NCBI GenBank assembly: GCA_037893245.1
Contig: JBAIAA010000120.1
Coordinates: forward strand, 1,240,001 to 1,304,000
Reading direction: 5' to 3'
Source: Crossaster papposus
Taxonomy: Eukaryota > Echinodermata > Asteroidea > Velatida > Solasteridae
Length of the DNA stretch: 64,000 bases
Every line of letters begins with the position of its first letter. The stretch's first letter is position 1. The notes beneath the pieces are model-generated. The model was not told where the DNA came from, searched no databases, and worked only from the letters and a program-made list of their open reading frames with translations. The position numbers were made by a program, and so were the translations under genes. This document shows positions 1-64,000 of this stretch, in pieces.

Positions 1-438
1 CTTTGGTTTTTGATTTTAAACTTTGGGTCCAGACTTTATCGCTTGTGTCCTTAAGCAAGGCACTTTACTAAGATACCTCTCACAACCAGAAAATAGCTGC
101 CGAGGCATTGGAGAGGAAGCAGGGGGTAAAACCCTCGCTGAGCAAAAATCTGCTGGAAACCATTCACGTTGCATTACAATCCGGCTGGTACCCTCTATTG
201 CTCAGCTGATAAGGCTGTGTCCAAATTTCTTGGCTATGACTAGAAATAACACACAGGTCTATAGGAAGTGGCTGCAGGTCTATAGGAAGGGGCTGCAGCC
301 ATTTCCCATAGGTGCGCGTGTAATTGCCAGCTGTATCCAAGTAATCCAGACACGGCTTAGTTTCAGTGCTAAGCACATTTCTGCATTTGGCAGCTGGATT
401 GGTTCCTGATTACGTTTAGGAGAGGTCGGTCATCTTAC
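1..438. other. Left edge: intronic sequence of TCEA
   Basis: This lies downstream (minus strand) of the last visible TCEA exon, whose donor gtaaga is at 438-433. It should be TCEA intron. It contains one hairpin MITE copy (211-359). I see no further TFIIS exon or zinc ribbon here. Confidence 0.6.
211..359. repeat. Hairpin MITE, family A (GGCTGTGTCC ends)
   Basis: The left end GGCTGTGTCC...TTGGCTATG reappears inverted at the right end (CCAAGTAATCCAGACACGGC). The interior carries a duplicated GGTCTATAGGAAG segment. Related copies lie at 56824-56945 and 59038-59157. Confidence 0.7.
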
Positions 439-3400
439 TTCAGAGGTCATCTTGGCGATTTGGTCCGGGGGGATTTCTCGGGTCAGGACCCTCCTCCTCA
501 GCTCGGGGTTACTGGCATCTTTCAGGTTGGAGACGCGACTCCGGATGCGATGCTTGTACTTCATATCCGTGTTGACAAACTCGGTGTAGACACGTGCAGA
601 ATTGGTTAAAGAAGTTACAGTGGTTACCGTGATGGAAAGTGCGGTTGAAGTTTCTCCTTTCACTAATGAATCGTTTCACGCATGATCAGTCAAAAGTATT
701 TGAAGTGGATAGAAACACAACCGGACCTAGCAACCGTGTTTGTTATATCAGAATTTTGTATAAACCCTAACCCTGCCAGATGCAGCACAGTGCATCTGTG
801 GGGACTGCTTGACCTTGCTGGACTCTGCACACGTCAATGTGACAAAGTATGCAATATGTTGCGTCTGGCAGGGTTTCTAGCCAAAATACCCTGGAGGGTT
901 AGGGTTAAGTGGAGTGTCAGTCCCATTCATTGTGCACATGAATGCAGAGTGGTGACCGAGGCTTTTTGATTGCTAAAACCAAAATTTGTAATAACAATGT
1001 TTGTATTATAACGAGAGTCAACTGTACCACCTCATCTCAGTTTTGTCCAAAATATAAATTAAACTTTTACGAAGTTTCCTAAAATGAATTGAAATTTTTT
1101 TCAAGAAAAGTATTTGTATAAAAGAATTTAACAAGTTTTTAAAAAATATCTGGTCCTTTTTCTCCACCATTTTTGCTGGTTTAGAATACAAATCATATAT
1201 TAATAATATATAATAATTGTTTCGGTTAACAGATGAATTTTAGCGTGGCATCGTAACAAAGGATATAATCTTCAATCTCGCCTGCGATTTCATCAACGTC
1301 TCCCAATACTTCTGTGTCGCAACCCTCAACTAGAAAAAAATGGGATTGAAAAAAAAAAGTACAGCATTTGTTACGGGTTACATTTATTACAATTCCTTTC
1401 CAACTCGTATTGTATCCCAGCAAAGGGTACAGAATCCTCCGACTACACTCAAGGAACTTACTGGGTACTTTGAGAGACTCAACAATCATCTTCACACATT
1501 TCTCCCTGACGACATCTTTGCCCTTCTCAGACCCGCCGGATTTACCGTCGCCACTCCCGTTAGGCAAAGGCGGAGACGGCTCCCGCGAATCATCACCGCT
1601 GTCTTTCTTCTCCTGGGAACTGTTGGATTTGTTGGCAGCTGGAGAAAAAAAAAGTAAAATAACAATCTTTCTTTTTTGCATTCAATATTAAAAAAAAAAC
1701 ACATGGCCTTCCAAGGAATGCAAAAAAATAAAAATAAGGTCAACTGGGTCATGCTGCTAGTCCATTATTATAACCCTAACCCTACAGGGTATTTTGGCTA
1801 GAAACCCTGCCAGATGCATCAGATTGCATACTTTGTCACATTGACTTGTGTGCAGAGTGCAGCAAGGTCAAGCAGTCACCACAGATGCACTGTGCTGGGT
1901 CTGGCGGGGTTAGGGTAATAATAATAATGCGTATGGACCGAAGTCCTGATTGGCAGCTTTAGTTCGAGAGGTCTTTTTTCTCTTAGCCGGATCACCACGA
2001 GAAGGTAGCTGTCTTGATCCTCCAGAAACACCGGGGCAAACCCCTTCTCTTAGCGATAAGTTTTTTTCTGGGTTCTTTTACGTGCATTACACAACACACG
2101 GGACCTCCAGCTTTACGTCCCATCCGAAGGACGAAGCAACAGTGGTTTAATTTAAAAAGGACACACGTGTCGACACCGGGACTCGAACTCACGCTCTGCG
2201 GAACAGAAAAACGGATTCTTAACCGCCCGGCAACGACACTCTCATTTAGGGTTATAGTATTACACTGATAAGCAAAGCCATATCAATCTGATCCAATGGC
2301 CTCGTAAAAGGTGATAATAAGTGTATTAATTCATGTGATTGTAAGTTCAACCTTGTTGTGCTGTTAGCAGTTTTTTCCAGCCTTTGATGAGTGACTTGGC
2401 GAGTGAGTTCACATCCTCGTTGCCGCTCTGTTTACGCAAAGAGTTGACAGACATCCCAATCCGTGTTTTCTGTTGTACAAAGAGCATCAATACGCAAAAT
2501 TGCAAAAAATTAAAAATGCTTGCAAAAATATAACCGCTGGCAAAAGAAAAACTCTCAAAAGTCAGTTCAGTTTTTAAAACATTTGTAAGTCTAAAAAAGT
2601 AAATTATTTCTCCTGTAATTGGGGGGGGGGGGGGGGGGGGGGGGTTAGCAGCACTTGGTTAGTAGCACAACTCCACAATTTGTGGAGGATTCAAGTTAGC
2701 TTAGCGGTTCTTTCCTTGCCTTTTACCAACTACTGTGACCTGGATTAAATTAATTTTAACCCTAACTCCCTACCCATTTTTACTTACACATAACCTGAAT
2801 CCTGCAAAATCCTCCAATTCCTAAATTGTTAAAACTCCAAGTAACCTGAATCCTGCAAAATCCTCCAATATTGGTCACTGGTGACCATACAGCCTGTATC
2901 CTGCAAAATCCTGCAGTCTTGCCCTGGCTGCAGTCAGTAAAAACCCAAGTAACCTCAATCCTGCAAAATCCTGCGATGCATCAAACTCCAAGTGACCTCA
3001 ATCCTGCAAAATCCTTGTGTGTCACATTCAGCCTGATAACCAGAATCCTCCATATTCCTGCAGGGGTAAAACCCCAAGTAACCTCAATCCTGCAAAATCC
3101 TGCAATGCATCAAACTCCAAGTGACCTCAATCCTGCAAAATCCTGCATTTTGCAATGAGGAATTTGGAGGATTTGGGAGGGTTAGGGTTAAGGATTCCCA
3201 TTTTACTGAGGGATGGTTGGCTCCAGATAGAAAAATGTATCCAACAATATTTTGTTTTCAAAAACTTGCCTGTAGAATCTCTAGTTTAATGGGAAGCTCC
3301 TTCAATTTGTTAAGAAGATCAAAAGCACCCGAAGATTCCTGTTAAACACAAATAATTGGAGAAAAAAGGAAAAGAAAGAAAAAATAAATTAGTATTGTAT

Positions 3401-4386
3401 CATCCATTGAAAACCGGCCACGTGACGGGCTCTCGACCAATAGGAATGGGTAAATTGTCTCAAAGTTATTTATGATTCGTAAATTAAAGATATGATTCAA
3501 AACAATAATTTTTAAAAAAGGAAGGCAATTTTGCCGGGCTGGAAATTGAACTCAAGCTGCATGATTGCAAGATAGGCAGACCAACTAAACTTGCTTGATG
3601 TAGAGGCGCCTAATATCTAATTAATCATGATCTTAATAAGCCACTTTGACATTCCAACTGCGCATGTGCACAACAAGATTCAACAATTTTTCTCTTGGGA
3701 TAAACACGGCAGACAAATGCACACAAGGCTATGAGGGACGTGGTAACCGAATCCGCATTTTGTGCATTTTCTTGTGAAATCGAAAAGACGATGGGAACTT
3801 TGTTTGAACAAAAGTTTGGCCACACAAAACACCTGAAAACACCAAAACGTAAACAAAAAATGTTACTTAGTAATTTTAGAACCTGACGATCTCTTTAAAT
3901 TCGCTGGTACCCCGCTATGCTTTTGCACGCAATCGCTGAAATGTTTATCTCGAAAGAAAAAATCGTCAAATCTCCATGTGCACACGTGCAGCGGGAATAT
4001 CGAACTGGCTTATTCTTATTTGTCCTAAAATAATAATAATTTTATAATGACATTTGTGGGGCTACCAATTTGTTTACAAGCAAGCATGAGTCCATGACAA
4101 ATTGACTAAACATAAACACTGGTTCGAAACAAATAACACAAACATAACTTGGGTCGCAGAAGGCGAGCACCTGATTTGTACATTATTTGTTATACGAATT
4201 ACCAGTACTCCTAAAAATAGAATAGCACTCCACTGACTATATACTGCCACTGGTCAAGGAGATTTGTATGCACACAAAATACTGAATTTGCAATGTATTT
4301 TCCTACTGGAATGTTACCGTATCACTCTTCAGCAGTTTGTCTAACTGCTTGCCAATCTTTATAACTTCCCGCTCGCAAGAAGACAT
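439..4386 (-). CDS. TCEA1: Transcription elongation factor TFIIS (TCEA), 5' part, six exons
   Basis: TFIIS rescues backtracked RNA polymerase II by stimulating transcript cleavage. Coding exons in transcription order: 4318-4386, 3270-3338, 2352-2469, 1462-1638, 1267-1329, 439-593. They join in phase to give 217 codons. The N-terminal LW/TFIIS-N domain (about residues 1-83) contains [15 protein letters not shown] Ser/Gly/Lys-rich linker follows, then the central polymerase-binding domain with VREKCVKM and [19 protein letters not shown]. The start is the ATG at 4386, matching the short N-terminus of the family. The C-terminal zinc ribbon is missing because the gene runs off the left edge; nothing resembling it is visible in 1-438. 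Intron 2 uses a GC donor (gcaagt at 3269-3264) and intron 5 (594-1266) is AT-AC. The paralogue number cannot be decided, so the symbol is approximate. The family assignment is secure. Confidence 0.93.
761..908. repeat. TTAA element with telomere-like termini, subfamily 1
   Basis: It begins TAAACCCTAACCCTGCC and ends GGAGGGTTAGGGTTAA, so short telomere-like inverted repeats flank a non-coding body of about 150 bp. The body (GACTGCTTGACCTTGCTGG) recurs inverted at 1769-1917 and direct at 54581-54694. Intron 5 of TCEA contains this copy. Confidence 0.75.
1769..1917. repeat. TTAA element with telomere-like termini, subfamily 1, inverted copy
   Basis: Same family as 761-908 in the opposite orientation. 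It begins TAACCCTAACCCTACAGGG and ends GGCGGGGTTAGGGTAAT. It lies in TCEA intron 3. Confidence 0.75.
1950..2255 (-). repeat. tRNA-headed SINE, minus strand
   Basis: Read on the minus strand, the right end shows a tRNA-like promoter: a B box (GAGTTCGAGTCCC at about 2177-2192) preceded by an A-box-like CGGGCGGTTAAGAATCC. The body includes TTTACGTCCCATCCGAAGGA (2111-2130), a segment I associate with SINEs of marine invertebrates. Boundaries are approximate. It lies in TCEA intron 3. Confidence 0.6.
2622..2645 (+). repeat. Poly-G tract
   Basis: An uninterrupted run of more than 20 G in TCEA intron 3. Similar runs recur across the window (9.95 kb, 13.73 kb as C, 20.74 kb, 34.31 and 34.76 kb as C, and each tandem-array unit). 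The true length may be affected by sequencing. Confidence 0.85.
2756..3191. repeat. TTAA element with telomere-like termini containing an internal minisatellite
   Basis: It starts TTAACCCTAACTCCC and ends GGAGGGTTAGGGTTAA. Inside, a unit containing CCTCAATCCTGCAAAATCC is repeated about six times at irregular spacing (about 2800-3150). The termini match the shorter element at 11152-11241. It lies in TCEA intron 2. Confidence 0.75.
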
Positions 4387-4765
4387 GTTGAAAGTAAGGT
4401 TAAATGATGAAATTCTAAACAAAAACAAGAAGACTCTATCTGCTACAGCTCCTGGCGCCAAGCTCAGTTTTATTTTTCCTGCGAATTGGAACGGCGCCCT
4501 CTAGTGTTCAGCAGTAACTATCGGAATATTCTATTGCTAGGTGTGTTACACATTGCTCACAATCAAATTAATTTCGCTTTGGAAATACAAACAATATATT
4601 GTAATAGTCTTATGACTTTATTTCATTTGATTATTAATTCCTACATATCTGTACCTCATTCAATATCTCGTGTCGTGTGTATGTTTAAATAAAGCAAAAT
4701 AATGTAATTGTCCCTTGACATTATTTTACCTCGTTTAAAATGGAATGCCCCACGCCATATCCAAA
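4387..4765. promoter_or_regulatory. Shared divergent promoter region of TCEA and PPP1R8
   Basis: The start codons of TCEA (minus, 4386) and PPP1R8 (plus, 4766) are 379 bp apart and point away from each other, so both 5' UTRs and any core promoters must lie here or just beyond. There is no clear TATA box. GGCGCCCTCTAGTG at 4491-4504 resembles the CTCF core read on the minus strand. The promoter function is inferred from position. Confidence 0.6.
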
Positions 4766-7700
4766 ATGTCGGGATATAATGTTCCGTCTTGGTGAGTAGA
4801 TTGGAAATTTAAAGCCGATTTTGTGTTGAAATTTGACGTATAATTAGTTTTGATTGATGCCTATTATATGAACGAGTGTTAAACCCCACTATTCAAAGTG
4901 AAACCTGTGGATAAAATCATTTCAGAGTGAAATTACGTGAGCACACACTTTGGTCACTTGTACCATAGAGCAAGGAACAGATGTGTACGGTTGTTTCATG
5001 AGGTGCTAAATGTTTGGTCTCTGCCAAAAGAGGGCGTTCTATTTTTACATGATTTTTTTAAAAGTATGCATTCTCTTATCACAAATATGAGTGATTTCAC
5101 TGTTTCATACATGCCCATCCACATTTTCCATCCTCTATGCCATGGCAAACATATGCACATGCGTCCTATGCATTTGGCGTGTGTCAAAAAACGTAAATTC
5201 TGCACTCGGACAATCACGACAGTATTACCCCATGAAACTGTTATACAATTTTATTTCGGGGTTTTGGGGGGACGAGAAAACATAAATATATTACGTGTAC
5301 TGTAACTAGCATTTGATGAAATCGGTTCTGCGCAAAGATCGTAACTTGGGATTTTGTGAGATTCGTTAAACTAGTGCGTCACTTAACAGTACACATAGCT
5401 GATCTGGTGTCGACTTTCTGGACGCCAACAGTGGTTTTTTTGGGGGGGCCTTTGCCAGTTGCATCTCACATTGTCACACACCAAGGTACAAATTAAGGTT
5501 TTTCACCTGATGTACAGATGTAACATTTTGATATAACATCAGATGCCAATTAATGAAACATTAACGGTACTTATAATTATTACATTTATCTACAGGGCTG
5601 GCAAGCCACTGCCAGGGCTGCACTTAGATGTTCTCAAGGAAACCAAGATGATCGAGGTCAGTTGCAAGGTCAGCAGTCACATGGTCTCGGGGTCACTTCG
5701 TGTCATCAGCCTTTACTGGACTTAAATTAGCTCTGGCCTTACTTCAGGTTTTCTAAGAGTATTTGGCTGAAACCACCATCACAGATTATGTGAAGTCTTT
5801 CAACCAATCAGCTGTGTTCGTTGTTTATCCAAATTGAACAGACGACAGAGATTGTGTGTTCAGTAGGGTTAACCAGTTTGCACCTTAGGACGTATGAACA
5901 CGCAAAGATTTTCACGCATAAACACGTCACGAGCAAGGCCGGAAATGTCTGTCAGCAGCGAGCAAGGCCGAAAATGCATGGGTGTGCTTCCCGGTACCAT
6001 CGGCTTGAACCCGCTTCGGATCGAGTTTCGTAAAAAATAATCCCGCATCTTTGCTTGGTGATGTTAAAATAATCCCGGCGCAAACTGGTTAAACAAACTA
6101 ACTTTTAAAAAGACAGCAATTTGAAATAAATACATTACTTTTTTTTTTTTTTTTTAAGTTGTAAAAATGCATTGCACTGAACAGAGGATCTGCTACCAAT
6201 GCAAGGCTATCCAACCCATAGTCTAGAAGCATATGCAGTGAGCGTGAAGTCTGACCTCACAGTCAATCACATGACCTGCAGTGGTACGCTGTCTCCCACA
6301 GAGTGCTACAGTAACGGAAGCCTCAGGGTTTTCGCAGTGAGCTTTTGGGCCCAGTTTTTGGAGATACCAGACTGGGTTATGACCTCATCTGACATTTTAG
6401 CAGTTTGCAGCAGTTTTAATCTTATTCATTTTTAGAAAGTTGTTTACGATCGAAACAATAGACCCGTTTGGAGCTGTCTGCTTTTGTTTTATAGGGACAC
6501 GCATGAGTGAATCCCTTGTACATTTATTGTTGCAGAATTACACTGACAAAAAACCTCCAAGATGGCTGCTAAATGCATGGTGTCTATACTAACAAATCTC
6601 CTGCACAAACCATCCACAAATGTGCACAGACTAGTCACACTATGCACAAAACAGCACATCCTCATCACTACTTCTTCTTATTTTTTGCAGAAAATGATGA
6701 TTGACGAGAAGAACGTGTATTATTTTGGGAGGAACTCCATCGTCTGTGACTTCGTTCTGGACCACGCGTCTTGCTCCCGGGTCCACGCTGCGTTGATGTA
6801 CCACAAGCATCTCAACAGGTCCTTCCTGGTCGATCTCGGAAGCAGTGAGTTCACAGTTTCTCTTTCACTCCTTGTCTTAAATTGGTCCAGGAACTAGGAG
6901 TTTTGTTTTCCCAAATGGAGCAGGTTCTTGGCAAGTGCAGTTAAGCTGCAGCGATGGTAATGTACCTTTACCTATAAGGAACCTTTATCTTAAGGAACCT
7001 TTACCTATAAGGAACCTTTACCTATAAGGAACCTTTACCTATAAGGAACCTTTACCTATAAGGAACCTTTACCTATAAGGAACCTTTACCTATAAAAAAC
7101 TTTTATAAATAAGGAACCTTTATCTTAAGGAACCTTCATCTTAAGGAACCTTCATCTTAAGGAACCTTTATCTTAAGGAACCTTTATCTTAAGGAACCTT
7201 TATCTTAAGGAACCTTTATCTTAAGGAACCTTTATCTTAAGGAACCTTTATCTTAAGGAACCTTTATCTTAAGGAACCTTTATCTTGCAAATTTCAACGT
7301 TATCTAGTAAACTCTAAACACACTCTGTCGGACTTTGATTTTGGTTGTATGCTTAACTCCAGTGCAAAGGACAACCAGTTAAGGGCGCAGTATCCACGCT
7401 AACAGAATCCAACAAAACATGCGGTCGGGTTTTTGGCAGGTTAAGTTCAGTTCAGGTAATCACCTTCATCATTCTCTCCTTCCAGCACACGGCACTTTTC
7501 TGGGCTCCATCCGGCTGGAGGGCCACAAGCCCCAACAGATTCCCCTAGACAGCACTATACACTTTGGGGCGTCGACGCGGGCCTACGTTCTCCGGGAGAA
7601 GCCGCAGACTGTAGGCTCTGTGATTTCTGGAGGGACGACGGATTCTAAGACGGAGCAAGTTGAAGAGGAAATAATCGGCGGTCTGCTCGGACTTCCTGAA

Positions 7701-9610
7701 GAGGAGACGGAATTAAATGTACAATCTTCTGAGTACACTCAAATCGTGCTAATACAGACTCCGCCGTAGCTGGCAAAAATTGATATTAACCAGTTCGCGC
7801 CGGGATTATTTTAACAACGCCGAGCCGACGGGCGGGATTGTTTTTAACGAAACTCGATCCGAAGCGTGTTCAGGCTGATAGTGCCGGGAAGCACACCCAC
7901 GCATTTCCGGCCTTGCGCGCTGCTGACATACATTTCCGAACTTGGCGTGTTTATGCGTCATCCGTTTTGAATTTTTGAAAATTTTTGCGTTTATATACGT
8001 CATCCGGCGCGAACTGGTTAACCCTCCTAATCAGTTGGTAGAGTGTCAGTACAATATTCCGTAGGTCACAGGTTCAAATCCCGCTCCTGCCACTTTTCTT
8101 TGTTCACTTTAATATATCTTTTGTTGTTTGATAGAACCTGACAGAATTCAATACAGCCAGCAACAAGAGAGTGACTAATGTCAGCTACGAGGAGGCCTCC
8201 CCCGTAGCTGGCAAAATTTTATATTAACCCTCCTAGTCAGTGTTAGGCAAGATAGCTCAGTTGGTAGAGCGTCGGTACAGTATTCCGGAGGTCGCAGGTT
8301 CAAATCCCGCTCCTGCCACTTTTCTTTGTTCACTTTAATATATCTTTTGTTATTTGATAGAACCTGACAGAATTCAATACAGCCAGCAACAAGAGAGTGA
8401 CTAATGTCAGCTACGAGGAGGCCACACCCAAGACAGAGAGGACACGTAAGAGAAAAAGCTTCGGCAATGTCTCGTTCAGCGAGGACGATGAAATCATCAA
8501 CCCAGGTCAGTATAAACTCATGGAATAACCAGGGACCAATTTTACTGAGCTCTCGAGCACAAGAATGTGCTGAACAGGTTTGGCATTGATGTGCATTCAA
8601 CAGATATTCTAGGGCCTAGCGTTGCTTAACTGTAAGCAGAAAAGTTGTGCTTAGCAGAAAAATTGTGCTTAGCAGAAAATCATGCTGCTGCTTAAGCACT
8701 ATTATTGTGTCTATTAATCATTGGCTCATGTTGTCTTCTTTTTCTTGCCCCACAGAGGATATTGATCCATCAGTTGGAAGATTTAGAAATCTGATTCAGA
8801 CGTCAGTTGTCCCTGTCAAGGTGCGAATCAGACTTTGATTTATTTTCCTCACAACGACTAACCTTTTGATCCTAAACAGCCTTTAAATACTTTGAAAATG
8901 CACTCGGTTCTTTTCAGAATCACACATCTCACTAAAAAGTATTACCGTGGTGTTTTACCGCAAACTGCTTATCTTAAATGCACTTGGCTCTCCATAGACT
9001 TTGTACACAACAAAAGAAGTGGCAGCAGTATACTACGTTCTTTCTCTTTTGATTGACTTGACAATTTATTATCCACCTTGAGTCCTAGTCAAGGTAATAA
9101 TTGGTCAAACTTTATCTGTGGTTAGTTTTTTTTTACCATAAGTTTACTTGTTTGAGGTTCTGTAAATGCGAAGTGAAGAGAAGGTTTCATCCAATTAGAA
9201 ATGAACAATTTTTTTATAACAACTACTTGCAGAAGCGAAGATTAGAAGAATCGGCAAACGTCAGTGCAGCTAACGACATGGTACGCAGGCTGCAGGGTCT
9301 CCACTACGGTCCGTCTCTCTATGCTGACCTGCCCGGCACGGGCGGGGAACCCCTCACGACCCCGCCCACCACGCCCACCACGCCCACAGCAGGAATGCTC
9401 GGCAGCTCCACCCTGGGACTCATGCATGCGCCTAATTTAGCCCCGGATGTGGACATGGCCCCACCCATGCTAGAGGTGGTACCCACCGCTGCCGGCCCAA
9501 TGCTGCAGCCACTCATTCCCAGTATGGGCGGGGACTTGCTGCCCAAGAAGAAGAAATATGCAAAGGAGGCGTGGCCTGGGAAGAAACCGACGCCCTCGCT
9601 GTTGCTCTAG
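4766..9610 (+). CDS. PPP1R8: Nuclear inhibitor of protein phosphatase 1 (NIPP1/PPP1R8), seven exons
   Basis: NIPP1 anchors PP1 in nuclear speckles and binds phosphorylated splicing factors through its FHA domain. Exons: 4766-4791, 5596-5656, 6691-6844, 7486-7718, 8361-8505, 8756-8820, 9233-9610. Together they give 353 aa, against about 351 in vertebrates. The ATG at 4766 yields MSGYNVPSW, whose Trp codon is split by intron 1 as expected. Visible parts: WAGKPLPGLHLDV; the FHA domain (about 30-135) with YFGRN, CSRVHAAL and HGTFLG; LLGLPEEETELN; the basic KRKSF region; SEDDEIINP; and the conserved tail YAKEAWPGKKPTPSLLL. The PP1-docking RVxF motif reads NVSF here, lacking its basic residue. A pseudo-copy of part of exon 5 precedes the real one. 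An AATAAA lies at about 9829. Intronic stretches hold TTAA MITEs and a minisatellite. Confidence 0.95.
5869..6092 (-). repeat. TTAA MITE with CCAGTTCGCGCC ends, copy 1
   Basis: Begins TTAACCAGTTTGCACC and ends GGCGCAAACTGGTTAA, giving terminal inverted repeats inside a TTAA target. The interior (GCCGGAAATGTCTGTCAGCA) is shared with five other copies in the window. It lies in PPP1R8 intron 2. TTAA target sites are typical of piggyBac-type transposition. Confidence 0.85.
6961..7286 (+). repeat. 16-17-bp minisatellite in PPP1R8 intron 3
   Basis: About 20 tandem units. The left block repeats GGAACCTTTACCTATAA and the right block GGAACCTTTATCTTAA, with mixed units between them. The units abut without spacers, so this is not a CRISPR array. 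Confidence 0.95.
7786..8021 (+). repeat. TTAA MITE with CCAGTTCGCGCC ends, copy 2
   Basis: Begins TTAACCAGTTCGCGCC and ends GGCGCGAACTGGTTAA. The paralogous unit at 8221-8240 carries the uninterrupted site ATATTAACCCTCCTA with a single TTAA, showing the insertion point and the 4-bp target duplication directly. Confidence 0.95.
8031..8092 (+). repeat. tRNA-like sequence, 5'-truncated copy
   Basis: Matches 8246-8318 but lacks the acceptor strand and D-stem start, apparently through loss of about 18 nt between two TCAG repeats. B box GGTTCAAATCC is present. Not a functional tRNA. Confidence 0.75.
8246..8318 (+). repeat. tRNA-derived repeat (tRNA pseudogene or SINE head)
   Basis: An A box (TAGCTCAGTTGGTAGAGC) and a B box (GGTTCAAATCC) are clear, and GGCAAGA can pair with TCCTGCC with one mismatch. 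The anticodon arm pairs poorly and the T stem has an A-C mismatch. The downstream TTTCTTTGTT(C)A sequence is shared with the copy at 12599, so the repeat extends past the tRNA part. Confidence 0.7.
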
Positions 9611-9942
9611 GGGGCGTGGCTAAAAAGATTGCTTGACATGAAGATATGGAAGCACCTGCTTATAAGGAATCAACAGGAAATATGTAACAGGTTACAGGTG
9701 TGGCCTGCGAAGAAACCAACACCTCCAATGTTTCCTCCAGGGGCGTGGCTTACAAGATTGACCGATATAAAGAATCTACAGGATTTTTTAGCCACCAGCC
9801 ACCTTGTTGAAACCAACACAATCTTGAAATAAATCTCTTGCATCACGACTCACCAGGTCCAAAAAACTGAGCTCGCCAACTATAAAATCATCAACAACAT
9901 TTTTCTGATTTTATTTTATTGCTGTAATCAGTATTGCAAAGT

Positions 9943-10068
9943 GTGGGGGGGGGGGGGTGGAAGAAGGGGGGCGAGAAGGGGGGGGGGGGAGGAAGGGGGG
10001 GGGGGGGAAGGGGGGGGGGGAAGGGGGGGAAGGGGGGGAGGGCGAGAAGGGGGGGGGGGGGGGGGGGG
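9943..10068 (+). repeat. G-rich low-complexity block
   Basis: About 125 bp almost entirely G with scattered A. The dense G runs could form G-quadruplexes in principle. The glycine-rich reading frame here is a composition artefact. Confidence 0.85.
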
Positions 10069-10302
10069 CCATGGCGGCTAGGCGACGGCAGCTACTTTTT
10101 TAAACTTTATTTTAACATTTAGTTTTGTTTGTATTTTGTATAACATCAATGAAACCGAATTAAGGTATTGATTTTTGATTAAATTATTAATCAATAAATG
10201 TGTAGAATGTATTCAACCAACCACAAATAAATGAAAAGGTTATCCTGTTTTAAATTGACAAGAAAACTTTCTCTGGATTTTTTGGATTTTTTCTAGGTAT
10301 GC

Positions 10303-10764
10303 CAAACAGTGGTGGTAGTCTTTGCCTAACACAACTGCATTTGACAGTGTGCCCACTAACGACACGAATTATAGTCCAGCTTTCTGGATCACGCAGTGGT
10401 CTTTGCAAATTGAATCCAGCAGTTTATCTTTTTCCTTATTTCGCCACAGTCTTTCCTATGAAGCCAATCAGCGATCGCAGAACTGCGAAAATCAATACGT
10501 ACTAGGCGCAGTACGAAATTCCTTTGTGAAGCAGCACTAATTACATATGCAACGCAGGCCAGCGCGACTGCTGAATGGGTAGTTGACTGAGCGAAGATGC
10601 TACTCCGATTCGAATGGTAGAATTTGCATGAAAAGGTCATCCCCCATTTATTTAATTTGCAAAGACCACTGCGTGATTGAGAGAGCTGTACTATAAATCG
10701 TGTCGTTAGCGGGCGCAATGTCGAATGCAGTGGTCTTCAGCAGAAGATAGTAAAGACTACACTA
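10303..10764. repeat. Long foldback element
   Basis: The left arm (AACGACACGAATTATAGTCC, then CACGCAGTGGTCTTTGCAAA) is matched inverted by the right arm (TTTGCAAAGACCACTGCGTG, then ACTATAAATCGTGTCGTTAG). Arms are about 80 bp or more around a unique centre of about 200 bp. Confidence 0.8.
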
Positions 10765-11019
10765 GTGGCAGAGTGGAACCCCATGTTATTAATTTATGCA
10801 GTTTGGCAATGGTGATGGAGCCGCGGAACGGACCCTAAGTTGGGGTTTGTAAAATGGCCCTTGCTTCCTCTGGGGAAATCCCCCATTATAAGCTGGCGCC
10901 GACACTGCTCGGCGCCCAGATTCATATGCGCGCGTCAGATGTCGTGTGCCCAGGCGTAGGCACTTGCGCCCCTCGAAACAAAAACGTGTACGAAAAGTAC
11001 ACGACGCTGGTGCCAATGG

Positions 11020-13335
11020 ATGGTGAATTTATCAGGTAAATGTTTTACAAGTTAAAGCAAAGAATGAAGGAATATTCTCTCAGTATTTTTAGCATGCTCC
11101 AAGACTGGGGAGTGAGATTAAGACCAAGACCTACGTGGCCAATTCGTATCCTTAACCCTAACTCCTTACACAACAAAGGAAGTTGGAGGATTTTGAAGGA
11201 ATTGTATTGTTCAATAACAATGGTGAGGGAGTTAGGGTTAACGCATTCAATATATCAATTTAAATTTCAAAGAGAACCTCGACTTTACACCAACTTACTC
11301 TGGCCTTTAAACTGATTATCTTCACAGAAATGGACCGTTATGTCACAGTCACCAAACGACCCAATAAAATGAGTAAATCAAATGATTCCGCAGACGTGGG
11401 ACAAGATGCTGTGAGCGTGAAGAAGGCAAGACATCGAGATGAAGATGAAGATAATGAGGATAGGAAAACAGAAGGGGACAAGATTGGGGATGGAGGGGCT
11501 GCCTCGGGAACAAAGGTTAGTAAAATTGAACAAAATAATTATTTTAAAAAGCAGTATACATTTATTAAGTTTACAAGTTTGTGCTGGGATTATTTTGACA
11601 TTGACCATACCCAGCCATGCAAATGCATGGACTTCTTTCCCCAGACGTCGATCCCAGGTGGGTTGAGGTTGTTATCTGATGGGTAGCACACCACCCACAG
11701 AAACTTTGCATGTATACACGTTATCCGACACGAGTGGTCAATAAGAAAATATTTTTGGGAACTGGAAGGTGCCAAGAGGCAGAGTTAATCTCATGCTCCT
11801 GTACTGTTGTAAAGTGTCCTGCCTAAGGGCAAAGCCGGGTCTTATTTTTCTATTTTGGTCATTAATCTGAGTCAGTACCCAGATCTTGGACTTAAAGGTA
11901 GTATACACCATTTGCAGATATCGAAAATATTTACTACCGAATTATTAAGAAATATACTACCGAATTATTAAGAAATATCCTACTCATCTGAAAGTAAATG
12001 TTGATTCTGGGCATCCAGCAAAATGATTGCGCTAGATATTCTGTAATTATTCCGAAACCGGACGGCGATCGCGAAAAAACAAAGATAACATAAGAATAAC
12101 TGCTTGACGCCGGTTGAAAAAAACCGCTGTTTTTCGTGATTTTCTCGGCATCCATGATTCTAAAACTTCGGACAGCTCAGATATTTACTATAAAATACAA
12201 CCCCCAAAAGCTACCAATTCATGATAATTCAAGCAATGACCAATGGTGTATCCTACCTTTAAATTATTATTTAATTTATTTCAGGGTTTTCAGATGAAGG
12301 AGGTGAGAGGTGATCTGTTCGGATGCTCTGATGAGGAGTGCCTTGCTCACTGCATCAGTGAGGATGTCAGGATGGGCAAGGGTATTGCCAAAATCTTCAA
12401 GGAGAAATACGGAGGAGTTAAGGACCTTATGAATCAGGGTGAGAAGATGGGCTTTGCATTAAGAGATTTAAGTTATTAAAAACAAATTGTATCATAAAAT
12501 TGGGCATGATCCCTGGCCACACGGAATTCTGGTGTTTATGACTTCTGACTAGTGCCCTCGAAGAAAGATACTGACAATTTGGGAGACTGCCAACATAGGG
12601 CAAGATAGCTCAGTTGGTAGAGCGTCGGTCCGGTATTCTGAAGGTCGCAGGTTCAAGTCCCGCCTTGCGGATTTCTTTGTTTAGTTTGTAATATATGAAC
12701 AATAAATGTGTTATTTTAATTTTAGTAACCCAGTTTGAGTTTTCATTTCTAATCTGTCCGTTTCTCTTTCAGGTGTAAAACCTGGAGGAGTCGCTGTACT
12801 GAAACGAGGAAAAAAATTCATTTATTATCTGGTGAGGACATTAGATGGACCCTCCATAGTTACAAAAGGTCTTCAAAGTGGGTGTAAATTGGTGCATGGG
12901 CATAAGTAAATTTGCACAATGGATAACAATAAAGGGGCAGCTACTGCTCCATTTTCCTTCCAACAATGCTTTGTACTGATTATTGGTCACAGTCCTTTGT
13001 TTTTTCTCAGTATTTTTTCTGTCCTTTTTTTGTCCCTAGCTGATTAAAAACCTTTCCTTGTTAAAGCCATTTTCTTGAATGATTTATCTACAAACTCCCT
13101 TTTCATTTTTGAAAATCAGGTGACCAAGGAGAAATACTGGAATAAGCCGACCTACGACAGCCTCGCCCGAAGCCTTCGAGCCATGGCCACTCACTGCGTA
13201 AGAAACGACGTTCACAGTGTGTCTATGCCGCGGATTGGGTGTGGACTTGATGGTTTGAAGTGGGATCGAGTCGCGGCTGTGATCAGGGACGCGCTCGGAA
13301 GGACCGATATCACAGTGACCATTTATACGCTGTGA
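11020..13335 (+). CDS. OARD1: ADP-ribose glycohydrolase OARD1/TARG1 (macrodomain)
   Basis: TARG1 removes terminal ADP-ribose from glutamate/aspartate and deacylates O-acetyl-ADP-ribose. Exons: (11020-11035), 11328-11515, 12285-12438, 12773-12831, 13120-13335. The ATG at 11330 gives 204 aa. An upstream ATG at 11020 splices in frame and adds six residues, so the start is undecided. The macrodomain (about residues 65-204) shows RGDLFGC, LAHCISEDVRMGKGIA, VAVLKRGKKFIYYL, the catalytic Lys in VTKEK (13126-13128), PTYDSL, and the catalytic Asp in PRIGCGLD. Both residues known to be essential in human TARG1 are kept, so it is probably active. The roughly 60-residue N-terminal part is Asp/Glu/Lys-rich (RHRDEDEDNEDRK) and longer than in human (152 aa total). 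Introns hold a MITE (11892-12262) and a tRNA-like repeat (12599-12668). Confidence 0.93.
11152..11241. repeat. Short TTAA element with telomere-like termini
   Basis: TTAACCCTAACTCC ... GGAGTTAGGGTTAA, 90 bp in all, in OARD1 intron 1. It is the most compact example of the family, with perfect 14-bp ends. Confidence 0.85.
11892..12262. repeat. MITE with TTAAAGGTAG ends, copy 1
   Basis: Left end TTAAAGGTAGTATACACCA, right end TGGTGTATCCTACCTTTAA. The interior matches 17573-17878. This copy has an extra tandem duplication of a segment containing TACTACCGAATTATTAAGAA. It lies in OARD1 intron 2. Confidence 0.9.
12599..12668 (+). repeat. tRNA-derived repeat in OARD1 intron
   Basis: A box TAGCTCAGTTGGTAGAGC and B box GGTTCAAGTCC. 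GCAAG at the 5' end pairs with CTTGC at the 3' end. The anticodon stem has mismatches, and the 3' flank resembles that of the 8246 copy, so it is more likely a SINE head than a working tRNA gene. Confidence 0.65.
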
Positions 13336-13724
13336 TTGCCAAAGGTTGTTTCGCTTATACCCACCGCGCGCCCATAATGGGCTCTGGGAACCGCTGATGA
13401 AGCGTGCTTCACTGATTTCTGTGAAGGAAACGCACGGCATTTTGGGTAGCGTACCGTGATCTTTTAATATGCCATTTGCTGTGGCTTTGAGTAACGTCAT
13501 CTGAAGAAAACAATTGTTTTAAATTAAAAAATTTTCTCGGATGATCAAAGTGAGGATTTTAATTAGTTTGGGAGAAAAACGTTGCCATAAAGATGATGTA
13601 CCAATTATTAACAACAAAATTACATTGTTTACAAACTGTATACTAGTACTAGCTTTTTTTTTTATTTTCAATGTACCCGACTTGCGCCCGCGCTGTCCCA
13701 TATAAAGCAAAATAAGACGGAGGG

Positions 13725-13761
<37 letters not shown>

Positions 13762-15068
13762 ATTGTGGGTGGTCATTGTGCTTGCGGAATGTTGTGGTTT
13801 CTCAGAAATTCTGTTTAGTGTTTTTGTTTAGGTTTTTTTGGTTGGTGGGCGTGCGTTAAGTAAAAATAGTATAGAGAGTGTATTGGTATGGAGGACTAAG
13901 GGGGGGCTCCCTTATTCTCATATCGTGCTGGGTATACGCGCTGCACCTTCTGCGCGCCCCCTCCAACAACAAGGTACAGTGCTTTCGCACATTTTATACT
14001 TTTTCCAAAGGATAAAGTTTTAATAGACTATTTTCCAAAGGATAAAGTTTTAATAGACTATAGAGGGCGCGTTGTGTGTGGGCCGGAAAACGACCGGTGA
14101 TTTGAGCCGTTTTCCAAACCCGTACCCCAGCATCGTCTTCATCGCGGGCGCTATTCGTAGAGTTTAGCAATGGGCTGGAGTCGGTGTGGATTCGAAGCCA
14201 GGGGTTTGGAAAATGGCTCATTGCTAGTGGCAACTAGACCAAGCGAAATTGATCGTTTATTTCCGGTGATTAAACGCCAATGCAATATCAATGCATTGCA
14301 TACACGTACACACGGCACAGTCACCACGGTTCCGACCCGCGATAGGGTAATAAAAGGTGACACAATGCGCGGTCTCTGGCGATATTTTGTGCGGATTTAT
14401 TCGTTGTAGGCAACAAAACACTGCAATGGCAGGTGATTACGGACGGTGTACGATAGTTCGCCTGGCACGATTTTGACTGTCTACTTCAAGTTGTTCAAAA
14501 AAATGATAAGGTAGGCCCAAACCTTCTGTGTTTACGAAATGAGTTAAATAAAACCATGGTTTATTGCTCCATGATAAAACCATAGAGAAAGGAACAGATC
14601 CTTTCTCTATGATAAAACTAAGCATGGTCAGACGGGCAATTTGTTAATATAATGGTTAGAAAAAGTGTAACGTGTAGCCTAAATCACTAGGCCTTCCGAC
14701 TATAATATTTAGGCTATATACATTACATGCATGGAGGTAGGATGATTACTACATGTAATGTATATGTAAATCAAAGTTGTGGATCGGTAGTGTAAAGTCC
14801 TGGAGATAGCGTTTAACTGTGCTTTTTAAAATCTAGTAATAAAACTAATATAATAACGTTAATTTTAATTTGCCAATGGTTCGCTTTACTTACGTTAGGC
14901 ATATTTATGGTGATCATATTTATTATGTGACAGTAAAAAACTGGAGCCTAGGATTTGTGATTCTGCTACTTTAAGACACCAATAATCTCTGTTTCAAACT
15001 ATCACCAGAGACGACAAGATTTCTACAATATGTGATTTGATGGAGTGAGATCATCACGACAAGCCAAG
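13336..15068. other. OARD1-RGS22 intergenic region
   Basis: Contains a poly-C tract (about 13727-13758), a direct tandem duplication with AAAGGATAAAGTTTTAATAG (about 14004-14061), and an inverted repeat (GAGCCGTTTTCCAAACCC at 14104 versus GGGTTTGGAAAATGGCTC at 14202). A short hairpin around 14580-14612 repeats GGATCCTTTCTCTATG-like sequence. No coding exon is supported. The RGS22 promoter presumably lies in the right part. Confidence 0.6.
14101..14221. repeat. Inverted repeat, about 120 bp
   Basis: Arms GAGCCGTTTTCCAAACCC and GGGTTTGGAAAATGGCTC flank a GC-richer centre. It has the form of a small foldback or MITE. TAGAGGGCGCG just to its left (14061) resembles part of a CTCF site. Confidence 0.6.
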
Positions 15069-18000
15069 ATGCCAGAGAAAAAGTTGTCAACAGGTAAACA
15101 TTTCTTCATTTATAATAGGCCGAGTCTGATATGGGCTTCCACAGAGCTACGGCTATACGTCTACTTTCAGCTTGCTAACGCGTAATTGTAATGGGCGAAT
15201 ACGTAAACAATAGCCGAAGACAAGAAATTCAGACGCGGCCAAGTAAAAAAAAGATACCTGATTTTCAATCCACCTGATCCTTTTTCCCACCCGCCTCCCT
15301 TAATTTTTAATTTTTTAAAAATAACTTTGCAATATTTCTTCCCTAAAAAGGCAATTTGTTTCCAACAAAACATTTAAAATCTATGCAGAAAGTGTTGAGG
15401 CTCGTTGGACATTTTTGTATCGACAAAAGAGTTTTTTTAAAAGATAGATTCCGCCCACCATCTTGGGAAGGAAAAAAGTGCCCACCTTCATTACTCAAAA
15501 AGCCTGGATAAGGAACTATTTGAAGAGATATTCCACTTTAAAAGCAGAATTTTTGAAATTGAAAATCAGTGACATTCAGACCACATCAGAGAACTAATGG
15601 ATTATCTAATACCATATTCTTAAAAAAAAATAAAAAAATACAATTTAATATTAAGTGGACCTAATCACAGTAGACCTAACTGCACTCTGTCTTATAGTGT
15701 CATGCACAGCGGCAAATTGAGCATAATGATCTGAGCAAACAATGCTCTCATAATCTATTTCCGTGTTGCTATGGTAGCATTAGACACACACCTCAGTTGG
15801 ATTATTTGTGACCCAACCCAGCGAAACGAGTCGCAAGTCACCCAAAATACTTTTGAGTGTATACACCTTTATAACAGTGTCCTACACAACATAAATCAAT
15901 GGAAACAGGCGACCCTTTCACCCCAATAACATTTGTACATTATAAGGAGTCAATCTGAGTGATACACCAAAATAAAGAGCAAATTATGTGCTTTCAAATG
16001 CATGTGAAAAACTAATACCTGAAAATTTGTCCTTAAGACTCATTTCGTAGGATTCGGTCACATTTGTCAATAATTGCCAAGCGATATGCTCTTCAGCACA
16101 GCCGCTGAGCAAATAATGATGTCCATGCGGACTGGATTTGTTCACCGATATTGACAAGACCACTTGACTAATCTTTTTTTTTCTGGAATGGTTTTTCCAT
16201 ATTCTGGAATATAGTGTGTTGTTTTAAATCAAAATTTATTTTCTTTTGGTGTTCATTTGTTATGTCTTTATTATTTTCAACTGTCGCTATTTTGGGCTCC
16301 CAACCAAAGAAAAAAGCACTTTTTTGATTACTGTCGACCAGCAAAAATTGTAAATTAACTTCATTTGCTGACGACTTGAAATTCGATTTTGGGGACATCC
16401 CTCATTTTGCGTCGGTAGGTCACAAGTTATGTTTGATTTTTCGTCTTTCCTAAAACCAATGTTTGAAGAAAAAAAGGGGTTTTGTGGTTAAATATCTGAT
16501 AGCATTTATGTGATCACAAATGAAGTTCGTGATAGTTAATAATATTGGCTGATATTTTGCCACGACCTTTGCTTTCCTGTACTTTTTAAAAAGAAGATTA
16601 ATACATTTTGGCTAAATGCTTTTTAATAGATATCCAAAGTTTTTAGATTACAAAAATGTGTTAAGTGTTAGCACAATTGATAACGTTATGAACGTGATTA
16701 ATGAGCACTTGGGTATTTAGGTCAAATGTTGATAAATGAAAAAATTGGACCAATTGCTTTAAACTGTATCAAAAATTCACAGAATTAAATGCTCTCAAAA
16801 GTGTTACTATATATGTAGATAACTCTATTTAAAAATTAAAAGTGCCCTACAAATTTCTATTAATTTTAAGGGTTGCTTTTGTATTTCATCTTTTCGTCTA
16901 AATTTTATAGTTTTTGTACAGCTACTGTCTTGTTTTGTTGTAAATATTTTTTAAAAAATCAGTTTATTGCTTTTCTGAGGTTTTTTATTAATGTGTTTTT
17001 GGAAGTAACGCCAGGACCACTTAGGAAGGAACAGTCTTTGGATAACCAATAAGGCTACAAAATAAATAAAAAGGTTGACCAAATTTTGGTTATACATTTT
17101 ATAAAATAATTTATAAATTTCTTCATTTTTTTTGTATATTTTTTGTTTTAGTTCCCCCGGTAGTCACAGCAGATGACTTGGTAAGTCTGGTCTCTATTTC
17201 TAGAAAGAATTCTTTTGAAGCTGTATTTAAAAACAAAAGAAGAATCTTTTAAAGATTTTAAACATAAAAGTCTTGGAGCATACTTCAAGAAATTACACAT
17301 GCTTGTTTTAGGCACTGTGTTTGTAGTATCTTTAGTGCAAGATTTAGTTACATGTTTTGGAGAGCAAGATTCAACAATTGAAATTGAATTTGTCAGTCTT
17401 TTTGAAGATCACACATTTGATAAAGATGTATTGGAACAAGAGACAAATAGAAGTCGAACAGAAAATAAGTTAATCTATTCAAGGGATTGCATAACATCTT
17501 CGGTTAATCCCTGATCTCCATATTATATATTCCAATAGAATTTATGATTTAAGGTCATTCCATTTAAAGGTAGGATACACCATTTGCAGATATCGAAAAT
17601 ATTTACTACCAAATTATTAGGAAATATCTTACTCATTTGAAAGTAAATAATGATTCTAGGCATCCAGCAAAATGATTGCGCTAGATATCCTGTAATTATT
17701 CCGATCAACATAATTTTCTAATGTTGAAAACAAACGCTGTTTTTCGTGCTTTTCTCGGCATCCATGATTGTAAAACTTCGGACAGGTCAGTTAAACAATA
17801 TTTACTATAAAATACAACCCCCAAATCTACCCATTCATGATAATTCAAGCAATTACCAATGGTGTATACTACCTTTAATCCACGCACACACAAACAAAAT
17901 TGCGCTTTGAAATGGTGCAACTCAGTACACACTTTGGTATCAAATTTGGTATTATTATTTTAGATTTTACAGAAAATCATGATACAATTCAGACATGTCA

Positions 18001-21000
18001 CAGAACCCACTTTCATTTTTTTTACTATACCACTTTAGCTTAAAGTACATAATTGATGAATATTTATCCATAAACTGTTAATGCTACAGTGAGTACGAAG
18101 AACAGCCTACTACAAAAACCTCTTTTGGTTCATTATGTTGAAATATTCATTTTTGGAGTACCTGTTTAATTATTTAAAGTCCTTTCTTGCAATTTGTTTT
18201 ATTTTATTTTAAAATATTTTTTATTTGGTGTGTTATAATCCAAATCAGATACGTGATGAACTTAAAAAATATGCACATCATTTTAAATTTATTAGATAAT
18301 GTTTACTGAGAAGGCAGAACTGATTCCGTTTTTGTTTATTGTTTACACACTTGTTGTTTAAAATGTGCTCGTAAAGATTACTAATGCCTCTTGATGAATT
18401 GTCGTTCCCATAGCAACCTTTATATACTTGCCAACAATATACACGCACTTGGCAATTTTTCAAGGAGTAAATCCATTTGGATCACTGTTCAGTTTTTCAT
18501 CACGGCTCATTTCATTTCACGCTGGCGACCCATTTGCAATACTAGCCGAGTGCCTGCACTTGTAACTGGAAAAACAAAAAGAACAACGATTTTAATTCGG
18601 GTGGTCAGGGCCGTGTGTAACCATAGCAACAGTTTGATGGTTGGGTGGAGATTTCCAAGTATCTATTGTTGCTGTTTTGTTTGTCTTCTAAAACCCACAA
18701 AGGAATAAGCCTTGATGACAATCGGTCCTTTTAAAATATTTCATTATTCACCATTTCATATCACCATAGTAACCTTTGGTAGCGCATTGTTGCCATTGTA
18801 TAGGCCTGTTTATTCTGGCGTCGTCCCTATTATCTGTGACTGGTCATTTGACCGAACGGCTAAATCATGTAGGTTCTGGCCAGCTATATGATAAGCAAAA
18901 ACGGATTGAAACGGAACATCAACTCATTGCTGCTTATTCTGCTAATTTTTGTTTAAGAATGATGTTTAGAAATAAATTAAATTGAATCAAACAAAACAAA
19001 AACAATGGACATAAATTCCTTGGTATAAACATTAAAATTGATGAACAATGAACTGCACAATTTGTAATTTTGTAGCAATTGTTTTAACAGTAATAATGTT
19101 TTAAACAGTATCTTGACTGTTAACAACGTCCTAGTAACTTTTAAAGAAAGTTTATTTTAATTGTTCTTGTTGTATAAAATTCTACCCTATTGTAAATCAA
19201 ACATTTTTAGTCATTTAACTTTTTGTTTGGTGTTTGTTTAATGAAATAAACCGCAAATGAATGAATGACTTAATTAGTTATTTAAAAGAAATTTAATTTG
19301 GACAATACCATTTCCAAACTAAAGTTTTAATTTGTCCACAGAGAAAAAATTGAGGTTGCATTTCGCTATTGTGAATGTTGCAAACGTTAGCCAACTACGC
19401 GAACAATTTTCCATTAGACGCGCACACACACACATTTAGTTAGCATTGTTTGCGTGAGAGGAGTGCGGCCCAGAACAGAGTCACGTGCTGCCATGGAATT
19501 GCCTTAGCAACAATAATTTTTGTTTACTCATCTGATTTTGTGTTTGCCGCCGCGCGGCCTTTCAATCAAAAGTCGTTGTTTATTTAGTGCCAGGGATGTA
19601 GTCGAGTCCATCACAAGTCCCTGTAAGTCCCTGCAAGTCCATCACAAGATTTTCAGTTCCAATTAAAATCACAAGCTATTCAAATCAGCTTTGACAAAAG
19701 CATTCTTTTGTTATTGTTCATCCAGTTACTTGTGACTGCCTTTATGAAGGGACTTGTGACTGGCTTCACGAAAGGACTTGTGAACGAACTTGCAGGGACT
19801 CGACTACAACCCTGCTTAGTGCAGGCCATAATGTACAGTCAGGAGGGGTTTTCACAAGGATCGCTCATTAGACTAATTAGAATCAACAAGTGTGTAATTG
19901 CTCCTTGCTCATAACACAAGGCATTGAAGGTGTGCAGTCATGTTTTGCTAAAATGTTGCCACCCTTCCTCACAAAACCAGTCGCCCGTTCCAAAGTTTAT
20001 ATTATCCCTATAGAGACACGGCATTGTTCTTTTATTTGTACCTGTACTTTCTCACGACTAGTTTTGTGTTCTACGGTTACAAATCTGCGTTCAGTTTTTT
20101 GTAGTTGTTCAAACATTTTGTTAGCAAAATTGTCTACAAAGCATTTGCTTATTAGAACTTATATTAGGACTTAAAATTGTTGAACTATTAAAGGGGTTGT
20201 TGCATCTGAAGAGTTGAGGCGCAAAAGCTGCTAAAGGCCAGTACAAAATATTTGATTATCGTGCCAGTATACATGTACAACGCACTGGGAGCTTTCACCA
20301 ACAAAAATGTTCATGAAAGTGGCCGTTAGCAACTTCAGCAATTCATGTATTCTTTATTACTGGAATCTGTCTCAAGTTTCAGAAACCCAATCTCTCCATC
20401 AACATATCCTGGCTTAGCTTCGCGTCTGGGCTCGAGCCAAATTAAATTTTGCCTCATTTGGCACGTTCCCGGCTAACTTTCTTCCCCATCTGTACACTTC
20501 ACAGGTGTTTTAGCCTCTGTTTTTACAGCTATTTGGTAAAATTATCTGATTCTAAAGGTATTGATTGTAGTAAACCTACACCGGGGGTATGTGCAGTTGC
20601 TCTTTGCTTATTACTTTGGGCACAACAAGTTTAGTTTTAAAGGTTAATAGTTTGGATTTTTGTTTCGGATGCACTGTTGAATTCTGAGGGATTGGATAAC
20701 ACGAAGAATTTCTTAATAAGATCTGAAATGGATGAGTTTTTTTAGTGGGGGGGGGGGGGGGGGGGGGGTGTTTTATACTGCTCTTGTCTATAGAGTTATA
20801 TTTAAATAAATAGATTTTGCTATTTATTATAAAGTTCTTTTGTGTTTTGTACAAATTATTTCCATGTGGCTTAGCTACAGTAAAACATGTAAAACTCATA
20901 TTTTTATGTATTATGATATATGTACCACAATATACATGCAGGCCGTAGTTTATTGTTGGCCTTGTCGTACTACCGTTATTGTATTTTCCAAGAATTAACA

Positions 21001-24000
21001 GGTATACATGCACACGTATTTCCTATTTGATGTTTTTATGGTCCATTAGTCAATTGGGCGGGGCTTGTATTTTGGCTTTTAGACTGATAAATCATCACAT
21101 TATGCAATTCCCTCCAAAATAAGGCCTGAATTTCCTTCAGTTTACATGAAAACGATTTTCCTATCCATTAATTATTGCGATGAGGTTCGTGTATGTACAC
21201 TGAACAAAAATATAAACACCCACAAAAATATAAACGCCCACAAAAATGGTTATTTGTCTTGATTTATTTATAATGCAGTGATTCCACCCACAACACAGAT
21301 GTGGGTGGAATCACTACATCACTGAGCGATTCCTCACTGGCAGAGATGGACACAAATGTTAATTGTTTATAAATCAAGACAAATAATCATTTTGTTTGCG
21401 TTTATATTTTTGTTCAGTGTACATGTACTTGCATCAGAAGTTTAATTGCCTGGTTGTGAAAAGTGTGGAAGACGATTTGGAAACAAGAAAATTCGTTTTG
21501 AGAATTTGATTGACATTGAGGCAAATAGTCTTTTTGGCTATCCGTTCATTAGTTTTTAGTTTTTAGTTATGTGATGATGACAATGTGACATGGTTGGCAA
21601 GTGTGTAAAAGCGCTTATCTCTCACCAATGTGGCCTGGATTTGATTTCCAGCTTGGACCATATGTGAGTATAGTATGAGGGTTTTTCTCCAGGTCGTCCG
21701 ATTTCCCATATCAGCAAAAATTAACATTTCTCCGTGGTCAGATATGGGTCGTATGGCCGGCTGCTAGGCATCTTTGAGTGCCATCGACTCGACCACGTTG
21801 TAGCCGCGTCCTTGGCAATTCATCATCTACCGTAGCTGCGAGTAAGGATCATTATAATCTCCCCAATTATTATTATTATCTGAAATTATGCACAACTTTT
21901 TATCGCTTACTTTTTTTGTGGGATTTGCAGGAGGACTTCTTGGCCACCGACGACCTGTTTGTCGATTACTTCAATTATTTTCTTCAGCTCCCTGTAAGTT
22001 GCTTCGCTCTAAAATTGTTTTAAACATTGTGATTGACTTGTGACTGACTTGTGACTGACTTGTGACTGACTTGTGACTGACTTGTGACTGACTTGTGACT
22101 GACTTGTGACTGACTTGTGACTGACTTGTGACTGACTTGTGACTGACTTGTGACTGACTTGTGACTGACTTGTGACTGACTTGTGACTGACTTGTGACTG
22201 ACTTGTGACTGACTTGTGACTGACTTGTGACTGACTTGTGACTGACTTGTGACTGACTTGTGACTGACTTGTGACTGACTTGTGACTGACTTGTGACTGA
22301 CTTGTGACTGACTTGTGACTGACTTGTGACTGACTTGTGACTGACTTGTGACTGACTTGTGACTGACTTGTGACTGACTTGTGACTGACTCGATTACAAC
22401 TCTGGAACCGGCCTCCAATTATACATTTCTCCTGCATTTTTAAACAGACCTTTCCAGAACCCCTCATTTTCAACAAAGAAAAGCGGGGTTTTGAGGTGGT
22501 GACGTCGGCCAAACAGGCTCTGAAGGAGAAGATACGATCCCTGATCCGCTCGCAACAGAAACCAAACCCCATCTATAGCGCCACCAAGAGGCTGATGAAG
22601 TCCAAGCTACCGTTGGGAGCCAAGATACCCAGCGGTCCGCAGTACAAAGAGGAAGATTTTGACATCAAAACCAATTTTATGGTCCAGGTATAGACTCTGA
22701 CCATGCTTTTAAATATTTCTACTTTTTCCTCTTTTTTTTGTTTACCTATTTCTGCCTTTCCTCCTTTTTTTCCTTGAAATTCCCTGTTTTTTCTAATTTC
22801 TATTCCACAACCCCCAAACAAAAATCTCATTATTTTTTTTGTATAACAAGGTTTCACATTGTCATGTAATAAATCACACAATGAAGGTCTTGCAGGAATA
22901 CTGCAACTGTACTTCCAATAGCTTTTAGTTGAGGATGGAGCACAAGTGTTGTGAGTACAGAACATGCCAAATGAGGCTTATGGTGATTCGGACACGAGTG
23001 AGCATAAACAAAAAATGTTCTGATTAGCCTGCAAAAGATAATTTGTTTTCTCAATTTTGTTCGCGAAAGTCCTACCTTTGTCTCCTTTTTTAAATGTTGA
23101 TCCTACTATTCTTCTACTTTTTCACTGGGATCTGCTTGAAAGCAAGGACAATTAAGAAATAAAACGTTGCCACTGAAACTTGGCAAACTTTCAATATTAG
23201 TTTTTTAAATTTTGTTGACAGTGCCTTAACAAGGAGCAAGGAATCCAATGGATCAAGGAGGAGAGATTGCCGGCTTTCTTACAGAGTGATTCATACTTAG
23301 AATTTAGACTTGCAAAGCTCATCTCGCAGGTTGAGGCAAGTATATGGGCATATCGCAGTAATCTAAGCATTTAGAGAATAACAGTGTAAGGACCAGGTCC
23401 TTTACTGCGTAATAACGGACCGGGTTGAGGGATGGTATTACCTAAGGTAATACGGTCCGGGTTGAGGGATGATATTACCTAAGGTAATGGACCGAGCTGA
23501 AGAATATAAGAGAAAATATTGGATTTGTTTCTCCCTTAGATTGCTGGCAAAGACAGTGACGTTCCTGTTTATCTGTATATTGATCCCACATACAAACCCT
23601 TTGCTGTCCAAAAACCACCTGTGGTTGAAACCGCCAAAGTTGACGAACAAGGAACAGCCATGCGCCAAATGTATATCTGCATGGGGGATGCCCATCCCAC
23701 ACAAGCTAAGGAGTGGTACAGCGAAGTCAAACTGAAGTCCGGCACGACGACTACCAATTCAGTACAGCCACGGAGTTCAGATGAGTTTAGTTCACGACCG
23801 GCGAGTAGCCGACCGTTAAGCTCGGCGAGTGTTCGACCAGTGAGTTCAATGAGTGGTCGACCGCTGAGTTCCTCAATGAGCATCTGGGATCAAGCTACAG
23901 CTGACAGCGGCATTGGAAGCCCATGGAGACAGGACTCCTTCAGTACCTCGAACTTCGATCCGACGAGTCTGGAAGATATTCCTCGCAGCGAGAGGTTGTT

Positions 24001-27000
24001 TCATAGTCCGCCGAGGTTGCGCTCTCCGCCTCTCTGGCGCCCTCCCATCGGCGACCTCTCTTGCGTGGTTGCCGATAACGCGAGAGGAAGCTACGTCGGA
24101 CCTGTCCACGTTGCCCCTACTGGGTCTAAACCGAAAGTGGCATCGAGAGAGTTGTTGGATGAAGTTGACGACGAGAAACTGAGCATGGAGAGCGGGTTTG
24201 ATGCCGAGAGCCAGCAGCTGAATAACAGCGATAACGAAAACGACGAGGATTTTCCCAGACCACAACCGCCGCCGATCCGAGTATCCTCGTTGGAGGACAT
24301 AGCAAACATTGTCGTGTCCTTCGTCGTGAAGACTGCCATCGCCATGGTAACAGAAGTCTCCCTTGATGAAATTGATGCCTACATTGATGAGAATATTTTA
24401 AGAACGCTTGCAGTTCGCAGTGCTGATTTGACTGAAGGGGCTTTAGGTGATATAGAACTGCCAGCTGAACAAAAGGGACCGTCCATCCTGAAAAATGGCC
24501 TGGATCTGCAAGATGATTGGAGGACAAACAGTCGAATATCCATGGCAACCCTTGGCAACGATGGTTTGGAGGAGGACTCTTTGTTCGACAGTGATAACGA
24601 AAATGAAGCAGAGGAAATAAAAGACCCGTTCTTCTCGAAGCCAAGGTACAGTTTTGATTTGAGCAACAAGAGAGGCCAGGACGGATTCAAGAAGTTCCTG
24701 TGGGGAACTGTCGGAGAGAAAATTTGGAACCTGTGGATAGATGTTGACCGCGGACACATGATTGATGACATGGAGGTTCAGCAACAGTAAGTGAATCACA
24801 GAGCTCAAGAATCTTTCTCTGCCAAAGTCATATTTTTTTTGCTCTAAATTTTGCCAGTTAAAAGGTCTTCGGTGGCAGAAGCTGGATTGGGTCGAAGGAA
24901 GGGGAAGCATGGGCTGATGACCACTTTTTCAATTTTGTTTCCCCTTTCCCCTTATACTTTTGAAAACTTTGCCGAAGAAATGATGTGTCTACTCCTGTTA
25001 TTTCTTCACCTCCATATCTCGGTACCAAGACATGAAACATATTTTAGCCTTTATGTTGACATTAATAATTTGCATCTTTAAACCTTGTGATTTTTCATTA
25101 GCTTTTTAGGTCAGTTGAGGGATAAATACCTAAAAGCTGGTGGAATATGTGAGCTCCCTAGAGAGATACTGAAGTCTCTTGGACTCGATGCACCTTCCAA
25201 ATGGACCAGCATGGACAAACTTACCAAACTACATCCTGACATGGCGACACCACTTCTCCTATATTGGTAATTTTAATTTTTTTTATTCATTTCTCTTTAA
25301 AAACCAAATTGCATCTAGAGCCAATTTGGAGAATCCAGTGTTCTTTTAATGTACAATGGGTATTTCCTCATTGTTTGAGTGAAGTACTATATGTCATGTT
25401 CATCGACAACAACTAGAAAAGGTAAAATTTAAAACGTTTTACAGAAATGAATTGCGGATTTCTAAAACACAGGTTTCAATCCTTTGTGATTTGAAACAGG
25501 GCACCACGATTCCTTATGCGTGAGATGCACACGGGCAGTGGCAGCGGTAGCACAACAACCAACCAGATCTACAAACGCCAGCAGCTACTCAACAACAACA
25601 ACACTAGCAGCAGCAGCACACATCCTGATCCAAGGACCGTCATGCTCCTGCCACTGAGACCCAAGGCCTGCTGGCCAAGACTCAGACACAGCATAGCTCG
25701 TCTGACAGAGGTATACGGGCAACGTTTTGTTCCAACTTTCTCAAGCTTAAAGACATGAAGGTTTTCTATAGCTAAACAAAGTAACTTGCAGTTACACCAT
25801 TTTAAAGAAAATGTCTTTTTGAGTTGAGTTTATTTTATTTTAATTAATGAAGTAGTTTCCTGAGTAGATGAAATAATTATTTGTTTATTCTCATTTGTTA
25901 ATTGTCAGGCAGCATCCAGAAGTGACAAATCCACAAGTCCTCCTCAAGCATGTAATAAAGTCAACCGCAGCAAGACCCTGCCCAGTCTGCCCATCTCCAA
26001 CCTAATGACCTCAGTCACACCGAAGAAGCCCACCCATCACTCTAAGACTGCTTCCCCATCAACACCTCGTAGAATTACCATAAGTATTGGATCGGGGATC
26101 AAGCCCAGTCCTTCCAAGAGGCCTCCCCAAGGAGTCGCCTCTCCGCGGTCGGTGAGAAAGAACGTCAGTGGTGTGGCTGCGTCTGGGGATACAGGAGATG
26201 AGAGATTCGGTGTCAGCGGTGGGATTGGCCAAGAGAGGTTTGGTGGCAGCGGTGGGATCAGCCAAGAGAGATCAGTGACTATAGGAACCGAGGAGATTGT
26301 TGGCGACCAAGAGCAGGAAAAAAGTCAAAGGTAAAAATTTATTTTATTTCAGGCACTGCAATTAAAGTATAAGTCCAGTCTTGCATTCTTTTTATTACTC
26401 TGTTTTTATGAAACTTCTATTCTACTAATATTCCTTCACTCTATTTCAGACCAAACGCGCTCCACAGCCCTAAGCGTCCGACCTCAGCCTCATCCACTTC
26501 CAGCAGTATTGCCTCGGAGGAGAGCGTGTTCCTGGGGGGGAATCGGATGGAGAGCCTGTTGGAGGGACTCTACCATGAGAAGAAGGCTGGAGGGTTCTTC
26601 ATGGCTTACCTGGAGAAACTAGACAACTCTGTGAGTATGAAACAAAGAATTAAGGCACCCCGCTATGCAAATTTAACCCTCTCTATGTCATGCACGAAGC
26701 TCATTTCCACACTACAATCTTTCTACCAACATGCACCTTGTTAAACATTTAGTTGGAAGCTCTTGGATTAATGGATTGGGAGGACAATGGACCCCATCAA
26801 ACTCTGAACTCACATTCAGCATGTAGGTTGTGTAAAGGCACCTGGAAATATATAAACAAACAAAATTTTGTCTAAAAGCTTTTTTACAAAAATTACATAA
26901 ACATCAAAATTACAAGCTGTTAAACTTCACTCTTTTACATTTCTGAGTGTAGTTGATGATCTTCTTACTGACTCACTGACTGTTGTTACTTTCTATGTCT

Positions 27001-30000
27001 ACAGACCCTTGTCAACTGCCTCAGTTGCTGGCATGAACTACAAGATTATCATGCGCTCTTCTATACCGATGTCTTTGATTCTTTTACTCTGCATAGAAAA
27101 GCCCAGGTAGGTATTATCAGACATCGCAATTACAAGCATTTGTTGATTTTTCTCAAAATGCACCCTCAACCTCAAGTTATCCTAACTTTAATAATTTACA
27201 CATTCAGTTTAGTCCGAGCCACCCTTTTTTGTTTTCCTTTTTGTTTTTTCTTTTTTTCTTTTTTAATTCTTTGTTTATTTTTTTTTAAAGGCTATCAATT
27301 CCAAGTACATTGTACACTGCTGCTTCTATGACATCGAGTGCCCGCCAAATGTCCGGGCCCAGATTTATCGGGAAGTAGCACCCCCGTTTGAGGAACTATT
27401 TGACGGCGCGGAGGAGCACATCCTGGAGATGCTGTACAAGCCCTGGTCACAAATGAAGAGTAGTGACACGGTGCTCTACAATAAGGTTAGAGACTATAAA
27501 TAATGTTGCTTTCGTTAGTTTCTAAGGGCAAACCATTGCTGAAGTCCTAAATAAATTTATCAAAAAGTCTCTGTGTTACTGGAAAATGGGCTTCTCATTT
27601 GTCAGGCTAAACTTTGAAGAGAACAGCTTTTATTTTATAAATTTGGGTTTTAATCTGGGAGAATACTTGGTCAGATACATCCATATTCTCTGTTGTCCTT
27701 CCGTCAGATTGAATTGATTTCAGAAGAGAGACAGCTGGATGCAATGAATGCCAGACAGCTCAAGAATTTGACTAGAAGGGGCTTCATCAAAGAGGTAAGC
27801 AACAGACTAAAATAGAGAAGAAGGAAACAACTGACAAGGTAATGACAAGAAGCACAGAGGTCAAAAACAAAAACGGACAGAAGATCTTGACTGCAAGTGG
27901 TAATCAAAGTGGTTGTAAACAAAGGACAAGAATTTTGATGTGTCTTCTATTTTTTTGTTGAAGGAACTTGTGATCCAAACCCCACTCCCCCCCAAATTTT
28001 TTTAAATTTTTTTTACAAATAAAAACTACTCCCGCGAAAACATATTTTCCCCTCTCGCCAAACAGCTAACGAAGAATCAAACGTACAATATGTTGGTTTC
28101 GGAACCGAATTACTAGTATTTGACCTGTCACCACCAAATGAGCTTAAAGTCCGAAATTTTGCCATTTTGCAGAACAGTGCAAAAGCCAAGATTTGAAGGT
28201 GGTCGATTACGGGTAATAATTTTGTTCAGGGTGTAATCATTCATCTTCTTTCCTGCAGCGTATCTCCACCCCCGACTTCATGCTGGATGAGGACGAGGAG
28301 GAAAAGCAAGAAGCTTACTACCAGATGCTCCGAGACAAGATCCCTGAAGAGTTCAGAGACTATGACTACAACAAGCTCATCCACAACCGGCTAGAGCTGG
28401 AACACTTCCGCAAATTCCTGGGTGAGTGTTTTTTTCTTAGAGTTACACTCCCCGTTGCTCTTTAAACAAAATAGTTATTTCCTAAAGACTTTTCAGTTTT
28501 GAGCTTCCAGAGCTAGGGGTATGCCTATTGTCATCCTGCTCGTGCATAGTTGTAATGAACAAAATCCTAGACAATAGCCACAGACAAGAGATTCGGATGC
28601 AGCCTTAGTTGTGGATGCCTTATCTTTTGCCGTTTATTTTTTTTCAGAGGATAATTATGCCATTACTGACTTGATGTGTTGGATGGACATAGAATCTTTT
28701 CGCCGTACGCCATATCTCGACGCCAACAAACGAGATGCTAAAGCCAAGGATATTAAGACAAAGTACCTGAATAAGAAGTACTTCTTTGGCCCTAACAGTC
28801 CTGCAACAATACCTCAGCAGAACCTAGTAAGTGCTTAGAACATTTCTAAAGTGATGTGGGTGATGTGCATAAACTACCCCCTCTGTAAATACGAATCACT
28901 GCTATCATTTTTTTTACACAAGACCTCAACGGAACCTGCAGGGGCCAACTTCATGGCACAAGATTTGCTTAACACAAAAAGTATTGCTCGGTTATACCAG
29001 CCAAAACTCCATGTGCTTATTATGCTAAGCAAAAACCAGCTATAACAGACACAAGAAAAATGAAAACAGCATTCCGAACGGATTAGCGGGCCATGGCCAT
29101 AGCCGCTTCCCGGCGTTAGAGAGATTAAAAATTGTCACTATTTTGAGAAATATTGAATGAAGGAAATAACTTACGATGCTGCAACTGTCTTCCAGGTCAT
29201 GCAGACTGGTGGAGGCTGGGGCAAACTGCTCCTAGACAGGCCCCCTGATCCCATCCTGATCGAAGCTCAGAAGTACGTCCGTCAACGTCTGGAGCGCAAG
29301 TGGCTCCCGATGTTCCTCCAGAAGGAAGATTTCCAAGAGAGGCAGCGACCCAACATCAAGATGGAGGACGTGGTGACTGACGTCATGAACGCCAAGAAGC
29401 TACGGTCTATGGCTATTTATAGGGTGAGTTGCAGGCTGCGTCCGACTCTCTTGTCTAATGTCTAGAGGTTCGCCCATTATAATTAAGTGTGAGCAAGATG
29501 GCAGTAGACGTAGCTGTAGCTCTGGAAGCCAGTTTCAGACTTTTATTTGCAAGCACCAGAGTTGTATTCGAGTCCCTGCAAGTCCTTGCACAAGTCCTTG
29601 CACAAGTCCTTGCACAAGTCCTTGCACAAGTCCTTGCACAAGTCCGGTCACAAGTCCGGTCACAAGTCCAGTCATAAAGCCAGTCATAAGTAACTGGTTG
29701 AACAATGACGAAGGATTGCTTTTGTCAAAGCTCATTTGAATAGCTTGTGATTTGAATTGGAACTGGAGAACTTGTGATGGACTTGCAGAGACTTACAGGG
29801 ACTTATGATAGACTTAACTACATCCCTGGCAAGCACCAAGGTGGCGTTTTGATCTTCCACTAGCTTCAGCTTCAGACTGAAGTTTCTTAAGGGCCCCTGA
29901 TATGAGAGAGACGGGCTCGCTCTGAGTTCTAAACAGCTACTAATCACTTATTAAGCCAAAAGTTGTAAAAAGTCTTTTGATGATAGCTTACCCTTATCGC

Positions 30001-32498
30001 CTACTATTCATGATTTCTTCATAGATTCTTGAGGGTCGCTGGGTGTCGTCGTCTCGTGACATCATCGCCTTCCGTCAGGCTCTGATAAATCCCGTCACCT
30101 GCGGTCACTTCAGGAAGTTTGTCTCCCTCAAGGGAGACAACCTGGAAAATGATGTTCTCTTCTGGCTTGAGGTGCAGAAATTTAAGGTGAGGCAACTTAA
30201 GATTTAGAAAGCGAGTAGTGTATTGAGCCCCAGAAGGGTTAAGACCGCAAAACTCGGGTTCATTTTTTTAAATATCCTTTTGTAGGACATGTACCACTCC
30301 CACACCGATGACGCTATGATCCAGCAAAAGATTCAGGCCATCTTACGGTGCTTCGTCATGTCTGAGATTCCTCCAAATCTTCACATCGATGTCACCCCCG
30401 AGATGGCTGAGAAGATTATTGACAAGAGACCGAGAGAGATGGGACCTTATGTCTTCAGAGAAGCTCAGGTAAGTTGATTAGTGCAATAAGCAACTATTGA
30501 CTGCAGGTGAGGGGTATAAATGAATATTGACCTGCTCTCAGTCACTATGTAAAAAATTTCCTGAGATGGCTAAGAAGATTGTGGATAAGAATACATGGAA
30601 GGTTAGATTCTTATGTCTTTAGAAAAGTTCAGGCAATAGAAAGACTATTGACTCTAATGGAGGGATATAGTTGAATATTTACATGTACCTGCACTCAAAC
30701 ACATAATAGTGCTGAGGGGCTTAGAAGAAATTAAATGAGAAACCAAGAAAATTAAAGCCTCTGTGAAGCTAGACAAATATCTACTAATGAGAAGGCTTTA
30801 GAGACATTTAAATGTTTCTTGAAGGATAATCTTGTAATCTGTGATAACAAAGGAGGAATTTTTTTATATTTTTTTTATCATCTGTAGATGACAGTATTCA
30901 AAGTGCTGTTTCAGCACTGGGCCGACTTTCAGAAGTACCGCAATTCCTTGTCAGATGAGAAGATGTTGTATGATCTTGAGAGGAAGAAAAAGAAGCAGCG
31001 ACGTAAGGAGATGGAGATGAGGCGACTGGAAGAGGAAAAGGTAAAATTAAAATTGTAAAAAAATAAAACCAAAATTGTAATATTATTTACATTTCTTTCT
31101 TTTTTGACAATAAAAGCATTTTGAAAATAAGTTACCAGTGCTTTGCATTTATTATTTGAAGGAGGCAAACAAAGGCGAGGACGACCAGAACAGCGTAGAC
31201 TCCAAGTCCTTGACTCGTCGTTTCAGCGTCTTTCCTGAATTCTTAGACGAGGGAGAGGACGAGGAGGACTCTGAAGGACAGGAGAAAGTTCAGTGGAAAT
31301 ACTCGGACTACATGACGGCACTGGACAGAGAACAGAGATTACTCAACGGTGATGACAGGGCATCGAGTATATTATCTGGTTAGTTTCTCCCAGTTTTCCC
31401 AAATATTTTTTGTAGTTTTCCCCGCAATGGGTTTCAGATCGACTGATTGATCTTGAATATTTTGAAAACCATGAACGGATGATCAATTGATCATCTAATC
31501 TATTTGATCAAACCGTTCACTCTTAGCACACTTCTGCCATAAGCATGGAGAGCCTCAAATTGATAACTTTATCGATAATTGAATAATGAATAAAACTGGT
31601 TCAGTGATTCCTGTGTTGCTTAGTGTTGTGGCTGTGCAAAGAGAGCAAATTAGTGGGTTTTTTGGTCAAGTTTTGTTGTCAAGAGTGATTGTTTATTAGA
31701 GTAATCATTTATCAATCATTCAATTCCCTTGTGCATTATCATAATTTATAAATTGATTTACATAATCAATTTGATACCCAATCAAGGTTTTTTTGTCAAG
31801 TGATCTAAGAGTGATTGATGATTGTTTAATTGAGTAATCATTTATCAATCATTCAATTCCAGTGTGCATTATCATAATTTATAAATTGATTTACATAATC
31901 AAGTTGATACCCAATCAAGGTTTTTGTCAAGTGACCTAAGAGTGATTGATGACTGATTGTTTAATTGAGTAATTATTTATCAATCATTCAATTCCATTGT
32001 GCAGTATCGGAATTGATAAATTGATCTACATGATCAAGTTGAATATAATTGATATTTGATTAATTTGATTAAAAAATAACGGTTTCCTCTTTTGGCAGCT
32101 ATTGAAAGCTACACCGAGGAGCTGAACTCTCAGGCCAGATCCTGCAGAACAACGCAGAGTGAGCAGGGTACCGAGTCTTCAGACAAAGGTGTGTTTAACT
32201 AGAGGAGTCATGGAACTAGACTAGATATACCCAGCTGGTGTTTGCAGTTGATTTGATAACTTGTTTTGTTTTCGGTCGTATTACAGGCTCCAAGGGGAGA
32301 TCTAACAGAACCAAACTTGACAGCCAAGCTCGGGGAAAGGAGTCTAAGAGGAAGGTCACGATGATTGTACCAACCAAGTTCGAAGCTCAGGGGTCATCCA
32401 AGAAGTCAACCAATGGGAAAGAGGCTTTGACAAATAGCCGTCAGAAAGATAAGGGCAAGGGTAAAACAGCCGCTGTCAATGGCTCGAGAAAAAGGTGA
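15069..32498 (+). CDS. RGS22: Regulator of G-protein signalling 22-like protein, 22 exons
   Basis: RGS domains bind active G-alpha; RGS22 is a large multi-RGS protein, mainly testis and cilium associated in vertebrates. Exons: 15069-15093, 17152-17180, 21931-21993, 22448-22687, 23222-23335, 23540-24786, 25102-25266, 25500-25710, 25909-26330, 26450-26630, 27005-27106, 27291-27485, 27708-27794, 28259-28421, 28648-28826, 29196-29423, 30025-30186, 30286-30468, 30888-31040, 31162-31378, 32099-32188, 32287-32498. All phases join, giving about 1555 aa against about 1264 in human. MPEKKL and ATDDLFVDYFN match the RGS22 N-terminus. RGS-like regions lie at about residues 847-1000, 1060-1190 and 1235-1375. 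The extra length is mostly in large exon 6 and exons 8-9 (Ser/Pro-rich, with RPLSS-type repeats). The C-terminus is Lys-rich. Intron 5 probably starts with a GC donor. Confidence 0.93.
15094..17151 (+). other. RGS22 intron 1
   Basis: Donor gtaaac and acceptor ttttgttttag are clear. The interior is AT-rich with no recognised gene, RNA or repeat element. Confidence 0.6.
17573..17878. repeat. MITE with TTAAAGGTAG ends, copy 2
   Basis: Left end TTAAAGGTAGGATACACCA and right end TGGTGTATACTACCTTTAA form inverted repeats. The body matches 11892-12262, without that copy's internal duplication. Confidence 0.9.
19591..19814. repeat. hAT-like MITE (CAGGG..CCCTG), copy 1
   Basis: Ends CAGGGATGTAGTCGAGTCC and GGACTCGACTACAACCCTG are near-perfect inverted repeats. 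Flanks TTTAGTGC and CTTAGTGC fit an 8-bp target duplication with one change. CAGGG termini with 8-bp duplications are typical of hAT elements. The interior has a few GGACTTGTGA(C) units. Confidence 0.85.
20744..20768 (+). repeat. Poly-G tract
   Basis: An uninterrupted G run of about 24 bases in RGS22 intron 2. Confidence 0.85.
21195..21424. repeat. MITE with TACACTGAACAAAAATATAAAC ends
   Basis: The left end GTACACTGAACAAAAATATA and right end TATATTTTTGTTCAGTGTAC are perfect inverted repeats. Inside, GTGATTCCACCCAC and GTGGGTGGAATCAC form a second, perfect hairpin (about 21277-21314). This terminus is one I recognise as common in aquatic animal genomes, but I cannot name the superfamily with certainty. 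Confidence 0.85.
21595..21850 (+). repeat. Degenerate tRNA-headed SINE
   Basis: B-box-like GGATTTGATTTCCAGCTTGG is followed by GGTTTTTCTCCAGG, the order also seen in the SINE copies at 58.4 and 59.7 kb. Boundaries are approximate. Confidence 0.45.
22026..22403. repeat. hAT-like MITE, copy 2, with 11-bp satellite interior
   Basis: The unit GACTTGTGACT repeats about 32 times without interruption (about 22034-22390). The right edge CTCGATTACAACTCTG matches the MITE terminus at 19797-19814; the left terminus is eroded. It lies in RGS22 intron 3, and open frames across it are translations of the repeat. Confidence 0.9.
23395..23500. repeat. Short tandem repeat containing perfect palindromes
   Basis: A unit of about 37 bp with GGTTGAGGGAT and the hairpin ATTACCTAAGGTAAT occurs twice, with partial copies on either side (GGACCAGGTCC at 23391). 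It sits within RGS22 intron 5, just before exon 6. Confidence 0.8.
28930..29045. repeat. Fragment of a TTAGCAC-type MITE
   Basis: GATTTGCTTAACACAAAAAG and GTGCTTATTATGCTAAGCA resemble the interior of the complete element at 33928-34172. A further fragment occurs at about 8620-8700 in PPP1R8 intron 5. Confidence 0.55.
29558..29828. repeat. hAT-like MITE, copy 3, with exact 8-bp target duplication
   Basis: Ends CAGAGTTGTATTCGAGTCC and CTTAACTACATCCCTG, flanked on both sides by GCAAGCAC (29550-29557 and 29829-29836). The interior has five units of CTTGCACAAGTC followed by CGGTCACAAGTC units. It lies in RGS22 intron 16. Confidence 0.9.
31660..32030 (+). repeat. Tandem repeat, about 133-bp unit, in RGS22 intron 20
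   Basis: About 2.7 copies, recognisable by ATCAATCATTCAATTCC at about 31713, 31846 and 31980. AT-rich and non-coding. Confidence 0.85.
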
Positions 32499-32614
32499 AG
32501 CTGATGAACAAACCAAGTTTTCAAATTGGCTACAAAATGGATTCAGGGTTTGTATACGTTGTTATTCGGTCAATACTTGAGTATATACAGTATTTAGTAC
32601 AGAGTCAAGATTTC

Positions 32615-32812
32615 TACAACCCAAATCAAACTCAACCCATCAAAATCCAACTGCATGTTTTGTTGGAATCTTTTAGAATTGGTACTTCACCCTTAAACTA
32701 ATTGTCTTATACATTAGGTTAGGCATATGCCCCCAGAATCAGAGTCAACAGTTTGTTGGAATTTACGAGGATAGAGAAGGTTTCTAGAAAATCATACTGG
32801 GGTTAGGGTTAA
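32615..32812. repeat. TTAA element with telomere-like terminus, subfamily 2
   Basis: The right end is GGGGTTAGGGTTAA. The interior (TTTTGTTGGAATCTTTTAGA, TAGGTTAGGCAT, CAACAGTTTG) matches the element at 54975-55184, but the left terminus has decayed. It begins about 115 bp after the RGS22 stop codon and so probably lies in the 3' UTR. Confidence 0.7.
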
Positions 32813-32845
32813 GCCACAAATCCAACAGAACCACAGTGATATTTT

Positions 32846-33042
32846 ACGCTCGGTTCAAACAGGCGTTCAACAGTCGCGCCGAACCAAATTGAAATCAAGT
32901 TGCTCCTGAGTCGCTCTAACAACTCCAGCAGTCGATCGTTCGCCGTCTGGCGCACCTTGTCGCTCTTATTCGTTTCAGACGTCGGACTCAATTCACTCAT
33001 TTGGTTCGGCGCGACTGTGGAACGCCTGTCTGAACCGAGCGT
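32846..33042. repeat. MITE with ACGCTCGGTTCA ends
   Basis: Left ACGCTCGGTTCAAACAGGCG and right CGCCTGTCTGAACCGAGCGT are inverted repeats; the match continues inward through TCGCGCCGAACCAAAT. Length 197 bp. Confidence 0.9.
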
Positions 33043-33927
33043 TACTTTCTAAAATGGTGTTGATCCTTCTGGAAAGATCAAAATGAATTTTACATGTTTT
33101 TTTCTTGCAGAACGAAGGTTTTTTTTTTTAAATAAACTGTTTAAACGAGTTCTCGAACAATTAGAAGTTATTGGCCTAACTGCCTTACTTTAAAACAGAA
33201 CAAGTCGAACGTTTGTTTGCTAATTTGGTTTCCTCATTTGAAAATAAGTTATTAATTTTATTCATGTAAATACACTATTTATCTGTTTTGTTTAACTTGT
33301 ATATTTTGGTTTCGAGTTGAACGTCCTTAAAGGTTTTTCAAGTGCCTTAATATTGTTGCCTTTTTATAGCAGAAGGAATTTCTCTCAAATGAATGTTTTA
33401 ATTTCTGTCTTTATACTGGAATTTTTAGTGTTTTGTAAAACATAAAATTTACTTGTATTTTTGTGAGTTGCTTTTATGTGGACACATGTTTTAAATCTTT
33501 CTATTTTCCTAAAGAGCTTTTGACAATAGTCTTTTTAGAATTTTTTAAAGTGTACATAGTTTGTGTCTAAATTTTAATTGAATTTTCTAAATTTACTATT
33601 TATGCCGTCGTGTGTGTGTTCCCTTATTTTTGTAAAACTTAGAGCTGTAAATAGTTAATTTATTCCTTGCCAGGTTGCGCTGAAAGGGTAGTAGGTCTAA
33701 ATATTTGTTGTTTTGTAATTTGTAAATACTTTGTTTGAAAGTTAATTTCAAAGTTATATTATCCGTGCTCTTCAACAAATTGGACTTTTTTCATAATTTT
33801 ATTCCTGGGCGTCTGTCAAAAAGTTTGTTTTTGGCCACAAAAGAGCAAGCCTTATGAGCAAACTGGTTCACAGTTCTACTAACATATTATTGATTATTAG
33901 GTGGGAACCAGCCTACTAAACGAGAAC

Positions 33928-34172
33928 AGGGGCCAATTTCATAGAGCTGCTAAGCACAAACATTTGCTTAGCACAAAAAAAGTCTTGCTCAATAAAAACA
34001 GGTTACCAGCCAAGATTCTACATGTTTTTCATGTTAAGCAAACAATCAGCTGATTATCAATCGAAAGCAATAAAGATCACGTACAAATTTGGTTTGTAAC
34101 CTTGTTTTTGCCAAGGACAAATGTTCATGCTAAGCATATTTTTGTGCTTAGCAGCTCTGTGAAATTGGCCCC
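33928..34172. repeat. MITE with GGGGCCAATTTC ends
   Basis: Left GGGGCCAATTTCATAGAGCT and right AGCTCTGTGAAATTGGCCCC are inverted repeats, continuing into GCTAAGCACAAA / TTTGTGCTTAGC. Confidence 0.9.
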
Positions 34173-34929
34173 AGAATTATTCAGAATTATTTTTTTAGCT
34201 GAAACTCGAAAAGAAGGGTTGTGAAAAGATATTTTGTGACGGTTGTGTCAAAGGTCAAGTTGTAAAATGGGATAAATGCAAAAGCAGACGAAACACATGT
34301 CCAAGAACCCCCCCCCCCCCCTTGTAGTGTAATTGTTCAATTTATAAATAAATGTGTTGGAATGTTTTGGATTTACAAAAACAATTAACTAAAGAATTAT
34401 ATATTTGTGTGCTTTAAACGTTTGTGTTTTTAACCAAAGAAACATCGGGTCGTTTATATTTAAAGAACATGTACCGGTATTAATTTAAAGCTAAACATCC
34501 GAGTTTGTTTCAACAAAATAGGGTAGTTTCAAGTTCATTTACATTGAAAGAAAAAATTCTCAATGACCGGCCGTTCCTCCATAATGTATTTCTCGTACAT
34601 CTATTATTGTAGCTGAGTAAGAGTGCATATTGTTTAGTTCTTTGTTTATTTTCTTTTACCATCAATAACCTTAATCCAAGGGACCAATAAATTGCAATAA
34701 GCCTCTGTTCTGATGACATCACATTTTGTTTACATGTGCATTATTCAGAGGAACGTCTATAGCCCCCCCCCCCCCCCCCCCACCGAATTAGTAAGAAGTC
34801 GGAACTTCACGCTACACCGGCGCGACTTTGATGTTCAATCAATTTCATTATTTTTCATAATCATGAAAGCAGTCATGAAACAACCGTCGTACGACGCCAC
34901 GAAATCGTTGACCTCCGAAACGGGTTTCC

Positions 34930-35288
34930 CCGATTAAATATGCAAATAAACTACATGTATTGTCATCCGATTTCCATGTATGGGCACGCCACCTGTGCTG
35001 TATGCAAATTATGTGTCTTGGCCAATCCTAGCCAACCCCAGACAATGCTATTGACTTCCGACCAATCAGAACCCCTCGTTCACTTTTTCGGCGGCAAGCA
35101 TTGACATTAGCAGGCTTTAGTCCGCATGCGAAGACAATAAGAATTCTTGTTCTGATAAAAAGGATTTATGGTGCACCGTAAATCGCTCTATCTTTCTAAT
35201 ATATCACACCAAAGAGGGACAACATAATAAGGCTGCACTGATTTAAACAGAAATAGAACAATTGGTGTTTTTCGTAAGTGCGGGAGAG
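34930..35288 (+). promoter_or_regulatory. Putative promoter of the 35.3-kb gene
   Basis: Two ATGCAAAT octamers (about 34938 and 35002) and two CCAAT boxes (35022, 35062) lie within 150 bp, upstream of the ATG at 35289. No TATA box is evident. Function is inferred from motif clustering and position. Confidence 0.4.
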
Positions 35289-36628
35289 ATGAAAAAGGGT
35301 TCTTTCGAACCGTTTTACGCCAGGAACCTGTCGTCTGCTGACTTGCATGCGGCCCGCACTTTTCGTTACAAGATGGACGACGTACTTTTGCGCACCGCCC
35401 TTGTAAGTATAAGTATTTATGTTTGTAAATGTCCTTTTCTTTGTTAAATTGGCGCATATGACATGTATGAGATTTGCGACGATAATCTATAATTATTGTA
35501 GGCAATCCATGTGAACTTGCAAGCTGCCGCTGAAATTGTTTTGCTGAGTATTTCCATGGAGCAATAAACTAGTTTATTGCTCAATGGTATTTCACAGCGA
35601 TATTTGCGGTGAAACGAGCCGTTCGGTAAAACCGCACGTGCATCGCGATGCAACAAAAAATGAATCGGAAACGTGCGACTAATTGTACTCGGGTAATACG
35701 TCGCTTTGCCTGAATATATGGCCTTCCGTTTTGGATAAGCTGAACCTATAAATTATCGATGATTCGGATTCGGACTGAGAAGGCCAATAAAATGCTGCAT
35801 TTATAAACGGGTAGGCAGAATAATTATCAGTAGTGTAGACCTAGCTAGATTTATTTTAGGCCCAACTTTATACCCACGGCATCAGTCAGTACCACATATG
35901 CTTCAGCTCAGCTCCTAATCCTAAGATAAACACAGGCACACTAATTAAGTTATTTGAACAATTTTTGAAAATTTACCCGCTACAAAGAATTGGGGAGATT
36001 GCAAAAGCACCACTTGTAAAGATTTTTAAATAATAAAGATAGGTGCATTAAAACAAAAATATAATATTTTCCAAAGATAATGACAAATCTGAAATTGTTA
36101 GGCCTTGTTGCCCAGATATGCTATGATAAGACAGTCTTCTTAGAAGAAATAATATGAAAATAAGTTAGGCTAGGCCTAGTATAGAATTAACTGATACCTC
36201 AAAACCTCAAAAAGGCTAATAATAGGGCTATAGGGTAGCCACACTTGTGTGAATAATTAAGGTTAGAGTTTGGTTGATTTTTGGTTGATTCCTTTAAGTG
36301 CTTACCATATTAATGACTTCAGCATGACGTAGACAACAGCAGTGATGTCAACTAATGCCACGATATTACAATCAAAGTCAAGATCTTGATCTTCTGAGAG
36401 CAAGAGCACATGACTATTAAATGTTGCATATTGATACAAGAATAACTTGAGATAGGCCTACTTAAATTTTGAAAAAAACGTCATCATAATATCCCCAATT
36501 GCTGATTTATTATTTTATGTTTACTTCGCCAAAATTGATGTTTTGATTTTCTTTTTTTTTAGGTTCAGGCAGGGATGACTTCAGATGATACATTTGAAGA
36601 GCGCCATCGTTGGGTCTTACATAGCTAA
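35289..36628 (+). CDS. Small unrecognised gene, two exons, 59 aa
   Basis: Exon 1 (35289-35402) encodes 38 residues beginning MKKGSFEPFYARNLSS and ends with a consensus donor, CTT|gtaagt. The first downstream exon in phase is 36563-36628, after a T-rich tract and ag; it encodes VQAGMTSDDTFEERHRWVL followed by H, S and TAA. The 59-residue product has no signal peptide, membrane segment or family I recognise. Four further near-identical copies of exon 2 lie downstream in the tandem array (39182-39247, 41627-41692, 43910-43975, 45998-46063), each with acceptor, frame and stop preserved, so alternative terminal exons are possible. Exon 1 is single copy. The model rests on splice consensus and frame only; it could be an incomplete 5' piece of a longer gene or a non-coding transcript. 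Confidence 0.4.
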
Positions 36629-37138
36629 GAAGCGAGCAAGATAGATACGTAATTCACAAAGAAAGATAAACTACAGATGAGAATATAACCAGATAATTGT
36701 AAACTTCTAGAAATGAGTTAAATTAATGGAGATTCAAATGAAGAACAAATAAGATTTAGGCAAAATGGAGATCAACGGAAAACAATTTACAGCTGAGAAC
36801 AAGGATGTTTTAAATGCAGCAGATGAAGAAGACATTTAAGATAAATTAGTTCTCAAGACAATGACGATGACTGGGGGAATAGGGGCATGATTAAGATCAG
36901 GGGTCGAAAAATCTAAGGTCAAGGGTCAGAGATCTGTGTATCCTGAATGCGATCTAAGATGGGTATCCCACAAGATCAAAATCATGGACTTTGAAGCTTT
37001 GAGCTTTGAAGCAGGGGCTTATTAACGGGGTAAGAAAATAATGTACAATGTATAAATATTTCTCTCAAATATGTATTGATGACATCATCTTATATTAATG
37101 ACGTATGACGTAGTGACTGAGTGACGCGGACTGATGTC

Positions 37139-37249
37139 ATGAATGAAGATCAAGGTCAAGATCACGATCCTCTGTCAGCACAAAAGTACACAAAGAGACA
37201 GTTACATGCTGCACATCGATGCATTTCGCGACCGAGGTCGACATCATGA
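37139..37249 (+). other. Short conserved frame in array units (36 codons), coding status unclear
   Basis: ATG AAT GAA GAT CAA GGT begins a 36-codon frame (MNEDQGQDHDPLSAQKYTK...) present at the same place in each full unit (about 39795, 42211, 44490, 46615). High overall unit similarity makes frame conservation weak evidence. Two other frames overlap it, including a 62-codon ATG frame (MHFATEVDIMTDLVRLYG) intact only at 42292-42480 and 46692-46880. Confidence 0.2.
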
Positions 37250-37925
37250 CAGACTTTAGAGTTCAATAGTTGGAAGAAACCGACGAAGGGAGTTTTAGAA
37301 ATTAATTTTACAAGATTTGAAGAGACGCCCACACAATTTCTTAAGAATAGTCGTCTTAAAATCAACAATTGCTGCCTATTATTTAATCTTTTTGCCAGTG
37401 ATGAACATTTTAATAAAATTAAATTGTGATCAAACATCATAAAGTATGACATAATTTATGAGTTTTCATATTTGCGTCAGGCCGGGAACGACTTTTTAAC
37501 GGTACAAATGGAGAGCTCCAGATTATAGTGAAACGAGCAAAATAGAATTACACTGAGAAATATGTTGTTTTATTGTGTGTTTTTCAAAAACCTGCAAGAA
37601 GGGGTTCATTGTTTTTTGTTTTACTGCAGCAATGAATATAATTAGTCATATTGGCTGATTGTGGTGTCTGTTGTTCATATTGTTTTTATTTTAAAAAGTA
37701 CCATATTGGGTATAACAGTAAAGTTTGTTCAATGAAGGGTTGTTTTTCCCCAAAAAAACAGAATATGCACATAAAATGTTCATGCCTAAATATTTTTAGA
37801 ATCACACCAATATATACAGCTTATAGTCCTACATGTATACCAATCATTAGAAAATAGAGCTTTATTTTATAAATTATGTACAGCCACTCTGGATCACATG
37901 CACAAGTTTTTTACATTTAGTAACT

Positions 37926-38237
37926 AGTGAGTGAGTGAGTGAGTTTTGGGTTTAACGCCGTACCGGCATCAGTGGCCATATTCACAGCTGGAATGTGTAC
38001 AAATATAAGACAATAGGTACGGTAGTAATAAAAAAAAATCAAGTGAACTGTGGAGAATATATAAAACTTGGAGTCAGAAGGAACAATTATCACACAAGAA
38101 AAGAATTAGAACGTTTCAAAAGAATGAAAGAACCATTGTATTAGAAGTATAACGATAAACTGATTCTAGGCAGTTTCCAGGAGAATCCCGTTAGAGGCGG
38201 GCCATGGAGGATCCCCCAGACACACGGCACCCTGTCT
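37926..38237 (+). repeat. Insertion element with 10-bp target duplication, array unit 1
   Basis: A 312-bp element beginning AGTGAGTGAGTGAGTTTTGG, flanked by TTTAGTAACT on both sides (37916-37925, 38238-38247). The empty site TTTAGTAACTAAATTACG is intact in other units (42979, 48645). It includes TTTAACGCCGTACCGGCATC and has no open frame. Confidence 0.85.
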
Positions 38238-40420
38238 TTTAGTAACTAAATTAGGTTGATAACAAAATCTAGTATACAGTTTAAAATGTGTGCCAAATGT
38301 TTGAGAATATCACAAGAATAACTTGAATAAATTACCACAGTACCACATATGCTGCGTGCTCAGCTCATAATCCAAAGCTAAACATGGGCCTACTAATTAA
38401 GTTATGTGAACAAACTTGGAAATTTACCCGCTACGAAGAATTTTAAAGGAGAGATTGCAAAGTAAGTTCAAAAGCACAATTTGTAAAGATTTTCAAATAA
38501 TAAAGATAGGTGCATTTAACCAAAAATTGAATATTTTTTCAAAAGATAATGATAAATCTGTAGTGTTAGGCCTAGAGGAACTTGTTGCCCAGATATGCTA
38601 TGATGAGACAGTCTTCTTAGAAGGAATGATATGAAAATAAGTTAGGATAGACCTAGAATAGAATTAACTGATGTAGGCCTAGCTCTATAAAATAACATCT
38701 TAGAGGAAAAGTATAGTCTGCTAAATAGTTCTAAACACGGTGACGACGAGCTGGATGAATAGAAATTATGATTTGTATCTACTTAAACCCAAACAGCGCC
38801 CTCCTATGGTGTCAGCCATACCTCAAACAGACTAATGGGGCTATAGGGTAGCCACACTAGTGCGACTAGCAGTGGTAGCTAGGATTATTTCAGTGAAAAG
38901 GGGGGGGGGGCAAAGGGGGGGTGAAGGGGGGAGGATTTGAAAGGGTGGCACCTGGGGGGGGGGGGGGGGGCGCACGATAACGATCAAAGTCAAGATCATG
39001 ATCTTCTAAGAGCAAGAGCACACAATAAGACTCTTAAATGATGCATATTGATGTATACAAGAATAACTTAAGATAGGCCTACTTAAATTTAGAAGAACCG
39101 TCATCGTAATATCCCCAATTGCTGAATAATTATTGCATGTTTACTTCGCCAAAATTGATGTTTTGATTTTCTTTTCTTTAGATTCAGACAGGGATTACTT
39201 CAGATGATACATTTGAAGAGCGCCATCGTTGGGTCTTACATAGCTAAGAAGCGAGCAAGATACAGTAGATACGTAATTTACAAAGAAAGATAAACTACAG
39301 ATGAGAATATAACCAGATAATTGTAAACTTCTAGAAATGAGTTTAATTAATGGAGATTCAAATGAAGAACAAATAAGATTTAGGCAAAATGAAGATCAAC
39401 GAAGAAAATGTTAGAGCTGAGAACAAGGATGTTTAAAATGCAGCAGATGAAGAAGACATTTTATGATAAATTAGTTCTCAACACAATGACGATGACTGGG
39501 GGAATAGGGGCATGATTAAGATCAGGGGTCGAAAAATCTAAGGTCAAGGGTCAGAGATCTGTGTATCCTGAATGCGATCTAAGATGGGTATCCCACAAGA
39601 TCAAAATCATGGACTTTGAAGCTTTGAGCTTTGAAGCAGGGGCTTATTAATGGGGTAAGAAAATAATGTACAACAATGTATAAATATGGTTAATGATATT
39701 GGCATGTAGATGTTTTTCTCTCAAATATGTATTGATGACATCATCTTATATTAATGACGTATGACGTAGTGACTGAGTGACGCCGACTGATGTCATGAAT
39801 GAAGATCAAGGTCAAGATCACGATCCTCTGTCAGCACAAAAGTACACAAAGAGACAGTTACATGCTGCACATCGATGCATTTCGCGACCGAGGTCGACAT
39901 CAGGACAGACTTAGTTAGGCTCTATGGAAGAAACGACGAAAGTTTTAGAAAAAAAAATTACAAGATTTTAAGAGAGGCCCACACAATTTCTTAAGAATAG
40001 TCGTCTTAAAATCAACAATTGATGCCCATTATTTAATCTTTTTGCCAGTGATGAACATTAATAAAATTAAATTGTGATCAAACATCATAAAGTATGACAT
40101 AATTTATAAGTTTTCATATTTGCGTCAGACCGGGAACGACTTTTTAACGGTACAATTGGAGAGCACCAGATTATAAAATTACACTGAGAAATATGTTGTT
40201 TTATTGAGTTAATTTTCAAAAACCTGCAAGAAAGGGTTCATTGTTTTTTATTTTACTGGAGCAATGAATATAATTAGTCATATTCTATTTTTAGAATTAC
40301 ACCAATATATACAGCTTATAGTCCTACATGTATACCAATCATTAGAAAATAGAGCTTTATTTTATAAATTATGTACAGCCACTCTGGATCACCTACACAA
40401 TTTTTTTACTTTTAGTAACT

Positions 40421-40737
40421 AGTGAGTGAGTGAGTGAGTTTTGGGTTTGACGCCGTACCGGCATCAGTGGCCATATTCACGGCGGGAATGTGTACAAATA
40501 TAAGACAATAGGTAGTAATGAAAAAACAATGAAGTTAACTGTGAAGAATATAAAAACTTGGAGTCGGAAAGAACAATTATCACACAGGAAAAGAATGAGA
40601 ACGTTTCAAAAGAATGATAGAACCATTGTATAGAAGTATAACGATAAACTGATTCTAGGCAGTTTTACAGGAGAATCCCGTTGGAGGCGGGCCACGGAGG
40701 ATCCCCCAGACACACGGCACCCTGTCTTTTTAGTAGC
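40421..40737 (+). repeat. Insertion element, array unit 2
   Basis: Same element and same insertion site as 37926-38237, so units 1 and 2 share the insertion by descent. The right flank in unit 2 is followed by a deletion relative to unit 1. Confidence 0.85.
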
Positions 40738-41261
40738 TCATACTCCTAAGCTAAACATGGGCTACTAATTAAGTTATGTGAACAAATTTTGAAATTTACC
40801 CACTACGAAGAATTTTAAAGGAGAGATTGCAAAGTAAGTTCAAAAGCACCATTTGTAAAGATTTTCAAATAATAAAGATAAGTGCATTAAAACAAAAATA
40901 TAATATTTTCCAAAGATAATGATAAATCTGTAGTGGTAGGCCTAGAAGAACTTGTTGCCCAAATATGCTATGATGAGACAGTCTTCTTAGAAGGAATAAT
41001 ATGAAAATAAGTTAGGATAGACCTAGAATAGAATTAACTGATGTAGGCCTAGCTCTATAAAATAACATCTTAGAGGAAAAGTATAATCTGCTAAATAGTT
41101 CTAAACACGGTGATGACGAGCTGGATGAATAGAAATTATGATTTATATCTACTCCAACCAAACAGCGCCCTCGGGTGTCAGCCATACCTCAAAAAGGCTA
41201 ATAGGGCTATAGGTTAGCCACGCTAGTGCGACTAGCAGTGGTGTAGCTAGGATTTTTTTCA

Positions 41262-41395
41262 GTGAATAGGGGGGGGGGGGGGGTCAAAAGGGGGGGGGGG
41301 GGGGGCGCAAAGGTGGGAGGGCAAAGAGGAGGGGAGGAAAGGGGGGGGGGGGAGGATTTGAAAGGGTAGCACCTGGGGGGGAGGGGGAATGAACG
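41262..41395 (+). repeat. G-rich blocks in array unit 3
   Basis: Several G runs longer than ten. Equivalent blocks lie at 38900-38970, 43645-43695, 45710-45770 and 47870-47950 and differ greatly in length between units. Proline-rich minus-strand frames here are artefacts. Confidence 0.85.
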
Positions 41396-44300
41396 ATTTG
41401 TGGGATGGGCACGTGCCACGATAACGATCAAAGTCAAGATCATGATCTTCTGAGAGCAAGAGCACACAATAAGACTCTTAAATGTTGCATATTGATGTAT
41501 ACAAGAATAACTTAAGATAGGCCTACTTAAATTTAGAAGAACCGTCATCGTAATATCCCCAATTGCTGATTTATTATTGCATGAATTACTTCGTCAAAAT
41601 TGATGTTTTGATTTTCTTTTCTTTAGATTCAGGCAGGGATGACTTCAGATGATACATTTGAAGAGTGCCATCACTGGGTCTTACATAGCTAAGAAGCGAG
41701 CAAGATAGATAGGCCTACTTAGTAAATCACAAAGAAAGATAAACTACAGATGAGAATATAACTAGATAATTGTAAACTTCCAGAAGCGAGTTAAATTCAT
41801 GGAGATTCAAGGAAAGAACAAATAAGATTTAGGCAAAATGAAGATCAATAAAGAAAATGTTACAGCTGAGAACAAGGATGTTTAAAATGCAGCAGATGAA
41901 GAAGACATTTATGATAAATTAGTTCTCAAGACAATGACGATGACTGGGGGAATAGGGGCATGATTAAGATCAGGGGTCGAAAAATCTAAGGTCAAGGGTC
42001 AGAGATCTTTGTATCCTGAATGCGATCTAAGATGGGTATCCCACAAGATCAAAATCATGGACTTTGAAGCTTTGAGCTTTGAAGCAGGGGCTTATTAACG
42101 GGGTAAGAAAATAATGTACAATGTATAAATATTTCTCTCAAATATGTATTGATGACATCATCTTATATTAATGACGTATGACGTAGTGACTGAGTGACGC
42201 GGACTGATGTCATGAATGAAGATCAAGGTCAAGATCACGATCCTCTGTCAGCACAAAAGTACACAAAGAGACAGTTACATGCTGCACATCGATGCATTTC
42301 GCGACCGAGGTCGACATCATGACAGACTTAGTTAGGCTCTATGGAAGAAACGACGAAAGTTTTAGAAATAAATTTTACAAGATTTTAAGAGAGGCCCACC
42401 AATTATTTAAGAATAGTCGTCTTAAAATCAACAATTGCTGCCTATTATTTAATCTTTTTGCCAGTGATGAACATTATTAAAATTAAATTGTGATCAAACA
42501 TCATAAAGTATGACATAATTTATAAGTTTTCGTATTTGTGTCGGGCCGGAAACAACTTTTTTACGGTACAATTGGAGAGCTCCAGATTATAGTGAAACGA
42601 GCAAAATAGAATTACACTGAGATATATGTTGTTTTATTGTGTGTTTTTCAAAAACCTGCAAGAAAGGGTTCATTGTTTTTTATTTTACTGAAGCAATGAA
42701 TATAATTAGTCCTATTGGCTGATTGTGGTGTCTGTCGTTCACATTGTTTTTATTTTAAAAAGTTCCATATTGGTATAACAGTAAAGTTTGTTCAATGAAA
42801 GGTTGTTTTTCCCCAAATAACCAGAATATGCACCTAAAATCTTCACGCCTAAATATTTTTAGAATCACACCAATATATACAGCTTATAGTCCTACATGTA
42901 TATCAATCATTAGAAAATATAGCTTTATTTTATAAATTATGTACAGCCACTCTGGATCACATACAAAAGTTGTTGACTTTTAGTAACTAAATTACGCTGA
43001 TAAAAAAATCTAGTATGCAGTTTAAAATGTGTGCCAAATGTTTAAGAATATCACAAGAATAACTTGAATAAATTACCACAGTACCACATATGCTGCATGC
43101 TCAGCTCCTAATCCTCAGCTAAACACGAGCCTACTAATTAAGTTATGTGAACAAATTTGGAAATTTACCCGCTACGAAGAATTTTAAAGAAGAGATTGCA
43201 AAGTAAGTTCAAAAGCACATTTTGTAAAGATTTTCAAATAATAAAGATAGGTGCATTTAACAAAAAATTGAATATTTTCTCGAAAGATAATGATAAATCT
43301 GTTGTTTTAGGCCTAGAGGAACTTGTTGCCCAGATATGCTATGATGAGACAGTCTTCTTAGAAGGAATAATATGAAAATAAGTTAGGCTAGACCTAGAAT
43401 AGAATTAACTGATGTAGGCCTAGCTCTATAAAATAACATCTTAGTGGAAAAATATAGTCTGCTAAATATTTCTAAACATGGCGACGACGAGCTGGATGAA
43501 TAGAAATTATGATTTGTATCTACATGTACTTAAACCCAAACAGCGCCCTCCTGTGGTGTCAGCCATACCTCAAACAGACTAATGGGGCTATAGGGTAGCC
43601 ACACTAGTGCGACTAGCAGTGGTAGCTAGGATTATTTCAGTGAAAAGGGGGGGGCAAAGGGGGGGGGGAGGATTTGAAAGGGTGGCACCGGGGGGCGCAC
43701 GATAACGATCAAAGTCAAGATCATGATCTTCTAAGAGCAAGAGCACACAATAAGACTCTTAAATGATGCATATTGATGTATACAAGAATAACTTAAGATA
43801 GGCCTACTTAAATTTAGAAGAACCGTCGTCGTAATATCCCCAATTGTTGATTTATTATTCCATGTTTACTTCGCCAAAATTGATGTTTTGATATTTTTTT
43901 TCTCTTTAGATTCAGGCAGGGATGACTTCAGATGATACATTTGAAGAGCGCCATCGTTGGGTCTTACAGAGCTAAGAAGCGAGCAAGATAGATACTTAGT
44001 AATTCACAAAGAAGAAAGATAAACTACAAATGAGAATATAAACAGATAATTGTAAACTTCTAGAAATGAGTTAAATTCATGGAGATTCAAATGAAGAACA
44101 AATAAGATTTAAGCAAAATGAAGATCAACGAAGAAAATGTTACAGCTGAGAACAAGGATGTTTAAAATGCAGCAGATGAAGAAGACATTTATGATAATTA
44201 GTTCTCAACACAATGACGATGACTGGGGAAATAGGGGCATGATTAAGATCAGGGGTCGAAAAATCTAAGGTCAAGGGTCAGAGATCTGTGTATCCTGAAT

Positions 44301-47300
44301 GCGATCTAAGATGGGTATCCCACAAGATCAAAATCATGGACTTTGAAGCTTTGAGCTTTGAAGCAGGGGCTTATTAATGGGGTAAGAAAATAATGTACAA
44401 TGTATAAATATTTGTCTCAAATATGTATTGATGACATCATCTTATATTAATGACGTATGACGTAGTGACTGAGTGACGCCGACTGATGTCATGAATGAAG
44501 ATCAAGGTCAAGATCACGATCCTCTGTCAGCACAAAAGAACACAAAGAGACAGTTACATGCTGCACATCGATGCATTTCGCGACCGAGGTCGACATCACG
44601 ACAGACTTTAGAGTTCAATAGTTAGGCCCTATGGAAGAAACTGACGAAAGTTTTAGAAAAAAAATATGCAAGATTTTAAGAGAGGCTCATACAATTTCTT
44701 AAGAATAGTCGTCTTAAAATCAACAATTGCTGCCTATTATTTAATCTTTTTGCCAGTGATGAACCTTATTAAATTTCAATTGTGATCAAACATCACAAAG
44801 TATGACATAATTTTCGTGTACAATTGGAGAGCTCCAGATTATAGTGAAACGAGCAAAATAGAATTACACTGAGAAATATGTTGTTTTATTGTGTGTTTTT
44901 CAAAAACCTGCAAGAAAGGGTTCATTGTTTTTTATTTTACTGAAGCAATCAATATAATTAATTCTATTAGCTGACTGTGGTGTATGTTATTCACATTGTT
45001 TCCATCTTAAAAAGTAACAGTAAAGTTTGTTTAATGAAAGGTTGTTTTTCCCCCAAAAAACCCTGAGAATATGCACATAAAATGTTCATGCCTAAATATG
45101 TTTAGAATCACACCAATATATACAGCTTATAGTCCTACATGTATACCAATCATTAGAAAATAGAGCTTTATTTTATAAATTATGTACAGCCACTCTGGAT
45201 CACTAATTAAGTTATGTGAACAAATTTGAAAATTTACCCCCTATGAAGAATTGTAAGGGAGAGATTGCAAAGTAAGTTCAATAGCATATTCGTAAAGATT
45301 TTCAAATAATAAAGATAGGTGCATTTAACAAAAAATTGAATATTTTCTCGAAAGATAATGATAAATCTGTTGTTTTAGGCCTAGAGGAACTTGTTGCCCA
45401 GATATGCTATGATGAGACAGTCTTATTAGAAGGAATGATATGAAAATAAGTTAGGCTAGTTCTAGAATAGAATTAACTAATGTAGGCCTAGCTCTATAAA
45501 ATAACATCTTAGAGGAAATGTATAGTCTGCTAAATATTTCTAAACATGGTGACGACAAGCTGGATGAATAGAAATTATGATTTGTATCTACTTAAACCAA
45601 ACAGCGCCCTCCTATGGTGTCAGCCATACCTTAAAAAGGCTAATAGGGCTTATAGGGTAGCCACACTAGTGCGACTAGCAGTGGTGCAGCTAGGATTTTT
45701 TCAGTGAAAAGGGGGAGGGGCAAAGGTGGGGGGGGGGATTTGAAAGGGTAGCACCTGGGGGGGGGGGCACTGAAATATTTGTGGGATGGGCACGTGCCAC
45801 GATAACGATCAAAGTCAAGATCATGATCTTCTGAGAGCAAGAGCACACAATAAGACTCTTAAATGATGCATATATACAAGAATAACTTAAGATAGGCCTA
45901 CTTATTATAAGAACCGTCATTGTAATATCCCCAATTGCTGATAAATTATTGCATGTTTACTTCACCAAAATTGATGTTTTGATTTTCTTTTCTTTAGATT
46001 CAGTCAGGGATGACTTCAGATGATACATTTGAAGAGTGCCATCACTGGGTCTTACATAGCTAAGAAGCGAGCAAGATAGATAGGCCTACTTAGTAAATCA
46101 CAAAGAAAGATAAACTACAGATGAGAATATAACTAGATAATTGTAAACTTCCAGAAGCGAGTTAAATTCATGGAGATTCAAGGAAAGAACAAATAAGATT
46201 TAGGCAGAATGAAGATCAACGAAGAGAATGTTACAGCTGAGAACAAGGATGTTTAAAATGCAGCAGATGAAGAAGACATTTATGATAAATTAGTTCTCAA
46301 GACAATGACGATGACTGGGGGAATAGGGGCATGATTAAGATCAGGGGTCGAAAAATCTAAGGTCAAGGGTCAGATCTGTGTATCCTGAATGCGATCTAAG
46401 ATGGGTATCCCACAAGATCCAAATCATGGACTTTGAAGCTTTGAGCTTTGAAGCAGGGGCTTATTAATGGGGTAAGAAAATAATGTACAACAATGTATAA
46501 ATATGGATAATGATATTGGCATGTAGATGTTTTTCTCTCCAATATATATTGATGACATCATCTTATATTAATGACGTAAGACGTAGTGACTGAGTGACGC
46601 GGACTGATGTCATGAATGAAGATCAAGGTCAAGATCACGATCCTCTGTCAGCACAAAAGTACACAAAGAGACAGTTACATGCTGCACATCGATGCATTTC
46701 GCGACCGAGGTCGACATCACGACAGACTTAGTTAGGCTCTATGGAAGAAACGACGAAAGTTTTAGAAATAAATTTTACAAGATTTTAAGAGAGGCCCACC
46801 AATTATTTAAGAATAGTCGTCTTAAAATCAACAATTGCTGCCTATTATTTAATCTTTTTGCTAGTGATGAACATTATTAAATTTCAATTGTGATCAAACA
46901 TCACAAAGTATGACATAATTTTTAAGTTTTCGTATTTGTGTCGGGCCGGGAACGACCTTTTTACGGTACAATTGAAGAGCACCAGATTATAGTGAAACAA
47001 GCAAAATAAAATTACACCGAGAGATATGTTGTTTTATTGAGTTAATTTTCAAAAACCTGCAAGAAAGGGTTAATTGGTTGTTTTTTTACTGGAGCAATTA
47101 ATATAATTAGTTCTATTGGCCGATTGTGGTGTCTGTTGTTCACATTGTTTTTATTTTAAAAAGTTCCATATTGGTATAACAGTAAAGTTTGTTCAATGAA
47201 GGGTTGTTTTTCCCAAAAAACACAGAATATGCACATAAAAAGGTTCATGCCTACATATGTTTAGAATCACACCAATATATACAGCTTATAGTCCTACATG

Positions 47301-48745
47301 TATACCAATCATTAGAAAATGGAGCTTTATTTTATAAATTATGTACAGCCACTCTGGATCACTAATTAAGTTATGTGAACAAATTTGGAAATTTACCCCC
47401 TATGAAGAATTGTAAAGGAGAGATTGCAAAGTAAGTTCAATAGCATATTCGTAAAGATTTTCAAATAATAAAGACAGATACATTTAACAAAAAATTGAAT
47501 ATTTTTTTGGAAAGATAATGATAAATCTGTTGCGTTAGGCCTAGAGGAACTTGTTGCCCAGATATGCTATGATGAGACAGTCTTCTTGGAAGGAATAATA
47601 TGGAAATAAGTTAGGCTAGACCTAGAATAGAATTAACTGATGTAGGCCTAGCTCTATAAAATAACATCTTAGAGGAAAAGTATAGTCTGCTAAATAGTTC
47701 TAAACACGATGACGACGAGCTGGATGAATAGAAATTATGATTTGTATCTACTTAAACCCAAACAGCGCCCTCCTATGGTGTCAGCCATACCTTAAACAGA
47801 CTAATAGGGCTATAGGGTAGGCACACTAGTGCGACTAGCAGTGGTAGCTAGGATTATTTCAGTGAAAAGGAGGGGGGGTGAAGGGGGGAGGATTTGAAAG
47901 GGTGGCACCTGGGGGGGGGGGGGGGGGGGGGGAGGGGGGGGGGGGGGCGCACGATAACGATCAAAGTCAAGATCATGATCTTCTAAGAGCAAGAGCACAC
48001 AATAAGACTCTTAAATGATGCATATTGATGTATACAAGAATAACTTGAGATAGGCCTACTTAAATTTAGAAGAACCGTCATCGTAATATCCACAATGCTG
48101 CCTATTATTTAATCTTTTTGCTAGTGATGAACATTATTAAATTTCAATTGTGATCAAACATCACAAAGTATGACATAATTTTTTAGTTTTCGTATTTGTG
48201 TCGGGCCGGGAACGACTTTTTAACGGTACAATTGAAGAGCACCAGATTATAGTGAAACAAGCAAAATAGAATTACACTGAGAAATATGTTGTTTTATTGA
48301 GTTAATTTTCAAAAACCTGCAAGAAAGGGTTCATTTTTTTTTTTTTTACTGGAGCAATGAATATAATTAGTCCTATTGGCTGATTGTGGTGTCTGTCGTT
48401 CACATTGTTTTTATTTTAAAAAGTTCCATATTGGGTATAACAGTAAAGTTTGTTCAATGAAAGGTTGTTTTTCCCCAAAAAAACCCAGAATATGCACCTA
48501 AAATCTTCGCGCCTAATTTTTTTTAGAATCACACCAATTTATACAGCTTATAGTCCTACATGTATACCAATCATTAGAAAATAGAGCTTTATTTTATAAA
48601 TTATGTACAGCCACTCTGGATCACATACACAAGTTTTTTTACTTTTAGTAACTAAATTACGCTGATATAAAAATCTAGTATACAGTTTAAAATGTGCGCC
48701 AAATGTTTAAGAATATCACAAGAATACCTTGAATAAATTAGCATC

Positions 48746-49458
48746 TTTAAAAACATCTTCCTGAAACAATTAAAGACCCTTCTTGGGTCTGAAAATTGAA
48801 TTCCAATAGTACTCTTACACCACAAAATTGCTACAAAATATCCTGCATCTACAAGTTAAGCTAAACTATATTTTTCAAACCTTATATAAAAATACAAAAC
48901 TCTAAATCTGAGATACATAGTACTGCAATACATGTGCTGTAATGAAATCTGAAAGAAAGTGCTTTGGTGTATCGCTCTAAACTAATAATATCAAAAAGTA
49001 TTAAAGTAGGAAATTATTTCATGTTACTAACCTAAAAATGATGTTACCAACCTAAAAACGATGTTACTCATTGCTAAAAAAAAAAAAAAAAAAAACATGA
49101 AGTAAAGACCCTAAGGTAAAAACAATGCCCCTGAACAACTTATGAAAAGATAACATATTTCCAAATAAAAGTAACATTTAAAAGACCTGACCGTAAATTG
49201 TGTTAACAAGTGTGACATTTGTGGTGTCCTGGTTACACCTAGTAATTGTCCTAGTAATTGTCCTAGTAATTGTCCATGCAGGTGTCGTTGAAATTGTAGG
49301 TACTTTGCTTAAATGTAATCACTCTTTGAGATAGAAGACATCAAAGAGTGTGTCATGAATTAAGAAAAGAAATCTTCTGACATATGTAACAGGGACACAC
49401 ACAAAAATGAACCACTAATTTATGGACAGACTCATCACTAACTTGAAAGAAAAGTGCT
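48746..49458. other. Spacer between tandem array and ENPP gene
   Basis: AT-rich. It contains an A tract at about 49076-49096 and CTAGTAATTGTC repeated three times at about 49239-49275. It probably holds the ENPP 3' UTR. No coding exon is seen. Confidence 0.6.
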
Positions 49459-52400
49459 TTACATCATCCAGGCTGACATTGCTGGCATGTTGGTTTTGAA
49501 CCGAAGGTAATCCATCTTAAGTTCCTCATCTGCGCTCATGTCAGGATAAAGCTGTAGTCCTGAGATCAACTCGACATCTTGAACCGATGTCCAGTGGGTC
49601 GACAAATAGTCATCAAACGACTGTAAAGAAAAATACGCGCAATCTGTCAATTTTAAAAGACAAGGCATTGATCAAATAAGTTTGACTCAGATTTGTGTAT
49701 GGAAGTTCGCTCCAAACAAGGCAAAACTACAAAAGCCACTCAAGGTGAGGAGCTACAAAGAGGACAAAATCAAAGAAGCAAAAGGTAGAAATTAAGATTC
49801 CTCTTGAAGCAAGAGAAATCATAAGATGAGAGAAAACATGCAATCTGTGAATTTTAAAGGACAAGGCATTGATCAGATAAGTTTGACTTGGAATTTTGTA
49901 TGCAAGTTCAATCATAAGACGAGGGAAAACATGCTCTAGGCAAAGAATTCCAACACGTTAACCTGCGACAACGTACCTTGCAGATTCTGACGGAATTTGT
50001 GTGAGGTAAAACGAAGGATATCACTTCCAGAGACTGTAAGGAGCACATGTTCAAGCTAATGTCTTCCTTGCATCTTGAAGCTACGATGAAGTAGTGAGAT
50101 GGGACTGGAGTGTCTACAACCCAGGCTTGGCTGGAAAGGAGTAAGGAGAAGAAAATAAAGTTCTCCTTTAACTCAAGATAACATAACAGCCATCTGCATG
50201 AAGTATCACAGATTAAGGAGACGAAAATAAAAGGAAAAAATGTTGTCCTTTAACTCTAGATAACTTAACAGCCATAAAGTTATAGTACATCATTTGTCAG
50301 TTATGCATTTGTATTATTTGAAACAGCAAACGTTTTATCTCTGTGTGAATGCTGTATGTTGCGAGAAAATAATATTCTAAGTTTTCAATTTTGAAACGAC
50401 TACGAATGGAAATTTCCAAAAATGCATCTTTGAGACACATTTTTTGACTCTTTTATTGTTATTTTCTTTATAATAACAGCACGCCGGGAGAAGTAATTAA
50501 ATTGACAGGGAGTTTAGAGTCATTAATGTCTTTATATGAAGTAAGTTAAAAAAATAATATTCGGTTGGGTAACTACTGGAGAGATTTCAACAAAAGTTGG
50601 TGGCTAAATATATGTAATGGATCAAGGATGATTCCAATAAATTTTCAGATTGATCTGGATCTATATCGGGAATCTGGATCATTTAAATGATTTTTTAAAA
50701 CGTTTTTAAGGTTGGGCTGCACTTTTACCTAGCGTCTTTTTCTAGTTAAATGCGGGATTTTAATTACCTTGCTGCCAGATCCCGGTAAGTGTCCTGCAGT
50801 GTGTCGGAGTCCCAATCGTAAACTGGACCAATCACAACGTTCATCTCAGCTGATCGGTTGCCCTGATTTGCCCACTGGCGTATCTTACCGGCCAATGGTA
50901 GCCACACATCTAATAATTCAATTAAAGAAATGCGTAAACTGGATGATAATAGGTTGAATGAGGGCGCCGTAACGACACCATGTTCTGGATACCAACACTA
51001 GCAAAAATCATGTTTATTGATTATTTATTTATTAAAGTAAGTAATAACTTACTTTATTATAAAAATTAAGTGTACTAAAATTTCAATTTCTAGAATTAGG
51101 GCAGTCATGCTTTAATATACAAGACTACTCTTTAATCACTCGTGTAGTTATCAATGTATACTCAGTGCTTTCCTCAACTTTTTATTTAAAAAAATGACGG
51201 GCTAACTAACTTTACCAGCGCCGGGATTATTTTAACATCACCGAGCCGAGGGGCGGGATTATTTTTAACGAAACTCGAATCCGAAGCGGGTTCAGGCTGA
51301 TAATGCCGGGAAGCGCACCCACGCATTTCCGGCCCTGCTCGCTGCTGACAGACATTTCCGAACTTGAACTTGCGTGTTTATGCGTCATCCGTTTTGAATT
51401 TGGGAAAAATTTTGCGTTTATATACGTCATCTGGCGCGAACTGGTTAAAAGAAAATGACAGGCTAGCTAACTGTAGTAGGACTCCCCACTGACCTTGTTT
51501 GAAAGCAGCATACATGGGTACAATGTTGGCTGACGTCAGGGCATTCAACTCATTGTCCACAGAATCTGCTAAAGCTGAAACGAAATAAAAGACGCACGCA
51601 GGCACCACGTAAACAGGACGGAATTCTGATTACATTAAAAATTTGCCAAAATACCGTGTATTATAGTGTTGTAGTACTCAACCTCGAGTACTACTTGAGT
51701 ACATTTTTTTATGAGTACTCATACTTGTACTCGATTGTTAAAATTCTCGCACTTGGGCAGCCAAAGTACTCGTACTTGTCATGTCAAAATTGTACTCAAT
51801 CATCAAGGTACTCGTACTCAAATAGCAATACTCAATACAATAAATTGTATAACTTGACTTACCACGGCCTTATTTTATTTTATCGATACTTTTATTTGAT
51901 TTTTATAAAAAAATCAAAGGCACTTAAATGTTTGTAAGAATGCAAAGGAGCTGAAACACCTGTTCCAGTTTTTGTTGCAGGTAAACAAACAACCTGTCAC
52001 ATTCATCTCAAACAAAAAACACCCCAAATGACACAAAAACACTGAAAATTTGATTGTTGACTTACATGGATCATATAGAAATCCCTGTATTACATTGATA
52101 GGTAGTCGGGGATTCATGCTACGGTCGTAGTTGGAGCATTTTGGAGAATTCTCAGGCTGTAGTCTGACATCGTAACGCAAGCAGTTTACAATCTGTGTCG
52201 CTGTACCAGCCTAAACATTAAAAAAAATTGTCTTATTTGCAAGTGTATTTGCAAGAATCTACAAGTGTCTAACTTGCCTGCTTAGCTTATAGTATTCTAG
52301 GTATAGGGGTGAACAAATGCCCCTACCTCTCTCAGTGCTAACACAAAGCCAGTTATCATTTCTATCAAATCTAACTCATACCCTACGAGAGAAGAAGGGG

Positions 52401-55400
52401 TTAGATTTGTTTATAGGTTGTTAGTTATAACAGTAGGATAATTAATTATTAACCGAAAAATGTTCAGATGAACTTTTTTTTTAACACAACGCTGATGAGG
52501 CAACTCAAAGGTGTGGGCTTCAAATTAGAAATACTTAGAAAATTTCTTTACTCTTTGCCTAAATTGTGACAGATTATAGTTTGGAAGGAAACAAAGTTTA
52601 GGAAAGAAACAAAGTTTAGGTAGGAAGTTCAAAACAGAGGCAACAACAAGGAGAAAAAAACTTACATTTCTTCGTAGAGTGAAAGAGGCAAGTAGAGGGA
52701 TCTTGAGTTTGTTTTCAAAGGCAGCGACGAAGTTGGACTGAAACAGCTCACAGTAATCTTGCCCTGTGGGTCCGACGTTTCTCGAGATCTTGGGGAAACC
52801 AAAGGGAGCATTTCTCTGTCTGGAAATTGCAGCTGAATATGAAAAGGTTTGGAATAACAAATGAGGTCCCGATCATTTTGTGAACATGCTGTGTCTTGAA
52901 AAATGAGTGGTTTGTTTTTAACGCAACAGAAGTGGGACAAAAAAGACTTGGCTGGCCTAGTCAAGATGGACTAAAACGTCTTGGTTTAGGACATTGTTTA
53001 TACTTAGTCGGTTATTGGTACCTTAATCTGTTAGAGGAAAACAGGCTGGCTCTCGATCCGGAAAAAGTACACGATTGGGTTGTGCAGAGACTTACTAAAA
53101 GTGGATGAACTGATCAATTAATTAATTATTTTAATCTGTAGCAAATATTGTATTTATTTTGATATCAAATTCTACTTTGTTTTCAATTTTGATTTTTAAC
53201 TGATGCCTGTAAGTGGCGGTTCACCGATGTTGGTTTTCAGGAATAAATAAATTAATTAATTAATAAATAAAAAATATTATAAATAAATACAGAGTCTTAA
53301 AAGTAAATAATATTAACGACACTTACCGTTTGTTTGCCTGATACTTTCATCTTTCTCCTTCAGTACCACGCTGTTAGTTTCTGGGTAAGACTGACAAAAA
53401 ATATCCAATAAATAGAAAAGTTATTATACGTGATCTTTAAATTTGTCAAAAACAAAATGGGGAGGGAATGTTACTTAAACAAAAGACAACAAATAAAACA
53501 ATTTTTATTAATGGGGAGAACGTAAATATTGTTGCAGGTAAACAAACAACCTGTCACATTCATCTCAAATAAAACAAAAACACCAAAAATGACATTAAAA
53601 AAAGACAACAAATAAAACAATTTTTTGTTAATAGGAAGGACGTAAATATTTTGTTTTGATTAATCATTGTGACTAATTTATGCCTTTCATAACAAGGAAA
53701 TACTTCACAGAAAATCTATTTTCAATTGCTCCACTTTCTGGTAAACTTACATCCAGAGTTGCTTGGGTGCAGATGCAGCCCGTATCGGAATCTTCTTTCC
53801 TCTGATCGTACTCGTCGTCGTTTTCTGGGTAACTGCATTCCGAGTTCCTTGGAGATGAGAACTCCAAGGAGTCCGTTTCTTGCGTCTTAGGCGATGTCAG
53901 GACATCGCTGAAAATACCCGCCGAGCCGTTGTTGTCTCTTTGTGTCACATTGATAAGTTCTGTGTGAAGATTTAAATAGTAAACTTTGATATTTGTTTTA
54001 CTATAATGGGCTTTACAGTACAATGGTTTTAGTTTTTTTTTACTTAAATATCTTTTAAGACTATCATATGCCATGTCTTCGTCGATGTGGTTAGTGTCAG
54101 CACCATAGTCTACGATTTGGAGGGAAGCGGGGGGGGGGGGGGGGGGGGACATTTACAGTACAATTAATGCAACAGGTGTAAATACAATTATCGCTATCAT
54201 TCTGAACAGTGACGAAAATACACAAAATTAATCTCTATAAGACATGTTGGGGTGGGGCATTGAGGCAGGGGGATGGGAAGTGTGAAAATTTATGGGGAAA
54301 CTAGTGGTGGGAACTGGTGGTGGGAGGAGGGGGGGGGGGGCAACACTTGGGGTATTCTTTGAACTGGATTCTCAAAATAGTGTGTTGTGGCATTTGGGCT
54401 TAGAGCGAGTCTGATGTATGTTCGGAAAATAGTAAAGTTTTTGTTCTACCTGCCATGAGATTATACAAGTCAACATTCCTCACTGCAGATACAGTCTGGG
54501 CCGTCTTAAAGCTTTTTCCAAAACCGACGAACATCCCCTGAAGATAAGAAAACAATTAAACAAAAAACATTACTAAAGATTTAACCCTAACCCTGCCTGA
54601 CCCAGCACAGCAGTGCATCTGTGGTGACTGCTTGACCTTGCTGGACTCTGCACTCAACTCAATGTGACAAAGTACCTGGAGGGTTAGGGTTAAAGTACCT
54701 TCCAATATGATGGCAAGCACTGTACTCAGTGTGGTCCTGAGAGAAAATCACTGGTGTGGGACTCGTTCCAAGAAGTCTTAACACTTGACCATCAAGCTTG
54801 CCCCGGTCGGTCAGCTCAAATAGCCCATCTGGCCCAGAGGATAATAGTGGTACCGCAACTAAACTACTCATAGGAGCGTGAAGAGTTGGATTAGGGTCGA
54901 CCCAAAATCCAATATTGAGTTTAAATTCAAGTACTTGATTGCTAAGCTAGTCTTTAATTTGATGTCTCTGTCGTTTAACCCTAACAATCTCCAATCCAGT
55001 CAAACTCCAACATAGGTTTTGTTGGAATCTGTTAGGATGGGGACTAGTTTCTGGACCCCTTAGACTGATCGTCTTTTACATTGGGTAAGGCATACCATCA
55101 GAGTCCAACAGTTTGTGTGTACAGTTTGTAATTTGTAAGGATGGGTTAGGTTTCTAGTAAACTACACTATGGAGTTATGGTTAATGTAATCTCTCTGTCA
55201 TTTAATTACTAAGTTTACTGTGATTTCTGTCGTTTAATGATTTAATTGTTTACATCAATACAATACGGATACAGGTAAATTTCCAAATTTGTTTACATAA
55301 CTTAATTATAGTAGCCCATGTTTAAATTAGGATTATGAGCTGAGCATGCAGCATATGTGGTACTGTGGTAATTTATTCAAGTTATTCTTGTGGTATTCTT

Positions 55401-58400
55401 AAACATTTGGCACACATTTTAAACTGTATACTAGATTTTTTTATCAACCTAATTTAGTTACCAAAAGACAGGTTGCGTGTGTCTGGGGGATCCTCCATGG
55501 CCCGCCTCCAACGGAATTCTTCTGGAAAACTGCCTAGAATCAGTTTATCGTTATACTTCTACACAATGGTTCTTTCATTCTTTTGAAACGTTCTAATTCT
55601 TTTCCTGTGTGATAATTGTTCCTTCCGACTCCAAGTTTTATATATTCTCCACAGTTCACTTGATTGTTTTTTATTACTACCTATTGTCTTATATTTGTAC
55701 ACGTCACATTCCCGCTGTGAATATGGCCACTGATGCCGGTACGGCGTTAAACCCAAAACTCACTCACTCACTCACTAGTTACTAAAAGTAAAAAACTTGT
55801 GTGTAGCTACCTGCATATTGGGGCTGTAAGGGTTGAAGCCACCAGATGCCCCTTTACAGTTTGTACGATCGTAGCCTTCCTGTTGCCTAAAAAGGACGAT
55901 AAAAAGAAAATGTAACTTGTGAGCAACAAAAAATGACAAACCTCTCGACTGAATAGAAAAGATAAAATTAATGTAAATATATAAATCAAACCCTAAAAAT
56001 ATGCATTGTCGTGATTTTTTTTCAACACATCGCTAGCCAATTCCTTACTTCAGGTCATGTTTTAAAAAAAACTGACATTAAAAGGAAAATGTAACTTGTC
56101 AGCAACAGAAAAGGGCAAACCTCTCGACTGAATAGCAACGATTAATGTAAATATATAAATCAAACCGTAAAAATATGTGTTGTCGTGATTTTTTCACCAC
56201 ATCGCTGGCCAATTCCTTACTTCAGGATATGTTAAAATAAAACTGACGACTACATGTAATTGGGAGTCAAGTTGTCACAATTTTTCCTTTCTTGTCCTGG
56301 GTTCGACTCCCTCCCAGGTTGACATAGGAATCAGGATTTTATTTTGAGTTTTCTTCCAACCTGTAAAATTAAACCCTTTTTGGGGTCTTTTCTCTATAAA
56401 TTTCTAAAGGGTTTTGACAGAGATGAAAGTAGCCTATGGAGAACAAAAATTGGCCGCCCAACAAAATTAGGCTGTACATAGAATGAGCCATTATTTTGAA
56501 AAGTGTGAATAGCTCCCTCTGTAGTTCAGAAAACTTATGTTGTTGCGCCCTCGCTTGCTTACTGCTTCGAGGAATTCTTGGTTTCATTACTAGATATAAA
56601 ACTGTAACAACAATTTGAAGTGGAATCTTAGGCTGGGCTTGTTTTTGATTGAAATAGGGGACATATAACAATAGAGGACAATAGGGTCCCCTATTTCGCC
56701 AAGGTCCCCGATTCCGACTCGTGTGCAAATCCTATGGAGATCATCCGAAAACGTATAAACAAAAGAGGGATAACGGTCGGACAATGCCCCCCTTCACCGA
56801 TTGAAGGCATTTACACACTTGTACTGTGTCCGAATTACTTGGCTATGGTTTAAAATTGCACACGAGTCTATGGTAGTGGCTGCAGCCGCTACCATAGACT
56901 CGTGTGTAATGTTAAGCCGTAGCCAAGTAATTTTAACACAGCCATACCTCGCAAATGTCCATCCTTCGTCCATTAACACCACTGTGTCCTCGTAGTGGAG
57001 GTTGTAAGAGGAGTGCAGGTGTACTGGTAACAGTCTCTTAGTATACACCTGTCCATGCTCCACCTTACACTGTATGGGGTAAAAGTATTAGATGAATAAC
57101 TTAGGTCTGGTTCCCAGAGGCTGCGACTGTGCAAATATATTTAAGATGATATTAAATAATATAGGTACCTGCACTTAAGCTCCTTATGTTGTATGAGATC
57201 GTGTACACAGTGGAAGCAAACTGAGGCGGCAAGGCAGCAGTATACCTTGCATTTATATTTGATGAGAAATATGTAGTGATTATTTTCAGTTTTGCTGTGA
57301 CTTTAATCGTGGAGAATTTATTGCAAAACTTACCTGCAAATGTTCCATAATTTCCTCTGAAGTATCCATTTCAAGTGGGGCTGTGAGCAATACAAAATAA
57401 ATATATTTCATTGCCTAAAATTAATTATTAACTCTTTTCTTGCTGGCCACTGACTTTACAAGCAAAATTTAAAAATATCCAAGTGTTTTGGAGAGTACAA
57501 CAAAGAATGGGCAATACTAGTATAGACCTTGTGCATAGCGGCCATCTTAGAGGGCATATTGTGTACAGCAGGTTTAATGACATGAAAAGGCATTGCCCTC
57601 TAAGATGGCTGCTACGCATATGGTCCATTGTAATGTGAATAACTATATGAGTTATTTTTAAATAATGCTGGTGGATATTGAGGCAGGCACAAATATTAAC
57701 TGCATTGTCTAAGTAAATATTGATATTTCGTCTTGGTTTACCTCTGTCGGTTGGAGTTATCCTTCCTACAGACGTCACCGAGTCAGGAAGCAATGTAAAA
57801 TCATCGACATTGTGGAGGTCCTGAGGTGAACAGACAATGTACAGAATGTCTTGAGAAAGATCTTAAGAAAGATAAATCATTATATCGATCACAAAAGAAC
57901 TCTCTTTAATCCATCCACAAACGCGAAGCGAATTTAATATCACAAAGCATTTGCTGCGAAAAAATTCGCCAAAATTAAAATGGAATTTGAAATGTGTTCA
58001 ACTTTTGAGAATTCGCGTTCACGGCAAGTATAAACTGGCCGTTACTCACATCAATAAGATAGTAAGTCCGATCACAGCTTCGTTCTGCCATGCCTCCTGT
58101 CGACACCACCAAGACATTGATACAGCCAAGATTCGACTCCTTAAACATGGAGTCCAGAAGCACGCCTATGGCACCGTCAACCCTGGCGAGGCTATTCATG
58201 GTCTGTCACAAAAGGAAAATGTCTCATTATGTTTTTGGGGTCGTTTGTAAGCTGTAGTTACTCTGTTAAGTTTAACACCATAATTACGTTGATCCTAATG
58301 ACATTTTTGAAATGTTAATCAATTTCTGTGCCGCCCCCAAACCGCTTGCCTGTACTCCTTATCCCACCCCAAACCAACCCAGCACTAGGAATTCGGTATG

Positions 58401-61400
58401 GAGTAAGGTTGGCGAAAGTTACTTTCCTCGCCTTCCACTACTGTTGGTACCCGGGTTCGATTCCTGCCCTGGTTTACACATTGGGATTTGGTTTTTAGTC
58501 CCAACTTATATGTGGGTTTTCCGATAACATCTTGTGGGGTTTCCTCCACCTCTGTTTCTTGTATTTACTGTGACTTTTTCTTATTGTCTTCTTATAGGTT
58601 TCTTCTGGCTTTGGAGCTACAGTGCCTAGGGCACTTTTGAGGAATCCTTGGTTTCATAACCAGTAAGATAAATAAATAGTAAAGAAAGGAGTAAATAAAA
58701 ATAATATAATACATTGTAAAGTCCCAACGGGACAATTACATTATTATTTTCTGTGTTTACCTCCTTAGAATCTAAGCCATACTTCTGAACTGTTACTCCA
58801 GGATCTTCAAAGTAGACGGTGATAAAACCCGGTCTGGGAAATAAAACCGAACATTCGTAAATTTGTAAAAGCTGCTGAAAATCTACAGAGAATACCAGTA
58901 TTTGTATTTTTGATTAAAAACAGGTGATAATTCATTAGGGCCATGTGAATAAAGACGTATAGTTGCAATTCCTGACAAAAATTGCTTTAAATTTCAACAA
59001 AAGCCAAGGAAATTATGGCCTGCCAAATCAAATTTAAGCCGCGTCCGAATTACTAGCCTATAGCTTAATATTACACATGGGTGTATAGTAGCGGCTACAG
59101 CCACTTCACATAGACCTGTGTTACTTTCAGCCATAGCCATGTAATTTAGAATAGCCTGAGATAACTTAATATTTTTCTTACCTTTCTGATGAGTCTAGGT
59201 GTAACCAATTCAGTACTGTTTGCATCCGATTGCGATAGTCAACTTCACTGGAATGGAAACAAAGTGTCTATGTAAATCCAAAATGCACATTTTGTAACAA
59301 ACACCTTGTTCTGTGCCTTCCACTGAATATAATCCTAGTTTTAATTTATGCTTTTAGATGCATATTAGTAAGAAAACTGGCTTGTCAAATGGAAAAGGAA
59401 ATTGCAGGACTGCAAATGGATTTGATTCCGTGTTTCTCTCAAAGTGAGCCACTTAGATCCTTATTTTACTCGTTCGAACAAATTTCTTTTCTAATAATCT
59501 AATTCTAACTTTGCATCGGCCTATAAACTCTTTGATCGTTTTAAACTCTTTGGTTGGTGTTGTAGTATTCACCATCCGCTTCTGTGACATGGGTTCGAAT
59601 CCCACCCAGGCATACATGTGAATTGGATTTGCAGTCCTCACCTCATTCCATGGATTTTTTCTGGAATGTTCTTTCAGCGTCCCCAAGGGGAGTCAGGTTG
59701 GCGTAGCGATTCTTTCCTCTTTTCCATCGCTGTGACCCGGGTTCGAATCCGGCCTGGGCCAATATGTGGATTGGATTTTTAGTCCCTGCCTTATTCCGTG
59801 GGTTTTCTCCAGGATGTTCTTCCGGGGTTTTCCTCCCACCTCTAAAACTGTACCTTCTTCTTGTTGTCTTCTTACTGTAAGTTTCTTCAGGCTTACGAGT
59901 TACAGTGCCTAGGGAACTTTTAATTTTGAGGGATCTTTAGTTCCATTACCAGAAACAATAAACAATAAACAATAAACCTTGAAAATGTAACATATCTTCA
60001 TTTTTAATTTTGTGTGTGAAGAATCCTTGGTTTTATTTATACCAGAAAGAATCCAATTCTAACCACCTGTCATATGTCTGGTAGTAAGACGGTGACGAAG
60101 GTCGTTCCTCATCAATGTCGCCCTCTCGTCCAATCCACGAGTGACTAGCAGTCAAAATACCATGATCTGCAGCAATGCCCCAAAGCTGTAAGAACAGAGA
60201 AACAAAATCTTTAAAAAAAAGATATTTTCTTGTGTGGGGGGTTTTCAATACTTTAGGTTTTGGGACTCTCATACATAGTATAGACCATGTGCCTGGCAAT
60301 ATGCGCACGCATCGTGTTTTACATAAATTTGGTTAAGAGGCAACATCAGAGGTCACATAATTCAAAGGTGGTCTGACCTGTGGCTTCACTCCTTAACCAA
60401 ATTTTATGCAAAACACGATGTGTGCGCATATTGCCGGACACATTTGAATACAGATGTCTATTGAGAGTCTTAAATTTTTGGAAAATTAAACTGTACTGCC
60501 ATCTCACCCCATTCTGCTGGAACCATCTAGAATCCATTCTACTGTAGGTGTTAGGATGTTCGGCTGGACCAAACTCGGTCTCATTTAAGCTGTAAGCTCT
60601 CAACCAATCTGAGGCTTTTCCGTGGTACGCTGGGTGAATACCCTAACACAACGAGAACAACTTGTTATTTGAATATACAAATAATTGTTTAATGAGGTAG
60701 TTTTTCCACTTGATCATTTCATTAGGGCTCTTGTAAAACCTGTTTACCAAGTTCTCGCTGTTTTGTAAAAAAAAATTAAAACCGGATCTAGGCGCAGGAT
60801 TATTTTTCACAAACATCGACCCCAGCGGGCCCAGGCCAACATTCCTTGGGCAGCACACCCCCACATGCCAGCTGCGAGTTGGTCGCTGACAAATATTGCT
60901 GGTCTTTCTCCGAGTTGCTCGTGGCGTGTTTATCAGTCATGCGTTTAGATTTTCGGAAAAAGTTTGCGCGTGTAAATGTCCTACGACGCAAAGCGAATCG
61001 GTTGATACTAATCAAACAGCTCTTCCACTTTAAAATAAAATGTTGTTGTTTGGGAAAGTAGGAATTTAAAGGAAAGATAAAACTAGGAAAACTACTTACT
61101 GTAACCAAAGAATAGAGATTGGGAATGCCAGTTGATGGATACGATGGAATGGTGTTGCCATGGACACCACACTCAGCTGAAATTAAAAAAATTAATATAT
61201 AAATTAATATAAAAAAAAAAGCAAATGCAAATTCCAAAAATTGAAGTCAATTAGTTCAAACATTAATAAGAAATTTCTAGCAGCCTTGGGTGCCGCGTTT
61301 GTATTGATTTCAAGTAGCAAAGTTGATTTTTTTTCTAAACCTCTCTCCTTTCATCTTAGTTTGATGTTGTCTTATCCCCTCCTCTTTTGACAAGTGTGTT

Positions 61401-62920
61401 ATTATTTTCCAGCCAGTAAGCAGTTTGCAGCAGTTTTAATCTTATTCATTATTATTTTAAAGTTTGAAGACGTAATATACAGTAAAATGATTTATCAAGT
61501 CGTGCTATATGACGTTTTTTATAAAATTTCTCCTTTCATCTTGGATTGAATGTTGTCTTGTCCCCTCCTCCTTTGACAAGTTTGTTATTATTTTACAAAG
61601 TTTGAAGACGTAATATACAGTAAAATGATTTACCAAGCCGTGCTATATTACTGACAAGAGACTGGTGTCTGAAGAAACCACTCTGGAATCCATTCAGTGC
61701 GATCACGACCAAAGGGGGGGTAGAATATCTAGGGAAAAATATTGTCAAGAGTCAACGCAAATTATACAAGAAATGCTACTTATATAAATGATAAATGAGA
61801 GGCATTCTGGCAAAAATTTCTGGAGAAAAATGCAAAAAAAAAGAAATGAAAGGAGTGATTACAAAAAATACTTGATTTGTTTCAAAAGGAACGGAGCAAT
61901 TTATAGACCTCAAGGAATTAGCAGGTTGGGAAACCAGACTAGTTGACTTGCACCCATTTATGGATGTGTAACAGTATTGAAAATAAATGTGGAGTAAACT
62001 AAATTTAATAAATTTGGGGCACTGTTTGAAAATAGATTTCCAACGATTGCCAGCCGGCAATCATTGGAAATTGATACAAATATCCACTTTTCTTGAAAAT
62101 CACAGCACACCAGGTGCCGTGATTTCACAGGATGCTTGAGACTGTTATTCACTTACGGTCAAGAAGGATATTTTTTTTATAATTCAGTAGTTTTTTTTAT
62201 GTTTGAAAATGGTGTATACTTCTCTTAAACATTCATTATTTGTATGATAACGGACAAATAATTATTGTGCATAACTAGGCAACTCACCTGTTTTTGTCTT
62301 TACACTCGTGCACACACATCTTGCCTTTGTTCTTGGAAAATGTTCCCTCAAAGCTCACCGCTGATTAAAAAAGACAGAGAATTGGAAAATGATAATTATG
62401 AGCGAACAAGTACCACAAGATTCACTTTTGTGCACTACAGAACTAAATTGAATTTAGATATATGTCATTGTTACTATTTTTGATAAAAAATTTAAAAAAC
62501 CTGTAAACCTAAACTGTTAACCAGTTTGCGCCGGGGTTATTTTAACATCACCGAGCCGAGGGGCAGGATTATTTTTACCGAAACTCGATCTGAAGCAGGT
62601 TCAGGCCGATAGTGCCGGGAAGCACACCCACGCATTTCCGGCGTTGCTCGTTGCTGACAGACATTTCCGGCCTTGCTCGTGGCGTGTTTATGGTCATCCG
62701 TTCTGAATCTGGGGAAAACTTTGCGTGTATATACGTCGTCCTCGGGCGCGAACTGGTTAAACCTTAAACATCTAAACTTTTATGTCCGCTCTGTTTTCAA
62801 ATGGCGAAGTAGAAATCTTCTGACAGAATTGGTTTTGATAAAGTAATACTTACAGGCTGCATTGCTGGAACCAATTCCGATTGCTATGGCCAACGCAACA
62901 AGTAGTAGAAAAATAACGAC
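49459..62920 (-). CDS. ENPP1/3-like protein with degenerate active site (pseudoenzyme), 22 exons, 5' end missing
   Basis: ENPP1-3 are membrane ectoenzymes hydrolysing nucleotide phosphodiesters. Exons: 62854-62920, 62288-62360, 61634-61728, 61100-61176, 60508-60642, 60067-60185, 59182-59247, 58761-58833, 58050-58202, 57742-57820, 57334-57380, 56948-57063, 55811-55886, 54450-54537, 53751-53959, 53327-53390, 52666-52832, 52066-52210, 51494-51574, 50768-50909, 49977-50130, 49459-49620. All phases join with no stop, 795 aa. Order: one hydrophobic anchor (VVIFLLLVALAIAIGIG), short linker with no visible somatomedin B domains, phosphodiesterase-like domain, acidic linker, nuclease-like domain (QDYCELFQSNFVAAF, NVVIGPVYDWDSD, VPSHYFIVASRC, QDVELISGLQLYPD). 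The zinc-binding Asp/His residues and nucleophile Thr are all replaced. The first exon was not found. Confidence 0.88.
51211..51448 (+). repeat. TTAA MITE with CCAGTTCGCGCC ends, copy 3
   Basis: The right end GGCGCGAACTGGTTAA is intact; the left end is shortened (TTTACCAGCGCCGGG). The interior is nearly identical to copy 2. It lies in an ENPP intron. Confidence 0.85.
51655..51845. repeat. hAT-like MITE remnant rich in GTACTCG
   Basis: GTGTTGTAGTACTCAACCTCG followed by many AGTACTC and GTACTCG words in both orientations. This composition is typical of some hAT MITEs, and its start resembles the TTGTAGTCGAGTCC ends above. Termini are not clean. Confidence 0.5.
52896..53108 (+). other. Plus-strand open frame inside ENPP intron, possible retroelement end
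   Basis: A 60-70 codon frame (EVGQKRLGWPSQDGLKRLG, then LGHCLYLVGYWYLNLLEEN) ends at a TGA at 53106. About 135 bp later comes a tail of AATTAATTAATAAATAAA type (53241-53290). A protein-like frame with a simple-repeat tail would suit the 3' end of a non-LTR retrotransposon, or a retrocopy fragment. I do not recognise the protein. Confidence 0.25.
54581..54694. repeat. TTAA element with telomere-like termini, subfamily 1, shorter copy
   Basis: TTAACCCTAACCCTGCC ... GGAGGGTTAGGGTTAA. The body matches 761-908 apart from an internal deletion. It sits in the ENPP intron just upstream (minus strand) of exon 54450-54537. Confidence 0.85.
54975..55184. repeat. TTAA element with telomere-like termini, subfamily 2
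   Basis: Starts TTAACCCTAACAATC and ends GGAGTTATGGTTAA. The body is shared with 32615-32812. It lies in an ENPP intron. Confidence 0.75.
55289..55800 (-). repeat. Ectopic inverted fragment of the tandem-array unit
   Basis: The reverse complement matches about 37900-38420 of array unit 1, including the inserted element (about 55464-55776 here) and the flanks TTTAGTTAC and GTTACATAACTTAATTA. It is therefore a copy of an array segment after element insertion, placed in an ENPP intron, 12 bp from exon 55811-55886. Confidence 0.9.
56245..56370 (+). repeat. tRNA-headed SINE fragment
   Basis: B box GGGTTCGACTCCC and downstream GTTTTCTTCCAACCTGTAAA match the order in the SINE at 59.7 kb. Intronic. 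Confidence 0.55.
56824..56945. repeat. Hairpin MITE, family A, abutting an ENPP splice donor
   Basis: Left CTGTGTCCGAATTACTTGGC and right GCCAAGTAATTTTAACACAG are inverted repeats, with CTATGGTAG...CTACCATAG at the centre. Its right end lies next to the donor gtatgg (56942-56947) of exon 56948-57063. Confidence 0.85.
57521..57628. repeat. Hairpin MITE, family B
   Basis: TATAGACCTTGTGCATAGCG...ATCTTAGAGGGCA is mirrored by TGCCCTCTAAGAT...GCATATGGTC. The related element at 60282-60441 starts TATAGACCATGTGC. Confidence 0.8.
58393..58680 (+). repeat. tRNA-headed SINE, copy 1
   Basis: tRNA-like head with B box GGGTTCGATTCC (58451), body with TGGGTTTTCC and GTGCCTAGGGCAC, ending in GATAAATAAATAG. 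Same layout as 59690-59975. ENPP intron. Confidence 0.75.
59038..59157. repeat. Hairpin MITE, family A, diverged copy
   Basis: GCCGCGTCCGAATTACTAGC...GTAGCGGCTACAGCC...CATAGCCATGTAATTTAG. Matches 56824-56945. Confidence 0.75.
59540..59688 (+). repeat. tRNA-headed SINE, truncated copy
   Basis: B box GGGTTCGAATCCC at 59591 and downstream CTCATTCCATGGATTTTTTC match the neighbouring complete SINE, which begins immediately after it. Confidence 0.7.
59690..59975 (+). repeat. tRNA-headed SINE with AATAAAC tail, copy 2
   Basis: A-box-like TTGGCGTAGCGATTC, B box GGGTTCGAATCC (59740), a body with GTGGGTTTTCTCCAGG and CAGTGCCTAGGG, and a tail (AATAAAC)n. The best-preserved SINE in the window. Intronic. 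Confidence 0.85.
60282..60441. repeat. Hairpin MITE, family B, copy 2
   Basis: GGCAATATGCGCACGCATCG...TTAACC..ATTTGGTTAAG is mirrored by CTTAACCAAAT...CGATGTGTGCGCATATTGCC, about 160 bp. ENPP intron. Confidence 0.85.
60779..61006 (-). repeat. TTAA MITE with CCAGTTCGCGCC ends, copy 4, degenerate
   Basis: The interior (GGATTATTTTTCAC, AAATATTGCTGGTCTTTC, GTGGCGTGTTTAT) is recognisable, but both ends are mutated. Confidence 0.65.
62517..62760 (+). repeat. TTAA MITE with CCAGTTCGCGCC ends, copy 5
   Basis: TTAACCAGTTTGCGCCGGGG ... GGCGCGAACTGGTTAA. Intact ends, ENPP intron 1. Confidence 0.9.
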
Positions 62921-64000
62921 CTGAAACACAGAATATAATAGAATATTCTTCTATCATAACAGAAATCTATTTTAATATTTTATATTTGTAAGCCAGTGGC
63001 ACTGGGGTTGGAGGCCTTCGTATCATAGTTTTTAAGTTACCTTTTTTAACTCCATGCATAATTATGTGCCACAGGTTATTTTAAAAAAAATTGTACTGTG
63101 TTGTTTTTATGTGGTGGATGCCAAATACATAATAACAATTATAATAAAGATGGGTAGGAGGCACAATATATTTTCTTGCAATTGGAAAATACAATGTTGG
63201 AAGCTTTTTCATAATTATATACACAATGCAGTGTGCAGCATTAAGCAATTTAAGGCCATAATTTTAGTTGATGTTGGTGCTCTAACGCCAATTCCTGTTT
63301 TTTAAGCAGTTTAGAAATTTCAAAAAATACACAATGAACAAAAATATATGTAATATGCTATTGGAATGTGTAACCTGACGTGAATTATCCTTGATTTACT
63401 ATTGATTTTACCCCCAAATACTGCTAACAGTGCCCTAGTTCAAGAATATTGAGAAAAGTGTTTTTTGTTTTTTAAGGTATTTTAAGGTTAACTCTTGCTC
63501 TATGAGAGTTGTTTATTGCATGGCAGTGCGAAATGCCAATGCACTCCAGCTGTGTGCATTTGAGGAGTATACACAGGCATTTTGGGGGGCCGAATATTGA
63601 GGTGCATTGGAGTTAAACAAGATGGTTAATGAATCCAAGATCGGATCAAGAATGTGGGACTCTTCCTTTTTGGGAATAAGTCCTGGGCACACATTCATTG
63701 CTCTGCTTACTGTTAGCGAAAAATGCCCGCTGTAACTCTAATAAATTGTTGCAATTGTTAGTAATACACAAAAACATGTCACCCAGTTCGCGCCGGGATT
63801 ATTTTAACATTACCAAGCCGAGGCGCAGGATTATTTTTAACGAAACTCGATCCGAGGCGGGTTCAGGCCGATGGTACCGGGAAACACACCCACGCATTTC
63901 CGGCCTTGCTTGCCGCCGACAGACATTTCCGGCCTTGCTCGTGACGTGTTTATGCATCATTCGTTTTGAATCTGGGAAATGCGTCCTCGGGCGTGTGAGA
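62921..64000. other. Right edge, upstream of the first visible ENPP exon
   Basis: The acceptor before exon 62854-62920 (ctgaaa read inversely) implies an upstream exon encoding the cytoplasmic N-terminus, but none can be identified with confidence before 64000. A TTAA MITE occupies the last 219 bases. Confidence 0.5.
63782..64000 (+). repeat. TTAA MITE with CCAGTTCGCGCC ends, copy 6, cut by window end
   Basis: Left end CCCAGTTCGCGCCGGG with the same interior as copies 2 and 5. The right terminus lies at or beyond the window edge. Confidence 0.85.

Follow-up and report, generated by a model that had tools for sequence, protein, structure and literature searches.

What becomes of a phosphodiesterase gene when its exons stay intact but its catalytic residues are replaced? 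The question is raised by an ENPP1/3-type gene of Crossaster papposus, which lies at 62920-49459 on the minus strand of the window, our term for the whole stretch of 64,000 nucleotides analysed here (G000:C120:1240001-1304000 of a 1.02-Gb genome). We rebuilt 22 exons from the sequence (Table 1). All 21 introns are of the GT-AG type, the phases join, and the coding sequence (CDS) comprises 2394 nt and 797 codons, with a terminal TAA as its only stop. The 22 in-phase, stop-free exons reported in a preliminary description of the locus are therefore real features of the sequence, although that model lacked a start codon. When we required an ATG, an open frame and a phase-0 GT donor that matches the consensus at 7 of 9 bases, a single candidate first exon was obtained between 62921 and 64000. 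It would encode MELKK (donor AAG/GTAACT, phase 0) and would read on in frame into the hydrophobic stretch that exon 1 encodes.

Table 1. Features of the ENPP1/3-type gene, in the order of transcription; positions are those of the window.
Feature	Position	Strand	Basis
Candidate first coding exon (MELKK)	63041..63055	-	inferred only
Exon 1 of the preliminary model: hydrophobic helix, putative signal anchor or signal peptide	62854..62920	-	
Exon 2: short linker, two Cys	62288..62360	-	
Exon 3: PDE domain start	61634..61728	-	rebuilt model and Pfam
Zinc-ligand Asp (MDGF) to Asn	61692..61694	-	phmmer, codons, MAFFT
Exon 4	61100..61176	-	rebuilt model and spliced alignment
Nucleophile Thr (TFPN) to Gly	61127..61129	-	phmmer, codons, MAFFT
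Exon 5	60508..60642	-	rebuilt model and spliced alignment
Exon 6	60067..60185	-	rebuilt model and spliced alignment
Exon 7	59182..59247	-	rebuilt model and spliced alignment
Exon 8	58761..58833	-	rebuilt model and spliced alignment
Zinc-ligand Asp (PDxxGH) to Gly	58797..58799	-	phmmer, codons, MAFFT
Zinc-ligand His (PDxxGH) to Gln	58785..58787	-	phmmer, codons, MAFFT
Exon 9	58050..58202	-	rebuilt model and spliced alignment
Zinc-ligand Asp-His (DHGM) to Thr-Gly (T 58100-58098, G 58097-58095)	58095..58100	-	phmmer, codons, MAFFT
Exon 10	57742..57820	-	rebuilt model and spliced alignment
Exon 11	57334..57380	-	rebuilt model and spliced alignment
Exon 12	56948..57069	-	rebuilt model and spliced alignment
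Exon 13	55811..55886	-	rebuilt model and spliced alignment
Zinc-ligand His (HGY) to Gly	55841..55843	-	phmmer, codons, MAFFT
Exon 14: PDE domain end	54450..54537	-	rebuilt model and spliced alignment
Exon 15: linker, DNA unique in genome search	53751..53959	-	rebuilt model and genome search
Exon 16: linker, boundaries differ in blind spliced alignment	53327..53390	-	
Exon 17: NUC domain start	52666..52832	-	rebuilt model and spliced alignment
Exon 18	52066..52210	-	rebuilt model and spliced alignment
Exon 19	51494..51574	-	rebuilt model and spliced alignment
Exon 20	50768..50909	-	rebuilt model and spliced alignment
NUC acidic loop DWDSDTLQD, kept	50791..50817	-	alignment
Exon 21	49977..50130	-	rebuilt model and spliced alignment
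Exon 22 with terminal stop	49459..49620	-	rebuilt model

The best match of the predicted protein in the Protein Data Bank (phmmer) was ENPP3 (6f30, E 5.6e-95, residues 47-791); chains of ENPP1, ENPP2 and further ENPPs ranked next. Pfam recognized a phosphodiesterase (PDE) domain (Phosphodiest, PF01663; E 4.5e-50) at 171.6 bits against a cut-off of 23, a score on which automatic annotation would label the gene a phosphodiesterase. It also recognized a NUC domain (Endonuclease_NS, PF01223; E 7.3e-6, 26.2 bits, cut-off 23) and no further domain up to E 1. The PDE domain is 29.7% identical to that of ENPP3 and 29.8% to that of ENPP1, and the NUC domain is 32.8% identical to that of ENPP3. On these matches the gene is, by descent, a member of the NUC-bearing ENPP1-3 group. 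Vertebrate ENPP1-3 carry two N-terminal somatomedin-B (SMB) domains. Pfam detected none in the 797-residue protein, and no SMB-like cysteine pattern was seen on the gene strand at 61600-64000 or in the 5 kb beyond. The N-terminal hydrophobic stretch reaches a 17-residue mean hydropathy of 2.84, the first exon being only a candidate.

In mouse ENPP1 the zinc ligands are Asp358, His362 and His517 on one side and Asp200, Asp405 and His406 on the other, with Thr238 as the nucleophile (PMC6200793, accessible part). In both the phmmer and the MAFFT alignment our protein keeps none of the six ligands. The columns of Asp358, His362 and His517 read Gly, Gln and Gly, and those of Asp200, Asp405, His406 and Thr238 read Asn, Thr, Gly and Gly, giving the catalytic string NGGQTGG against DTDHDHH in the family (7/7 replaced). 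Chance is excluded as an explanation because the match over residues 47-791 fixes the register. The preliminary description had held that every catalytic residue was lost, and this is borne out, both alignments placing all seven on catalytic columns; its seven codon coordinates were also correct when checked against the codons and the exon table. The full catalytic set is present in all seven members ENPP1-7, as DTDHDHH in ENPP1-5 and ENPP7 and as DSDHDHH, with a Ser nucleophile, in ENPP6. DTDHDHH was likewise found in all 77 bacterial homologues that were usable, drawn from the best 80 of 396, a narrow set, mostly Flavobacterium, that was collected with patterns allowing T or G at the nucleophile and from which three loci (L045, L060 and L080) were left out when the filter picked no ORF. 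Among the 85 rows compared (ENPP1-7, the 77 bacterial proteins and our gene), ours is the only one without the catalytic residues. Viral contigs yielded 119 pattern matches and no relatives. Judging from the published mechanism, nucleotide hydrolysis should not run once the zinc ligands and the nucleophilic Thr are missing.

The exon model was examined with a purpose-written spliced protein-to-DNA aligner, whose profile held only vertebrate ENPP1, 2 and 3 and was thus blind to the earlier model. The resulting alignment covers 61727-49504. Of the 19 introns that follow exon 3 it agrees with the earlier model on both boundaries in 16. Disagreement is confined to three introns, around the weakly conserved linker (exons 15-16) and ahead of exon 22, where two small pieces are added. 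Nowhere at the locus did the blind alignment detect an exon that restores a catalytic residue. A six-frame scan of the window for the canonical motifs returned six strings, five on the plus strand and one on the gene strand inside the gene. Neither approach gave a corrected exon model with canonical ligands, an outcome that would have spoken against the preliminary description. Two candidates for further ENPP sequence nearby were rejected: a tandem copy within the window (best tblastn match outside the gene, E 0.30) and a weak ENPP5 match in the 5 kb that lie beyond it (E 0.001 over 39 columns, with an internal stop), the single one among the matches listed for 4 of 8 query rows, which we read as chance.

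Searched against the genome, the protein gave 27 matches: 22 were the exons of the gene itself, and the other five were weak (two on C193, two on C412 and one on C456; best E 0.00136). The DNA of exon 15 matched only itself, and with these protein and DNA queries no second copy, whether a recent or an allelic duplicate, was found. An ENPP3 query recovered two exons of our gene; for its NUC part, matches below E 0.5 fell in our gene and in one gene on C193, and a further match on C160 had E 0.52. A genome-wide Pfam search omitted our gene, and the counts from that search are therefore minimum values. The C193 gene (G000:C193:1385103-1371686, minus strand), read with the spliced aligner, is an ENPP1/3-type paralogue with the string DTDHDHH, so that the active-site-bearing relative that the preliminary description proposed to look for exists, with all seven residues in place. 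Its domain order is like that of our gene, and 17 introns are common to the two, in the same phase and within 2 residues, as counted from aligner models with 21 introns (window) and 23 (C193). The PDE domain of the paralogue is 41.8% identical to ENPP3, compared with 29.7% for our gene, and the two PDE domains are 26.0% identical to each other. The shared intron positions argue for a DNA-based duplication rather than a retrocopy, and the low identity argues that it was old; on this evidence the two genes are old DNA duplicates. The placement of our gene in trees is unstable. An alignment of 377 columns that included a bacterial outgroup placed it outside ENPP1-3 plus the C193 paralogue (support 86), whereas with 713 columns it was sister to the paralogue (support 96). 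Its branch is 1.6-1.9 times as long as that of the paralogue (1.59 vs 0.98, and 1.54 vs 0.83). Our gene has both sequence features of a pseudoenzyme, the loss of all seven catalytic residues and a relative with an intact site, and is best filed as an ENPP1-3 pseudoenzyme paralogue rather than as an ENPP enzyme.

The genome holds other ENPP-like sequences. Apparently two adjoining ENPP-like genes lie at G000:C193:574776-585508 on the plus strand (L082-L085 and L088) and carry the motifs LLDGMRSD and VVDGLRWD. An ENPP4/5-like gene at G000:C412:2712209-2715299 on the minus strand (L081 and L087) has the Asp, Thr, Asp/His, Asp/His and His motifs. A weak PF01663 match (E 1.8e-5) at G000:C689:537854-538105 on the plus strand is absent among the ENPP-query matches listed.

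Outside the active site much of the protein is recognizable. At 11 of the 13 cysteine columns common to ENPP2 and ENPP3 the cysteine is in register, a twelfth cysteine lies one residue off its column, and the remaining column is Ala, as in ENPP6; another alignment gave 10 of 12 columns kept. The NUC acidic loop, which binds calcium in ENPPs, and the glycosylation motif (NGS/NGT; NGS in our protein) are also kept. Together these features suggest that the fold is probably maintained. GC3 is 0.50 in the CDS and GC content 0.36 in the introns. At 99 columns identical in ENPP1, 2, 3 and the C193 paralogue, the protein keeps 0 of 7 catalytic residues vs 54 of 92 others (Fisher p 0.003, columns taken as independent), and at 43 columns invariant in ENPP1-7 it keeps 0 of 6 ligands vs 24 of 37 others (p 0.004, on the same assumption). 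The invariant non-ligand columns are kept at 9 of 16 positions near the active site and at 15 of 21 far from it. By these counts catalytic columns have been lost preferentially, and change extends beyond the active site, with 38 of the 92 non-catalytic conserved columns altered as well. The constraint on the gene seems real but relaxed or redirected.

We consider it probable that the gene is an intact NUC-bearing ENPP1-3 paralogue with a dead PDE site, a pseudo-phosphodiesterase that most likely acts by binding, as an adhesion or scaffold protein or as a non-hydrolysing ligand binder. We trace it to an old duplication at the DNA level, not to a retrocopy. We infer that the protein is expressed and enters the secretory pathway through its predicted N-terminal hydrophobic helix, and that its PDE and NUC domains would fold into an ectodomain stabilized by the family disulphides. 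Nucleotide hydrolysis would be absent, and the protein would work by binding, at the cell surface or extracellularly. In mouse brain, autotaxin (ENPP2) devoid of catalytic activity brought back polarity markers and the positioning of cells and, in part, their morphology (PMC4349085, accessible part). By analogy with this inactive ENPP, which is no evidence on our own gene, a non-catalytic adhesion or scaffold role is the one we favour. We give less credence to another proposal, namely an ancient, lineage-wide ENPP pseudoenzyme whose ectodomain serves as a receptor or decoy and leaves its ligand unhydrolysed, be it an extracellular nucleotide, a lipid or a protein partner such as, perhaps, the C193 paralogue; this we regard as unlikely. 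The long branch, the 38 altered conserved positions and the unstable tree placement count against the pseudo-phosphodiesterase that we prefer. The interpretation given in the preliminary description is supported in part, its structural, receptor or nucleotide-binding role being conjectural.

The long branch and the many changed conserved residues would also be expected of a young unitary pseudogene, one that lost its function recently and whose frame is still unbroken. Simulated copies drifting without constraint remained free of stops in 52 of 300 cases at 0.02 neutral changes per site and in 125 of 300 at 0.01, so a very recent loss could leave the frame open; at 0.05 changes per site none of 300 survived. 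However, the 21 nt of the seven catalytic codons have undergone 14 or more nucleotide changes, far above the drift expected after recent loss, with no internal stop in the gene, and the intact splice sites, cysteines and NUC loop also speak against decay. The case against a recent pseudogene made in the preliminary description is supported by the length of the ORF, which drift without constraint would have interrupted, and we judge this explanation unlikely.

No more probable, in our view, is a sensor or decoy that binds a nucleotide, pyrophosphate or dinucleotide through an altered pocket without hydrolysing it. The residues that form the adenine pocket are defined in PMC6200793 (accessible part). 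Our protein keeps W304 and Y322, and the changes K277R and D308E are conservative, which speaks for such a binder. However, the phosphate anchor formed by the two zinc ions is gone, F239I leaves the base sandwich with one face missing, and N259D brings in a negative charge. P305I is a further change, but the positions of Lys277 and Pro305 weigh little because the C193 paralogue also differs there (Ala for Lys277, Val for Pro305). With the pocket only partly kept, nucleotide binding is doubtful; it is possible but not favoured.

That the protein has remained an enzyme, through a metal-free or relocated PDE active site or a revived NUC domain, would fit the retained domain layout and part of the pocket but is very improbable: the catalytic columns offer no substitute Asp or His, and the NUC domain of the ENPP1-3 group is considered to lack catalytic function. 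A mistake in the exon model or the assembly that hides canonical residues is barely credible, since the one string in its favour, a TFPN on the gene strand in intron 4 (61059), sits in an 11-codon stretch between stops with no surrounding homology and is read as chance, whereas the blind spliced alignment gave no alternative, the changed residues are spread over five separate exons, and no second copy was found as the source of a mix-up.

The protein resembles ENPP3 and ENPP1 in its PDE-linker-NUC layout, cysteine pattern, NGS/NGT motif and NUC acidic loop, and differs from them in having none of the seven catalytic residues, no detected SMB domain and a longer branch. With autotaxin it would share the ability of an ENPP ectodomain to act without catalysis, but autotaxin is an active enzyme with all its ligands, and its dead forms were engineered (PMC4349085, accessible part). 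Pseudoenzymes described elsewhere, such as the myotubularin-related MTMR5 and PRG-1, have likewise lost catalytic residues or activity and have active relatives, but belong to other folds (PMC11314389, accessible part). Our searches of open-licence papers, including the accessible parts of PMC11314389 and PMC4460706, brought up no ENPP pseudoenzyme, which is weak evidence of novelty. A natural ENPP1/3-type protein that has lost all its ligands but apparently retained its ectodomain would allow catalysis and binding to be told apart as functions of the family; for autotaxin, engineered mutants have so far been used to address this (PMC4349085, accessible part).

Elsewhere in the window, all on the plus strand, we noted an ORF with an FHA domain (PF00498, E 1.2e-8) at 6547-6894, which presumably resembles PPP1R8/NIPP1, and two tRNA-Thr-like sequences at 8246-8319 and 12598-12671, with anticodons AGT and GGT. 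Ser-rich open frames of 416, 156 and 110 aa at 23540-26741, on the same strand, have no Pfam match and are possibly exons of an uncharacterised gene. A minisatellite at 22027-22390 consists of 33 copies of an 11-bp unit with 99% matches, and its minus strand is open as a SQSQVSHKSVT repeat.
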